A stretch of DNA of 44,925 nucleotides from a virus. The stretch covers positions 1-44,925 of the IMG/VR virus record IMGVR_UViG_3300028883_000709; one strand, written 5' to 3'. Made by a program: the position numbers and the translations under genes. The notes below the pieces were generated by a model. It searched no databases and had not been told where the DNA came from. It saw only the letters and a list, made by a program, of their open reading frames with translations. Below are positions 1 to 44,925 of the stretch, one piece after another (within the stretch, counting starts at the first letter, position 1; each line of letters starts with the position of its first letter).

Positions 1-504
1 GATAAAAATAAGTTAAAATATTTACATGCAACAACAGGTTCTTTAGGACAAGGATTAAGTATTGCAATTGGTCATTCATTAGCTTCTAAATTAAAGAAAA
101 TAAATAACAAGATTTTTTGTATAGTTGGAGATGGTGAACTTCAACAAGGACAAATTTGGGAAGCATTTATGTTAGCTCCTAAATATAAATTAAATAATCT
201 TATTTGTATTATAGATTATAATAAAGGACAGGGAGATGGCCTTGTAAAAGATATATTGGATTTAAAAAATGTTTATGAAAAAATTAAATCTTTTGGATGG
301 TATGTTATAAAAATTGGAACCGATTGTGAATGTGAATTAAAAGATGCATTAGATATTAAAACTAATAAGCCATTATGTATAATAGCTAATACTATTAAAG
401 GAAAGGGCGTATCTTTTATGGAAGGAAATAATGTTTGGCATTCAAAGGCACCAACAGAAGAAGAATATAATAAAGCTAAAAAGGAACTAAATGAAAGCAA
501 CTAG
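1..504 (+). CDS. Transketolase N-terminal (TPP-binding) subunit, 5' truncated
   Basis: The frame is open from base 1, so the true start lies upstream of the window. The visible part begins with ATTGSLGQGLS and continues to GDGELQQGQIWEA, the thiamine-diphosphate/Mg binding motif of transketolase N-terminal halves, followed by a typical core (IIDYNKGQGDG) and the end of the domain (KGKGVSFMEG). The reaction would be ketol (two-carbon) transfer in sugar metabolism. The enzyme is split: the C-terminal half is the next gene, which overlaps this stop by 14 bases, so the two are surely co-translated and form one complex. Split transketolases are common in bacterial surface-polysaccharide clusters, which fits the neighbours. 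An internal ATG at 169 is not a plausible start because conserved residues lie before it. Confidence 0.9.
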   Translation, partial: DKNKLKYLHATTGSLGQGLSIAIGHSLASKLKKINNKIFCIVGDGELQQGQIWEAFMLAPKYKLNNLICIIDYNKGQGDGLVKDILDLKNVYEKIKSFGWYVIKIGTDCECELKDALDIKTNKPLCIIANTIKGKGVSFMEGNNVWHSKAPTEEEYNKAKKELNESN

Positions 505-1408
505 AGATGGATTTGGAGATCAATTATTAGAATCTGCAAAAAGAAATAAAAAAATAATAGGATTAGGAGCAGATTTAGGAAAAGCTACCAGAATAGATAA
601 ATTTGCAGAAAAATATCCTAAAAGATTTTTTGAATGTGGCATAGCAGAAAATAATATGATTGGTATTGCTTCTGGTTTAGCAGCTGAAGGATTTAAACCT
701 TTTATTACATCATTTTCTGCATTTCTAACTGGAAAATATGATACTATTCGTTGCTCTATTGCTTATTCAAATGAACCTGTAATAATTGTAGGTTCACATG
801 GAGGATTAGCTATTGGAAGAGATGGTGTTACTCAAATGGGATTAGAAGATGTTGCTATTATGAGAGCACTTCCAAATATGACTATATTTAATCCAGGAAG
901 TTATATTGAAGCAAGAGCAATAACAAAATATTTATGTGAAGAAAATTTAAAAGGCCCTCATTATTTAAGAATTGGAAGACAGCCGATTAAAGAAATATTT
1001 GATGAAAATTATTATAATTTTATTTTAGATAATGGCATATGTATCAAAAACGGCGATAAAGGTATTGTTTTTACAACTGGATGTATGTTACCAAATGTAA
1101 TAGAAGCTACTAAAAAATTAAATGTTAGAGTAATACATTTTCCTGTTTTAAAACCTTTTCCTAAATACATAATTACACATTATGCAGAATATTATGATAA
1201 AATAATTACAGTTGAAGATCATTCAATAATTGGTGGATTAGGATCTATTGTTGCTGAAGTATTAGCAGAATCAGAATATTCTTCTAGATTATTAAGAATA
1301 GGATTACAGGATCAATTTCCTGAATCTGGTTCACCTGATGATTTATATGATAAATATGGATTAAGTATAGAAAAAATTAGAAAAAAAGTATCTGAATTTA
1401 GTAATTGA
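491..1408 (+). CDS. Transketolase C-terminal subunit
   Basis: This 305-residue protein has the pyrimidine-binding and C-terminal domains of transketolase. GIAENNMIGIASGLAAEG near residue 50 carries the conserved Glu that activates the TPP aminopyrimidine. GRDGVTQMGLEDVAIMRA and the late TVEDHSIIGGLGS motif are typical of the family. It would pair with the preceding N-terminal half as a heterotetramer. The start overlaps the previous gene by 14 bases and the stop is TGA, showing that TGA is a normal stop here. In this context it more likely serves sugar-nucleotide or branched-sugar synthesis than central metabolism; the acceptor sugar is unknown. Confidence 0.92.
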   Translation: MKATRDGFGDQLLESAKRNKKIIGLGADLGKATRIDKFAEKYPKRFFECGIAENNMIGIASGLAAEGFKPFITSFSAFLTGKYDTIRCSIAYSNEPVIIVGSHGGLAIGRDGVTQMGLEDVAIMRALPNMTIFNPGSYIEARAITKYLCEENLKGPHYLRIGRQPIKEIFDENYYNFILDNGICIKNGDKGIVFTTGCMLPNVIEATKKLNVRVIHFPVLKPFPKYIITHYAEYYDKIITVEDHSIIGGLGSIVAEVLAESEYSSRLLRIGLQDQFPESGSPDDLYDKYGLSIEKIRKKVSEFSN

Positions 1409-1414
1409 ACTATT

Positions 1415-2938
1415 ATGAAACTATTAATTTTATTTCCAAATGCAACAAATGTTGCATCTATATGTACAGCAGTACCTATATTAGCAGGTATTGCAAGAAG
1501 TAACAATTGGAAAACAGAATATTTTGATACGTACAATTATAAAAAATCTGAATCTGAAGATAAAAAAGATACAACGGGAGGATTTAAAGCTGGATTTGAA
1601 ATAGAATTAAATCAAAAAGAATTTCATGAAATAATAATAGATTTGCAACATAAAATAGATACATTTAAACCAGATTTAATAGCTATTAGCGCATTATCAC
1701 CAGAGTATGATTTTTTAATGAAGTTTTTTACAAATATAAAAATACCCTTATCAACAAAAACTATAATAGGCGGTATACATGCAACATTTTTACCGGGAGA
1801 AGTTCTTAAAACTAAATTATTTGATTTAATTATTTTAGGAGAAGGAGAAGAAACTTTTTCTGAAATATTACATAATATAGAAAATAATAATGATCTATCT
1901 AATATTAAAGGAACGTATTTTTTTAATAAAATAACTAATGAAATAATTCGTAATCCTAAAAGAATGTTATTATCTGCGGATACATTATGGAATATTAAAA
2001 ATGATTTTTCTTTCTATAATGAAGAATATTTTTTAAGGCCTTTTGACGGAAAACAAATACGAAGAAATGAAATTGAAATTGGGAGAGGTTGTCCTTTTAA
2101 TTGTTCTTATTGTGGAAATAGTGTTTTAAAAGAATTTAATAGAGGATTAGGAAAATATGTTAAAACAAGACCTATTAAATCTTCAATTGAACAAATGAAA
2201 TTTTTAGTTGAAAAGTTTAAAATAGATATTTTTACGTTAACAGATGAATGTTTTTTATCTCATTCAAAGAAATGGCTTAAAGAATTTTTAGATGAATATA
2301 AGATGCATATCAATAAACCTTATCTTATGATGACAAGACCTGAAACTGTAACAAAAGAAAAAATAGAACTCTTATTAAGTTATAACATTCCTTTTCAAGC
2401 TAGTATAGGTGTAGAATCTGGTTCTGAAAGAATACTAGTAGAAGTATGTAATAGATCATGTACTCCTGATAAAGTTTTACGAGGATTTAAAATTTTAAAT
2501 AAGTATAAAATAAGAACTAACGCATTTTTTATTATAGGATTTCCATATGAAACAAGAGAAGATACATTTAAAACTGTTGAACTATGTAGAAAGATAAAAC
2601 CCTCTGTTGCTTCAGTTTCAATATTTCAACCATATCCAGGACAGAAATTAACTCAAGATTCTCTAAATAGTAATTTTATTAAAAAATATGTTATACCCGG
2701 ATCTTTTGTAGATGATTCATTATTGAATATGCCAAAACCGTATTTATCTAATAAAGAAATAAAGAATCTTTGGAGAGTCTTTATGTTATATTCAATGTTA
2801 CCAAAAAAATATTATAAAGAAATAGAAAAATGTGAATATGATTATGAAAATAATAAAGAATTATATAATAAACTATTAAAAATACGATGGAACAACTATG
2901 ATTGGAGTGAGAAAAAAGGAGACATTAAATTAATATAA
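1415..2938 (+). CDS. B12-binding-domain radical SAM protein (copy 1)
   Basis: This 507-residue protein has a cobalamin-binding-like Rossmann N-terminus (about 1-190; note GGIHATFLPGEV and LGEGEETF, typical of these enzymes) and a radical SAM core with the cluster motif GRGCPFNCSYCG, Cys 226, 230 and 233 binding the [4Fe-4S]. Members of this class methylate unreactive carbons, rearrange or cyclise substrates. It starts 6 bases after the transketolase stop. The substrate cannot be read from sequence; context suggests a sugar or lipid-linked intermediate. The gene at 3311 is a diverged paralogue of the same length and layout. The canonical DxHxxG cobalamin motif is not evident, so true B12 binding is uncertain. 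Confidence 0.85.
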   Translation: MKLLILFPNATNVASICTAVPILAGIARSNNWKTEYFDTYNYKKSESEDKKDTTGGFKAGFEIELNQKEFHEIIIDLQHKIDTFKPDLIAISALSPEYDFLMKFFTNIKIPLSTKTIIGGIHATFLPGEVLKTKLFDLIILGEGEETFSEILHNIENNNDLSNIKGTYFFNKITNEIIRNPKRMLLSADTLWNIKNDFSFYNEEYFLRPFDGKQIRRNEIEIGRGCPFNCSYCGNSVLKEFNRGLGKYVKTRPIKSSIEQMKFLVEKFKIDIFTLTDECFLSHSKKWLKEFLDEYKMHINKPYLMMTRPETVTKEKIELLLSYNIPFQASIGVESGSERILVEVCNRSCTPDKVLRGFKILNKYKIRTNAFFIIGFPYETREDTFKTVELCRKIKPSVASVSIFQPYPGQKLTQDSLNSNFIKKYVIPGSFVDDSLLNMPKPYLSNKEIKNLWRVFMLYSMLPKKYYKEIEKCEYDYENNKELYNKLLKIRWNNYDWSEKKGDIKLI

Positions 2939-2958
2939 ATTAAAAATATTATAAAGAA

Positions 2959-3309
2959 ATGAAAAAAACAATATTTTTAGATATTGACGGGTGTATATTT
3001 AAACATAAAGGAAATTTATCAACACAAATATTAGAACCCGAAGAATTATTACCCGGAGTTTTAGAAAAAATAAATAAATGGGATGCTGATGGGCATAAAA
3101 TAATTCTTGTTACAGGAAGAAAAGAATCTTTAAGAAGTTTTACAGAAAAACAATTATTAAAACACGGTATTTATTATGATGATTTAATTATGGGTGTTAA
3201 TCGTGGAGAAAGAATAATTATAAACGATAAAAAACCAACAAATGATATGACAGTAGCCAGAGCAATTCAAATTCCAAGAAATGAAGGTTTAATAAATGTA
3301 TATATTTAA
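2959..3309 (+). CDS. Small HAD-superfamily phosphatase
   Basis: This 116-residue protein begins FLDIDGCIF, the HAD motif I DxD (Asp 8 nucleophile, Asp 10 acid/base). VTGRKESLR is motif II, and INDKKPTND near the end supplies the later Lys/Asp motif. There is no cap domain, so the substrate is probably a small sugar phosphate. Proteins with the same LLPGVLEKINKWD..GHKIILVTGR pattern occur in capsule and LPS clusters. It sits between two radical SAM paralogues within one operon. Substrate specificity is not deducible. Confidence 0.8.
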   Translation: MKKTIFLDIDGCIFKHKGNLSTQILEPEELLPGVLEKINKWDADGHKIILVTGRKESLRSFTEKQLLKHGIYYDDLIMGVNRGERIIINDKKPTNDMTVARAIQIPRNEGLINVYI

Positions 3310-3310
3310 A

Positions 3311-4822
3311 ATGAAGAAAGATTTTAAAATATTATTATTATATCCGTCTGAAACATTATCAGGAATTGCGCCAAGTAATTTGGCTATTCTTTCTGCATGT
3401 TTAAAACAAGACGGGTTTTCTACAAAGTTATTTGATTGTGGTTTATATAGAAGTACTTCAACAATAACACAAGATACTGTACGTTCAAAATTAGGCCATG
3501 TTAAATTAACTAACATTGATGATCTAATTCAATGTAAAGAAACCGATATATATCAAGATTTCATTAAAATGATAGAAGAATATAAACCAGATTTAATAGG
3601 TATTACATTAATTGATAGTACTATAAGATATGGCTTATCTTTTATAGAAAAAATTAAAGATAAAAAAATACCAGTTATTGTTGGAGGTGTAGGACCAACA
3701 TTTTTATATGAAAAAATTTTTAAAACAGATTTAGTAGATTATATTTGTATTGGAGAAGGAGAAGAAGCTATAGTAGAATTGTGTAATAAAATGTATAATA
3801 ATGAAGATTGTACTAATATAAGGAATATTTATACAAGAGACAAAGATAAAAATATAATAAAAAATTCATTACGTTCATTTATAGATCTTAATAAATTACC
3901 AATACCCGATTTTTCTATATATGAAGATTCTAGAATTTATAGACCATTTATGGGAGAAGTAATGAGAATGATTCAAATAGATATAGATAGAGGATGTCCT
4001 TTTGCATGTACATATTGTGCAGCGCCAAGTTTAAGAGATAATTTTAAAAATTATCATTGTGGAATTTATTATAGAACTAAAGATATAGATAGAATATTTA
4101 AAGAAATTAAATTTTTAATTAAAGAATATAATTTAAATTTTGTTTGGATAAGTTCAGAAACATTTATGGCTCTTTCAGATAAGAAATTTAGAGAATTTGC
4201 CGAAAGATATAAAAAGGAAATTAATTTACCAATGTGGTGTCAAAGTAGATTAGATAAATTTACAGATGAAAAAACTCGATTATTATCAGAAATGAAATGT
4301 AAAAATATTTCTGTTGGATTAGAACATGGATCAGAAGAAATAAGAAAACAAATATTAAATAAACACATAACAAATGAAACAATTATAGATGCAGTTAAAT
4401 TAATGAAAAAATATAACATCTTTCCAACATTTAATAATATGATAGGACTTCCAGATGAAACAAGAGAGAATATATTTGAAACTGTGGAATTAAATAGAAA
4501 ACTTTCAAAAATTTTAAATAAAAAACATAATACAAATGTATTTACTTTTATACCTTTTTCCGGAACTAAATTAAGAAGAATAGCCATTGAAAAAGGATAT
4601 ATTGAAAAAAATGATGAAGTTCCTTTAAGTTGGTATACAGAAAGTACATTAACAATGCCATCTATTTCAAAAAAAGAATTAGCAGGATTAGAAAAAACTT
4701 TAACATTATATATTTTTTTACCAAAAAAATATTGGCCTGAAATTAAAATAGCAGAACAGAATAATGAAAAAGGACAACAAAAATTTAATGAATTAATGGA
4801 AATACTTAAAGAATATAAGTAA
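3311..4822 (+). CDS. B12-binding-domain radical SAM protein (copy 2)
   Basis: Taken from the ATG at 3311, two bases after the HAD stop, this is 503 residues; an in-frame ATG at 3296 would overlap the previous gene and adds only MYIFK. The N-terminal half has the GGVGPTFLYEK and IGEGEEAIVEL patterns of cobalamin-binding radical SAM proteins. The cluster motif is DRGCPFACTYCAAPS with Cys 229, 233 and 236. The C-terminal half has the TIM-barrel signatures SVGLEHGSEEIRK and GLPDETREN. It shares layout and many local motifs with the 1415-2938 protein, so the pair arose by an old duplication or joint acquisition. Probable role: methylation or rearrangement of a glycan or lipid precursor. Confidence 0.85.
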   Translation: MKKDFKILLLYPSETLSGIAPSNLAILSACLKQDGFSTKLFDCGLYRSTSTITQDTVRSKLGHVKLTNIDDLIQCKETDIYQDFIKMIEEYKPDLIGITLIDSTIRYGLSFIEKIKDKKIPVIVGGVGPTFLYEKIFKTDLVDYICIGEGEEAIVELCNKMYNNEDCTNIRNIYTRDKDKNIIKNSLRSFIDLNKLPIPDFSIYEDSRIYRPFMGEVMRMIQIDIDRGCPFACTYCAAPSLRDNFKNYHCGIYYRTKDIDRIFKEIKFLIKEYNLNFVWISSETFMALSDKKFREFAERYKKEINLPMWCQSRLDKFTDEKTRLLSEMKCKNISVGLEHGSEEIRKQILNKHITNETIIDAVKLMKKYNIFPTFNNMIGLPDETRENIFETVELNRKLSKILNKKHNTNVFTFIPFSGTKLRRIAIEKGYIEKNDEVPLSWYTESTLTMPSISKKELAGLEKTLTLYIFLPKKYWPEIKIAEQNNEKGQQKFNELMEILKEYK

Positions 4823-5952
4823 TGTTATATCAAGAGAGAAAAAAAAGTATATTAACAAATGGAAAATTAGAAGAACTACATTCTATTAAAAAATTTCCTG
4901 TTTTTATAGGCGCAACAAAAAAACCTTTTAAAACTGACACGTTTTCAGATTTAACTTTTGATATTTGTAAAGAAACAGGAATTATTCAATTAAGAAATTT
5001 AATAGATCCAAATATTGTATATTCCGAATTTCATTCAGAAAGTTTAGGAAAAATTTGGGAAGATCATCATAATTTATTAGCTAAATTAATTTCAAAATAT
5101 TCAGATAATAAAGCAATATTAGAAATAGGAGGCTCTGATTCACGTTTAGCATTAAAAACATTAAATATAAATAAAAAAATTAATAAATGGGATATTATTG
5201 AACCAAATATTAAAAATAGAATTAATCATAAAAAAATTTCATATATTGAAGATTTTTTTGATGTTAAAAAAATTAAATCAACATATAATTTAATCATTCA
5301 TTCTCATGTTCTAGAACATGCATATGATCCACATATATTTTTAGATAATATAAAAAGTTGTATTGAAGATGGTGATTATCATATTTTTTCAGTACCAAAT
5401 TTATATGAATCACTAAAAAATAAATATGTAAATACATTAAATTTTGAACATACATTATTTTTAACAGAAGAAATTATAGATTATCTTTTATCTTGTAAAA
5501 ATTTTGAAATAGTTGAAAAAGAATATTATAAGAATCAAAGTATTTTCTATGTTACTAAAAAGAACAAATTGATAAAGCCTATTAAATTAAAAAATAATTA
5601 TAAGAAATATAAAAAATTATATTTAAAATTTTTGAATTATTATTTAAATTTTGTAAAAAGAGCTAATAAAAAAATAGAAAAGCATAAAGGAGATATTTAT
5701 TTATTTGGTGGACATGTATTTTCTCAATATCTAATAACCTTAGGATTAAATTATTCTAAAATTAAATATGTGTTAGATAATTCTAAACTTAAAAATGGAA
5801 AAAGATTATATGGATCTAAATTAATAATTAAATATCCCCAAGAAGTAAAGTTAGATGAAAATAGTTTAATTATACTTAAAGTAGGACAATATAGAGACGA
5901 GATTAAAACTAAGTTAATAAATATCAATAAAAATATTGGATTTATAGAATAA
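4822..5952 (+). CDS. SAM-dependent C-methyltransferase-like protein
   Basis: This 376-residue protein has the class I SAM motif ILEIGGSDSRLA near residue 95 and HSHVLEHAYDP about 60 residues later, a common post-motif in sugar methyltransferases. The segment VYSEFHSESLGKIWEDHH before motif I and a C-terminal Rossmann-like part (IYLFGGHVFSQYLITLG, then VLDNSKLKNGKRLYG) match the layout of sugar C-methyltransferases with a Methyltransf_14-type tail. The zinc-binding cysteines of classical members are not evident. The start overlaps the preceding stop (TAATG), so it is translationally coupled. Likely target: a deoxysugar made by this operon. Confidence 0.75.
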   Translation: MLYQERKKSILTNGKLEELHSIKKFPVFIGATKKPFKTDTFSDLTFDICKETGIIQLRNLIDPNIVYSEFHSESLGKIWEDHHNLLAKLISKYSDNKAILEIGGSDSRLALKTLNINKKINKWDIIEPNIKNRINHKKISYIEDFFDVKKIKSTYNLIIHSHVLEHAYDPHIFLDNIKSCIEDGDYHIFSVPNLYESLKNKYVNTLNFEHTLFLTEEIIDYLLSCKNFEIVEKEYYKNQSIFYVTKKNKLIKPIKLKNNYKKYKKLYLKFLNYYLNFVKRANKKIEKHKGDIYLFGGHVFSQYLITLGLNYSKIKYVLDNSKLKNGKRLYGSKLIIKYPQEVKLDENSLIILKVGQYRDEIKTKLININKNIGFIE

Positions 5953-5956
5953 TAAG

Positions 5957-6592
5957 ATGATTGTAATATCGACTTATAACGGACAAGATTATTTACCTCA
6001 TTTATTAAAAGATATTAAAGAATTTAATATATCAAATGACAAAATATGTATAGTAGATGACAAATCTACAGATATGCTATTTGTTAAGTATTTAGTTGAT
6101 TTAAAAAAAGATGGATATAATATTTTATGTAATCCAGTAGTATCATATGAATTAGGAGCACTTAAATATGCTCATGATAATTTAAAAGATGATGTATGGT
6201 ATTCAATGCAAGATAGCATAAGATTAAAATATAACATATTTGATGAAATAAGACCAAAATTGACAAATAAAAACATGTATACCTTTTTGACATTTGCTCC
6301 AGGAATATATGATAATATGGATGATCGTACATTTTTAACATTACATTATGGAACACTGCATTATTCAAAAGGTATATTTACAAATAGTATATTTGCTTTA
6401 GATGAAGTAATACAAAGGGTTAAAAATGATTGGTATATACCCAAAAATAAAATAGAAGCAGCGGGTTCAGAACGAGGAATAAGTGTTGTTTTTGAACGTC
6501 ATGGCATTGAAATAAATAGTTTAGGCATATATGATCCTCCAAAAACTTCTGATCCAAATGGATATCCATTTTTTTATAAGATATATCGATAG
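5957..6592 (+). CDS. GT2-like glycosyltransferase (tandem copy 1)
   Basis: This 211-residue protein starts MIVISTYNGQDYLPHLLKDI and continues to ICIVDDKSTD, the nucleotide-sugar binding start of GT-A fold family 2 enzymes. The C-terminal end (GIYDPPKTSDPNGYPFFYK) is shared with the next gene. The protein is short for GT2 and has no clear DxD, so it could be a minimal transferase or an inactive relative. It starts 5 bases after the methyltransferase stop. Confidence 0.65.
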   Translation: MIVISTYNGQDYLPHLLKDIKEFNISNDKICIVDDKSTDMLFVKYLVDLKKDGYNILCNPVVSYELGALKYAHDNLKDDVWYSMQDSIRLKYNIFDEIRPKLTNKNMYTFLTFAPGIYDNMDDRTFLTLHYGTLHYSKGIFTNSIFALDEVIQRVKNDWYIPKNKIEAAGSERGISVVFERHGIEINSLGIYDPPKTSDPNGYPFFYKIYR

Positions 6593-6609
6593 AAATTAAA
6601 ATAAAAAAT

Positions 6610-7266
6610 ATGAAAAAGTTAGTAGTAACAACAACTTATAATGGAAAAGATTTATTAAAAAATCTTATTTCAGATATTAACTCATTTGGAATTAAAAATG
6701 AAGAAATTTGTATAGTAGATAATAAATCAACAGATGAAGAACATTTAAAATATTTAGAAGAACTTAAAAACAATGACTATGTTGTTTTATATAATACATA
6801 TGGAGGATTTAATATCGGCGGATATAAATATGCACTTGATAATTTAAAAGCAGATGTTTGGTTTTGTATGCAAGATAGTATAAGAATAAAACAAGATATT
6901 TTTTCATATATAATTCCAAAACTTACAGATAATAATGTATATACATTATTAACATTTCCTTCTGGATTATATGACGATCGTAATGATATAACATTTTTAT
7001 CGATACACTATGGAACTTCAACATACTCAGCTGGTTGTTTTCCACATGCATATTTTGCTAAAGATAGTGTTTTACAGAAAGTTAAAAATGAATGGGTGAT
7101 TCCTCGGAATAAAATAGAAGCGTGTGGAATGGAAAGGGGAGCTCCAGTAGTTTTTGATAAATATGGAATAAAAATACACGGGTTAGGAGTTTATGATCCA
7201 CCAAAAACAGGAGATCCAAATGGATATCCATTCTTTTATAAAATTTATGGAGGAAGAGCACATTAA
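6610..7266 (+). CDS. GT2-like glycosyltransferase (tandem copy 2)
   Basis: This 218-residue protein is a clear tandem duplicate of 5957-6592: both share TYNG near the start, CIVD.KSTD, a WF/YS.MQDSIR block in the middle, NKIEA.G.ERG, and DPPKT.DPNGYPFFYKIY at the end. The two copies have diverged elsewhere, so they probably act on different acceptors or add sequential sugars. The gene overlaps the next one by one base. Confidence 0.65.
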   Translation: MKKLVVTTTYNGKDLLKNLISDINSFGIKNEEICIVDNKSTDEEHLKYLEELKNNDYVVLYNTYGGFNIGGYKYALDNLKADVWFCMQDSIRIKQDIFSYIIPKLTDNNVYTLLTFPSGLYDDRNDITFLSIHYGTSTYSAGCFPHAYFAKDSVLQKVKNEWVIPRNKIEACGMERGAPVVFDKYGIKIHGLGVYDPPKTGDPNGYPFFYKIYGGRAH

Positions 7267-7886
7267 TGAAATATTCAATAATCATACCTTCTAATAATTT
7301 CAAATTAGCAGAAAAAGCTAAAGAATGTTTAATAGGATTTCCTATTAAGATTTTTGATGGAACTAATTATCCTTCATATGCAAAATTAATTAATGATTGT
7401 ATAATAGATGCTGATGAAGAAATAGTAATTATAGTTAATCATAAATTAAGACCTAATGCTATGCATATATATAAAATGATTGAATTAATACATAAGAAAT
7501 ATGGTTTAGTATGTATGAGAAATTTTCATTTCTATGGATTTAAAAAAGATTTAATAAGAAAAATAGGATTTTTTGATGAAAGATATATAGGTGGAGGGTG
7601 TGAAGATGCAGATTTAATAAGAAGATTAATAGAAAATAATATTGGATGGTATGATTCTGTAGAAGTTCCAGTATTAAGTATTCATTCTACATGGGATCAA
7701 ACAAAGGCATATGATTTTTTCTATAAAAAATGGAAAGATGGAAAATTAGAAAGATTAATACCAGATGAAAAATATGATTATGATATAGGAGAATATAAAG
7801 GAGCAAATTTTTTAGGATTAGAACATACAATATTATCAAAAACTAATAGAGATTATTTTAATTCTATAGAATTTAAATTTAAATAA
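7266..7886 (+). CDS. GT-A fold glycosyltransferase
   Basis: This 206-residue protein has a truncated GT2-like start (KYSIIIPSNNF) and the strong C-terminal motif GFFDERYIGGGCEDADLIRR, the acceptor-side ED pair seen in galactosyl- and N-acetylgalactosaminyl-transferase C-terminal domains (GWGxEDxDL type). The acidic pair Glu-Asp is the probable catalytic base region. It is compact but complete in layout. It lies between the tandem GT2 genes and the exostosin-like gene, with 0 to 2 base spacing. Confidence 0.7.
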   Translation: MKYSIIIPSNNFKLAEKAKECLIGFPIKIFDGTNYPSYAKLINDCIIDADEEIVIIVNHKLRPNAMHIYKMIELIHKKYGLVCMRNFHFYGFKKDLIRKIGFFDERYIGGGCEDADLIRRLIENNIGWYDSVEVPVLSIHSTWDQTKAYDFFYKKWKDGKLERLIPDEKYDYDIGEYKGANFLGLEHTILSKTNRDYFNSIEFKFK

Positions 7887-7887
7887 T

Positions 7888-8772
7888 ATGTTAGATTATA
7901 TAAATACTAATACATTTAGAGATTTTGCTGATTTTAAAATAATATTTGAAGGAGATTTTTCAGATTCTATTTTACAACGAAACGCAATTATTTATTGTAA
8001 AACAGATAGAATTCCATATTTATTTCCTAAACTTGAATTATCTAATAGAAAATATATTTTAATTACACATGCTTCAGATTTTCCTATTAATGAACGTGTA
8101 TTTAATCTTAGGCCTTCTTGTATCAAAAAATGGTATGCAGAAAATGCTACATTTAATCATCCTGATCTAATAACAATACCCATAGGTTTAACACCAAATA
8201 AAGGATATGACAAAACTATTTTAGATTTAAGTTGGTTTATAGATAATATAGAATTGCTAAGAAAAAATAAAAAAGATTTTGAAACATTATATTGCAATTG
8301 GACTACAAGAAATTATCCTTCTATAAGATCTCATGTTTTAGAAAAATTAGATAAAAATAATATAAGATATTTTTGGGATTTTAAATTTCCTAATAACATA
8401 GATCAATTAATTCAAGATAAAATAAAAGAAATTGAACAAGGAAAATCAACTAAAGAAGAATTAAATAAATTAGTAAGATATTATGAATATTGTGAAAATA
8501 TGTCTAAACATAAATTTGTAGTTTCTCCTAGAGGTAATGGAGAAGATACACATAGAACATGGGAAGCTCTTTATATGGGTTGTTTCCCAATAGTATTAAA
8601 AAGTAATATATTTAATGAGTACAAAGACGATCTTCCTATTATACAAGTTAATGATTATTCTGAAGTTACATATGATTTATTACTTTCATATTTAAATAAA
8701 GAATATAATTATGAAAAATTGTATATGTCTTATTGGAAAAATAGAATAATAAAAGAATTTAAACAATTATAA
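7888..8772 (+). CDS. Exostosin-like glycosyltransferase
   Basis: This 294-residue protein carries KFVVSPRGNGEDTHRTWEAL followed by YMGCFPIVLKSN, the signature of the exostosin (GT47-like) C-terminal domain that binds the nucleotide sugar. The N-terminal half is less conserved. Such proteins are common in phage, cyanobacterial and algal glycan clusters. It follows the preceding gene by one base. Confidence 0.75.
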   Translation: MLDYINTNTFRDFADFKIIFEGDFSDSILQRNAIIYCKTDRIPYLFPKLELSNRKYILITHASDFPINERVFNLRPSCIKKWYAENATFNHPDLITIPIGLTPNKGYDKTILDLSWFIDNIELLRKNKKDFETLYCNWTTRNYPSIRSHVLEKLDKNNIRYFWDFKFPNNIDQLIQDKIKEIEQGKSTKEELNKLVRYYEYCENMSKHKFVVSPRGNGEDTHRTWEALYMGCFPIVLKSNIFNEYKDDLPIIQVNDYSEVTYDLLLSYLNKEYNYEKLYMSYWKNRIIKEFKQL

Positions 8773-8795
8773 ATATATAAATAAATATAACAATT

Positions 8796-9341
8796 ATGTA
8801 TTGCGATAGTATAGAAGGAGCGTTTACATTTAAAGGATTTTATAACGCTATAATTAATAAATTTGATAACGGTATATTTGTAGAAATAGGCACGTATAAA
8901 GGAGCATCTATAATGTTCTTAGCAGAAAAGATTAAAGATTTAAATAAGAACATTAAACTATATGGCATTGATACATTTGAAGGTTCTATAGAACATCAAG
9001 AAGACCCGGAAGTAAAGGCTGGAAAATTATATGAAGTATATCTTAAAAATATAGATCCTTTAAAGGATTATATTATTACTATTAAAGGAAATAGTAAAGA
9101 AGTTTATAAACAATTTGAAGATGAAAGTATTGATTTTTTATTTATAGATGCTGATCATGCATATGAATCAGTTAAAAAAGATCTTGAATTATGGTTTCCA
9201 AAAATTAAAATTGGAGGTATAATCTCAGGTCATGACTATTTATGGATAGACGGAAGAGTTAAAAGAAGCGTAGATGAATTTTTTGCTCCACGTATTGTTA
9301 ATAAAGGAGTTGGAGATGTTTGGTATATAACTAAAAAATAA
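8796..9341 (+). CDS. Class I SAM methyltransferase (Methyltransf_24-like)
   Basis: This 181-residue protein has FVEIGTYKGASIMFLA (SAM motif I, Glu-Ile-Gly), YGIDTFEGS (motif II acidic residue) and DFLFIDADHAYESVKKDL, the IDADHxYxxVxxDL block typical of the Methyltransf_24/TylF-like group of sugar O-methyltransferases. GGIISGHDYLW follows. It likely O-methylates a sugar of the glycan assembled by the operon. Confidence 0.8.
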   Translation: MYCDSIEGAFTFKGFYNAIINKFDNGIFVEIGTYKGASIMFLAEKIKDLNKNIKLYGIDTFEGSIEHQEDPEVKAGKLYEVYLKNIDPLKDYIITIKGNSKEVYKQFEDESIDFLFIDADHAYESVKKDLELWFPKIKIGGIISGHDYLWIDGRVKRSVDEFFAPRIVNKGVGDVWYITKK

Positions 9342-9343
9342 AA

Positions 9344-10048
9344 ATGATGATACCTATATTCGTATTAAATTTAGAAAGAGCAGAAGATAGAAAAAATTCC
9401 ATGATTAAACAATTTATAAATCTTGGAATGAAAGAAAATAAAGATTATTTCTTCATTCCAGCGTATGATGGAATTAATATAACAAATTTTTCATTTAATG
9501 TTAACATAGGAATGGGATATGGTGCAGGTAGGAAATTTGAAAAAGGAGAAATCGCAATAATAATATCTCAACTTGCAGCTATAAAATTTGCGCAAATGTT
9601 AAATTTTGAAAACATTATTATAATAGAAGATGATGTAGTTTTATGTGAAGATTGGAATAAAAGATTAGAAACATTATTTAGCTTATTACCTAATGATTGG
9701 GAACACGTATATTTAAGTGGTCATAGTGATTATGTTAAATTTAATAGATGTGAAGTACCTACAATTATTCCTTCCCCAAAAATGGTTGGTGCATTTAGTT
9801 ATATGTTAAATAAAAGAGCGTATGCTCGAATTTCTAAATTTTGCATGTCATTTTTAACTACATATGATGATATGATTATGCATATGATTGATCAAAATAA
9901 ATTAAATAGTTATGCTTATTTTCCTTTTATGAGTTTTCATGATGCAAATAATTCATTTGTATGGGATGAATCTGGAAAACAAGTTGGCCATCTTACAAGT
10001 AAAGATAAAATTCACAGTTCTTATTATTTCTTTAAATCTAAAATATAA
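9344..10048 (+). CDS. Glycosyltransferase family 25 (LPS-type)
   Basis: This 234-residue protein starts IPIFVLNLERAEDRKNSM, the GT25 opening (xINLxRxxxR), then FIPAYDGI, GEIAIIISQLAAIKFA and IIIEDDVVLCEDW, the metal-binding EDD motif. GT25 enzymes transfer Gal or Glc in LPS/LOS outer core synthesis. The protein is of usual length. It is coupled to the next gene by a one-base overlap. Confidence 0.85.
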   Translation: MMIPIFVLNLERAEDRKNSMIKQFINLGMKENKDYFFIPAYDGINITNFSFNVNIGMGYGAGRKFEKGEIAIIISQLAAIKFAQMLNFENIIIIEDDVVLCEDWNKRLETLFSLLPNDWEHVYLSGHSDYVKFNRCEVPTIIPSPKMVGAFSYMLNKRAYARISKFCMSFLTTYDDMIMHMIDQNKLNSYAYFPFMSFHDANNSFVWDESGKQVGHLTSKDKIHSSYYFFKSKI

Positions 10049-10764
10049 TGAAACTATTAGCATTAATATTAACGTCAAAAAATAATCCACATTATGAAGT
10101 ATTTAATGAAGGAGTAATGAAAACTTGGGCATCTAAAAGTTATAAAAATATAAATATACTTCCGTATTTTGGAAGATCTGGAAAAACAACAGAAATAGTA
10201 AATAACGTATTATACGTTAATGCACCGGATAATTTTTTAACATTAAAAACATTATTAGCATTTGAATACGCTTTAAATAATATAGAATTTGATTTTTTAA
10301 TTAGGCCTAATGTAAGCACATATGTAAGAATTAAAAAATTATATGATTATTTATATAAAAAACCAAAAAATAATTATTATGCAGGACCATTATTAAATAT
10401 AGATGGCGTTAAATATCCTTCCGGAACATTAATGATGTTTTCAAAAGATATTATTAAAAAAATTGTAGATGGAAAATCTATTATTAATGAAAATCAATAT
10501 GCAGATGATTGGTGCATAGGAAAATATTTACAAGATCAAAAAATTAAAATGTCAGAAGATATACAACATTATAGTTTAATTGATCATTGGCCTGAAGAAA
10601 AATTAATAAATAAAATGTTTAATACTCCTAAAGAAGAATTTGAAAAATATATGACATTTAGATGTAAAACAGAAGTTCCGCCCGATCCTATTCTTAGGTC
10701 TGTAATGAAAAGAAATGATCCCCTTAAGATGAAATATTTACATAAATTTTTTAAAGATGAATAA
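10048..10764 (+). CDS. GT31/fringe-like putative glycosyltransferase
   Basis: This 238-residue protein resembles beta-3-galactosyltransferase/fringe-type enzymes in layout: KLLALILTSKNN at the start, EVFNEGVMKTWA, FDFLIRPNVSTYVRI where a metal motif usually lies, YPSGTLMMFSKDI, and DDWCIGKYL as the late acidic motif. The canonical DxD is replaced by RPN, so activity or metal use is unclear. It overlaps the next gene by 8 bases. Confidence 0.55.
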   Translation: MKLLALILTSKNNPHYEVFNEGVMKTWASKSYKNINILPYFGRSGKTTEIVNNVLYVNAPDNFLTLKTLLAFEYALNNIEFDFLIRPNVSTYVRIKKLYDYLYKKPKNNYYAGPLLNIDGVKYPSGTLMMFSKDIIKKIVDGKSIINENQYADDWCIGKYLQDQKIKMSEDIQHYSLIDHWPEEKLINKMFNTPKEEFEKYMTFRCKTEVPPDPILRSVMKRNDPLKMKYLHKFFKDE

Positions 10765-11461
10765 TGAAATATACATATGGCATCATTTAGGATTAGGTGA
10801 TCATATTACATGTAATGCTATAGTTAGAAATTATGCTAAAATGTATGACAAGGTTTATCTATTTGTAAAATATAGAAATTTAGATAATGTAAAATATTTA
10901 TATAGAGATTTAAATAATATAGAATTTATATATGGAAAAGGGGAACAAGATGAATTTGTTCATTTCTATTTAATGACTCATCCAAATATTAATTTACTAA
11001 AATTATGGTTATCAAATGAAAAAATAATCGAAAGCGGATTAAAGTTTGATGAGCTATTTTATAAAGAAGCAAATATTCCATTTTCAAAAAAAATGGAAGA
11101 TTGTTTTATTTTAAGAGATGAAAAAATAGAAGAACAAGTTTGTAAAACTTTAAATCCTAAAAATGAACCTTATATTTTTGTTCATCATGATACTGATAGA
11201 GATCATAAGATAGATTTCTCTCATTTTAAAAATAAAAGTTTAAAAGTAATAGAATCAAATTTTAAATTAGAAGAAGAAAAAGACTTTTTAATATTTCATT
11301 ATTTAAAACTAATAGAAAATGCAGCAGAAATACACGTAATGGAAAGTTCTTTTTCTGTAATGATAGATGTTTTTATAGAAAACCATAATGATGCATATCT
11401 TCATAAATACGTAAGAAATATTGATTCTATTAGAAGACCATACTGGAAAATAATTAATTAA
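10757..11461 (+). CDS. Putative glycosyltransferase-like protein
   Basis: This 234-residue protein opens with WHHLGLGDHITCNAIVR, reminiscent of the nucleotide-binding start of heptosyltransferase-like GT-B proteins (GLGDxI). The second half (PYIFVHHDTDRDHKIDFS) could form the second Rossmann domain, although the protein is short for a GT-B enzyme. The function is inferred mostly from this motif and the surrounding glycosyltransferases. Confidence 0.45.
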   Translation: MNNEIYIWHHLGLGDHITCNAIVRNYAKMYDKVYLFVKYRNLDNVKYLYRDLNNIEFIYGKGEQDEFVHFYLMTHPNINLLKLWLSNEKIIESGLKFDELFYKEANIPFSKKMEDCFILRDEKIEEQVCKTLNPKNEPYIFVHHDTDRDHKIDFSHFKNKSLKVIESNFKLEEEKDFLIFHYLKLIENAAEIHVMESSFSVMIDVFIENHNDAYLHKYVRNIDSIRRPYWKIIN

Positions 11462-11472
11462 AAAATATACTA

Positions 11473-12084
11473 ATGATTAAACATATTAACAATAGTTTTG
11501 AAAAGGCAGAAAAAGACATTTCTAAATTAGATCCTGAGATATTATCTATTGAAGGATTGACAGGAAATAAAATTAAACACATGCTAAATAATATAATTGA
11601 TTTTTCGGGTGCAAATCATCTAGAAATTGGAGTTAACAAGGGTGCCACATTAACAGCATCGCTATACAAAAATAAGCCGAATGTTAGTTATGCAATAGAA
11701 ATAAATACTAAATATAATGAATTATTAAGTAATTTAAAAACAAAATTTAATTTAAACTATACATATTTAAATGAAGATTGTTTTGATTTAGACTTATCAA
11801 AAATTAAAGAAAAAATAAATGTTTATTTTTTTGACGCAGAACATAGATATGAAGATCATTATAAATCTTTAGAATATTATTACCCTATATTGGATGATGA
11901 ATTTATTTTTATTGTAGATGATTGGGCAGTAGAAACAGACCCATATTATAAAAATTGGAAACAAGTGTCAATCGCAACACTTGATGCGATTAAAGATCTT
12001 AACTTAAAAATAACCTACCAAATCACTAGGCCAAGATCTCCAGGATGGCATCAAGGAATATGGGTATCATTATTAAAAAAATAG
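11473..12084 (+). CDS. Class I SAM methyltransferase
   Basis: This 203-residue protein has NHLEIGVNKGATLTASLY as SAM motif I and YAIEIN as motif II, then INVYFFDAEHRYEDHYKSLE, matching the FxDAxHxYxxxxxDL block of Methyltransf_24-like enzymes. FIVDDWAVE follows. It is distinct from the 8796 copy and less canonical. A sugar is the likely methyl acceptor. Confidence 0.75.
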   Translation: MIKHINNSFEKAEKDISKLDPEILSIEGLTGNKIKHMLNNIIDFSGANHLEIGVNKGATLTASLYKNKPNVSYAIEINTKYNELLSNLKTKFNLNYTYLNEDCFDLDLSKIKEKINVYFFDAEHRYEDHYKSLEYYYPILDDEFIFIVDDWAVETDPYYKNWKQVSIATLDAIKDLNLKITYQITRPRSPGWHQGIWVSLLKK

Positions 12085-12089
12085 TTAAT

Positions 12090-12464
12090 ATGAAAATAGA
12101 AGTACCAATATCATTAGGAGAATTATATGATAAAATATCAATTCTTGAAATAAAAAGGGAAAATATAAGAGACGAACAAAAATTAATTCATGTTAATAAA
12201 GAACTAGAGTTATTAAAAGAAATATCTAATATTTATCCTATTGAGCCAGATCTTTATATACGTTTAAAACGAGTAAATCTCCATTTATGGCAAATAGAAG
12301 ATAATATACGAATGAGAGAAAAAGAACAAAGGTTTGATGACTATTTTATTCATTTTGCCAGATCGGTTTATAAGACAAATGATGAAAGAAGCGAAATTAA
12401 AAGAGAAATTAATGAACAATATGATAGTGATATCGTTGAAGTAAAATCATATGAAAAATACTAA
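12090..12464 (+). CDS. DUF6165-like protein of unknown function
   Basis: The ATG at 12090, six bases after the previous stop, gives 124 residues; an in-frame ATG at 12045 lies inside the upstream gene and is unlikely. The start MKIEVPISLGELYDKISILE with later LHLWQIEDNIR resembles small helical proteins found beside glycosyltransferases in bacteria and phages (DUF6165 as I recall it). No catalytic motif is visible. It overlaps the next gene by 14 bases. Confidence 0.6.
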   Translation: MKIEVPISLGELYDKISILEIKRENIRDEQKLIHVNKELELLKEISNIYPIEPDLYIRLKRVNLHLWQIEDNIRMREKEQRFDDYFIHFARSVYKTNDERSEIKREINEQYDSDIVEVKSYEKY

Positions 12465-13275
12465 ATTAAATAATCTTGTTATTGGAAATACGTCGCAATT
12501 AGCACATTATTTTCCTAATGAATATGAAAAAATATCATCTAGAAATATAAATTTTGATGATTATAAAAATAAATTTTACGATAGAATATTTTTATGTTTT
12601 GCAGAACAAAGAACATTTTTAGGAAATGATACTAAGTTATTTTTTGACATTAATGTTGATTATACAACAGATTTTATTAGTTATTTTAAGAAGAAATGTA
12701 ATAAAATAATTGTATATGGTACAGCAGAACTATGGAATAATTATGAAGGGCCTATATCAATAGATGATAAATATAATTATAATATTACATCTTATATTGC
12801 ATCGAAATCGGAATTGTGTAATCAGATTAATAATTATAGAGAAAACAATTTATTAAATAATTGTATTGTTATTCATCCATTTAATTTTAATTCAACCTAT
12901 CGTAAAGATGGATTTCTTTTTTCAAAGATTTTTGATTCCATAATTAATGAAAAGAAAATAGAAATTGGTGACACTTATTTTTATAGAGACTTAGTTCATC
13001 CAAAATATGTTGTTGAAAGATCTATTGAAGCAGAAAAAGATGAAATTGTAGGTTCTGGAAGACTAATACATGTAAATGATTTTATTAGAGATTTATATCA
13101 TTTTAATTTTTTAGATTATGATGATTATGTAACTGAAAATTACGATCATAATTTAAGTAATAAACGAAAAATATATTATTTAAAAAGTACTAAATGTAAT
13201 TACGATTATCAAATGTTATTATCTGATACTATAAAAGATATACATAATGCAAGAATACAAAATAAAACTAGTTAA
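12451..13275 (+). CDS. SDR-like (NAD-dependent epimerase/dehydratase related) protein
   Basis: This 274-residue protein looks like a degenerate extended SDR: LVIGNTSQLAHYFP replaces the usual TGxxGxxG, a YIASK segment supplies a YxxxK catalytic pair, and FYRDLVHPKYVVE resembles the xRDxxxVxDxV block of sugar-nucleotide dehydratases. The weak glycine-rich loop makes cofactor binding uncertain. It overlaps the start of the DegT gene by 29 bases, so both are coupled and may act on the same nucleotide sugar. Confidence 0.6.
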   Translation: MKNTKLNNLVIGNTSQLAHYFPNEYEKISSRNINFDDYKNKFYDRIFLCFAEQRTFLGNDTKLFFDINVDYTTDFISYFKKKCNKIIVYGTAELWNNYEGPISIDDKYNYNITSYIASKSELCNQINNYRENNLLNNCIVIHPFNFNSTYRKDGFLFSKIFDSIINEKKIEIGDTYFYRDLVHPKYVVERSIEAEKDEIVGSGRLIHVNDFIRDLYHFNFLDYDDYVTENYDHNLSNKRKIYYLKSTKCNYDYQMLLSDTIKDIHNARIQNKTS

Positions 13276-14434
13276 TGATACAATAACACAGGATGATGTT
13301 AAAAAATTATCTGAATGGTTATTAACAAATCCAAGATTAACAAAAGGAGAAAAAACTGTAGAATTTGAAAATTTTTGGTCTAAATGGCAAGAAAGAAAAC
13401 ATACAGTATTCATGAATTCTGGCTCTTCTGCTAATTTAGCTATGATATATGCGTTAATGTTATCAGGGAGATTAAAGAATAAAAAAATTATAGTTCCAGC
13501 TGTTTCATGGGTTACTACAGTTTCACCTGTTATTCAATTAGGATTAGAACCTATTATGTGTGATGCAGATCGTCATACTCTTGGATTAGATATTGATCAT
13601 TTAAAAGCTCTTATAAAATTAGAAAAACCTGCAGTAATAATTCTTGTTCATGTTCTTGGTTTTCCGAATAAAATGAAAGAAATTCAAGAATTATGTAAAG
13701 AGAATAATATTATATTGCTTGAGGATTCATGTGAAAGTATGGGTTCTATGTATGATGGAATTAAAACAGGAAATTTTGGTCTTATGAGTTCATTTTCAAC
13801 ATACTTTGGCCATCATTTCTCGACCATAGAGGGAGGCATGGTGAATACTGATGATGAAGAATTATACCATATATTACTGTCTATTCGAAGTCACGGGTGG
13901 GATCGAGATTTACCCGAGAAGGAACGTAGACGCTTAAGAGAAGAAGAAGGTGTCTCAGAATTTCGTGCACTATATACATTTTATTATCCAGGATTTAATT
14001 TAAGATCTACAGATTTACAGGCATTTATTGGCATAGAACAATTAAAGAGATTAAATGAAATTGTTAAAATAAGAAATAAAAATTTCAAATTATATGATTC
14101 ATTAGTTGATGAAAAATACTATTGGAAAATTAGAGAACGTGATAATACTTTCGTTTCAAATTTTGCATATCCTATAATAATGAGATATTCAGAGTTATGG
14201 AAAAATGACCAAAAATTTAATGAATTAATAACAAAATTACAAAATAATGGAGTTGAAATACGTCCCCTTGTTTGTGGGTCTATTGGAGAACAACCATTTT
14301 GGAAAAAAATGTATAAAAGACAACATACTCCATTTGCAACCATGGTTCATAATAATGGATTATATCTTCCAAATAATCCTCAAATTAAAGAAGAAGAAAT
14401 TGAATTTATTTGTAATATAATTAATAAAATATAA
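13247..14434 (+). CDS. DegT-fold sugar 3-dehydratase-like protein (His replaces PLP Lys)
   Basis: This 395-residue protein has the DegT/DnrJ/EryC1/StrS fold: FMNSGSSANLAM binds PLP phosphate, EDSCESMGSMYDG provides the Asp to the PLP ring, and SSFSTYFGHHFSTIEGGM covers the internal-aldimine site. In aminotransferases such as ArnB this site reads KNITxxEGG; here it reads HHFSTIEGG (His 189/190). This is the substitution known from ColD (GDP-4-keto-6-deoxymannose 3-dehydratase) and the E1 enzyme of CDP-3,6-dideoxysugar synthesis, where His acts as base and the enzyme removes the 3-OH. The most likely product is therefore a 3-deoxy-4-keto sugar. The nucleotide attached cannot be inferred. Confidence 0.85.
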   Translation: MQEYKIKLVNDTITQDDVKKLSEWLLTNPRLTKGEKTVEFENFWSKWQERKHTVFMNSGSSANLAMIYALMLSGRLKNKKIIVPAVSWVTTVSPVIQLGLEPIMCDADRHTLGLDIDHLKALIKLEKPAVIILVHVLGFPNKMKEIQELCKENNIILLEDSCESMGSMYDGIKTGNFGLMSSFSTYFGHHFSTIEGGMVNTDDEELYHILLSIRSHGWDRDLPEKERRRLREEEGVSEFRALYTFYYPGFNLRSTDLQAFIGIEQLKRLNEIVKIRNKNFKLYDSLVDEKYYWKIRERDNTFVSNFAYPIIMRYSELWKNDQKFNELITKLQNNGVEIRPLVCGSIGEQPFWKKMYKRQHTPFATMVHNNGLYLPNNPQIKEEEIEFICNIINKI

Positions 14435-14439
14435 AAATA

Positions 14440-14593
14440 ATGAAAAAATACTATAGTCAAGCAGGGCAAGATAAATGGGAAGAGGAATTTTTTAATGGAA
14501 AAAGAAGGGGCTATTTTATAGAAATTAGGGTATGACGGAATAACCTTTAGTAACACTTATAAATTAGAAAAAGAATTAAATAAAAAATATTAA
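14440..14593 (+). pseudogene. Fragment of FkbM-type methyltransferase gene, frameshifted
   Basis: From the ATG at 14440 the frame reads MKKYYSQAGQDKWEEEFF, then GKRRGYFIEI, and hits a stop at 14532-14534. Shifting by one base at about 14530 continues as YDGITFSNTYKLEKEL and ends at a TAA at 14591. This matches the first 45 residues of the intact gene that starts 5 bases downstream (QHKQDEFIINYF.GKKNGIFIDVGAHDGITLSNTYVLEK). It is therefore the truncated, frameshifted N-terminus of a second copy: a decayed tandem duplicate or the scar of a recombination that replaced the gene. Confidence 0.8.
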
Positions 14594-14597
14594 TAAA

Positions 14598-15236
14598 ATG
14601 GAATTTAAAAGTCAACATAAACAAGATGAATTTATAATAAATTATTTTAAAGGTAAAAAAAATGGTATATTTATAGATGTAGGTGCACATGATGGAATAA
14701 CACTTTCAAATACATATGTATTAGAAAAATACTATGGATGGAGTGGAATATGTATAGAACCTATTGATTATGAATATGAAAAATTAGTAGAATGTAGAAA
14801 TTGTGTAACATATAATTGTGCTTGTTATGACAAAAATGGAACTGAAAAATTTACATTAGTAGAATATGATGGATATCCTGATATGTTAAGTGGAATATCA
14901 AGAGAAATTACATTTAAAGCTATGAACGATATTCTATCAGAAGGAACAAGAATGGGTGCAAAATTAAAAATAATAGAAGTTGAAACACGTATATTAAATG
15001 AATTACTTGAAGAATGTGGATTATATGATATAGATTTTATGTCAATAGATACTGAAGGTTCAGAACTTAAAATATTAGAAAGTATAAATTATAATAAATT
15101 TAATATACATGTTCTTATATTTGAAAATGGAAATAATATTTCTGAAACTAGAGATTTTATAAAAACGAAAAATTTTTATTTTTATAAAAAATTAGGATGC
15201 GATGATGTTTATATAAATAATAAATTTAAAGAATGA
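14598..15236 (+). CDS. FkbM family methyltransferase
   Basis: This 212-residue protein has FIDVGAHDGITLSNTYVLEK (SAM motif I of FkbM proteins), GICIEPIDYEYEKL (motif II), and DIDFMSIDTEGSELKIL, the FxKIDxEGxExxxL signature of the family. FkbM enzymes O-methylate sugars and polyketides. The gene overlaps its downstream neighbour by 4 bases and is preceded by a broken partial copy of itself. Confidence 0.9.
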   Translation: MEFKSQHKQDEFIINYFKGKKNGIFIDVGAHDGITLSNTYVLEKYYGWSGICIEPIDYEYEKLVECRNCVTYNCACYDKNGTEKFTLVEYDGYPDMLSGISREITFKAMNDILSEGTRMGAKLKIIEVETRILNELLEECGLYDIDFMSIDTEGSELKILESINYNKFNIHVLIFENGNNISETRDFIKTKNFYFYKKLGCDDVYINNKFKE

Positions 15237-15901
15237 AAAAGATAATTAGTTTTGCTATATGGGGGTCAAATCCTAAATATGCTGATGCAGCTATACTAAA
15301 TGCAAAATTACAGCCTGAAATTTATCCTGAATGGACATGTAGATTTTATGTAGATGATACAGTTCCAGAACATATTACTAATGAATTAAAAGATTTGAAA
15401 TCAGAAGTTGTTATAATGCCTCGTTCTGATGGCAATTATGGGTTATTTTGGAGATTTGAACCATTAAAAGATACATCTGTAGAAAGATTTATAGTTAGAG
15501 ATGCAGATTCTAGATTAAATGTTAGAGAAGCAGCTGCTGTAAAAGAATGGGAAGAATCTGGAAAAGAATTTCATATAATGAGAGATAATCCACAGCATAA
15601 TGCATATATTTGTGGTGGTATGTGGGGTGCAACATCAGAATTTATTAAAAAATATGCAGCATATTATGACAGAGATAGAAATAATTTCATTTCTACACTA
15701 ACATTTTTTGAACTAAATAAACCACGTGGAAAATATTTTAATACTGATCAACCATTTTTATGGAGATGTGTATGGCCTAGAATTATCAATTCTCATATAG
15801 CTCATATTAAAGATTTACCGCAATTAAGATTTACAGGACGAGAAAAGTTATTTCCTATTGAAAATCCAGATGGAATGTTTGTCGGAGAACCTATTGATTA
15901 A
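15233..15901 (+). CDS. Putative GT-A glycosyltransferase
   Basis: This 222-residue protein starts KKIISFAIWGSNPKYADAA and has FIVRDADSRLNVREAAAV, a DxD-type metal and nucleotide-sugar motif, followed by CGGMWGATSEF and YFNTDQPFLW. The pattern resembles small GT-A transferases of surface glycan clusters. It is the last gene of the + strand operon; the bidirectional hairpin at 15935-15959 follows. Confidence 0.6.
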   Translation: MKKIISFAIWGSNPKYADAAILNAKLQPEIYPEWTCRFYVDDTVPEHITNELKDLKSEVVIMPRSDGNYGLFWRFEPLKDTSVERFIVRDADSRLNVREAAAVKEWEESGKEFHIMRDNPQHNAYICGGMWGATSEFIKKYAAYYDRDRNNFISTLTFFELNKPRGKYFNTDQPFLWRCVWPRIINSHIAHIKDLPQLRFTGREKLFPIENPDGMFVGEPID

Positions 15902-15934
15902 TTAAAATAAAAATATTTCTTTAAAATAACAAAA

Positions 15935-15959
15935 AAAGAGGAACTTTTAGTTCCTCTTT
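15935..15959. terminator. Bidirectional terminator between glycan operon and capsid genes
   Basis: A perfect 10-bp stem (AAAGAGGAAC / GTTCCTCTTT) with a 5-base loop is flanked by A-run and T-run on both sides. It lies between the convergent stops at 15901 (+) and 15985 (-), so it can end transcription from either side. Confidence 0.9.
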
Positions 15960-15984
15960 TGTCTTATCTAACTTAATCCTAAGA

Positions 15985-17742
15985 TTAAATTACTGATCCA
16001 CTATTAGTTTCGAACCAAAGTGTCATATACTGAGTTTGTGGGTGGAATCCAGCATCTACAAGAGCGTATCTTGTTTTGATGATAACTTTAGGAGCACCAG
16101 TTCCTTCAGTAATGAGTTTAACAGATTCAGCCATTAAGTATGGACAGAATACTGTTCCGGGTTCGTCAGCTGCACCTTTACGTCCTACAAGAACTCTTGT
16201 ATCACTATAAAGCATATTAGGATCTACATAAAGTGTCATACCTGCAATAGTTCCTAATGGATAAAGTGATCCGTTAGATTGAGTAAATGTGTTAGTAATT
16301 GGTGAAAATGTGTAACCACTGTTAGCTTGAAGAGCTGTAGCAATTTTAAGGTTAGTAACTATAAAGTTAGCAGGACCTCTTCTACCTCTCTGCATTACAA
16401 CATTACCAGCAGAAAGAATATTAGCCATAATTCTCTTAATGATAGTGTCTTGATTCTCAAATGTAGCACCAACTACTGATGCATAACTTGCAAATCCAGG
16501 AATTGTCATTGAACCGGTTGTTGATGTACCAGCTGAATTAATATAAGCAAATGCTGTTGATGTTAAACTACCAGTTGAAGTACAGTTCATGTTAAGATTA
16601 ATACTCTCAACACTATTAGCATCAATGTGATTTCTCCAACCATGCGCAAACAATCTTGAAAGAATATGTTTGTTAATTGATTGTGAAATTTCATTAATAC
16701 CTGCATTTTCAACCATTGCAATAACGTCGATACCCCATTGCTTATTAAGGTCTTGGATTTGTTCCTGAGTTACAGAAACAGATACCTGATATGTTCCAAC
16801 TGCTACGAAGCGTGTGAATACTTGTAAACCAAGTGCTCTTGGATATACCATTTCACCAACTCCTCTTTCCATTGGTTCATAAAGAGTAGTACCTGATACA
16901 AATGTACCTTCCCAGTTATCTGCATCATTTTCACCAGCACCAGCAAAACCTTGAACTTGATCTTCAAGAGTTGATACAAGTGTAGGATAGTTAGATGTAC
17001 TTCCACCAGTTGATCCAGTTACAATATAAGTTGAACCGTCAAAGATGTCAGCCAAATTATCATTAGTACATCCTGTGAATGTACCAGTTTTGAAAATTGG
17101 GAATCCATCAATTCTTGATTTTCCAACATATGTACCTGTCATATAAGCAGAACCAGCTGATGTGTCAGCTGCATAGAAAGTAACAGATGTTCCTGTAGAA
17201 AAAGCTGCAACAACAGCAGAAGCATCAGCTGAAGTTAAATTAACTTTAAATACTAATGGATCATCAGTAAGTGCATTTGATGTTGTTGAGCCAACTGTTC
17301 CAGGATCACCTGATGTATATTCAGGAATTAATCCGTAAGGTTGTTTACCACCAGCATATACATAATCAAGATATGATATAACACCAGTTGGACCTGGCAT
17401 AGGAACTACATTAACAAGGTCGAAACCTATTGTTCTTGCAGCTACCTGAAGTGCCATAGGAAGAAGTGCAGGCCATTTGTCACCTGAACCTTTTGCTGCA
17501 GCTGCTGCTTGTTGAGCACCAGTTGTACCAGGTGTAGTAGCAGATTGAACGTTACCAACACCAGGAACGTTATAAATAGTTGAATATGGATATGATACTC
17601 CACCTAATTCAGCTTCATTTAACGCGTGATAATGTGCATATTTTGAAATCCATGAAAGTCTATCTTTATCTTTAAGACCAGTAACAGATTCAATCATTGG
17701 AGACCATTTTTGCACAATTTGTTGTTCGTTTATTTGTTTCAT
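15985..17742 (-). CDS. Major capsid protein (T4 gp23-like)
   Basis: This 585-residue protein has the recognisable gp23-type core: PALLPMALQVAARTIGFDL (residues about 90-108) followed by VNVVPMPGPTGVISYLDY, equivalent to the QPMxGPTGxIF block of T4-like major capsid proteins. The N-terminal region (LNEAELGGV) may be the part removed by the prohead protease. The C-terminus (FVARKGAADE-like segment, then VIIKTRYALVDAGFHPQTQY) fits the family. It is the last gene of a short late block on the - strand, right after the protease-scaffold gene, matching the T4 order 21-22-23. Base composition is less AT-rich than its neighbours, as expected for a highly expressed gene. Confidence 0.9.
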   Translation of the reverse strand: MKQINEQQIVQKWSPMIESVTGLKDKDRLSWISKYAHYHALNEAELGGVSYPYSTIYNVPGVGNVQSATTPGTTGAQQAAAAAKGSGDKWPALLPMALQVAARTIGFDLVNVVPMPGPTGVISYLDYVYAGGKQPYGLIPEYTSGDPGTVGSTTSNALTDDPLVFKVNLTSADASAVVAAFSTGTSVTFYAADTSAGSAYMTGTYVGKSRIDGFPIFKTGTFTGCTNDNLADIFDGSTYIVTGSTGGSTSNYPTLVSTLEDQVQGFAGAGENDADNWEGTFVSGTTLYEPMERGVGEMVYPRALGLQVFTRFVAVGTYQVSVSVTQEQIQDLNKQWGIDVIAMVENAGINEISQSINKHILSRLFAHGWRNHIDANSVESINLNMNCTSTGSLTSTAFAYINSAGTSTTGSMTIPGFASYASVVGATFENQDTIIKRIMANILSAGNVVMQRGRRGPANFIVTNLKIATALQANSGYTFSPITNTFTQSNGSLYPLGTIAGMTLYVDPNMLYSDTRVLVGRKGAADEPGTVFCPYLMAESVKLITEGTGAPKVIIKTRYALVDAGFHPQTQYMTLWFETNSGSVI

Positions 17743-17815
17743 TTTAAATTAAATTATTTTTATTTTCTTTAATTATTTATTTTTTAATAATTTTTTAATT
17801 TTGATACTTAATGCA

Positions 17816-20245
17816 TTAATAACTATACTTTTTCATAGCATTTCCTATTGATGCAACAAAGCTATCTAATTTTTGTTCTGATTCTTCTGTTGTTTTAGCA
17901 GTAACAGATTCATTAAGAGTTATAATAGGTTTTGTAATTACACCACTAGTTTCCCAAAAATTATCAATTTGATACTGTGTGTTAAGTGTAAAGAATTCTG
18001 CTTTTGCCTTGATATTTTCTTGAACTTTTTCTGGAGCTTTTTCATAAGCTTCTTTATAAGCTTTAGGAGCAAGTTTTAACCATAGAGGTTCGTCAACTTT
18101 ATCAGATACAAGAGCATCTTCCCATAATTTAACAATAACTTTAGAATCAGTTGTTGGAACTTTCGAAATTTCTCCTGCTACCTTTTGTTTATCGGATGCA
18201 TCTAATCCAGCAAATCTTTTTCTGTCACTTTCACTTAATAATTCAGTAAAAGGATATTCAGCTTTAATCTTTTCATCAAGACTTCTTTCTTTTTCTAAAG
18301 TTGAAATAATAGATTCAAGCTTACTATCAAGATTTGACTTTCTAGATTTAATTTCTTCGGTCTTATTTAAGTTTTCCTTGAGTGTACCTTCTGGTTTAAC
18401 ATCAAGTTTTAATTTTTGATCTTTTACATGTTTTGCAGTAGGTCCATTAGCATCACTTGATTTTGTGTATTGCTGTGACTTATGCTTTTTAAGATCACTT
18501 TTTAAATTTTTAGGATCGTTATCTATACCTCCATCTTTTGAAATAGAAGCGCCAGCCTTATTAGGATCCATTTGTAGTTTATCATCTCCTACAGGAACTT
18601 TTTCTTTAGAAACTTTAACATTTCTAATTTTAGAAATAATAGATCCATGTTCATCAGCATCTACAGATGTGTTTTTAGAACTGAGATCATCTGTTTTAAC
18701 GTTTCCTACTTTATCAACTGTATCGATAACCATAATTCCTTTTAATTGTGCCTCATTAAGAGGTTCTTTTGTAATTGAGTGAGTTTTTAACATTTCATCA
18801 ATCTTTTCTTTTAATTCAGGATCATTTTCGGATTCAGCAATTAACTCAACGTATTCCATAAGTTTCATTGCGTCCTCTTTAGATATAGCTCTTCCGAACA
18901 TATCTTCTGTCCAATTAACAGAACGATTAAGATTTTTAGCAATCGACGACGTCCATTCATGCATTCCATTAAGTGCTTTAGCATTTTCGCTAACCCAATC
19001 ATGCATATCATTAATAGCTTTAGCTTTTTCAGTACCCCACTCATTAAGAGCATTTACGCCTTTAGCTACGTGAGTCGTCCATTCGTTGATTCCATTAAGC
19101 ATTTTTGCATTATGATCAACAGTTTCTCCGATTGCATTAGTGACCTCTGCAATCTCTCCTGTCCAATCTTGAGTAGCATTAAGAGTTTTTGCATTATGAT
19201 CAACTGTATTTACAATCTTCTTAGTTAGTTTATAATGTTTGTTGCTTTTTTCTGCTAACGCATCAGCATATGCAGCAACTTCATTCACTGCCTTAGCGAT
19301 ATCTGATTGCCAGTTCAATGCATCTTCTTGAATCTTACGTATTTTTTCAATATACGTTTTAATTGTAGAAAGATTGTTAGTGTCTCCACTATTTTCTATT
19401 TGATCCAGTCTCTCATTAATGGCGCTAAGTTCTTTTTTGAATAATTCTGTCCATTGCTGAACAGTTTCTTCATTCATAACTTCTGGTTTTGTTTCTGCCA
19501 TTTGTTTACTTTCGTTATTTTTAGATTTTTCGTACAACGTATCTCTTACTTTTTGAGCTTCTTCCTGAGCTTTCAAAACTTCAGGTTTAAAATTAAGCTG
19601 AGGAAATTTGTCTGTTAAGTCAATAATAGAGATGTTTTCGTTTATAACACCGAATTGTGAATTAAGACTATGCTCTTGACGTGAATGTGAAGATTCGTTA
19701 AGTTGCTGAATCATTTTATTAATTTCAGCTTGTCGAGGATTAACGCTTTCATTAACTTTATGTAATTGAGCAGATTCAAAACCTGGTTTGGCAACCAAGT
19801 CATAAGTATAAATCTGCTGTATTGCAACTGTTTTATCTTCGTTAACCGTACCTGCGGCTCTTGAAGATATTGAAAGCGGAACGCCTGCTTCAAGTAATGA
19901 TTTAGCAATCTGCCCCTTTGGTGTACCTTCTAAAATCTCAATACGACCCAAAATTTGTCTTTTTTCTGAGTCGTACCATAATTCATTAACTCTATGAGAA
20001 ACACTACCTAATGCAACTTCAAATCTTTCTGGATGATCAAGTTCACCAAGTAAGTTTCCATTATCAATGTCTTTTTTAAGATACTCTAAATGAGGAAGAT
20101 ATTCCTTTTCTTCATAAATACGTCCATTGCGGTTTTCAATTCCAAACTCGGCAAAAACACCCTCTAACATCGTTTTTCCGTTGCGGGTGATTTTTTGTAG
20201 ATTTTGAGAAGAACGCTCAAGAATCAATAAATTTTTACCTGCCAT
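17816..20245 (-). CDS. Prohead protease fused to scaffold-like region (gp21 + gp22-like)
   Basis: This protein has 809 residues. Residues 1-170 match the gp21/herpesvirus-assemblin type serine protease: MLEGVFAEFGIENRNGRIY, NGNLLGELDHPERFEV (probable catalytic His 71), and GVPLSISSRAAGTV (probable catalytic Ser 127 or 128). The rest is helical, acidic and lysine-rich, as in phage scaffolds. Residues about 305-450 hold a repeat with Trp at 361, 389, 403, 417, 431 and 445, all spaced by 14 or 28, with an AK..N pattern after each, consistent with a two-heptad coiled-coil repeat. T4 encodes protease and scaffold as separate genes, so this is a fusion, or the scaffold is released by self-cleavage. 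It precedes the capsid gene with a 73-base gap. Confidence 0.8.
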   Translation of the reverse strand: MAGKNLLILERSSQNLQKITRNGKTMLEGVFAEFGIENRNGRIYEEKEYLPHLEYLKKDIDNGNLLGELDHPERFEVALGSVSHRVNELWYDSEKRQILGRIEILEGTPKGQIAKSLLEAGVPLSISSRAAGTVNEDKTVAIQQIYTYDLVAKPGFESAQLHKVNESVNPRQAEINKMIQQLNESSHSRQEHSLNSQFGVINENISIIDLTDKFPQLNFKPEVLKAQEEAQKVRDTLYEKSKNNESKQMAETKPEVMNEETVQQWTELFKKELSAINERLDQIENSGDTNNLSTIKTYIEKIRKIQEDALNWQSDIAKAVNEVAAYADALAEKSNKHYKLTKKIVNTVDHNAKTLNATQDWTGEIAEVTNAIGETVDHNAKMLNGINEWTTHVAKGVNALNEWGTEKAKAINDMHDWVSENAKALNGMHEWTSSIAKNLNRSVNWTEDMFGRAISKEDAMKLMEYVELIAESENDPELKEKIDEMLKTHSITKEPLNEAQLKGIMVIDTVDKVGNVKTDDLSSKNTSVDADEHGSIISKIRNVKVSKEKVPVGDDKLQMDPNKAGASISKDGGIDNDPKNLKSDLKKHKSQQYTKSSDANGPTAKHVKDQKLKLDVKPEGTLKENLNKTEEIKSRKSNLDSKLESIISTLEKERSLDEKIKAEYPFTELLSESDRKRFAGLDASDKQKVAGEISKVPTTDSKVIVKLWEDALVSDKVDEPLWLKLAPKAYKEAYEKAPEKVQENIKAKAEFFTLNTQYQIDNFWETSGVITKPIITLNESVTAKTTEESEQKLDSFVASIGNAMKKYSY
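18896..19333 (-). repeat. 14-residue Trp repeat inside the scaffold region
   Basis: Codes for residues about 305-450 of the protease-scaffold protein. Units such as WTTHVAKGVNALNE, WGTEKAKAINDMHD and WVSENAKALNGMHE are each exactly 14 residues. Two heptads per unit imply a regular coiled coil with one Trp per four helical turns. The DNA repeats are diverged, so this is an old internal amplification. Confidence 0.8.
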
Positions 20246-20487
20246 AGTTTTAAATTGTTTTTTTTAGTTACTTTTTAATTTGATTTTTTTAGACTAGATG
20301 ACATATCTATTCTATATAATTATATATAAATAACTAAAATTATTTAAAAATATGGTTAATGCATTAACAAAATGTTAATTTTATGTTCTAAAAAGATATA
20401 GATGAATACTTTATTAAGAGATAATATATTATGTTATATTATGATGTTAATAATATAACATGATATTCTTTTTAATTAATAACACAA
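20246..20487. other. Intergenic region upstream of the protease-scaffold gene
   Basis: AT-rich non-coding stretch that must carry the - strand promoter of the capsid block. No box like the TATATTTG promoters elsewhere is seen. A 14-bp palindrome (GTTAATGCATTAAC) lies at 20355-20368; its 12-bp core recurs at 17808-17819, overlapping the stop of the same gene. No open frame of note. Confidence 0.4.
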
Positions 20488-20511
20488 AAAGAGAACAGAA
20501 ATGTTCTCTTT
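20488..20511 (-). terminator. Rho-independent terminator
   Basis: A perfect 10-bp stem (AAAGAGAACA / TGTTCTCTTT) with a GAAA loop (TTTC on the - strand) is followed on the - strand by TTTTTGTG. It lies 24 bases beyond the stop of the phosphatase gene and ends the long - strand operon of region 3. Confidence 0.9.
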
Positions 20512-20534
20512 AAGTTTTTAATAAATTTAGCCTT

Positions 20535-21278
20535 TTATAATTCTATTTTTAATGGAATTATGGTTTTAGTTTTTTCATCATGTGTATCAATAAAATATAA
20601 TAAATCATTATCATTATTTATTATGTCAAAACATGGAATACGTGTATGTCCCACTATTTGATCTATTCCTTTAAAAGGATCGTTAATTAATTCAGATTTA
20701 TCTGCCCACAATATACTTCCAGATTTACTCATTCCTCCACGTGTTAATCCTACTGTCCACATTAAACTTACTTGATCTTTTAAATAATTAAGCATTTCAT
20801 GAATAGGTATTTTTGAATATCTTTGTTTCTTATATAAATCTTCATATAATGGGTGAGACACATCAGATATTTTTTTAACTATATTATTATAAAAATAATT
20901 TGTTAGCCCTGCGTGTGTTAAGAGTGTATACTTATCTTTTCCCTGATATCCCCACGCAACTTCAAAAAGATCTCTATTATCTTCAAAAAGTCCTCTATAA
21001 TCATGCTGCATATAAGGATTATATCCTGTTATTGCGGATTTTCTATATATGTATGCATAATCATGATTTCCTAAAAGAAGAGTAACTTTATCTGAATATA
21101 TCTTTTTAAATTCAATAATATCTTTCAAATTCTCAAAAATTGTCCATCCATCTTCTATATAGCTATCTACGTAATCTCCTAAAAACACAACATGAGTATT
21201 ACTTATAACTGCATCAGCTGCTGATTTTTTCCATTTATCTATTCCATGAACATCTGGTATTATTAATAATTTTTTCAT
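20535..21278 (-). CDS. Metallophosphoesterase (PPP-type phosphatase)
   Basis: This 247-residue protein has all metal-site motifs of the calcineurin-like/PPP family: IPDVHG, FLGDYVDS, LLGNHDY, a late THAGLT and VGHTRIP. The dinuclear metal centre (Asp 9, His 11, Asp 32, Asn and His residues) is complete. Similar phage enzymes (lambda PP type) dephosphorylate proteins, but specificity cannot be told from sequence. It is the last gene before the terminator at 20488 and overlaps the stop of the next gene upstream. Confidence 0.85.
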   Translation of the reverse strand: MKKLLIIPDVHGIDKWKKSAADAVISNTHVVFLGDYVDSYIEDGWTIFENLKDIIEFKKIYSDKVTLLLGNHDYAYIYRKSAITGYNPYMQHDYRGLFEDNRDLFEVAWGYQGKDKYTLLTHAGLTNYFYNNIVKKISDVSHPLYEDLYKKQRYSKIPIHEMLNYLKDQVSLMWTVGLTRGGMSKSGSILWADKSELINDPFKGIDQIVGHTRIPCFDIINNDNDLLYFIDTHDEKTKTIIPLKIEL

Positions 21279-21550
21279 TAATTACAAAGTTCTGCTTTTA
21301 TTATTTTTAGGCTTTCTGTTATATTTTTAATATTTTCTTCAATAATTTTCATCTCTGAATTAAAAATTGTTAATTTATCTGTAATCTCATATAAATAACT
21401 TTCATTTATTACACGTTCATCAAGTTCATCACACAATTCATCAAATTTCTTTTTAATTTCCATATGTCTTTTTTTAAGAAATTTAAGTCTCTCTTTAAAT
21501 CCATTAAAAAGAACCAACTGTGCTGTTCTTTCAAAACTATTTGGTTTCAT
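21278..21550 (-). CDS. Small coiled-coil protein, unknown
   Basis: This 90-residue, Lys/Glu-rich protein is predicted helical throughout (RLKFLKKRHMEIKKKFDELC, then a second heptad-like stretch). No domain recognised. It is coupled to both neighbours: it overlaps the deformylase stop by 14 bases and touches the phosphatase start. Confidence 0.6.
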   Translation of the reverse strand: MKPNSFERTAQLVLFNGFKERLKFLKKRHMEIKKKFDELCDELDERVINESYLYEITDKLTIFNSEMKIIEENIKNITESLKIIKAELCN

Positions 21551-22064
21551 ACTTTGTTTCCACCTTCTTCTTTTTTATATTCTCTAAATCTTTATAGATT
21601 TTCATTTTATCTTCTGGATCTATTTTATCAATATAAAGAATTCCATTTAAATGATCAATTTCATGTTGAAGTATTATAGATTTTATTCCTATAAATTTTT
21701 CTTCGTGTAAATTTGTATTTTCATCATACCATTTAACAGTTATTCCTATAGGTCTAGAAACTTTTCCTGAAATTCCAGGAAAACTTAGACATCCTTCTTC
21801 TGTTTTGTATAAATATCCAAAATGCTTAATAATTTTAGGATTTATAAAAACTTCTTTAAATTTTTCATCCTCAAGATTTTCATCTACAACTATTATATTT
21901 TTATTAATACCAATCTGAGGCGCTGCTAATCCCACTCCATTTGCGTTATACATAGTTTCAAACATATCAAATACTATAGAAGATGCATCTTCATTTTCTA
22001 AATCTATATCTTCAGATTTCTTTCTTAATACTTCTTCACCATATAAATAAATAGGTTTGATCAT
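21537..22064 (-). CDS. def: Peptide deformylase
   Basis: This 175-residue protein has the three deformylase motifs: GVGLAAPQIG, EEGCLSFPG (metal-ligand Cys) and LQHEIDHLNG (HExxH, two His ligands and catalytic Glu). The enzyme removes the formyl group from nascent N-termini. Unlike many phage versions, which are short at the C-terminus, this one keeps a C-terminal tail of about 30 residues (YIDKIDPEDKMKIYKDLENI). Phage-encoded deformylases are known mainly from cyanophages. In this window it fits with the tRNA and RNase P RNA genes as part of a translation-support set. Confidence 0.92.
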   Translation of the reverse strand: MIKPIYLYGEEVLRKKSEDIDLENEDASSIVFDMFETMYNANGVGLAAPQIGINKNIIVVDENLEDEKFKEVFINPKIIKHFGYLYKTEEGCLSFPGISGKVSRPIGITVKWYDENTNLHEEKFIGIKSIILQHEIDHLNGILYIDKIDPEDKMKIYKDLENIKKKKVETKYETK

Positions 22065-22339
22065 AATTTTTTATTATTTATGAATTTATTAAATTGTTCT
22101 GGTGAATTTTTAATCTTTTTAAATTCTTTATATAATTTACTTTGTTTAATCATCTGTTTAATCCAATATTCTGGTAAAAAGATTGGAGAAATTAGCCATA
22201 TAAAAAATGAACGTATAAGCCAAGTTGGATATATACATATTTTTCCTAATTTTGTATAAAGACTCCAATCTTCATATATATAATTTACATATACAAAAAG
22301 TAAAAAATTAAAAAATCTTTCTTTCATAATATTCATCAA
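22061..22339 (-). CDS. Small protein with possible membrane segment, unknown
   Basis: This 92-residue protein is aromatic-rich with a hydrophobic stretch (TWLIRSFFIWLISPIFLPEY) that may lie in or on the membrane, and a lysine-rich C-ter­minus. It overlaps the deformylase start by 4 bases (ATGA type). No family recognised. Confidence 0.55.
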   Translation of the reverse strand: MMNIMKERFFNFLLFVYVNYIYEDWSLYTKLGKICIYPTWLIRSFFIWLISPIFLPEYWIKQMIKQSKLYKEFKKIKNSPEQFNKFINNKKL

Positions 22340-22667
22340 TATAATTTTCTATTTCTGTTATAATTTTTTTAAATTCATCTTTACTAAAAATATATAATTC
22401 TGTTCTATATTCTATGTCTTCTAAATGAGAATCTTCTTTCTTTTCAATTAAATCATCTTTCTCATCTAATATGTAATTTGCTAAATAATGTGCACTTTCA
22501 GTTCTAAATTGTTTCTCATATTCATTAAACTCTAAAACGCTTTTTGATGTTTTTAGTATTTCTAATATTTCTCTACTATATGCAGATGAATGTCTAAATA
22601 ATACTTTTTTAAGATCTAATTTCTCAAAAAGTTTTTTAATGTCTATTTTATTTTTTGGATATTTCAC
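22308..22667 (-). CDS. Unknown helical protein, GTG start proposed
   Basis: The longest frame opens at an ATG at 22727, but that would place the first 15 codons inside the tRNA-Arg gene (22683-22754). The GTG at 22667 avoids this, giving 119 residues starting VKYPKNKIDIKK. The product is rich in Lys, Glu and Ile with no recognised motif. The 3' end overlaps the next gene by 32 bases. Confidence 0.5.
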   Translation of the reverse strand: MKYPKNKIDIKKLFEKLDLKKVLFRHSSAYSREILEILKTSKSVLEFNEYEKQFRTESAHYLANYILDEKDDLIEKKEDSHLEDIEYRTELYIFSKDEFKKIITEIENYIDEYYERKIF

Positions 22668-22682
22668 TTTTAATAAATTTAG

Positions 22683-22754
22683 TAGAGATAGAAGGATTCG
22701 AACCCTCACCAATTGAGCCGAAATCAATTATGCTATCCATTACACTATATCTCC
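22683..22754 (-). tRNA. tRNA-Arg(TCG)
   Basis: Acceptor GGAGATA pairs with TATCTCT (first pair G-U). Anticodon stem ATTGA/TCAAT encloses TTTCGGC with anticodon TCG (reads CGA). T arm GAGGG-TTCGAAT-CCTTC. No CCA is encoded. It stands alone within the protein operon, far from the main tRNA array. Confidence 0.85.
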
Positions 22755-22769
22755 ATCCGTTTATATTTA

Positions 22770-23249
22770 TTAATAATTACCAAATAGCGTCCATCCTATA
22801 GTAAATTCCCATGTCCATGCATCACCATAATTACACCATCCATATCCAAAACCTAATTTACAATGAGTTGTTTTATATGTTCCTTTATATCCTGCCATTA
22901 CAATAGTCATAGGTGATATAACATCATCAGTCCATACACCACTATTATATGACGTTTGTTCTCTATATCCTGCCGTTGCAACTCCTATAGTTGCGTAATA
23001 AGCAGAATTATCCCAATTTCCACCATAATAAGTTAATGCACCAGAAAATGATGATATTCTTTCATTTGATCCAGGCATTACAGTTGGAAACCATCCACCT
23101 GATATTGCCATAGATCCAAATTGATATTCTGCTCCAATTGCACCGTTTACCCAAGAATATCCTCCATAAACAGAAAATGCGCTAGATTGTGAATATGATA
23201 ATAAAGAGAAGGATAAAATAAACGCTATTAATAACAATAACTTTTTCAT
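22770..23249 (-). CDS. Exported beta-barrel-like protein (copy A)
   Basis: This 159-residue protein starts with a clear signal peptide (KKLLLLIAFILSFSLLSYSQ, cleavage near residue 20). The mature part alternates Gly/Ser/aromatic residues (YGGYSWVNGAIGAEYQFGS) and ends in an aromatic (WTLFGNY), as in small outer-membrane beta-barrel proteins. It resembles the 28014-28517 product in layout, notably NGAIGAEYQFGSMAI against NGILGAEFKVGAFSI. Location is probably the host outer membrane; function unknown. Confidence 0.6.
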   Translation of the reverse strand: MKKLLLLIAFILSFSLLSYSQSSAFSVYGGYSWVNGAIGAEYQFGSMAISGGWFPTVMPGSNERISSFSGALTYYGGNWDNSAYYATIGVATAGYREQTSYNSGVWTDDVISPMTIVMAGYKGTYKTTHCKLGFGYGWCNYGDAWTWEFTIGWTLFGNY

Positions 23250-23253
23250 ATTT

Positions 23254-23715
23254 TTATTTTTTAATATTCTTTCTGAAATTTTCTATAGATTCAATTTCTT
23301 TTTTCAATATTTGACCACTATTTTCAATAACTAAATATCCTGTATCTATTGATTTTCCAGTCCATTTACAATATGCATCAACATGTGAACATTCTATTAA
23401 ATTAATATATCCATAATCCCAATAATAATAAGTTGCATCTTCCCATTCCATATAAACATCTGCTCTTCCTGCTGCTTTATCATAATAACTTTTAGTATTA
23501 TAAAATACTCCTGAGGAATATGATCCATTAGCCCAATCTACTTCAATATAACATCCATCCCATGCCCATGAAGGACCATTATCATGAAATGTTACATCTC
23601 CTGTATGATATAATTCACAATCTGGAGTCAAACATCCTGTAGTTCCAATAATCACTGATATTATAATAGCAGAAATTATTAATCCAATTTTTTTAATAAA
23701 ATTTTTTCTTTTCAT
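23254..23715 (-). CDS. Putative lipoprotein
   Basis: This 153-residue protein has a basic N-terminus, a hydrophobic core and a lipobox-like IGTTGC (Cys 27-28 region), so it should be a lipid-anchored envelope protein. The mature part is rich in Tyr, Trp and Asp (YYYWDYGYINLIECSHVDAY) and has four further Cys. No family recognised. It lies five bases upstream of the barrel-like gene and is surely co-transcribed. Confidence 0.6.
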   Translation of the reverse strand: MKRKNFIKKIGLIISAIIISVIIGTTGCLTPDCELYHTGDVTFHDNGPSWAWDGCYIEVDWANGSYSSGVFYNTKSYYDKAAGRADVYMEWEDATYYYWDYGYINLIECSHVDAYCKWTGKSIDTGYLVIENSGQILKKEIESIENFRKNIKK

Positions 23716-23794
23716 AATATGTTAATTTAATAATAAATAATTTAATTTTAATTTTATATAATGTTTTCAATATAATGTTTTAATATATCTTATT

Positions 23795-25195
23795 TTATTT
23801 TTTGTTTTTATGTTCTTCTCTTTTAATTTTCCCCCATTTATTTTTAGCAAATATATATTGTACATTTCCTTTTACTGCAAACCATGCAGTTAATACATAA
23901 AGAAATGGTTCTATAATCGACAAGCCTATTAATTTAAATACATCACGTTTCTTTCTATATTTATGAAATGTAAGTTCTTCATAAAGTATTGCCCATGTTG
24001 ATAAAAATATTGAAAATGAATAAACAAATATAGTTAATATTAAGAAAAATGGCCAGTTAATTGAATTAGTAATAATTAAAAAAACTGTAAACAATATTCC
24101 AAATAACGCTATAATAGGAGCAATCCATTCAAAAATAAGCCAAAACGGATAGCCTAACATTCCAAGTTTTCCATATCTTGGATTAAACATCATTCTTCTA
24201 TATTTAGCCAAACAATCTACTAATCCGCGTGTCCAACGTGTTCTTTGAGCACTTAATGATTTAAAATCTGAAGGAACTTGAGTCCAACAAAGAGGATCAG
24301 GAATATATGTTACAATATATTTTCTTTTATTTTCTGCCATATGTGCTCTCATTTTAAGAACCATATCCATATCTTCGCCTATAGATTTAACTTCAAATCC
24401 ACCACATTCAACCATAGTTTTTCTATCGAACATTCCCATCGCTCCTGATATCAGCATCAAACCATCAAGTTCACTCCATGCCATACGACCTAACAGAAAT
24501 GCTCGAGTGTATTCAAGTACTTGAAGTTTAGGAAGAAATTTGCTTGGAAGATTAATCACTTTAATACGACCATTTTCAATATTACAAGAATTTGCGATAC
24601 GAATAACTCCACCAGTTCCAATAACTTTTCGTTTCTTTTCTTCTAAAAATGGCTTAACAAGTTTAACTATAGAATCTGGCTCAATAACAGAATCTGCATC
24701 TATGGTTATGACGAGATCATTTTTAACAACGTTAAGTGCTGCGTTTAACGCATCAGATTTACTTTTTTGATTAACTTTATCGATAACAGTTATTTGTTTA
24801 TATTCTGGTAAATCTGATTTGTATATTCCTCTAATTTTTCCACAGGGAATAATATAATCAAAATAATAGTTAACTTTCTTAAGCTTAAATGTATCTTTCA
24901 TTAACTTAAACGTATCATCTATAGATCCATCATTAACTACTACTGCTTCAAAATTAGAATAATGTAATCCAATTAATGTTTTAACAGTATCAATAATTGT
25001 TTTTTCTTCATTATATGCAGGAACAATAATTGTTACAGGAGGAGATAATGATGATGTTGCAACATCATCATAATTTACATAACTATTTTTTCGAGTATAT
25101 TTTCTTAATGAAATAGAAGAATATAATCCAAGTGCTATATATGATAGCATTATAGCTAATGCAAAAAAGAATATAAAATTTAATAAAAAAGTCAT
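23795..25195 (-). CDS. Membrane glycosyltransferase family 2 (PgaC/chitin-synthase-like)
   Basis: This 466-residue protein has one N-terminal membrane segment, a GT2 domain and about four C-terminal membrane segments. Key motifs are VTIIVPAYNEEKTI, VVNDGSIDD, TIDADSVIEPDS (Asp 166/168), IGEDMDM (residues 273-275) and QRTRWTRG (residues 317-324), the full D, DxD, ED, QxxRW set of processive polysaccharide synthases such as PgaC and hyaluronan synthase. It would polymerise and export a beta-linked polysaccharide across the inner membrane. The two genes transcribed just before it encode a HEAT-repeat membrane protein and a YaiO-like outer-membrane protein. Confidence 0.9.
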   Translation of the reverse strand: MTFLLNFIFFFALAIMLSYIALGLYSSISLRKYTRKNSYVNYDDVATSSLSPPVTIIVPAYNEEKTIIDTVKTLIGLHYSNFEAVVVNDGSIDDTFKLMKDTFKLKKVNYYFDYIIPCGKIRGIYKSDLPEYKQITVIDKVNQKSKSDALNAALNVVKNDLVITIDADSVIEPDSIVKLVKPFLEEKKRKVIGTGGVIRIANSCNIENGRIKVINLPSKFLPKLQVLEYTRAFLLGRMAWSELDGLMLISGAMGMFDRKTMVECGGFEVKSIGEDMDMVLKMRAHMAENKRKYIVTYIPDPLCWTQVPSDFKSLSAQRTRWTRGLVDCLAKYRRMMFNPRYGKLGMLGYPFWLIFEWIAPIIALFGILFTVFLIITNSINWPFFLILTIFVYSFSIFLSTWAILYEELTFHKYRKKRDVFKLIGLSIIEPFLYVLTAWFAVKGNVQYIFAKNKWGKIKREEHKNKK

Positions 25196-25206
25196 ATCTA
25201 AAAGTT

Positions 25207-26421
25207 TTATGGAATTCTACGATCTTTAACGTGTTTTATAATAATATTGTAATCTTTATAATCAGATGTTAACATTTTCTTAAGAGCAGCATTTCCTTTT
25301 CTTCCAACTTCACGAATTGCTTTTGCTGCTTCTATTTGTAAATCTGCTGAGTCTTCACTATCAATAACCATTTGAAGAAAATTAATATAACGATAATTTT
25401 TAATTTTTCTAAGAGATTTTAAAATCTCTAATTTATTATCAAATATTTCATTTTTATATGACAATTTTAAGAAATTACCTCCTTCTTTAAAATCTCCTAA
25501 AATTTGAATTGCAAGTTTTCTAATATTTTCGTTTTTATGAGATAATAATAATATTACGTTTTCTACATTATCAATTTGTTTAAATTCTCGAATCATACGT
25601 AAGCAAAACATTACTACTGTATCATTTTTTGAAGATATCCATTCGCCAAAATCTGGAATTTCAATATTTCTTTGAACTAATATATTATGAAGCGTAATTT
25701 GTTCCCATAATGAAAATGGTGTAGTTAGTTTATGCAGAAAATCAAATGCGTCTACATCAGATTCTTCTTTTGATAAATCTACTAATGCAATTTGTGCTTC
25801 TATTCTTACTAAATCATTTCGAGAATTTATGTATTTATAAAGAACATTATTTTTTTCTGTAATGTTCATAGCATATAGTTCTTTAAATCCTTTAATTTTT
25901 TTATGCCATTTTAAGCTATAAATCTTTTTAAATGTTCTTTTATGAAGATTTAAATTATAATACAGTTTTTTTAAATTTTCGCTATTTAATCCTGATAAGT
26001 TAAGATTAAGATCACAAATTTGATTAATTAATAATTGCTTTCTAAATTTACCTTTAGATATTCTTTTAAGATATTCAAAATATTCTTTTTCAGGATATCT
26101 AAATTCATTGTCTGGTTTAGTCATATCTGTAAGATAATTCATAAGAGTATCTTGAATTGTAGGCAAAAACTTTTCTTTAATTTTATCTCTTCGTTCTAAT
26201 TTTTTTCTATTACCAAATATAAAAATAGATAGTATTAACATTAAACCTATTGATAAAATAATTGATACAATAAGAAAAGCAATAAGTTGAAAATAATATT
26301 CTCCAATATATATTTCAAACGTCCAAAGATTAACTTGTTGATTTACAGTAAGAGCTTGAAACGCAAATCCTACTATTAATAATATTATGAATAATATTAA
26401 TATGCTTATAATTCTTTTCAT
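25207..26421 (-). CDS. HEAT-repeat membrane protein
   Basis: This 404-residue protein has two N-terminal membrane segments (about 4-25 and 40-68), then an all-helical cytoplasmic or periplasmic part. Repeats such as RKLAIQILGDFKEGGNFLKL and LQIEAAKAIREVGRKGNAAL are HEAT/armadillo-like. Proteins of this type occur next to GT2 synthases and YaiO barrels in Bacteroidetes polysaccharide clusters, where they may scaffold the complex. It is 3 bases from the YaiO gene and 11 from the synthase. Confidence 0.75.
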   Translation of the reverse strand: MKRIISILILFIILLIVGFAFQALTVNQQVNLWTFEIYIGEYYFQLIAFLIVSIILSIGLMLILSIFIFGNRKKLERRDKIKEKFLPTIQDTLMNYLTDMTKPDNEFRYPEKEYFEYLKRISKGKFRKQLLINQICDLNLNLSGLNSENLKKLYYNLNLHKRTFKKIYSLKWHKKIKGFKELYAMNITEKNNVLYKYINSRNDLVRIEAQIALVDLSKEESDVDAFDFLHKLTTPFSLWEQITLHNILVQRNIEIPDFGEWISSKNDTVVMFCLRMIREFKQIDNVENVILLLSHKNENIRKLAIQILGDFKEGGNFLKLSYKNEIFDNKLEILKSLRKIKNYRYINFLQMVIDSEDSADLQIEAAKAIREVGRKGNAALKKMLTSDYKDYNIIIKHVKDRRIP

Positions 26422-26424
26422 AAT

Positions 26425-27228
26425 TTATTTTTTAAACATATAAAATGTAATTGACAATCCTCCTACAAATCTATCTCTCCATAATTCTGGATAATATTCT
26501 TCAGAAGAATATCCTATACTACCTCTTACTTGATAATGATGTTCTTTATCAATAAAGGATGTTACACTTAATTTAAATGTATGAGCATTTAATAAATGAT
26601 ATGAAATCCAAGGTTCATCTTGAGCTGCGCCTGTCATTAAAGTTAATTGTACATAATTAACATCGTTCCAAAAATATCTAGAATTAAGTTGATAGCCAAA
26701 TTTAGTTTTAGGCTCTTTAAAATAAATAAAAGTTCTTCCTTCTAACCATAAATTATTATGATATTTTTCTATACCGGCAGTTAAAGTAAATAAATTTTTA
26801 TTAAAATAAAAATATCTCAGTCCAATAGATGCTCTAAATCCTGAAGAACCCATATCTTGCCATACTCTTGTCATTAATCTATGAGTAGGAAAATGAATAT
26901 ATTTTGAATAGGCGTAATTTACCCAATAATTAGTATTATCATTTATTTTATGATAAAAATCTAATTCTAATTGATTTTCATAAAATTTATTATCTTCAGT
27001 AGATGTTTTATGATGTAAATAACCTGCATTAATTAATACAATTAATGATGTTTTTTCACCTTTATAACCAGCTCCAATTGGATAAACTAATAAATTATGT
27101 AAGTAAGGTTCATCAAAAAAATCTATATTACTGCCTACAGTAAATAAAGGACTAATAGAAGATTTATCTTGTGATATTACATTTAAAGAAATAAATATCG
27201 CAAGAATTATAAACAAAATCTTTTTCAT
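26425..27228 (-). CDS. YaiO-like outer-membrane beta-barrel protein
   Basis: This 267-residue protein has a signal peptide (KKILFIILAIFISLNVISQ) and a repeated amphipathic barrel pattern. Segments like YIHFPTHRLMTRVWQDM, FRASIGLRYFYF and YQVRGSIGYSSEEYYPE and a C-terminal aromatic (FYMFKK region) resemble the YaiO family. YaiO is linked to the GT2 gene yaiP in E. coli, and to polysaccharide export elsewhere. With the HEAT protein and synthase downstream it suggests a complete path from cytoplasm to cell surface. Confidence 0.7.
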   Translation of the reverse strand: MKKILFIILAIFISLNVISQDKSSISPLFTVGSNIDFFDEPYLHNLLVYPIGAGYKGEKTSLIVLINAGYLHHKTSTEDNKFYENQLELDFYHKINDNTNYWVNYAYSKYIHFPTHRLMTRVWQDMGSSGFRASIGLRYFYFNKNLFTLTAGIEKYHNNLWLEGRTFIYFKEPKTKFGYQLNSRYFWNDVNYVQLTLMTGAAQDEPWISYHLLNAHTFKLSVTSFIDKEHHYQVRGSIGYSSEEYYPELWRDRFVGGLSITFYMFKK

Positions 27229-27278
27229 ATTATTGTAAATTTGTTAATATGTTCTTTGTTACTCTTTGTTATTTATGT

Positions 27279-27797
27279 TTATATTATAGTATACGGTTTT
27301 TTAAAATGTTCTTTACTAGAAATACTAGCTATTTCTAAATCATATTTTTTAAAATCTTGAAATTTTTTCCTGTCTTCGTCCATTCTTGTTAATATTTTTT
27401 CATATGGCCATCCTCTTTCATACATTCTTTTCAATCTACTTTCTAAAGGTGTGTTTACATAAATAATTAAACAATCATTTATATCTTTAAGTTTAATCTT
27501 ATCAACGCCATCAGTTTCCATTATAAAAATATCGCATGCTCTCCATTCTTCTATACCAGTTCCATAATAATTATCATCATATTTCACCCATTCATAAAAT
27601 AGGTTTTTTGACATTCTATTTTCAAATTCTTCTCTACTGATAAAATTATAATCTTCTCCATCTACTTCACCATCTCTCTTTTTACGAGATGTATATGAAA
27701 CATCAGATTTATATCCTTTTTGTATGAATTTTTCTCTAATATAATTTTTTCCTGAACATGTAGGACCTACAAGGATAATTCTTTTATGATTTTTCAT
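27279..27797 (-). CDS. Guanylate-kinase-like nucleotide kinase
   Basis: This 172-residue protein starts IILVGPTCSGKNYIREKF, a P-loop whose final Ser/Thr is Asn. VSYTSRKKRDGEVDGEDYNF is the GMP-binding TSRxxRxGExxGxDYxF block of guanylate kinases, and YGTGIEEW follows. The fold is clear, but the altered P-loop could reduce or change activity. It would supply GDP/GTP for replication, or GDP for sugar-nucleotides. It starts 5 bases after the stop of a small unknown gene. Confidence 0.8.
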   Translation of the reverse strand: MKNHKRIILVGPTCSGKNYIREKFIQKGYKSDVSYTSRKKRDGEVDGEDYNFISREEFENRMSKNLFYEWVKYDDNYYGTGIEEWRACDIFIMETDGVDKIKLKDINDCLIIYVNTPLESRLKRMYERGWPYEKILTRMDEDRKKFQDFKKYDLEIASISSKEHFKKPYTII

Positions 27798-27801
27798 TAT
27801 T

Positions 27802-28011
27802 TTAAGGTAAAATAGTTATATAATAACCAAATGCTGCATTTCTTTCTTTTTCTGATGAATATTCTCTAATAATGTCTTCTTCAGAATTAGAAAATAATAT
27901 ACAGAATTTATCATTAGACTTCTTACATTTTCTAATATTAGAAAATTTAGATGCATTAATCAATTCATCTAAATATTTATCGTATACCCATTTTATTTCT
28001 GTATTTTGCAT
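27802..28011 (-). CDS. Small unknown protein
   Basis: This 69-residue protein has no recognised motif; composition is typical of a soluble protein (KWVYDKYLDELINASKF near the start). It is packed between the barrel-like gene (2 bases) and the kinase gene (4 bases), which supports expression as part of the operon. Confidence 0.55.
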   Translation of the reverse strand: MQNTEIKWVYDKYLDELINASKFSNIRKCKKSNDKFCILFSNSEEDIIREYSSEKERNAAFGYYITILP

Positions 28012-28013
28012 AA

Positions 28014-28517
28014 TTAATTTACTTTAAATAACGCATAATGTATTGAACCTTCAAATGAAAATGTACATCCATATTCACCTATAGCTATTCCCATTCCTGC
28101 TTTTGTCATAATTCTATTATTAGCAATATCCTTTAATCTCATTTTAGCTCCTCCTAATATAAATATTGCGGGATAAAAGGTTATATCGTCATTATCATAA
28201 TATCCATAAAGATAAAGATATCTATCTTCAACATAAGGAAATCCTTTATGTGAATATCCTATAGTTAGATACGGACTTGATTTAAAATATTCAGGCATTG
28301 GATAATAAAAGGTTAATGATGTTACAGATGAATGTACTCCTTTAATCATCATAGGTCTCCATGCTTCTGCAATAGAAAACGCGCCTACTTTAAATTCTGC
28401 ACCTAAAATTCCGTTTATATCAGAACCTCTTGCATGAATATTAAATTCTATAGGAACTTGTGAATTTCCAATTAAACTTAAAAATAAAAAACTTAATAAT
28501 ATTAATAATTTTTTCAT
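28014..28517 (-). CDS. Exported beta-barrel-like protein (copy B)
   Basis: This 167-residue protein has a signal peptide (KKLLILLSFLFLSLIGNSQ) and a mature part with alternating hydrophobic residues ending in ALFKVN. It shares layout with the 22770-23249 product and may be its paralogue (similar NGxxGAE segment after the signal, Tyr/Gly-rich strands). Likely host outer-membrane protein; function unknown. A promoter-like site lies upstream at 28534-28560. Confidence 0.55.
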   Translation of the reverse strand: MKKLLILLSFLFLSLIGNSQVPIEFNIHARGSDINGILGAEFKVGAFSIAEAWRPMMIKGVHSSVTSLTFYYPMPEYFKSSPYLTIGYSHKGFPYVEDRYLYLYGYYDNDDITFYPAIFILGGAKMRLKDIANNRIMTKAGMGIAIGEYGCTFSFEGSIHYALFKVN

Positions 28518-28533
28518 AAGTGTATGTTTAATA

Positions 28534-28560
28534 TACTAATATAATAAAAATATTTGACAT
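28534..28560 (-). promoter_or_regulatory. Candidate promoter
   Basis: On the - strand this reads ATGTCAAATATTTTTATTATATTAGTA, matching the upstream half and the TTATTATATT core of sites at 33869, 42293, 43035 and 44604. It lies 17 bases upstream of the 28517 start. Confidence 0.45.
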
Positions 28561-28607
28561 ATAGAAATATTATCTGTTAAAGAATTGTTAAAGATTATCT
28601 ACTATAT

Positions 28608-31136
28608 TTAATGCAAAAATGTTACGTCTCCAACTTTAACAAAAAACTCCCCATTTGCATATCTTCCTTCAACTCTCCATACATAAACTCCTTGTTGCGC
28701 AAGTTTACCATCATGCCAATATCCATCCCATCCTTTATATAAATCGTTGCTTTCATAAACAAGCACTCCCCATCTATTAAAGATTTGTAATTTATAATCT
28801 TCTATGTTTCTAAAATGAGGACGAAAAACATAATCCATATCAGGATTCGCTTCTTCTTCCCAATATCCTCCTGTAGGTCCTTCTCCATTCCATTTAAATG
28901 CATTAGAAAATTGAATATCTCCTTCTTTAAAATCTACAATAATTGGTGTTTCTAATGTTAGTGAATCTATGCATCCATCCACAGAAGTTACAATTAATTT
29001 AACTATATACGTTCCTGGTTCTTCATATTGATGATACGGTTCTTCATCTATTGATGAAGTACCATCTCCAAAATCCCATAAATATGTAAAGCCATATTGA
29101 GTATAGTTATAAAATCGTACTATTTGATCATTATTAATAATATTTGTAGGATACGCATTAAATGCTACAATAGGATTTTGATAAACACTAATTACACCAC
29201 TATAAATATCGCTTCCAGATATATTTGTTACTGTTAATGTTACAAGATATTCTCCAGGAATATAATATGTATATTCAGGATTTTTTTCATTAGAATATTC
29301 TCCAGTTCCAAAATCCCATAAATAAGTTTCTGCATATTCACTTAAATTTTCAAATTGAACTGTTAATGGTGTACAACCAGATGTATCTGGTTTCCAATTT
29401 GCAATTGGAGCTGGAGGCAACATTACTTCAACCAAAATTGAATCTAAATTATCACATCCAAATCTATCCGTTAATGTTTCATATATAATTGTATGTATAC
29501 CTATTCCGGCAACCGCTGGATCAAAAATATCTCCACTTACTCCAGGACCTGACCATGTTCCTCCTTCAGGTGTTGCGTATAAAGTAACGGGAGATTCGTT
29601 TAAATATATGATTCCTATTGGTATAATATTAACTTCAGGAATTGGCATTACAGTTATAATAATACTATCTCTATCATTACATCCTGGATTATTAAGATCA
29701 TATGATATTAAATGATCTCCTACTCCTGCTAATTCAGGATAAAACATATCTTCAATAACTCCAGTGCCAGACCATATTCCACCTATATCATGTGCAGTTA
29801 ATTGAACTGGCGGACTATCTACACATAAAGTATCAACAGGATCTATAGTTGCATTTGGTACAGCTACAGTTATTATTGTCTGATCTATATTATAACATCC
29901 ATCCCATTCAACTTCATATGTTATTGTATAATTTCCAGGTCCAATTGATGGATCAAATGTGTTTCCAATAACTCCAAAACCAGACCATACGCCTCCTGTA
30001 TCAACTGCAACTAATGTAACTAAAGGATCAGTGTCACATAAAACACCTACAGGCATTATAGTTGCATCTGGAACAGGTTTAACGACTACTAATGCAGTAT
30101 CACTATCACTACATCCATTTGCACTTGTTACGTTATATTCTATTAAATGAGTTCCAGCACCTGAAACTGTTGGATCAAAAATATTTCCTGTTATGCTATT
30201 TCCTGTCCAGGTTCCTCCTGATGTAGCTGCACTTAAAGTAACTGGTGGATCATTTTCACACATTTCCGGAACTGGTGTTATTGTTGCGTCAGGATAAGGC
30301 ACAATTAATATTATTGCTGTCGTTTCCACTGGAGGATGGTCTCCATTTTCATGATCTCTTGGTCCTCCAGGAATATTTGGATCATCATAAGGATTACAGT
30401 AATTCCAATTTCGGAGAGTTACCTCAAAATACTCACCTATTTGTTTATCATTAGCAACATTAATTACATCAGACCAAACACCTGAACCTGTAACTGGACC
30501 CGGCAATGTAATCACTCCATCTATAAATGGGAAAGTTCTATTTCTACTCCCAATAGTTACAGGTGTTCCTGTCATTGTAATATCTGTTCCATATATCCAT
30601 TGAATCCATCGAGTTCCTACATTTGGATTATCTCTTTCTTGGGGTGGCACACAGTTAAATTGTGTTAAATCTTGAAATCTTACATTAGCTGCATCACCAA
30701 AACAAATAGGCCAAATTTCAGGATTAATGTGCATTTCACCGCCATTATGATCGTCATCATCCCATACTGTTACTATTTGTTCCTGAGATGATGAAGTGCA
30801 TATTACTCCATTAACTACTAGAGTTGCTCGTGGATGATAATTACAAACACCTGCTCTAGATATATAAGTATGTGTTGCAGATGCTGTAAAAACTCCATCT
30901 GATGTCTCTGTTGCAACTACTCTTTCTGAATCTCCATCATCCCAATCAAAATCTATGTGAACTGGAGTATCTGCATCATTAACACCTGTATATGTTACTT
31001 CCCAAACAACATTTACAGGTGCACACAATCTATCAGGAGTAATATCATTAGCCTTCGAAAGAATAGTACAATCTTGCGAAAATATATTACTTAATAATAT
31101 AAAGAAAATAGATATTAATAGCGATATTTTTTTCAT
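28608..31136 (-). CDS. Secreted multi-domain protein with PKD domains and T9SS type B C-terminal domain
   Basis: This protein has 842 residues with a signal peptide at 1-20 (ending SNIFSQ). Four repeats of about 72 residues (282-353, 354-425, 426-497, 498-572) each carry GG.WSG.GV.GN.FDP and are Ig-like, as in SprB-type adhesins. Two PKD domains follow (about 575-652 and 653-733; YLWDFGTGEYSNEKNPEYTY and YLWDFGDGTSS). The last 100 residues (YKLQIFNRWGVLVYES, WDGYWHDGKLAQQGVYVW) are the gliding-motility-associated C-terminal domain recognised by the type IX secretion system. The product should be exported by the host T9SS and held at the cell surface. It may be an adhesin, a receptor mask, or a surface modifier during infection. 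Confidence 0.88.
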   Translation of the reverse strand: MKKISLLISIFFILLSNIFSQDCTILSKANDITPDRLCAPVNVVWEVTYTGVNDADTPVHIDFDWDDGDSERVVATETSDGVFTASATHTYISRAGVCNYHPRATLVVNGVICTSSSQEQIVTVWDDDDHNGGEMHINPEIWPICFGDAANVRFQDLTQFNCVPPQERDNPNVGTRWIQWIYGTDITMTGTPVTIGSRNRTFPFIDGVITLPGPVTGSGVWSDVINVANDKQIGEYFEVTLRNWNYCNPYDDPNIPGGPRDHENGDHPPVETTAIILIVPYPDATITPVPEMCENDPPVTLSAATSGGTWTGNSITGNIFDPTVSGAGTHLIEYNVTSANGCSDSDTALVVVKPVPDATIMPVGVLCDTDPLVTLVAVDTGGVWSGFGVIGNTFDPSIGPGNYTITYEVEWDGCYNIDQTIITVAVPNATIDPVDTLCVDSPPVQLTAHDIGGIWSGTGVIEDMFYPELAGVGDHLISYDLNNPGCNDRDSIIITVMPIPEVNIIPIGIIYLNESPVTLYATPEGGTWSGPGVSGDIFDPAVAGIGIHTIIYETLTDRFGCDNLDSILVEVMLPPAPIANWKPDTSGCTPLTVQFENLSEYAETYLWDFGTGEYSNEKNPEYTYYIPGEYLVTLTVTNISGSDIYSGVISVYQNPIVAFNAYPTNIINNDQIVRFYNYTQYGFTYLWDFGDGTSSIDEEPYHQYEEPGTYIVKLIVTSVDGCIDSLTLETPIIVDFKEGDIQFSNAFKWNGEGPTGGYWEEEANPDMDYVFRPHFRNIEDYKLQIFNRWGVLVYESNDLYKGWDGYWHDGKLAQQGVYVWRVEGRYANGEFFVKVGDVTFLH

Positions 31137-31336
31137 TATAATTCTTGAAATTTAGTCATTTGAATTGGAACTACACCATCAAATTTAACTTTATACAAAT
31201 ACCATTTAGGATATTTTTTCCTTATTTCTTCTGTTACTTCTTCTAAATGAAACGCATTTTTCCATATCTCACTATCATTAAGATGTGAGTTCATTTTTTC
31301 ATCTTTAATAGGACTAAGAATTGTTTCTACAATCAT
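31136..31336 (-). CDS. Small unknown protein
   Basis: This 66-residue soluble protein shows no recognised domain (KYPKWYLYKVKFDGVVPIQM at the C-terminal half). It overlaps the T9SS-protein start by one base, so it is translated together with it. Confidence 0.5.
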   Translation of the reverse strand: MIVETILSPIKDEKMNSHLNDSEIWKNAFHLEEVTEEIRKKYPKWYLYKVKFDGVVPIQMTKFQEL

Positions 31337-31354
31337 AAAATATATTTTTAAAAA

Positions 31355-31861
31355 TTATTCAAATATAGATTTAGGACATATTACTCTATAATCTTTTGTT
31401 ACTGCAAATTCAAAACATTCACCATTTTTTGTTTTAACTAAAATAAAATATCCACAGATACTATCATCAGTTTGATAATTAATCGTTTGATAATTATCTA
31501 ATTGATATTTATAATAATTTACTCTATTACAATCTTCAGCATGTTTAAAAATACTACTAATAAGTGTTGAATCAGTATGATATTCTGAAAAATTCATAGT
31601 TCTTTTAAGAGAATCTCTTTCTCTTTTAGATTGAATTATAACATCTCTTAAAGAACTAATATACAATTCATGTATTTTAACATACTCAGTAATTTGACCT
31701 TGATAAATTGTATCTGTTATTTCAATGTTTTCAATTTTTTGAGAAAGACATTTTTGGCATGTCATACTAGCTAGCATTTTTTCTTTAGGAGAATCTGGAG
31801 CAGTTCTACAAGCAGTTAAGCCTAATAAAAGTGAAAATAATAATATTACTATTGCTTTCAT
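31355..31861 (-). CDS. Putative lipoprotein
   Basis: This 168-residue protein has a short signal ending in the lipobox LTAC (Cys 18), and a CxxC (MTCQKCLSQ) just after. The middle part is predicted coiled coil (LYISSLRDVIIQSKRERDSL). The layout, a lipid anchor with a helical region, resembles phage spanin or Rz1-like envelope proteins but is longer; superinfection exclusion is another option. Function open. Confidence 0.6.
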   Translation of the reverse strand: MKAIVILLFSLLLGLTACRTAPDSPKEKMLASMTCQKCLSQKIENIEITDTIYQGQITEYVKIHELYISSLRDVIIQSKRERDSLKRTMNFSEYHTDSTLISSIFKHAEDCNRVNYYKYQLDNYQTINYQTDDSICGYFILVKTKNGECFEFAVTKDYRVICPKSIFE

Positions 31862-31915
31862 GATAATTAATTAAATTTAAAGATATGTTTATATTATATT
31901 TATATTATAAATTGT

Positions 31916-32188
31916 TTATTGTGTTTTAATTTTTTTATCTTTTTTTAGAAGATTAATAAACCATTTTAAAAAATGTAATAATAATTCTCCTGTAAAATAA
32001 ATAATTGCTACACATAAAGAAACAATAATTATTACAGGTAATGATAATAATAAACTTAAAGCACCAATTATTGAATGAGAAAAAATAACTACTAATATAA
32101 TGACAAGTAATACTATACTTAATATTATTAAATATTTAAATCCTAAATCAAGTTCTTTTTTATTTATTTTATCATTATTTTTTCCCAT
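31916..32188 (-). CDS. Small membrane protein
   Basis: This 90-residue protein has two strong hydrophobic segments (about 16-38 and 42-66) flanked by lysine-rich ends. No family recognised. It overlaps the upstream gene by 25 bases. With two membrane spans and a basic tail it could be a holin or an inner-membrane component, but nothing specific supports this. Confidence 0.55.
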   Translation of the reverse strand: MGKNNDKINKKELDLGFKYLIILSIVLLVIILVVIFSHSIIGALSLLLSLPVIIIVSLCVAIIYFTGELLLHFLKWFINLLKKDKKIKTQ

Positions 32189-32532
32189 CGTTTTTCTGTA
32201 TTTAATTTAAAACTAGCAATATATTTTTTATTCCATTCATTAGGAGCTATAAGTGATAAGAATTCTTCATCTTGAGAATTAAGATATAAATGATAAACAT
32301 GTCCTATTACTGGTTGAAAATTGAATTTACTTGAATAAACTCTTCTATTTATATTATAATCATCTAAAAGACTGTCGTAATCTTCTTTTATTTCTGCTAA
32401 TTTAGTAGTATAATAATTATCTAGTTCTTGTAAGCCTTTTTCAATAAAGGGTTTAGTATCAATTACAATTATTTTTTGATCTCCTATTTGAACTGGATAT
32501 GTTAATTTATTTTTATCTTCCAAATTTGCCAT
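32164..32532 (-). CDS. Unknown soluble protein
   Basis: This 122-residue protein has an N-terminal strand-rich part (YPVQIGDQKIIVIDTKPFIE), a helical middle and a lysine-rich end. No motif recognised. First of a group of small genes preceding the envelope block. Confidence 0.5.
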   Translation of the reverse strand: MANLEDKNKLTYPVQIGDQKIIVIDTKPFIEKGLQELDNYYTTKLAEIKEDYDSLLDDYNINRRVYSSKFNFQPVIGHVYHLYLNSQDEEFLSLIAPNEWNKKYIASFKLNTEKRWEKIMIK

Positions 32533-32548
32533 ATAAAAATTATATGTA

Positions 32549-32677
32549 TTAACTTCTTATAGTTTTAGAAATTAATATAACATTTAATACCATAATAAGT
32601 TGTTTTAAACTTCTTTCTGAAGGTTTCTTTAAAAACTTAGTAAATAAGTATTTAACTGGTGTTAGATTATTTTTCAT
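32549..32677 (-). CDS. Small basic protein, unknown
   Basis: An ATG at 32677 opens a 42-residue frame (MKNNLTPVKYLFTKFLKKPS at the start), Lys/Leu-rich, ending at a TAA at 32549. It fills the space between the tRNA array and the 32532 gene. Its composition is coding-like but there is no other support. Confidence 0.4.
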   Translation of the reverse strand: MKNNLTPVKYLFTKFLKKPSERSLKQLIMVLNVILISKTIRS

Positions 32678-32696
32678 AATTTTTTGTATTTATTTG

Positions 32697-32768
32697 CGGA
32701 GAGAGCGGGTAACGATCCCGCTTGGGTTTAACCCCAGCCTTAGTAATTACCACTGAATACATTCTTGA
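32697..32768 (-). ncRNA. Unresolved tRNA-like sequence
   Basis: A perfect T-like arm (GCGGG-ATCGTTA-CCCGC) is followed by TCTCTCC and G, as in the tRNA-Ser(TGA) of this array, whose T loop is ATCGACA. An anticodon-like loop GTTAAAC (TAA) lies just before. No GGAGAGA 5' acceptor is found on this side, and there is almost no variable loop. It may be a tRNA remnant (Ser or Leu type) or the 3' part of a larger structure using the 5' strand of tRNA-Ser. Confidence 0.3.
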
Positions 32769-32852
32769 AGAGAGTAGGATAATCGAAACCCAAACGATAT
32801 TAACGTTCCCTTCGCTTAGCAGGCGAGGACACTACCTTAGTGCTTTACTCTC
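32769..32852 (-). tRNA. tRNA-Ser(GCT)
   Basis: Acceptor GAGAGTA/TACTCTC pairs fully. Anticodon loop CTGCTAA in the stem TCGC/GCGA gives GCT. A long variable arm (AACG-loop-CGTT) marks a class II tRNA. The T arm has only about four pairs (GGGT/ATCC). Confidence 0.75.
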
Positions 32853-32909
32853 TATATATTTATTAAAACTACTATATTATCACTCTATCATCTCTGCTAT
32901 TAGTAAAGG

Positions 32910-32993
32910 CGGAGAAAGGAGGTGTCGATCCCCATACCCGAAGGTACCAGCAGTTTTCAAGACTGTGTTGCAGGCCGCTGCAATTCTCTCTCC
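32910..32993 (-). tRNA. tRNA-Ser(TGA)
   Basis: Acceptor GGAGAGA/TTTCTCC with G discriminator, anticodon stem ACAGT/ACTG. around CTTGAAA (TGA, reads TCA), long variable arm GGTACC-TTCG-GGTATGG. The T loop is ATCGACA rather than TTCGANN. Confidence 0.8.
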
Positions 32994-33000
32994 GTATTGG

Positions 33001-33082
33001 AGCCGATGGGGAGACTCGAACTCCCGTGTCCTTTCGGAGCCGGTTTACAAAACCGGTGCTGTCGCCACTGAGCCACATCGGC
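33001..33082 (-). tRNA. tRNA-Thr(TGT) with long variable arm
   Basis: Acceptor GCCGATG/CATCGGC, D stem GCT/AGC, anticodon stem CCGGT/ACCGG around TTTGTAA (TGT), T arm GGGAG-TTCGAGT-CTCCC. The variable region is 14 bases (CTCC-GAAA-GGAC-AC), as in class II tRNAs such as Tyr, which is abnormal for Thr. A one-base shift would give GTA (Tyr) but loses the stem pairing, so Thr is preferred. Confidence 0.7.
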
Positions 33083-33090
33083 AGATTTAG

Positions 33091-33162
33091 TCGAGATACC
33101 GGGACTCGAACCCAGATTACATGGATATAAGCCATGCGTCCTTACCATTAAACGATATCTCG
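33091..33162 (-). tRNA. tRNA-Ile(TAT)
   Basis: Acceptor CGAGATA/TATCTCG, anticodon stem CATGG/CCATG around CTTATAT (TAT, reads ATA), T arm CTGGG-TTCGAGT-CCCGG. ATA is a common codon in this AT-rich genome. Confidence 0.85.
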
Positions 33163-33166
33163 TGAG

Positions 33167-33285
33167 AGCGTCCTCCTGGATTTGAACCAGGACCTTCATG
33201 CAATACTAAGCATACTGTTCTAAGAAGAGATGTCGCACTGAGAATGGTACCAAGTTTCTCTCCCTTCAGCTTAAACTACGGACGC
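33167..33285 (-). ncRNA. Enlarged tRNA-like RNA following RNase P RNA
   Basis: Acceptor-like GCGTCC pairs with GGACGC, and a perfect T arm (CCTGG-TTCAAAT-CCAGG) lies next to it. The RNA is 118 bases plus discriminator, about 40 more than a tRNA. An ATGC/GCAT stem with an 8-base loop (TTAGTATT) stands where the anticodon arm should be. The extra length is on the 5' side (D region), including a GAGAA/TTCTC hairpin. The anticodon cannot be assigned. It begins 3 bases after the RNase P RNA, so its 5' processing would release the RNase P RNA 3' end. Confidence 0.5.
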
Positions 33286-33288
33286 ATT

Positions 33289-33573
33289 AAAATAATACGA
33301 GCTTAACCAGGATTCTGTTTCGATCTATCATTTATCTAAGCCTCTACCTTGTTATCATTGGCCAGCTCACCGCCTAAACTGTTTTGAGTTGCATACTCGG
33401 CAGTACAAGCGATAGTTTCGGGTCTTTCGAGGTTCCTGGTTTGATAAACATAATACGAACCTTTTTTAATAATTGCTTATCCTAACAGCTTTAACTTACT
33501 ATCTCCTGCCTTAAGCTGATATGTCCTGAGTTTCCTCTTACTTATGTAAGCGATAGATTCTCTATATTATTTT
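33289..33573 (-). ncRNA. rnpB: RNase P RNA
   Basis: The - strand carries all core elements of bacterial RNase P RNA in about 285 bases. P1: AAAATAATA (33565-33573) pairs with TATTATTTT (33289-33297). P2: ATCTATC (33552-33558) with GATAGAT (33323-33329). P3: CTTAC-ATAA-GTAAG. P4: AACTCAGGA (33524-33532) pairs with TCCTGGTT (33305-33312), leaving the T bulged, exactly as the conserved bulged U of P4 (E. coli AAGUCCGGG / CCCGGCUU). Conserved sequence near both ends also fits: GAGGAAACTCAGGAC against GAGGAAAGTCC, and AGATAAATGAT...ACAGAATCC against AGATGAATGAC...ACAGAACCC. RNase P RNA is the catalytic part of the enzyme that cuts 5' leaders from pre-tRNAs. It lies between tRNA genes. The 5' end overlaps the stop of the upstream gene by 12 bases. 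No gene for the protein subunit is seen here, so the host protein may be used. Confidence 0.9.
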
Positions 33574-33828
33574 ATTTGAAAGAACAATAACTTCTTTAAC
33601 TTCTCCTGAGATAGATCTCCATGCATTTTTACTAAAATCAAAATATCTAAGATTTTTGTATTCTGTATTAGATGTACTACTATCTTTAGGCCTTAAATTT
33701 TCAGGAATCAATTCCATCTTAAGTGTTCCTATAGCACCTCTTTTTGTACCATCCCTTTTTTGATATTCAAAAATTACTTTGCCATTTCTTAATTTTTCAT
33801 ATAATTCTTCTTTTTTTACTGTAATCAT
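33562..33828 (-). CDS. DUF2693-like small beta-barrel protein
   Basis: This 88-residue protein has KLRNGKVIFEYQKRDGTKR, GTLKMELIPENL and a final RYFDFSKNAWRSI, a pattern I associate with DUF2693/SH3-like proteins of Bacteroidetes and their phages (KxxGTxRxAxGTL, then YxDxxxxxWRSF). Function unknown. It has its own promoter-like site upstream, and its transcript would continue into the RNase P RNA and tRNAs. Confidence 0.7.
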   Translation of the reverse strand: MITVKKEELYEKLRNGKVIFEYQKRDGTKRGAIGTLKMELIPENLRPKDSSTSNTEYKNLRYFDFSKNAWRSISGEVKEVIVLSNKII

Positions 33829-33868
33829 AATAGATAACGTTTATATAATTAGTATTCTTTATTTAATA

Positions 33869-33892
33869 CAAATATAATCATTTTTTCTGAAA
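33869..33892 (-). promoter_or_regulatory. Candidate Bacteroidetes-type promoter
   Basis: The - strand reads TTTCAGAAAAAATGATTATATTTG: a TTTC box and a TATATTTG box that fits TAnnTTTG. It lies about 40 bases upstream of the 33828 start and could drive that gene plus the RNase P RNA and tRNAs. Confidence 0.65.
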
Positions 33893-33936
33893 TAAAAAAA
33901 TTTTTTAATTATTATTTTCAAAGAACGTATAAAAAA

Positions 33937-33961
33937 AGAGGGAGTTTTTTATGCTCCCTCT
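33937..33961 (-). terminator. Rho-independent terminator
   Basis: An 8-bp stem AGAGGGAG/CTCCCTCT with a 9-base loop is followed on the - strand by a run of seven T. It ends the operon containing the HD-domain gene. Confidence 0.9.
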
Positions 33962-34117
33962 GAATCACTATTTTTATTTAGTTTAATAATATATGAGGAA
34001 GCATACTTATCCTGAACCTGTTATTGAACTGGTTGATACGGACGTTGATATATAATTTATGCCTTTCATATATATTATATATTTAATTTAAGATAAAGTT
34101 TTAAATAACTTAATGCA

Positions 34118-34702
34118 CTAATATTGCTTTTTTATATATTTTATTAACTTTTTAATATCTTTATCGGCATCATCTCCAAATAATCCTAAATTTTTTTCTA
34201 AAAATTTTTCTCTACTTTCTTTATATTTTTCAGGTGTTAAAAATGAATATTCTTTTTTAAGTAATTTTTCATTTTTAAGTAATTCATTATATCCTCTTTT
34301 AAATCCTGCATTATCTGCATCCCAAAATATTCTTTCTAATTTATCTATAGGCCTTCTTCTATACTTTGTAGTTTCTATTAAATCGGTAACCTTTTCAATT
34401 AATTTTGCATCTTTAATCTTTAATGAATTAATAAAAACTTCTTTTGATTTATCTTCATTATTTTTTAACTTAGGATTATATACTACATCATGATAAAATG
34501 CTGCTAGTAATAACACATGTTTATCATATACATTTAATTCTTTAAAATAAATATTATTTTCAATATCTTGAATAATTTGAGTTAAATGACTTGTATTATG
34601 ATAAAAACGATGTTTCTCTTTCCATTTATAAACCAATTCTTCTAAGCCTTTTTCATGAATGTATTGACTTAATATATTTTTAAAATGATTAAAAGGTAAC
34701 AT
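34118..34702 (-). CDS. HD-superfamily phosphohydrolase
   Basis: This 194-residue protein has FYHNTSHLTQII (first His), LAAFYHDVVYNPK (the HD pair) and IFWDADNAGFKRGY (final Asp), matching predicted metal-dependent HD hydrolases of the COG4339 type. The usual substrates are nucleotides, but no specific one is known for this group. It is the last gene before the terminator at 33937. Confidence 0.8.
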   Translation of the reverse strand: MLPFNHFKNILSQYIHEKGLEELVYKWKEKHRFYHNTSHLTQIIQDIENNIYFKELNVYDKHVLLLAAFYHDVVYNPKLKNNEDKSKEVFINSLKIKDAKLIEKVTDLIETTKYRRRPIDKLERIFWDADNAGFKRGYNELLKNEKLLKKEYSFLTPEKYKESREKFLEKNLGLFGDDADKDIKKLIKYIKKQY

Positions 34703-34716
34703 AAAAATTATATTAA

Positions 34717-34908
34717 TTATTTACCAAAGACTTTATTTTGACAATCTTGACAGAGACCACTTATTCTATATTCTCTTCTTGATAATTCATCCTGAAAATC
34801 GTCCATATTAATTTCTTTATTACAAAAGGGGCAACGATTTTTTTCTACATTTTCAATTTCTTTTTCGAAACCTAAATTTTTTAGATTTTTCTTTACATTT
34901 TCTCTCAT
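34717..34908 (-). CDS. Zinc-ribbon small protein
   Basis: This 63-residue protein has CPFCNKEI (residues about 27-34) and CQDCQNK near the end, a four-Cys zinc ribbon, with a helical lysine-rich N-terminus. It may bind nucleic acid or act as a transcription accessory protein. Confidence 0.6.
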   Translation of the reverse strand: MRENVKKNLKNLGFEKEIENVEKNRCPFCNKEINMDDFQDELSRREYRISGLCQDCQNKVFGK

Positions 34909-34920
34909 GATCGTTATATT

Positions 34921-35049
34921 TTATTTCATTTTACCTTTTAAACTTGCGATTCTTCCTTCAATACGTTTTTGTAATTTAGGATTTTTTTCATTATTAAGCC
35001 ATTGTCTTTCTAGACTTTTAAGTCTTTTTTCATCACTTTTGTTTGCCAT
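34921..35049 (-). CDS. Small basic protein, unknown
   Basis: An ATG at 35049 opens a 42-residue frame (MANKSDEKRLKSLERQWLNN at the start), rich in Lys, Arg and Glu and predicted helical, ending in TAA at 34921. It fits the spacing between neighbours (12 bases to the zinc-ribbon gene). Confidence 0.5.
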   Translation of the reverse strand: MANKSDEKRLKSLERQWLNNEKNPKLQKRIEGRIASLKGKMK

Positions 35050-35178
35050 TTTTTAATTCCTCTAATTTAATTTCAAAATATATAATCATACGTTTATTTG
35101 TACCTTCTTTTTTAAGAAAAGCCAATATCTTTTCGATGTCTTCTATAGTGTATTTTGCGACCCCATATTCTAAATTTT
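35050..35178 (-). other. Gap with an open frame lacking a standard start
   Basis: A - strand frame is open from about 35191 to a TGA at 35033-35035 and reads protein-like (LEYGVAKYTIEDIEKILAFL), but has no ATG, GTG or TTG at its beginning; the first ATG is near the end. It could be a real small gene with an unusual start, or a decayed one. Confidence 0.3.
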
Positions 35179-35385
35179 TTAATATATATCTTTATCCTTT
35201 ATAATTTTATAATAAATTAATACTGATATACATCCGATTATTACATATGCTATCATTCCTATTGAACCTGAAATTGCTATTGTATTAATATTCATATCTA
35301 ATTTATAAAAGGCAAATAATACCCATATTATATACAATAATACTGATGACATCCATATTTTATCTCCAGTTGTTAATTTTTTCAT
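35179..35385 (-). CDS. Small membrane protein
   Basis: This 68-residue protein has two membrane segments (about 10-28 and 34-60) with a short polar link and a charged C-terminal KIIKDKDIY. No family recognised. It is preceded 9 bases upstream by the 35395 gene. Confidence 0.55.
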   Translation of the reverse strand: MKKLTTGDKIWMSSVLLYIIWVLFAFYKLDMNINTIAISGSIGMIAYVIIGCISVLIYYKIIKDKDIY

Positions 35386-35394
35386 GTTTTTATT

Positions 35395-35661
35395 TTAATC
35401 CCATTCTAAAAAATTTAAATCTCTATTTTCTAATCCACAAACTAATGCGTTAAGAATATCACAGTGATATGATATAATTCCTTCTTCTTTAAGCATACAT
35501 GTATTTCCTTGTAATGCTGAATAATATTTGTCCATATTAATTCCTACTATTTTACTTAGTAAATTTTTTTCTTCATTTTCAAGAAATCCTTCTTTGTATT
35601 TTGTAGGATATTCGTAAACTATATTTTCTAGTTCACTATATTGCGCTTTACTTAATTTCAT
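35395..35661 (-). CDS. Unknown small acidic protein
   Basis: This 88-residue protein has no recognised motif; it has several Glu/Asp-rich helices (ELENIVYEYPTKYKEGFLEN). A weak promoter-like site lies just upstream (about 35681-35708). Confidence 0.5.
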   Translation of the reverse strand: MKLSKAQYSELENIVYEYPTKYKEGFLENEEKNLLSKIVGINMDKYYSALQGNTCMLKEEGIISYHCDILNALVCGLENRDLNFLEWD

Positions 35662-35680
35662 TATTGTATATTATTATAGA

Positions 35681-35708
35681 ATAAATATAATTAAAATATT
35701 TAATATTA
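35681..35708 (-). promoter_or_regulatory. Weak candidate promoter
   Basis: The - strand contains TTAATTATATTTATTC, close to the TTATTATATTTG core of the other sites, upstream of the 35661 start. The upstream box is not clear. Confidence 0.35.
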
Positions 35709-35740
35709 AAAAAATATATCTGTTAAAATTTTGTTAAATA

Positions 35741-36223
35741 TTATGCTTGATTACAGTGCTTAAATAAGTATTTTAAAAACGCAAAAGGTTTTTGAGTTTT
35801 TAAATAATCTTCATTATTCTCATTCATATTTGCTTCACATTCAAAGCATATATCTTTATAAGCACTTGGATATGGAGGAAGAATAAGTTTAATCATCCAT
35901 TCTAAATAATACCAAATATAAAAGAATAAAAATGGAAATATAAGAAAACTTAACATCCACCATGAAAATGAATTGGTTGCAAAGATTATAATAGCTGCAA
36001 TAGTTGTTAAGATTAATCCTGTAATAAACAGAGTTATTTGTTGATGCCAATGAATAGATTCATGAGTTATTAGTTTTTTCCATTTATCTGGATAAAGATC
36101 TTTCCAAAACATATATTTTTCATTAATATAAATTGCAAAAGGAAATATAGTTATTCCAAGTGCCCAACCTATAGTTAAAATTTTAACTAATAGGTTCATT
36201 TTTTTGATCTTAGGTTTACACAT
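35741..36223 (-). CDS. Membrane protein with HExxH zinc-metallopeptidase-like motif
   Basis: This 160-residue protein has an N-terminal hydrophobic segment, then KLITHESIHWHQQ (HESIH fits HExxH), two further membrane segments, and DICFECEANMNENNEDYL, where a Glu could be the third zinc ligand. The order HExxHxxQQ, membrane spans, then FExEAxxNE...YL is seen in small integral-membrane putative peptidases. Activity is unproven. The gene starts upstream of a tRNA and has a loose spacing to its neighbours. Confidence 0.55.
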   Translation of the reverse strand: MCKPKIKKMNLLVKILTIGWALGITIFPFAIYINEKYMFWKDLYPDKWKKLITHESIHWHQQITLFITGLILTTIAAIIIFATNSFSWWMLSFLIFPFLFFYIWYYLEWMIKLILPPYPSAYKDICFECEANMNENNEDYLKTQKPFAFLKYLFKHCNQA

Positions 36224-36240
36224 GTTGATATTTATTTTGG

Positions 36241-36311
36241 AGCAGGTAAAGAGAATCGAACTCTCGTATCCAGAGTGGAAGTCTGGCGCTTTGCCACTAA
36301 GCTATACCTGC
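36241..36311 (-). tRNA. tRNA-Gly(TCC)
   Basis: Acceptor GCAGGTA/TACCTGC, anticodon stem CCAGA/TCTGG around CTTCCAC (TCC, reads GGA), T arm with GAGAG-TTCGATT-CTCTT. A second, enlarged Gly(TCC) gene lies at 42345. Confidence 0.85.
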
Positions 36312-36318
36312 CTAATTT

Positions 36319-37125
36319 CTACCAGGCTATTATTTTATAATCAATATACGGAAATTTAGTTCTAAATGCATTTTCTTTTAATTTTGTTTCTTCTAATTCT
36401 GCATTCCATTTATTTTTTATTTCTCTAATCTGATTATCTTCTACTAAAAAATCAGGTTGATAAGTTCTTTCAATGCCCTGTTTATCTTTATATTTTACTT
36501 TAAATTCTTTTGGTTCATATGTAAACTTAGAAATTAATTCATTTTCATTTATTTTATCAACAAATATTTTTTCATAACTTGATCTAACAGCAAATATTTT
36601 ATTTCCTGTATGTTTTTTCGAAAAAACTTTTATATTTTTAGTATTTTTGGGACTTTTTCCATACATTCCATTTTTATTTCCAGCGTTTTTTCCTTTACAG
36701 CTTTTACTAATTTTTGTCCTATATTCTATGGAAGAATGTAAACATTTACTACATAAATTAGTTTTTCTTTTTCTTGATAATTCCTTTCCACAATTATTAC
36801 AATAATATTTTTTCTTATTTATTTTAGTATTACCTTTTGCTATTTTTCTTTTTGTTTCTTCTGATCTCGGCCCTCTGTTATTAGCACAAGATCTTGAACA
36901 ATAATATTTTTCCTTTTTTGGTTTATCTGTATTATATTCTTTTATAGAAATTTCTTTTTTACAAATATGACAACTAACTATAAATTCTTTCCATTTATTT
37001 TTATTAGTTTCTTTTATTTTTTGTATTCTTTTCTCTCTATTAGGATTTTTAATACAATTTGTTAAATGTGCTCCAAAACTTCTTCCGCTTGGATAATTTC
37101 TATTACAAAATGGGCATTTTCTCAT
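36319..37125 (-). CDS. Putative homing endonuclease: zinc fingers, NUMOD3-like motif, PD-(D/E)XK
   Basis: This 268-residue protein has a C2H2-like finger (Cys 4, 7, His 20, Cys 24), a second four-Cys cluster (52, 55, 76, 80), SEETKRKIAKGN resembling NUMOD3, a third four-Cys cluster (109, 112, 125, 128), and a C-terminal nuclease-like part with TYQPDFLVEDNQIREIKNKW (PD 224-225, then E-x-K 235-237). It is highly basic. This fits a free-standing homing endonuclease that targets DNA near tRNA genes, and it lies between two tRNA-Gly genes. It shares the finger and the PDF...ExK core with the products at 39073 and 40967. Confidence 0.75.
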   Translation of the reverse strand: MRKCPFCNRNYPSGRSFGAHLTNCIKNPNREKRIQKIKETNKNKWKEFIVSCHICKKEISIKEYNTDKPKKEKYYCSRSCANNRGPRSEETKRKIAKGNTKINKKKYYCNNCGKELSRKRKTNLCSKCLHSSIEYRTKISKSCKGKNAGNKNGMYGKSPKNTKNIKVFSKKHTGNKIFAVRSSYEKIFVDKINENELISKFTYEPKEFKVKYKDKQGIERTYQPDFLVEDNQIREIKNKWNAELEETKLKENAFRTKFPYIDYKIIAW

Positions 37126-37183
37126 TAGTTCTTTTTATTTATATATTTAAAGCGAATCGATAAAATCGAACTAATTTTTTTAG

Positions 37184-37255
37184 AGCGCTATTCCGAATTC
37201 GAATCGGAGCCTGAACACTGGCAATGTCCTATGCTACCACTAACACCAATAGCGC
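37184..37255 (-). tRNA. tRNA-Gly(GCC)
   Basis: Acceptor GCGCTAT/ATAGCGC, anticodon stem GGACA/TGTTC around TTGCCAG (GCC), T arm TCCGA-TTCGAAT-TCGGA. D arm GTGT/GCAT. Confidence 0.8.
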
Positions 37256-37260
37256 GTTAT

Positions 37261-37378
37261 AGAAGTAAAAAACAGTGCATCGGCCGCAGGACGACTTCAT
37301 TCACTCCGCCGACTTATCCTTATAGGAGAACAGTCTTACAAGTTTAAAACTATGCTGCGCACTGAAATTATTACTTCT
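37261..37378 (-). ncRNA. Structured RNA of unknown type
   Basis: Closed by AGAAGTAA/TTACTTCT (37261-37268 with 37371-37378) and an inner CAGTGC/GCACTG (37273-37278 with 37359-37364). Nested GTCGGC/GCCGAT pairs (six with a G-U only on the - strand), and a TCC-TATAA-GGA hairpin lies beyond. GCACTG is followed by TTTTTT on the - strand, like a terminator. No T arm or anticodon arm is visible, so this is not a tRNA. It is far more GC-rich than the surroundings. It lies just upstream (in - strand sense) of tRNA-Gly(GCC). Confidence 0.45.
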
Positions 37379-37383
37379 GTATA

Positions 37384-37542
37384 TTATATATCCTTTTTCC
37401 ATTTTTGTTTCATTGTAGATCTTGGAACTATTGTACTCATTTCTTCCCACCAATTATGCCATTTATTTTTTGGATGTTGATGATAATCTTTTTTCCATTT
37501 TCCAGATGCTTTAATCTTTTTTATTCTTCCATAGGGTCTCAT
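37384..37542 (-). CDS. Small basic Trp-rich protein
   Basis: The frame extends to an ATG at 37584 but this would run into tRNA-Arg; the ATG at 37542 gives 52 residues beginning MRPYGRIKKIKASGKWKKDY, rich in Lys and Trp. No domain recognised. It could be a small nucleic-acid binding protein or a remnant of a mobile endonuclease. Confidence 0.45.
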   Translation of the reverse strand: MRPYGRIKKIKASGKWKKDYHQHPKNKWHNWWEEMSTIVPRSTMKQKWKKDI

Positions 37543-37557
37543 ATTTTTAAGATTTAG

Positions 37558-37630
<73 letters not shown>

Positions 37631-37639
37631 AAATTAGTA

Positions 37640-37987
37640 CTATTCATAATCTCCGTATTTTATTTCTTCATCAACCACACATCCACATATTTCACAATAA
37701 TAAGTAGTTATATATTGGGTCTTATTTAAATATCCGCCAGGTACTATGTGTTCATGTTTTTTTATTTTTTTATGATCACAAAGTTTAAAAAGCTTCCTTA
37801 CAGTGTCTGTTATATCTTTATCATTTTTACTTCTTTCTCTTTTAAGCTTTTCAAGTTGTTGAGATAGTACTTTAATTTGTTTTTCTTTTGATACCTTTTC
37901 TTCAGGTTCTTTAGTGTTTTTCTTTTCTATAAGAGGATATTCTTTTTTATTAGGATCGATTACATCCTCGTAATGGTGATGTGACAT
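37640..37987 (-). CDS. Coiled-coil protein with zinc-binding Cys pairs
   Basis: This 115-residue protein starts MSHHHYEDVIDP, has a lysine/glutamate-rich coiled coil (KQIKVLSQQLEKLKRERSKN), then LCDHKKIKKHEH and YYCEICGCVVDEE near the end. The His/Cys residues could form a zinc site. No family recognised. Confidence 0.55.
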   Translation of the reverse strand: MSHHHYEDVIDPNKKEYPLIEKKNTKEPEEKVSKEKQIKVLSQQLEKLKRERSKNDKDITDTVRKLFKLCDHKKIKKHEHIVPGGYLNKTQYITTYYCEICGCVVDEEIKYGDYE

Positions 37988-38014
37988 AATAATATAGTTT
38001 TAAATTAATAATAG

Positions 38015-38089
38015 TACGCCTGAAAGGATTCGAACCCTCAACCTTAGCATCCGTAGTGCTATGCTCTAATCCAATTGAGCTACAGGCGC
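38015..38089 (-). tRNA. tRNA-Arg(ACG)
   Basis: Acceptor GCGCCTG/CAGGCGT, anticodon stem TAGCA/TGCTA around CTACGGA (ACG, reads CGT and by inosine CGC/CGA), T arm GAGGG-TTCGAAT-CCTTT. Confidence 0.85.
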
Positions 38090-38091
38090 AT

Positions 38092-38175
38092 AAATCTTAT
38101 AACCTAACTTACGATTTATTTTACGTTGGTCTGCCCTTACCAGACTGCTTCACTTGGCAACGGATTATAAGATTT
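38092..38175 (-). ncRNA. tRNA-like RNA without T arm
   Basis: An 11-bp perfect stem AAATCTTATAA/TTATAAGATTT closes an 84-base element between tRNA-Arg and tRNA-His. Inside are a D-like arm TGC-CAAGTGAA-GCA (the CCAAGTG box is common in tRNA-Gln/Asn genes) and a 5-bp/7-base anticodon-like arm GTCTG-GTAAGGG-CAGAC (T33; nominal anticodon AAG). CGTTG/CAACG can pair around these. The T-arm position lacks TTCGA. It may be an extreme tRNA or another RNA. Confidence 0.45.
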
Positions 38176-38181
38176 AAGTGG

Positions 38182-38255
38182 GGTGTCTGATCGGGATCGA
38201 ACCGACGACCTCCTGATCCACAGTCAGGTGCTCTTCCTACTGAGCTACAGACACC
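38182..38255 (-). tRNA. tRNA-His(GTG)
   Basis: Encodes G-1: GGTGTCTG pairs with CAGACACC. Anticodon stem CCTGA/TCAGG around CTGTGGA (GTG), T arm GTCGG-TTCGATC-CCGAT. Confidence 0.9.
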
Positions 38256-38258
38256 ATG

Positions 38259-38435
38259 TTATTCTTTCTTTAAGAATTTTATTTTAATCTCTTTTCCTGT
38301 TTCTTTTGATTTTATATAAATGAATGCTTCTTCTTTTCCTATACTTTCATAAACTGAACTATTTTCCATATTAATAATAACTTCGCTATCTAATTCTACA
38401 GCAGCTTTAATTTTGTCATTTATCTTTAATTCCAT
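38259..38435 (-). CDS. Small unknown protein
   Basis: An ATG at 38435, overlapping the stop of the upstream gene, opens a 58-residue frame (MELKINDKIKAAVELDSEVI at the start) ending at 38259, right next to tRNA-His. Strand/helix composition looks soluble. No motif recognised. Confidence 0.55.
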   Translation of the reverse strand: MELKINDKIKAAVELDSEVIINMENSSVYESIGKEEAFIYIKSKETGKEIKIKFLKKE

Positions 38436-38626
38436 GATATAGATTTTCTATAATTTTTACATACATTAGAACCACATTTACAGTTAAATCTTTTACACCA
38501 TATAATCGTATCAAATTCTACAGGTCCATAATTTAAAGAATGAATAATTTCTGGTTCTTTTAGATTTTTAATTACATGTACGTTATTTTTACTACACTCT
38601 ATAAATTGTTCTCTATATGTTTTCAT
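38426..38626 (-). CDS. Small Cys-rich protein, unknown
   Basis: This 66-residue protein ends with WCKRFNCKCGSNVCKNYRKS, five Cys that may bind a metal. It overlaps the next gene by 10 bases. No family recognised. Confidence 0.5.
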   Translation of the reverse strand: MKTYREQFIECSKNNVHVIKNLKEPEIIHSLNYGPVEFDTIIWCKRFNCKCGSNVCKNYRKSISWN

Positions 38627-38673
38627 TTAATTACATATTTTATATTATATTTATTAATAACAAAAAGATTCAG

Positions 38674-38747
38674 TACCGAGGATCGGGGTCGAACCGACAA
38701 CCTCAGGCGTATGAAACCTGCGCTCTGGCCAGTTAAGCTACCTCGGT
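38674..38747 (-). tRNA. tRNA with CAT anticodon (Met or Ile2), copy 1
   Basis: Acceptor ACCGAGG/CCTCGGT fully paired, anticodon stem CAGGT/GCCTG around TTCATAC (CAT), T arm GTCGG-TTCGACC-CCGAT. Full pairing at 1-72 argues against an initiator; either elongator Met or lysidine-modified Ile. Confidence 0.85.
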
Positions 38748-38752
38748 GTTGG

Positions 38753-38824
38753 AAGCGCAGCCAGGAGTTGAACCTGGAGCTTTGGCTTATGAGACCAACG
38801 AGTTACCAATTACTCTACTGCGCA
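38753..38824 (-). tRNA. tRNA-Met(CAT), possibly initiator-like
   Basis: Acceptor TGCGCAG/CTGCGCT leaves the first pair T-T unpaired, as expected at position 1-72 of bacterial initiators. Anticodon stem TTGGT/GCCAA around CTCATAA, T arm CAGG-TTCAACT-CCTG. The anticodon stem lacks the three G-C pairs of classical initiators, so the assignment is tentative. Confidence 0.7.
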
Positions 38825-38831
38825 ATATTAG

Positions 38832-38906
38832 TGGGCGATACTGGATTCGAACCAGTGACTTCTACCTTGTAAGGGTAGCACTCTGAACCAACTGAGTTAA
38901 TCGCCC
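38832..38906 (-). tRNA. tRNA-Val(TAC)
   Basis: Acceptor GGGCGAT/ATCGCCC, anticodon stem CTACC/GGTAG around CTTACAA (TAC, reads GTA), T arm ACTGG-TTCGAAT-CCAGT. Fully canonical. Confidence 0.92.
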
Positions 38907-38912
38907 ATATAG

Positions 38913-38989
38913 TCGGCTCGGTGAGAATCGAACTCACATGTAACCAAGTAACCTTTCAACCGGATATCAGCCGGAGGGTATACGAGCCG
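38913..38989 (-). tRNA. Aberrant tRNA (anticodon unclear: GAT or GAA)
   Basis: Acceptor CGGCTCG/CGAGCCG and T arm GTGAG-TTCGATT-CTCAC are perfect and the length is normal (77). The middle is not: the only clean stem is CCGG-CTGATAT-CCGG (GAT, Ile), only 8 bases from the acceptor, leaving no D arm and a 22-base variable region. A weaker alternative arm TATCC-GGTTGAAA-GGTTA would offer GAA (Phe) with an 8-base loop. Confidence 0.5.
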
Positions 38990-39068
38990 TGTTCTGTAGC
39001 TGGTACTAGCGTGCAGTATCTGCAGTTTGCACATTTTCCCATTTATACGCCGGTATTTCACGACGGCC
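38985..39068 (-). ncRNA. tRNA-like element with Cys-type loop, overlapping next tRNA
   Basis: GGCCGT can pair with ACGGCT, whose bases are also the 5' acceptor strand of the tRNA at 38913-38989. Inside, GTGCA/TGCAC (39028-39032 with 39011-39015) encloses CTGCAGA, which would be anticodon GCA (Cys). A GCT/AGC hairpin sits at the T-arm position but without TTCGA. Either a degenerate tRNA-Cys or an accidental fold. Confidence 0.3.
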
Positions 39069-39072
39069 ACTT

Positions 39073-39636
39073 TTATTTCCAAGAATATTGTTTATATGTA
39101 ATATTACAACTTTTATATTCTTCTATAATACCTAATTTTTGTAATTCAGGACCACTTATTATTTTTAGATCTAAAGGAAATTGATCCCATTTTGAAAAAT
39201 CTTTTTTAGTAGGATATCCTTTTATTTCTACATATTTTTTTTCATCTATAAGATAAAAATCAGGAGTATAAAAACTATTTCTTTTTTCAAAAATATATGG
39301 AAATTTTTCGTTAGGCCTTCTCCAATTTATGCCCTCTTTATCTAAATATTTAGCATATTCTAATTCCCATTTTCCATGAAACTTTTCACCTTTATATTCA
39401 TGTATTCTTGATTTAGAAAAAGATAAATGCCATTCATTATTTTTTACTTTTTTTCTAATAGTCTTAGAAATTTTTTCTCTATTCTCTGGATTAAATGAAG
39501 GATTATTTATTTTTAATTTTTCCGATATTTTTTTACATGTTTCTTCTCTTTTAGGATTATTCTTACACCAAACTACATGTCCACCTAATTTAACTCCCGT
39601 AGGAAATTGTTTTCCACAATATTTACATTTATGCAT
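39073..39636 (-). CDS. Putative homing endonuclease, PD-(D/E)XK type
   Basis: This 187-residue protein has an N-terminal finger (Cys 4, 7, His 20, Cys 24) matching the one at 36319 (RKCPFCNRNYPSG against HKCKYCGKQFPTG). The nuclease core has WELEYAKYLDKEGINWRRP, FPYIFEKR, and FYTPDFYLIDEKKYVEIKG (PD 125-126, E-x-K 137-139). It lies between aberrant tRNA-like loci and tRNA-Asn. A DNA-cutting mobile element is the best reading. Confidence 0.75.
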   Translation of the reverse strand: MHKCKYCGKQFPTGVKLGGHVVWCKNNPKREETCKKISEKLKINNPSFNPENREKISKTIRKKVKNNEWHLSFSKSRIHEYKGEKFHGKWELEYAKYLDKEGINWRRPNEKFPYIFEKRNSFYTPDFYLIDEKKYVEIKGYPTKKDFSKWDQFPLDLKIISGPELQKLGIIEEYKSCNITYKQYSWK

Positions 39637-39701
39637 AGCAGTTGTCTTTATTTATATATCTTAAGACAACTGCTATAAAAAATGACTTAATGTAAAATTT
39701 G

Positions 39702-39773
39702 CGTACCCCCCGAGACTCGAACTCGGAATAAAGGATTAACAGTCCCACGTGATACCTATTTCACCAGAGGTAC
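39702..39773 (-). tRNA. tRNA-Asn(GTT)
   Basis: Acceptor GTACCTC/GGGGTAC with G discriminator, D arm GTGA/TCAC, anticodon loop CTGTTAA (GTT) in a weak stem GGGA/TCCT, T arm CCGAG-TTCGAGT-CTCGG. Confidence 0.85.
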
Positions 39774-39800
39774 AATAAAAGATATACAAATAAAATGATT

Positions 39801-40229
39801 TTAATATTCGTCAGATTCACGTTCAACTAACGCATCAACACTTTCAGGTAATAAATACAATTCATCGATATCAACAGGATAAGGATTAAGAGCCTGATAC
39901 ATATCATCTATTTCATCTTTACTATGCAAGTCTCCTACAGGTTGTGGAGTTGCATCATAAGACCAATAAAATTGTTTTGGCTCTCCTCTTTCATCAAAAA
40001 TTATGCATAAACTAGTTAAGTCTAAAATATCATCACTAATATCATTTTTTGAATGTAAATCAAAAAATACTTCTGTTAATCCTTCTTCTATTTCATCTTC
40101 TGTATATACTCCATCATATACTGCATATAAATCAGGACTAATTTCATCATTTATTGTATCTTCAAAATAATTAGCGACATCATTAATTTGATCTTCGCTT
40201 AAACTTTCATTAACTAGTTTTGCTTTCAT
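39801..40229 (-). CDS. Acidic protein, unknown
   Basis: This 142-residue protein is very acidic (EDQINDVANYFEDTINDEIS; many Asp/Glu) with no basic stretches, unusual among its lysine-rich neighbours. Such composition is found in DNA-mimic or inhibitor proteins, but nothing specific supports this. It stands alone between tRNA genes. Confidence 0.55.
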   Translation of the reverse strand: MKAKLVNESLSEDQINDVANYFEDTINDEISPDLYAVYDGVYTEDEIEEGLTEVFFDLHSKNDISDDILDLTSLCIIFDERGEPKQFYWSYDATPQPVGDLHSKDEIDDMYQALNPYPVDIDELYLLPESVDALVERESDEY

Positions 40230-40310
40230 GATAAATAGATTTTTATTTATATATCTTTATTTAAAATTAAATCTGAGAAATTTGAGAGGAGACAATATCA
40301 AAAGCAAAAT

Positions 40311-40376
40311 GACGCTTTAGATAGGAATCGAACCTATTCTATAACCGAAGTAACTCCAACTCTTACTACAGATTTG
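40311..40376 (-). ncRNA. Aberrant tRNA-like locus
   Basis: A canonical T arm ATAGG-TTCGATT-CCTAT (40321-40337) is present, but no 7-bp acceptor is found. Upstream AGTAA/TTACT encloses a 9-base loop GAGTTGGAG (possible TGG, Pro, or TTG). There is no D arm. It directly follows tRNA-Asp and is probably degenerate or truncated. Confidence 0.35.
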
Positions 40377-40449
40377 CGGGCGCCACGGGGGTCGAACCCG
40401 CAATCGCTGAAGTGACAGTCCAGCATGTTACCAACAACACCTCACGCCC
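40377..40449 (-). tRNA. tRNA-Asp(GTC), copy 1
   Basis: Acceptor GGGCGTG/GGCGCCC (last pair mismatched), G discriminator, anticodon stem CTGGA/TTCAG around CTGTCAC (GTC), T arm GCGGG-TTCGACC-CCCGT. Confidence 0.85.
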
Positions 40450-40458
40450 ATAAAAAAT

Positions 40459-40529
40459 AAAGGCTGGAGGCGCGCTCACCTTTCAGCTACCCTTGGACCC
40501 TCCTAATTTAATAGACAGTTCTAACCTTT
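40459..40529 (-). ncRNA. Structured element with 7-bp acceptor-like stem
   Basis: AAAGGTT (40523-40529) pairs with AGCCTTT (40459-40465) around about 57 bases, between tRNA-Asp and tRNA-Lys. Inside are CTA-TTAAAT-TAG and GGAGG/CCTCC pairings, but no TTCGA loop. Similar in size to a tRNA; identity unknown. Confidence 0.3.
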
Positions 40530-40531
40530 TG

Positions 40532-40605
40532 TGCTCCCGGTGGGACTCGAACCCACAACTCCCTGATTAAGAATCAGGTACTCTGCGCAATTGAGCTACG
40601 AGAGC
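40532..40605 (-). tRNA. tRNA-Lys(CTT)
   Basis: Acceptor GCTCTCG/CGGGAGC, anticodon stem CCTGA/TCAGG around TTCTTAA (CTT, reads AAG), T arm GTGGG-TTCGAGT-CCCAC. Confidence 0.92.
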
Positions 40606-40610
40606 AAGTT

Positions 40611-40659
40611 GGCGGTCTTTGACAATCTCCTTTTAAAGAGCTGTGTTCATGGAACCGCC
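40611..40659 (-). ncRNA. Very short hairpin RNA with acceptor-like stem
   Basis: GGCGGTT pairs with GACCGCC (7 bp, GC-rich in an AT-rich genome) around only 35 bases, including CTCT-TTAAAA-GGAG. Too short for D and T arms. An alternative hairpin TCATGG/CCATGA competes with it. It lies between tRNA-Lys and tRNA-Ala. Confidence 0.3.
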
Positions 40660-40674
40660 GAAACCATGAGTCGT

Positions 40675-40745
40675 GGACCGGATGGGAATCGAACCCACCC
40701 AGAAACCTTGCAAGGGTCTCTCGCCAGCCTTGGTACATTCCAGCC
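40675..40745 (-). tRNA. tRNA-Ala(TGC)
   Basis: Acceptor GGCTGGA/TCCGGTC (two G-U), anticodon stem AGACC/GGTTT around CTTGCAA (TGC), T arm TGGG-TTCGATT-CCCA. The D arm is weak and the T stem only 4 bp if the acceptor is drawn this way. Confidence 0.75.
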
Positions 40746-40751
40746 CATTGT

Positions 40752-40835
40752 TAAGTGTAGCAGGATTCTAACCTACTCCGGTGATCAAGCCAGCTTAAAG
40801 ACTTTTGGTGAACTTAATCACCGAGCCATACACCC
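40752..40835 (-). tRNA. Aberrant tRNA-like gene, possibly Leu
   Basis: Acceptor GGGTGTA/TACACTT (two G-U), T arm GTAGG-TTAGAAT-CCTGC (loop TTAGAAT in place of TTCGAAT) and a class II length of 84. The middle is ambiguous: GGTGA-TTAAGT-TCACC, or AAGTC-TTTAAGCT-GGCTT with an 8-base loop carrying TAA. CTGG/CCGG may be a variable arm. Leu(TAA) is plausible since no other Leu gene was found. Confidence 0.45.
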
Positions 40836-40851
40836 GTATCTTAAATAAATT

Positions 40852-40977
40852 TTATCTTTTACTCTTTTCCGGTTTTATTTTTTTTCCAACTGGGTCTTTT
40901 TCTTTTGGAGGAGATTTAACTTTATATCCATCTTTATCATCATTTGTCCAGGTTCGTTTTTCTTCTTTAATATTCAT
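40852..40977 (-). CDS. Small basic protein, unknown
   Basis: An ATG at 40977, overlapping the stop of the endonuclease gene, opens a 41-residue frame (MNIKEEKRTWTNDDKDGYKV at the start) ending in KPEKSKR. Highly charged and probably disordered. Coupled to the endonuclease gene. Confidence 0.4.
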   Translation of the reverse strand: MNIKEEKRTWTNDDKDGYKVKSPPKEKDPVGKKIKPEKSKR

Positions 40978-41629
40978 TTTCAAATTGTTTTAAGGGTATA
41001 CCAAATTTTTGGTAACGGGGATCATCACCTATTATTATAAGTAAATCTAAATCATTAGTTTTAACTGCGTCTTTCATTTTATGATTCATTTTTTCAGTTA
41101 CCCATCCTTTGTATTCAATATACTTATTTTCATTTACTACAAAATCAGGATAATATTTTCTAGGTTTTCCTTCTAATGTAGTGTATGGAAATCCTTTTGT
41201 ATTTCTTTTCCAATTTAATTGTTTTTCATCAAGAATTTTAGCTACTTTTATTTCTTCTTTATTTAATTTCATATTTTCTCCAAGCCAATTAGTATATGAA
41301 ATTTGTTTAGCTTTTCCTCCTCCTTCTCTAAAACCTCCCATTTTAGAAGTATCAGCTACCATATTATGTTTTTTACCTGTATTTTTAATTTTTGATAACT
41401 CGTGCCCGCATTTTACACTACAAGTTTTTCTATTTGTTTTATATTTTGTACCACATATTGGACAAATTTTATAAGAAATAATATAATTCTTAGATAATTT
41501 TTTTCTTACCTTTTCGTTTATTTCTTTTCGTTTAGCTTTAGTACTAAATCCTTTAGCACATTTATTTGAACAAAATCTTCCTGAAGCATAAGAACCGTCA
41601 TGTTTACAACCACAATTTTCGCATTTCAT
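40967..41629 (-). CDS. Putative homing endonuclease, PD-(D/E)XK type
   Basis: This 220-residue protein has two four-Cys clusters (MKCENCGCKHDG...FCSNKCAKG; KICPICGTKY...CSVKCGHEL) and a C-terminal nuclease core: KILDEKQLNWKRN, FPYTTLEG, YYPDFVVNENKYIEYKGW (PD 161-162, E-x-K 172-174). It shares this core with the products at 36319 and 39073. It sits between a tRNA-like gene and tRNA-Trp. Confidence 0.75.
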   Translation of the reverse strand: MKCENCGCKHDGSYASGRFCSNKCAKGFSTKAKRKEINEKVRKKLSKNYIISYKICPICGTKYKTNRKTCSVKCGHELSKIKNTGKKHNMVADTSKMGGFREGGGKAKQISYTNWLGENMKLNKEEIKVAKILDEKQLNWKRNTKGFPYTTLEGKPRKYYPDFVVNENKYIEYKGWVTEKMNHKMKDAVKTNDLDLLIIIGDDPRYQKFGIPLKQFENEY

Positions 41630-41688
41630 AATGTTTTATTTTATATATTCATTATAAAATTTGAACTATGTATAATAGTTTTGATTAG

Positions 41689-41759
41689 CAGGAGTACTAG
41701 GATTCGAACCCAGATCCTCGGGGTTGGAATCCGAGATGCTACCATTACACCATACTCCT
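41689..41759 (-). tRNA. tRNA-Trp(CCA)
   Basis: Acceptor AGGAGTA/TACTCCT with G discriminator (typical of Trp), anticodon stem CTCGG/CCGAG region around TTCCAAC (CCA; innermost pair A-C), T arm CTGGG-TTCGAAT-CCTAG. Confidence 0.8.
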
Positions 41760-41801
41760 ATGGAAGCAAATCAGTCTACTGAAAAAAGGAAGTAAACCTC
41801 A

Positions 41802-41883
41802 ATGCTGCGGTACCGACCGGATTCGAACCGGCAATCTCCTCCGTGACAGGGAGGCAACATTCTCGCAAATATGCTGCGGTACC
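41802..41883. repeat. 13-bp direct repeat flanking tRNA-Asp copy 2
   Basis: ATGCTGCGGTACC occurs at 41802-41814 and 41871-41883, covering the two acceptor strands plus 6 bases outside. The palindromic GGTACC explains 6 of the bases; the remaining identity is unexplained and could mark a recombination event. Confidence 0.6.
41808..41883 (-). tRNA. tRNA-Asp(GTC), copy 2
   Basis: Acceptor GGTACCG/CGGTACC with G discriminator, D arm GCAT/ATGT, anticodon stem CCTCC/GGAGG around CTGTCAC (GTC), T arm GCCGG-TTCGAAT-CCGGT. It has little similarity to the first tRNA-Asp outside the loop. Confidence 0.85.
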
Positions 41884-41884
41884 A

Positions 41885-41996
41885 TAAGTCGAGAAAATCG
41901 AGAGAGATAACAGGCGGATTTGAACCGCATCTATTGTTCCAAATACAATTTGCTAACCACTTAGCACGAAGTAACTCATCTCTTCACTACGACTTA
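41885..41996 (-). tRNA. tRNA-Gln(TTG)-like with extended stems
   Basis: Core at 41902-41983: AGAGATG/TATCTCT acceptor, D arm TGCT-AAGTGGTT-AGCA (41951-41966), anticodon stem ATTGT/ACAAT around ATTTGGA (TTG; 41933-41949), T arm GCGG-TTCAAAT-CCGC. Ten extra bases lie between acceptor and D arm, and four between T stem and acceptor. A further perfect 7-bp stem TAAGTCG/CGACTTA encloses the whole element. Confidence 0.6.
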
Positions 41997-42009
41997 ATTT
42001 TTAATATTT

Positions 42010-42276
42010 TTAAGATATTTTTAATATTGTTAAATCACCATCTTTTCCTTTTCCAATTACAAATTTAAAATGATTTAATATTGTACAACCATCAAAATCT
42101 AAATCTTCTCTATAACCTATTCCGGTTTTCATATTATAAACTAAACTTTCATCTTCTTCAAGTTTAATTTTTACTTTTTTTGTAAATGGATTATATCGAG
42201 GTTTAATACCCCAACATTTTCCACAATGGGTTTTTTCTTTAAAAACTTTTTTAACCTGTTTTACTGTTAATTTCAT
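42010..42276 (-). CDS. Small unknown protein with CxxC
   Basis: This 88-residue protein has HCGKCWGIKPRYNPFTKK near residue 17, a CxxC that may bind metal, then strand-rich sequence. No family recognised. It has a promoter-like site upstream at about 42293. Confidence 0.5.
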   Translation of the reverse strand: MKLTVKQVKKVFKEKTHCGKCWGIKPRYNPFTKKVKIKLEEDESLVYNMKTGIGYREDLDFDGCTILNHFKFVIGKGKDGDLTILKIS

Positions 42277-42292
42277 AATATTTTTAATTTAA

Positions 42293-42321
42293 TAATAATA
42301 TAATAAAAATATCTGACAAAT
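42293..42321 (-). promoter_or_regulatory. Candidate promoter
   Basis: On the - strand TTTGTCAGATATTTTTATTATATTATTA, sharing TTTGTCAGA and TTATTATATT with the site at 44604. The final TTTG of the second box is replaced by TTAT. It lies upstream of the 42276 start. Confidence 0.5.
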
Positions 42322-42344
42322 AAAAATTTATTTCATAAAAAATG

Positions 42345-42429
42345 AGCGCCATATCGGAATCGAACCGACATCGCCTGATTGGAAGTCAGGTATAATCCGG
42401 ATGTTACTCCTCCATTATACTAATGGCGC
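42345..42429 (-). tRNA. tRNA-Gly(TCC) with enlarged D arm
   Basis: Acceptor GCGCCAT/ATGGCGC, anticodon stem CCTGA/TCAGG around CTTCCAA (TCC), T arm GTCGG-TTCGATT-CCGAT: all canonical. The D region is 30 bases instead of about 16 and forms a 7-bp stem GTATAAT/ATTATAC topped by GGA...TCC. The rest of the tRNA is intact, so this looks like a true expansion. Confidence 0.8.
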
Positions 42430-42433
42430 ATGG

Positions 42434-42552
42434 TAGCGGAGGTAGGATTTTCACCTACAATTTTCAATCTTATGATAATTGACGTTGAAACTCATGTTTT
42501 TACTACATCGAAAATGAGAAAGTTAACTTGAGTGTTGTTTAACTTCTCCGCT
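42434..42552 (-). tRNA. Giant tRNA-like gene with CAT anticodon
   Basis: Acceptor AGCGGAG/CTCCGCT (42435-42441 with 42546-42552) and adjacent T arm GTAGG-TGAAAAT-CCTAC are perfect. Anticodon arm CAATT-ATCATAA-GATTG (42465-42481) gives CAT with T33 and A37. Between acceptor and anticodon arm are about 64 bases instead of 19, forming AAGTTAA/TTAACTT and CTCAT/ATGAG hairpins. Total 118 bases plus discriminator. Could be Met or Ile(CAT). Confidence 0.6.
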
Positions 42553-42558
42553 ATATTG

Positions 42559-42631
42559 TGACCCCGGTGAGGTTCGAACTCACGACCCCATGATTAAAAG
42601 TCATGTGCTCTGCCAACTGAGCTACGAGGTC
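42559..42631 (-). tRNA. tRNA-Lys(TTT)
   Basis: Acceptor GACCTCG/CGGGGTC, anticodon stem CATGA/TCATG around CTTTTAA (TTT, reads AAA), T arm GTGAG-TTCGAAC-CTCAC. Fully canonical; first tRNA of the array in transcription order after the terminator at 42664. Confidence 0.93.
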
Positions 42632-42663
42632 AAATATCAACATGTCAAAGAACAATCATAAAA

Positions 42664-42696
42664 AAAGCGGGAAACTTTTGAGGTTTGCCCGCTTTT
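42664..42696. terminator. Terminator upstream of the tRNA array
   Basis: Stem AAAGCGGG.AAAC with GTTT-G-CCCGCTTT (one bulge), loop TTTTGAG. On the - strand it is followed by seven T. It separates the 42.7-44.9 kb genes from the tRNA array. Confidence 0.9.
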
Positions 42697-42717
42697 CCGT
42701 GAAGCTATTTATAAAAA

Positions 42718-42789
42718 TTATTCTTCTCGGGACGCGAGCAAATGGAATCCATTAATACCTTTATTGGCATTCCAATTCACGTCTTTCAT
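42718..42789 (-). CDS. Possible very small peptide
   Basis: An ATG at 42789 opens a 23-codon frame (MKDVNWNANKGINGFHLLAS at the start) ending in TAA at 42718. The DNA also forms a CTCG/CGAG hairpin and is less AT-rich than the flanks, so it may instead be a structured leader or RNA. Little support. Confidence 0.2.
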   Translation of the reverse strand: MKDVNWNANKGINGFHLLASREE

Positions 42790-42884
42790 ATGTCTCGCTG
42801 TGCGTATCATTTTTTGCGTTTTCTAAATTTTATTTATTTTATTATATATCAAGAGAAAAGTTTTCGTTTTTTAAACTAAATGCA

Positions 42885-43016
42885 CTAAAAAAGAAAATTT
42901 ATTCCTCCTACTCCAATAGTTATTTTTCCAAGTCCTACTAATATTGCAAAAATTGCTAATAATAAAGTTGCTACTATTATTATCCATTCTCTTTTACTAT
43001 AAGTATATTTTTTCAT
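42885..43016 (-). CDS. Small membrane protein
   Basis: An ATG at 43016 opens a 43-residue frame: basic start KKYTYSKREW, one long hydrophobic segment (IIIVATLLLAIFAILVGLG), short tail. Promoter-like site directly upstream at 43035-43058. Unknown function. Confidence 0.6.
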   Translation of the reverse strand: MKKYTYSKREWIIIVATLLLAIFAILVGLGKITIGVGGINFLF

Positions 43017-43034
43017 ATATTAAATTATTATAGA

Positions 43035-43058
43035 CAAATATAAATAAAAATTTTGAAA
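43035..43058 (-). promoter_or_regulatory. Candidate Bacteroidetes-type promoter
   Basis: The - strand reads TTTCAAAATTTTTATTTATATTTG, with TTTC and TATATTTG boxes at the same spacing as the sites at 33869 and 44604. It lies 19 bases upstream of the 43016 start. Confidence 0.65.
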
Positions 43059-43090
43059 TAAAAAAATTTTAAGTGTTAAAAAATGTTAAA

Positions 43091-43339
43091 TTATTCAGAA
43101 GGCCATATACAACGTTTATAATTTATACTTATCGATTTATCAGGATAAGATTCTGGATCATCTCTAATAATACGTAAGTATTCATTCTTTTCTTTTAGTT
43201 CTTTTATTTTCTTATCTTTCCAATCTTTTTTCCATTTCATATATTTCATAGGAATATCAAAATAATTGAACCCAGTTTTCTTTTTATAAATTTCTCTTAT
43301 TTCTGTTTCTTTAATTTCCATTCTATTTTTCTTTTGCAT
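43091..43339 (-). CDS. Small basic protein, unknown
   Basis: This 82-residue protein is Lys/Glu-rich and mostly helical (KYMKWKKDWKDKKIKELKEK), ending in INYKRCIWPSE. No motif recognised. It lies 10 bases from the 43350 gene. Confidence 0.5.
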   Translation of the reverse strand: MQKKNRMEIKETEIREIYKKKTGFNYFDIPMKYMKWKKDWKDKKIKELKEKNEYLRIIRDDPESYPDKSISINYKRCIWPSE

Positions 43340-43349
43340 GAATCAATAA

Positions 43350-43847
43350 TTATTTATCTTTTTTAAATATAGGGAAAGTATAATCTGCTTCTTTTTTAGG
43401 AGGTACAAATTCTCTATGATTACAAATTTTCTTATAAAAATTATAATCATATATATTTTCTAAATTTAAGTTAATTTCTGAATCTTCAAATAAATTAAAC
43501 CATATCCATGATCTATCTCCTTCAACTATAATACGACAATCATTATCTCTTTTATTAAAAATAAATCTAACAAAATAAAATCCTTTGTAATCCATCACAT
43601 ACTTATTCCAAACTTTATCATATGTTATAGGGATTCCCCTTTTCATTTGTCTTTCTATTTTAAAAATAAAAAATCCTTTGTCCCACCATATTTTAGATTT
43701 CAGAAAAGCATATAAAAATCCCGAAAACCATAATAAAAAATATGGAATTCCTATCCATAAAATTAATTTAAAAATAAGAAACCAATCTATACTAAAAATT
43801 AAATCTATTATTTTTTCCCAATTTATTTCTGATAAAAAATTGTCCAT
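43350..43847 (-). CDS. Membrane-anchored unknown protein
   Basis: This 165-residue protein has an aromatic-rich hydrophobic region at about 20-50 (FLIFKLILWIGIPYFLLWFS), probably one or two membrane spans, then a polar domain. No family recognised. It overlaps the upstream gene by one base. Confidence 0.5.
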   Translation of the reverse strand: MDNFLSEINWEKIIDLIFSIDWFLIFKLILWIGIPYFLLWFSGFLYAFLKSKIWWDKGFFIFKIERQMKRGIPITYDKVWNKYVMDYKGFYFVRFIFNKRDNDCRIIVEGDRSWIWFNLFEDSEINLNLENIYDYNFYKKICNHREFVPPKKEADYTFPIFKKDK

Positions 43848-44056
43848 TAGTTAAAAGATATAAGTATTTCTATATCAGATATAATAGCTTTCTTAGAAAT
43901 GAATAATTTATGTTGTTTTTCTATCGCATTTTTATATCCTTTTTCTTGTACAAGAAAAAGTTCTTCAAAAGTTACATCATTTTTATTATAACAATAAAAT
44001 ATTAATTCATAACCATCAAATAAAGTAGCATTAGTATTATATCTTCCTTTATTCAT
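43847..44056 (-). CDS. Small unknown protein
   Basis: This 69-residue soluble protein (FDGYELIFYCYNKNDVTFEE) shows no recognised domain. Its stop overlaps the next start by one base. Confidence 0.5.
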   Translation of the reverse strand: MNKGRYNTNATLFDGYELIFYCYNKNDVTFEELFLVQEKGYKNAIEKQHKLFISKKAIISDIEILISFN

Positions 44057-44067
44057 AATAATTATTA

Positions 44068-44574
44068 TTAAAATGAAAAATCATAATATTCTTTCTTAAC
44101 TCCAAATATAATATTAACTTTATCATATTCGTAGTGTTCTTTCGTAAGTCCTGGAATAACTGTAACAATTAATGCATCAATATATTCTCCTCCTGCATAT
44201 TTATATGCTTCATGAAGTTTAGAAGAATTATCTGCAAATTCTTTGCGTACTTCGTCTGTAAAAGTTATTTGACGACTTTTTGATCTCCAAGCACCCCATT
44301 TATAATAAAGTGTTATTTTAGGACCTGTTAATTCTTTATATTCATAATCTTGAGAATCTGACATTCCTAAATTATCAGTTCTTTTAGGATCATATCTTTG
44401 AATTACACATGTTTTCTTTTCTTCATTAACTTCTAGTACTTCATAAGCATGACGATCAGTCCAATAAAGTACAGTAGCACCTTTTCCTACTACAGGAACA
44501 GATTCATTATTACTCATTAAATGATTAAAAAGAGAACCGGTTTGTGTTCCAAGTTTCATTTTATTCGCTTTCAT
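44068..44574 (-). CDS. Unknown protein with strand-rich domain
   Basis: This 168-residue protein has an ordered strand-rich part (GKGATVLYWTDRHAYEVLEV, then CVIQRYDPKR) that resembles small beta-barrel phage proteins, but no family is recognised. Its own promoter-like site lies at 44604-44629. Confidence 0.55.
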   Translation of the reverse strand: MKANKMKLGTQTGSLFNHLMSNNESVPVVGKGATVLYWTDRHAYEVLEVNEEKKTCVIQRYDPKRTDNLGMSDSQDYEYKELTGPKITLYYKWGAWRSKSRQITFTDEVRKEFADNSSKLHEAYKYAGGEYIDALIVTVIPGLTKEHYEYDKVNIIFGVKKEYYDFSF

Positions 44575-44603
44575 AATACTTGTCTTTTATTGTTTTGTTA
44601 TAA

Positions 44604-44629
44604 CAAATATAATAATTTTTTCTGACAAA
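44604..44629 (-). promoter_or_regulatory. Candidate Bacteroidetes-type promoter
   Basis: The - strand reads TTTGTCAGAAAAAATTATTATATTTG, with TTTG and TATATTTG boxes matching the Bacteroidetes -33 and -7 elements (TTTG; TAnnTTTG), though closer together than usual. It lies 30 bases upstream of the 44574 start. Confidence 0.7.
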
Positions 44630-44639
44630 TAAAAATTTT

Positions 44640-44864
44640 TTATAGATTATTTTCATCTTTTATAAAAGCATTTTTAACACGAGGATTTTTCTTAATTCCA
44701 TTTATAAACTGCCAGGGATTTGTTATTCCATAAAATTCTTTTTTATAATTATTATCATAAATAACTACAACGCAGTATGTCTTTTCTTTTAATGGAACAT
44801 AACCATCAAAGAATTTTTTTGGATTTGTAGAAAAGCCGTCCTTTAAAAAATCTTTATTAAACAT
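44640..44864 (-). CDS. Small unknown protein
   Basis: The ATG at 44864 follows an A-rich leader typical of this genome and gives 74 residues (MFNKDFLKDGFSTNPKKFFD at the start). A longer in-frame ATG at 44909 would add an unlikely hydrophobic leader. The middle has YCVVVIYDNNYKKEFYG strands. No family recognised. Confidence 0.5.
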   Translation of the reverse strand: MFNKDFLKDGFSTNPKKFFDGYVPLKEKTYCVVVIYDNNYKKEFYGITNPWQFINGIKKNPRVKNAFIKDENNL

Positions 44865-44925
44865 TATTTCTTTTTTGTATTTATTTCGTATTAAATAAAA
44901 AAAGACCAAGTCGCTTAGCGTCCTG

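Follow-up and report, generated by a model that had tools for sequence, protein, structure and literature searches.

Bacterial type A RNase P RNA (Rfam model RF00010; the E. coli M1 RNA belongs here) contains helices P1-P7 and P15-P17, a P6 pseudoknot, a bulged U in P4, the ACAGAA string of J18/2 and a GGU in L15. Its specificity (S) domain reads the tRNA elbow, and loss of this domain slows the E. coli RNA about 120-fold (PMC5839562). Substrates are still cleaved by the E. coli catalytic domain on its own, with the P6 pairing helping and P18 being dispensable, and an engineered C-domain ribozyme of this kind (CP RPR) is active in vitro (PMC5839562). In archaeal type T RNAs, such as those of Pyrobaculum, the S domain is degenerate, P6 is present and P18 is absent (PMC5839562). 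Ribozymes linked to phage tRNAs are represented by the theta ribozymes of phage tRNA clusters, which have a small HDV-like fold, different from that of RNase P RNA (PMC10879173). An Rfam scan of megaphages in one study reported only tRNAs and a tmRNA (PMC8172020), and the huge-phage paper has no mention of RNase P in its main text (PMC7162821). We found no phage-encoded rnpB in the literature, within a search confined to open-access papers, with most subscription papers and all preprints outside it. To judge from the literature open to search, RNase P was not previously known to be phage-encoded. The RNase P RNA gene of yeast mitochondria, RPM1, adjoins tRNA genes within a single transcript; it resembles the phage RNA described below in lying beside tRNA genes, but is mitochondrial, very A+T-rich and of unrelated origin.

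A putative RNase P RNA gene in a phage tRNA array

The window, by which we mean the whole 44,925-base stretch analysed, is a virus fragment (IMG/VR record IMGVR_UViG_3300028883_000709) that encodes a T4-type major capsid protein (PF07068, PHROG 138) and a head protease, and carries 19 tRNA genes on its minus strand. Because a secreted protein encoded in the window bears a CHU_C type IX secretion signal, the predicted host of the phage is suggested to be a member of Bacteroidota. The features around the putative RNase P RNA gene are as follows.

33289-33573, minus strand: RNase P RNA (rnpB-like), P1 to P1; full-length RF00010 match, 103 bits with our model R1, covariation
33560-33573, minus strand: P1 5' strand, partner 33289-33301; from sequence
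33289-33301, minus strand: P1 3' strand; from sequence
33552-33557, minus strand: P2 5' strand, partner 33324-33329; covarying helix
33324-33329, minus strand: P2 3' strand; covarying helix
33537-33550, minus strand: P3 hairpin CTTACATAAGTAAG; from sequence
33524-33532, minus strand: P4 5' strand AACUCAGGA, with the bulged U (E. coli U69); P4 fully paired (8 of 8)
33305-33312, minus strand: P4 3' strand UCCUGGUU; P4 pairing
33520-33523, minus strand: P5 5' strand CAUA, partner UAUG at 33392-33395; covarying
33392-33395, minus strand: P5 3' strand UAUG; covarying
33512-33518, minus strand: P6 5' strand CAGCUUA, forming an extended pseudoknot with 33363-33369; covarying
33363-33369, minus strand: P6 3' strand UGAGCUG, in the P17 loop; covarying
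33506-33510, minus strand: P7 5' strand GGCAG, partner 33399-33403; covarying
33399-33403, minus strand: P7 3' strand CUGCC; covarying
33404-33505, minus strand: degenerate specificity domain, 102 nt; CR-II/CR-III motifs not found
33342-33388, minus strand: P15-P16-P17 arm; covarying helices
33346-33348, minus strand: GGU of L15; invariant in 13/13 aligned members
33313-33318, minus strand: J18/2 ACAGAA; from sequence
33562-33828, minus strand: WYL_2 open reading frame (PF10902, Sm-like barrel), its 3' end overlapping P1
33167-33285, minus strand: tRNA-like gene with a long D-loop insertion and, by eye, a Thr NGU-type anticodon; RF00005, 27.5 bits
33090-33162, minus strand: tRNA-Ile(tat)
32998-33082, minus strand: tRNA-Thr(tgt)

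The whole catalytic domain, comprising P1-P7, P15-P17, the bulged U of P4, J18/2 and the L15 GGU, is found at this locus, and the layout of the aligned members is that of the type A catalytic domain. In a test of type A features, P6, P16 and P17 were present and covarying; P6 is extended to seven pairs, and P4 pair 68-358 is C-G in the window RNA. In the window RNA the stretch from L15 to P2 is too short to hold P18; in four relatives (L103, L107, L112 and L113) the same stretch contains a hairpin. A simple pattern screen did not find CR-II or CR-III in the 102-base P7 interior of the window, and the same interior measures about 20-30 nt, or a few tens of bases, in the shortest relatives, where it is sometimes closed by a GAAA loop. 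On re-checking, the coordinates, conserved strings, P1-P4 pairings and P4 bulged U that an earlier note had given for this RNA proved to be correct throughout; its list of helices stood for P1-P4 and had overlooked P5, the P6 pseudoknot, P7, P15-P17 and the L15 GGU. Minimum-free-energy folding of the window RNA gave a z of -1.5, and plain folding is uninformative as proof of structure.

The Infernal search proposed in the same note returned a significant RF00010 match spanning the whole model (cmscan, 33289-33569, model positions 1-367, E 1.5e-8, or 3.2e-10 when the record was searched by itself), though at 32.3 bits it falls under the RF00010 gathering score of 100 bits; the alignment passes over the specificity domain and P18. 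RF00010 was the match retained for the window, and the archaeal model RF00373 matched only one locus (L086), weakly. Since it scores under the gathering score, the window RNA is missed by routine annotation, and a default Rfam scan of the locus reported tRNAs only, with no RNase P RNA. The copies in phage genomes of 595 and 735 kb (see below) likewise fall below Rfam detection, and such sub-threshold scores explain why annotation has overlooked phage RNase P RNA.

By its predicted universal core, that is P4 with the bulged U and J18/2, the window RNA belongs to RNase P RNA. We do not file it under bacterial type A because the S-domain and P18 tests are unmet, while its mode of action is inferred to be that of the type A catalytic domain. 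As judged from sequence, the phage RNAs form a distinct class, marked by an S domain that is reduced or almost lost, by a rewritten P4 and, in the window, by the lack of P18; beyond these differences from type A and the low Rfam score, the class is phage-borne. The window RNA shares the degenerate S domain, the presence of P6 and the absence of P18 with archaeal type T, but P4 and J18/2 are bacterial-like, it is again phage-borne, and there is no evidence for common descent; a test for archaeal-like P4 and J18/2 or archaeal ancestry was not met. It also resembles CP RPR, consisting of little more than a catalytic domain in which P6 is present and P18 dispensable, but is natural and widespread in phages.

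Relatives in viral and cellular sequences

Two sequence patterns and a covariance model retrieved the relatives. Pattern A, made of the two P4 motifs and a spacer with positions 68, 71, 356 and 358 left free, gave 30 viral loci over three scans. The first 8 all match an Rfam RNase P model, and 20 of the remaining 22 match RF00010 at E<=1; the set contains 29 distinct RNAs, in all of which both free positions are paired. Pattern B, made of J5/15, L15 and ACAGAA with both P4 strands left free, gave 59 viral stretches, including two (L168 and L186) that are not RNase P. The covariance model R1, built on 13 members, matches 53 of the 55 new pattern B stretches, the other 4 of the 59 being members of R1 itself. 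Altogether, the pattern and model searches yielded 77 distinct relatives with complementary P4. Almost all of them lie on viral contigs, and most are within tRNA arrays.

R1 also finds the RNA in six records whose capsid proteins are related to that of the window phage, including those of 405 kb and 323 kb, and RF00010 gave no match on these capsid relatives. Two published phage genomes, LR756511 (595 kb) and LR756501 (735 kb), carry one copy each. When the window and its relatives were compared with INPHARED by BLASTN, the signal for this RNA was weak, most matches covering only the neighbouring tRNA-Arg, and 2 of 8 queries reached the 595- and 735-kb genomes. Among 84,980 bacterial and archaeal genomes, pattern B gave 8 matches: 4 by chance, 2 to ordinary Patescibacteria copies and 2 to phage-class RNAs on MAG contigs. 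Both of these MAGs have their own ordinary RNase P RNA elsewhere, and one of the two contigs (32,682 bases) is identical in size and RNA to an IMG/VR contig.

Phages can carry ordinary type A copies as well: a 168-kb viral contig (L084) carries one at 1822-2187 (187.7 bits) alongside a tmRNA. Two unverified fecal phage contigs, MT835553 (L120) and MT835987 (L119), contain type A RNase P RNA at 288 and 96 bits, respectively, for which a bacterial origin is not excluded. The tRNA array of L086 contains, at 6877-6939, a match resembling freshwater-1 RNA (69.1 bits, cutoff 72).

Covariation of the helices and changes in P4

In the 13 aligned members, 99.0% of the 504 pair cells of P2, P4, P5, P6, P7, P15, P16 and P17 are standard pairs. 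Double-changed cells number 86, compared with 23.4 +/- 4.4 in shuffles, and they fall on 23 pairs, compared with 13.0. When partners were slid by 1-3 columns, pairing fell to 27-49%; the structure was partly drawn from the same sequences, which favours the true structure in this control. It is covariation, not folding, that proves the predicted helices.

For the survey of P4 columns we took the 77 distinct cores in which 7 or all 8 of the pairs form. At 67-359 the pair is A-U, G-C or C-G; pair 68-358 is C-G, G-C, U-G, U-A or A-U; pair 71-356 is A-U, G-C or C-G, and pair 72-355 varies too. The bulged U is kept in 77/77. Despite these variable columns, 7 of the 8 P4 pairs form in all 44 relatives found by pattern B only, and the eighth forms in 43 of them, compared with 23-30 of 44 expected from shuffling at the most variable positions. 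Two reservations apply: where several GAGGAA candidates lie upstream the best-pairing one was used, introducing a small bias, and both search patterns bias the P4 sample. The seven cores that have both S-domain motifs all show the ordinary A-U/G-C at 67 and 68, as do five cellular RNase P RNA copies; the cellular comparison consists of the Rfam consensus and these five copies. The comparative evidence indicates that the P4 sequence, near-invariant in cells, has been rewritten in phages by compensatory changes around an unvarying bulged U. Losing the S-domain contact may have freed P4 to drift, as an inference. Such a degenerate-S, rewritten-P4 class offers natural data on a long-standing question, namely how far the P4 metal site needs its sequence as opposed to its pairing.

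tRNA neighbourhood, protein partner and proposed function

The earlier note was exact in placing the end of the RNA 3 bases ahead of a tRNA-like gene, the gene lying at 33285-33167 by RF00005. This gene is kept 3' of the RNA in two relatives (L123/L203 and L124/L179), and a pattern scan of the viral collection found it nowhere beyond these and the window. Its D-loop insertion is about 45 nt long and contains the hairpin UUGGUACCAUU. Across 76 unique members, a recognised tRNA begins within 45 nt (12-36 nt) past the last P4 base in 35, mostly at 12-23 nt, a distance that matches one strand of P1; for positions drawn at random from these loci the figure is 3.5% (binomial p 2e-30, with the caveat that related sequences are not independent). 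This count is too low because the tRNA-like genes of the window, L123 and L124 that follow the RNA escape ARAGORN. In about half of the members, that of the 735-kb phage among them, no recognised tRNA follows directly; the copy of the 735-kb genome is followed, by eye, by a terminator-like hairpin and a T run. Near the RNA, promoter and terminator sites were no commoner than in shuffled sequence. Where the RNA abuts a tRNA, one cut at the tRNA 5' end would also create the RNA 3' end. Maturation of its own 3' end, which the earlier note had suggested, fits the conserved tRNA adjacency and remains inferred, without biochemical demonstration.

We observed no phage RnpA in the 31 records searched, a control search being positive in 10 bacteria; as many of the records are fragmentary, such a gene is not ruled out. 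Because none was found, host RnpA or protein-free catalysis is the likely route for the phage RNA, catalysis itself being inferred. A possible partner of the window RNA is the WYL_2 protein; in four records (the window, L126, L129 and L201) a homologue lies 27-64 nt ahead of the P4 motif. As a general partner WYL_2 was rejected, because just 4 of 80 members have it immediately upstream and the largest genomes lack it.

We hold with good confidence that the locus encodes a phage RNase P RNA, reduced nearly to its catalytic domain and placed in a tRNA array. The RNA would be transcribed as part of the tRNA array and probably work with host RnpA, or by itself; the resulting enzyme would add to or replace host RNase P during the making of phage tRNAs, and cleavage at the downstream tRNA 5' end would release its own 3' end. 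Its structure, conservation and place in the genome are observed features; transcription, cleavage activity, self-processing and the protein partner are inferred only, as is the phage's need for it (host shut-off or irregular tRNAs). The combination of P6, a degenerate S domain and no P18 counts in favour of this explanation because it is active in vitro in the E. coli C-domain (PMC5839562). The points against it are the sub-threshold Rfam score, the largely missing S domain, the lack of an encoded CCA in most tRNAs of the window, the fragmentary records, the roughly half of members without a downstream tRNA and the absence of expression data. A broader proposal is put forward more tentatively, as something short of an even bet: that huge and large phages share a separate catalytic-domain-only class, in which S-domain loss ended P4 docking and allowed P4 to drift, and which provides these phages with a tRNA-processing enzyme of their own, perhaps joined by WYL_2 in one lineage.

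A mainly cis-acting RNA, which cuts the adjoining tRNA in its own transcript and is not a general trans enzyme, would agree with the direct tRNA adjacency of many members and with the loss of the S domain, the part used to recognise tRNAs in trans. Yet the members without a recognised tRNA directly downstream, among them the 735-kb phage, and the single copy per genome in the face of many tRNAs to be cut make this unlikely as the main role. Somewhat more improbable is a decoy that titrates host RnpA or mimics RNase P, and so blocks host tRNA maturation without cleaving. RnpA binds around the helices that the phage RNA retains, the RNA lacks an S domain, and no RnpA was found in the 31 records searched, all of which would suit such a sponge; but the catalytic parts, including the P4 pairs, the bulged U, J18/2 and the GGU, are under selection, and a sponge has no evident need of them or of a position just before a tRNA.

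Host DNA contamination, or a decaying pseudogene of host origin, can draw on the strong ordinary type A copies of some viral contigs, including the two unverified fecal ones. The earlier note had named a host contaminant contig as a refutation of its reading, but 16S rRNA is absent from the 37 carrier records (31 first found and six capsid relatives), 14 of which contain a terminase. Moreover, the RNA is conserved among capsid relatives, the two host MAGs retain separate ordinary copies, and pairing has been upheld through many compensatory changes. For the window's class, covariation and lineage conservation refute this origin, and we give it almost no weight. The phage-encoded RNase P RNA that the earlier note had read from the letters is supported by the universal core, by conservation within the lineage and by recurrence up to the 735-kb genome. 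With it, the translation functions of huge phages would gain tRNA 5'-end processing, and a cut-down RNase P RNA in large bacterial viruses points to viral running of part of the tRNA-making machinery.

Elsewhere in the window, positions 1-15901 on the plus strand, opposite to the tRNA part, hold a long cluster of sugar-nucleotide, glycosyltransferase, radical-SAM-like and transketolase-like genes, identified mostly by eye. Three open reading frames between the tRNA genes (36319-37125, 39073-39636 and 40967-41629) resemble zinc-finger endonucleases, one with zf-C2H2_6 and a weak Phage_endo_I match and another matching endonuclease PHROGs; they are perhaps mobile elements of the tRNA array.
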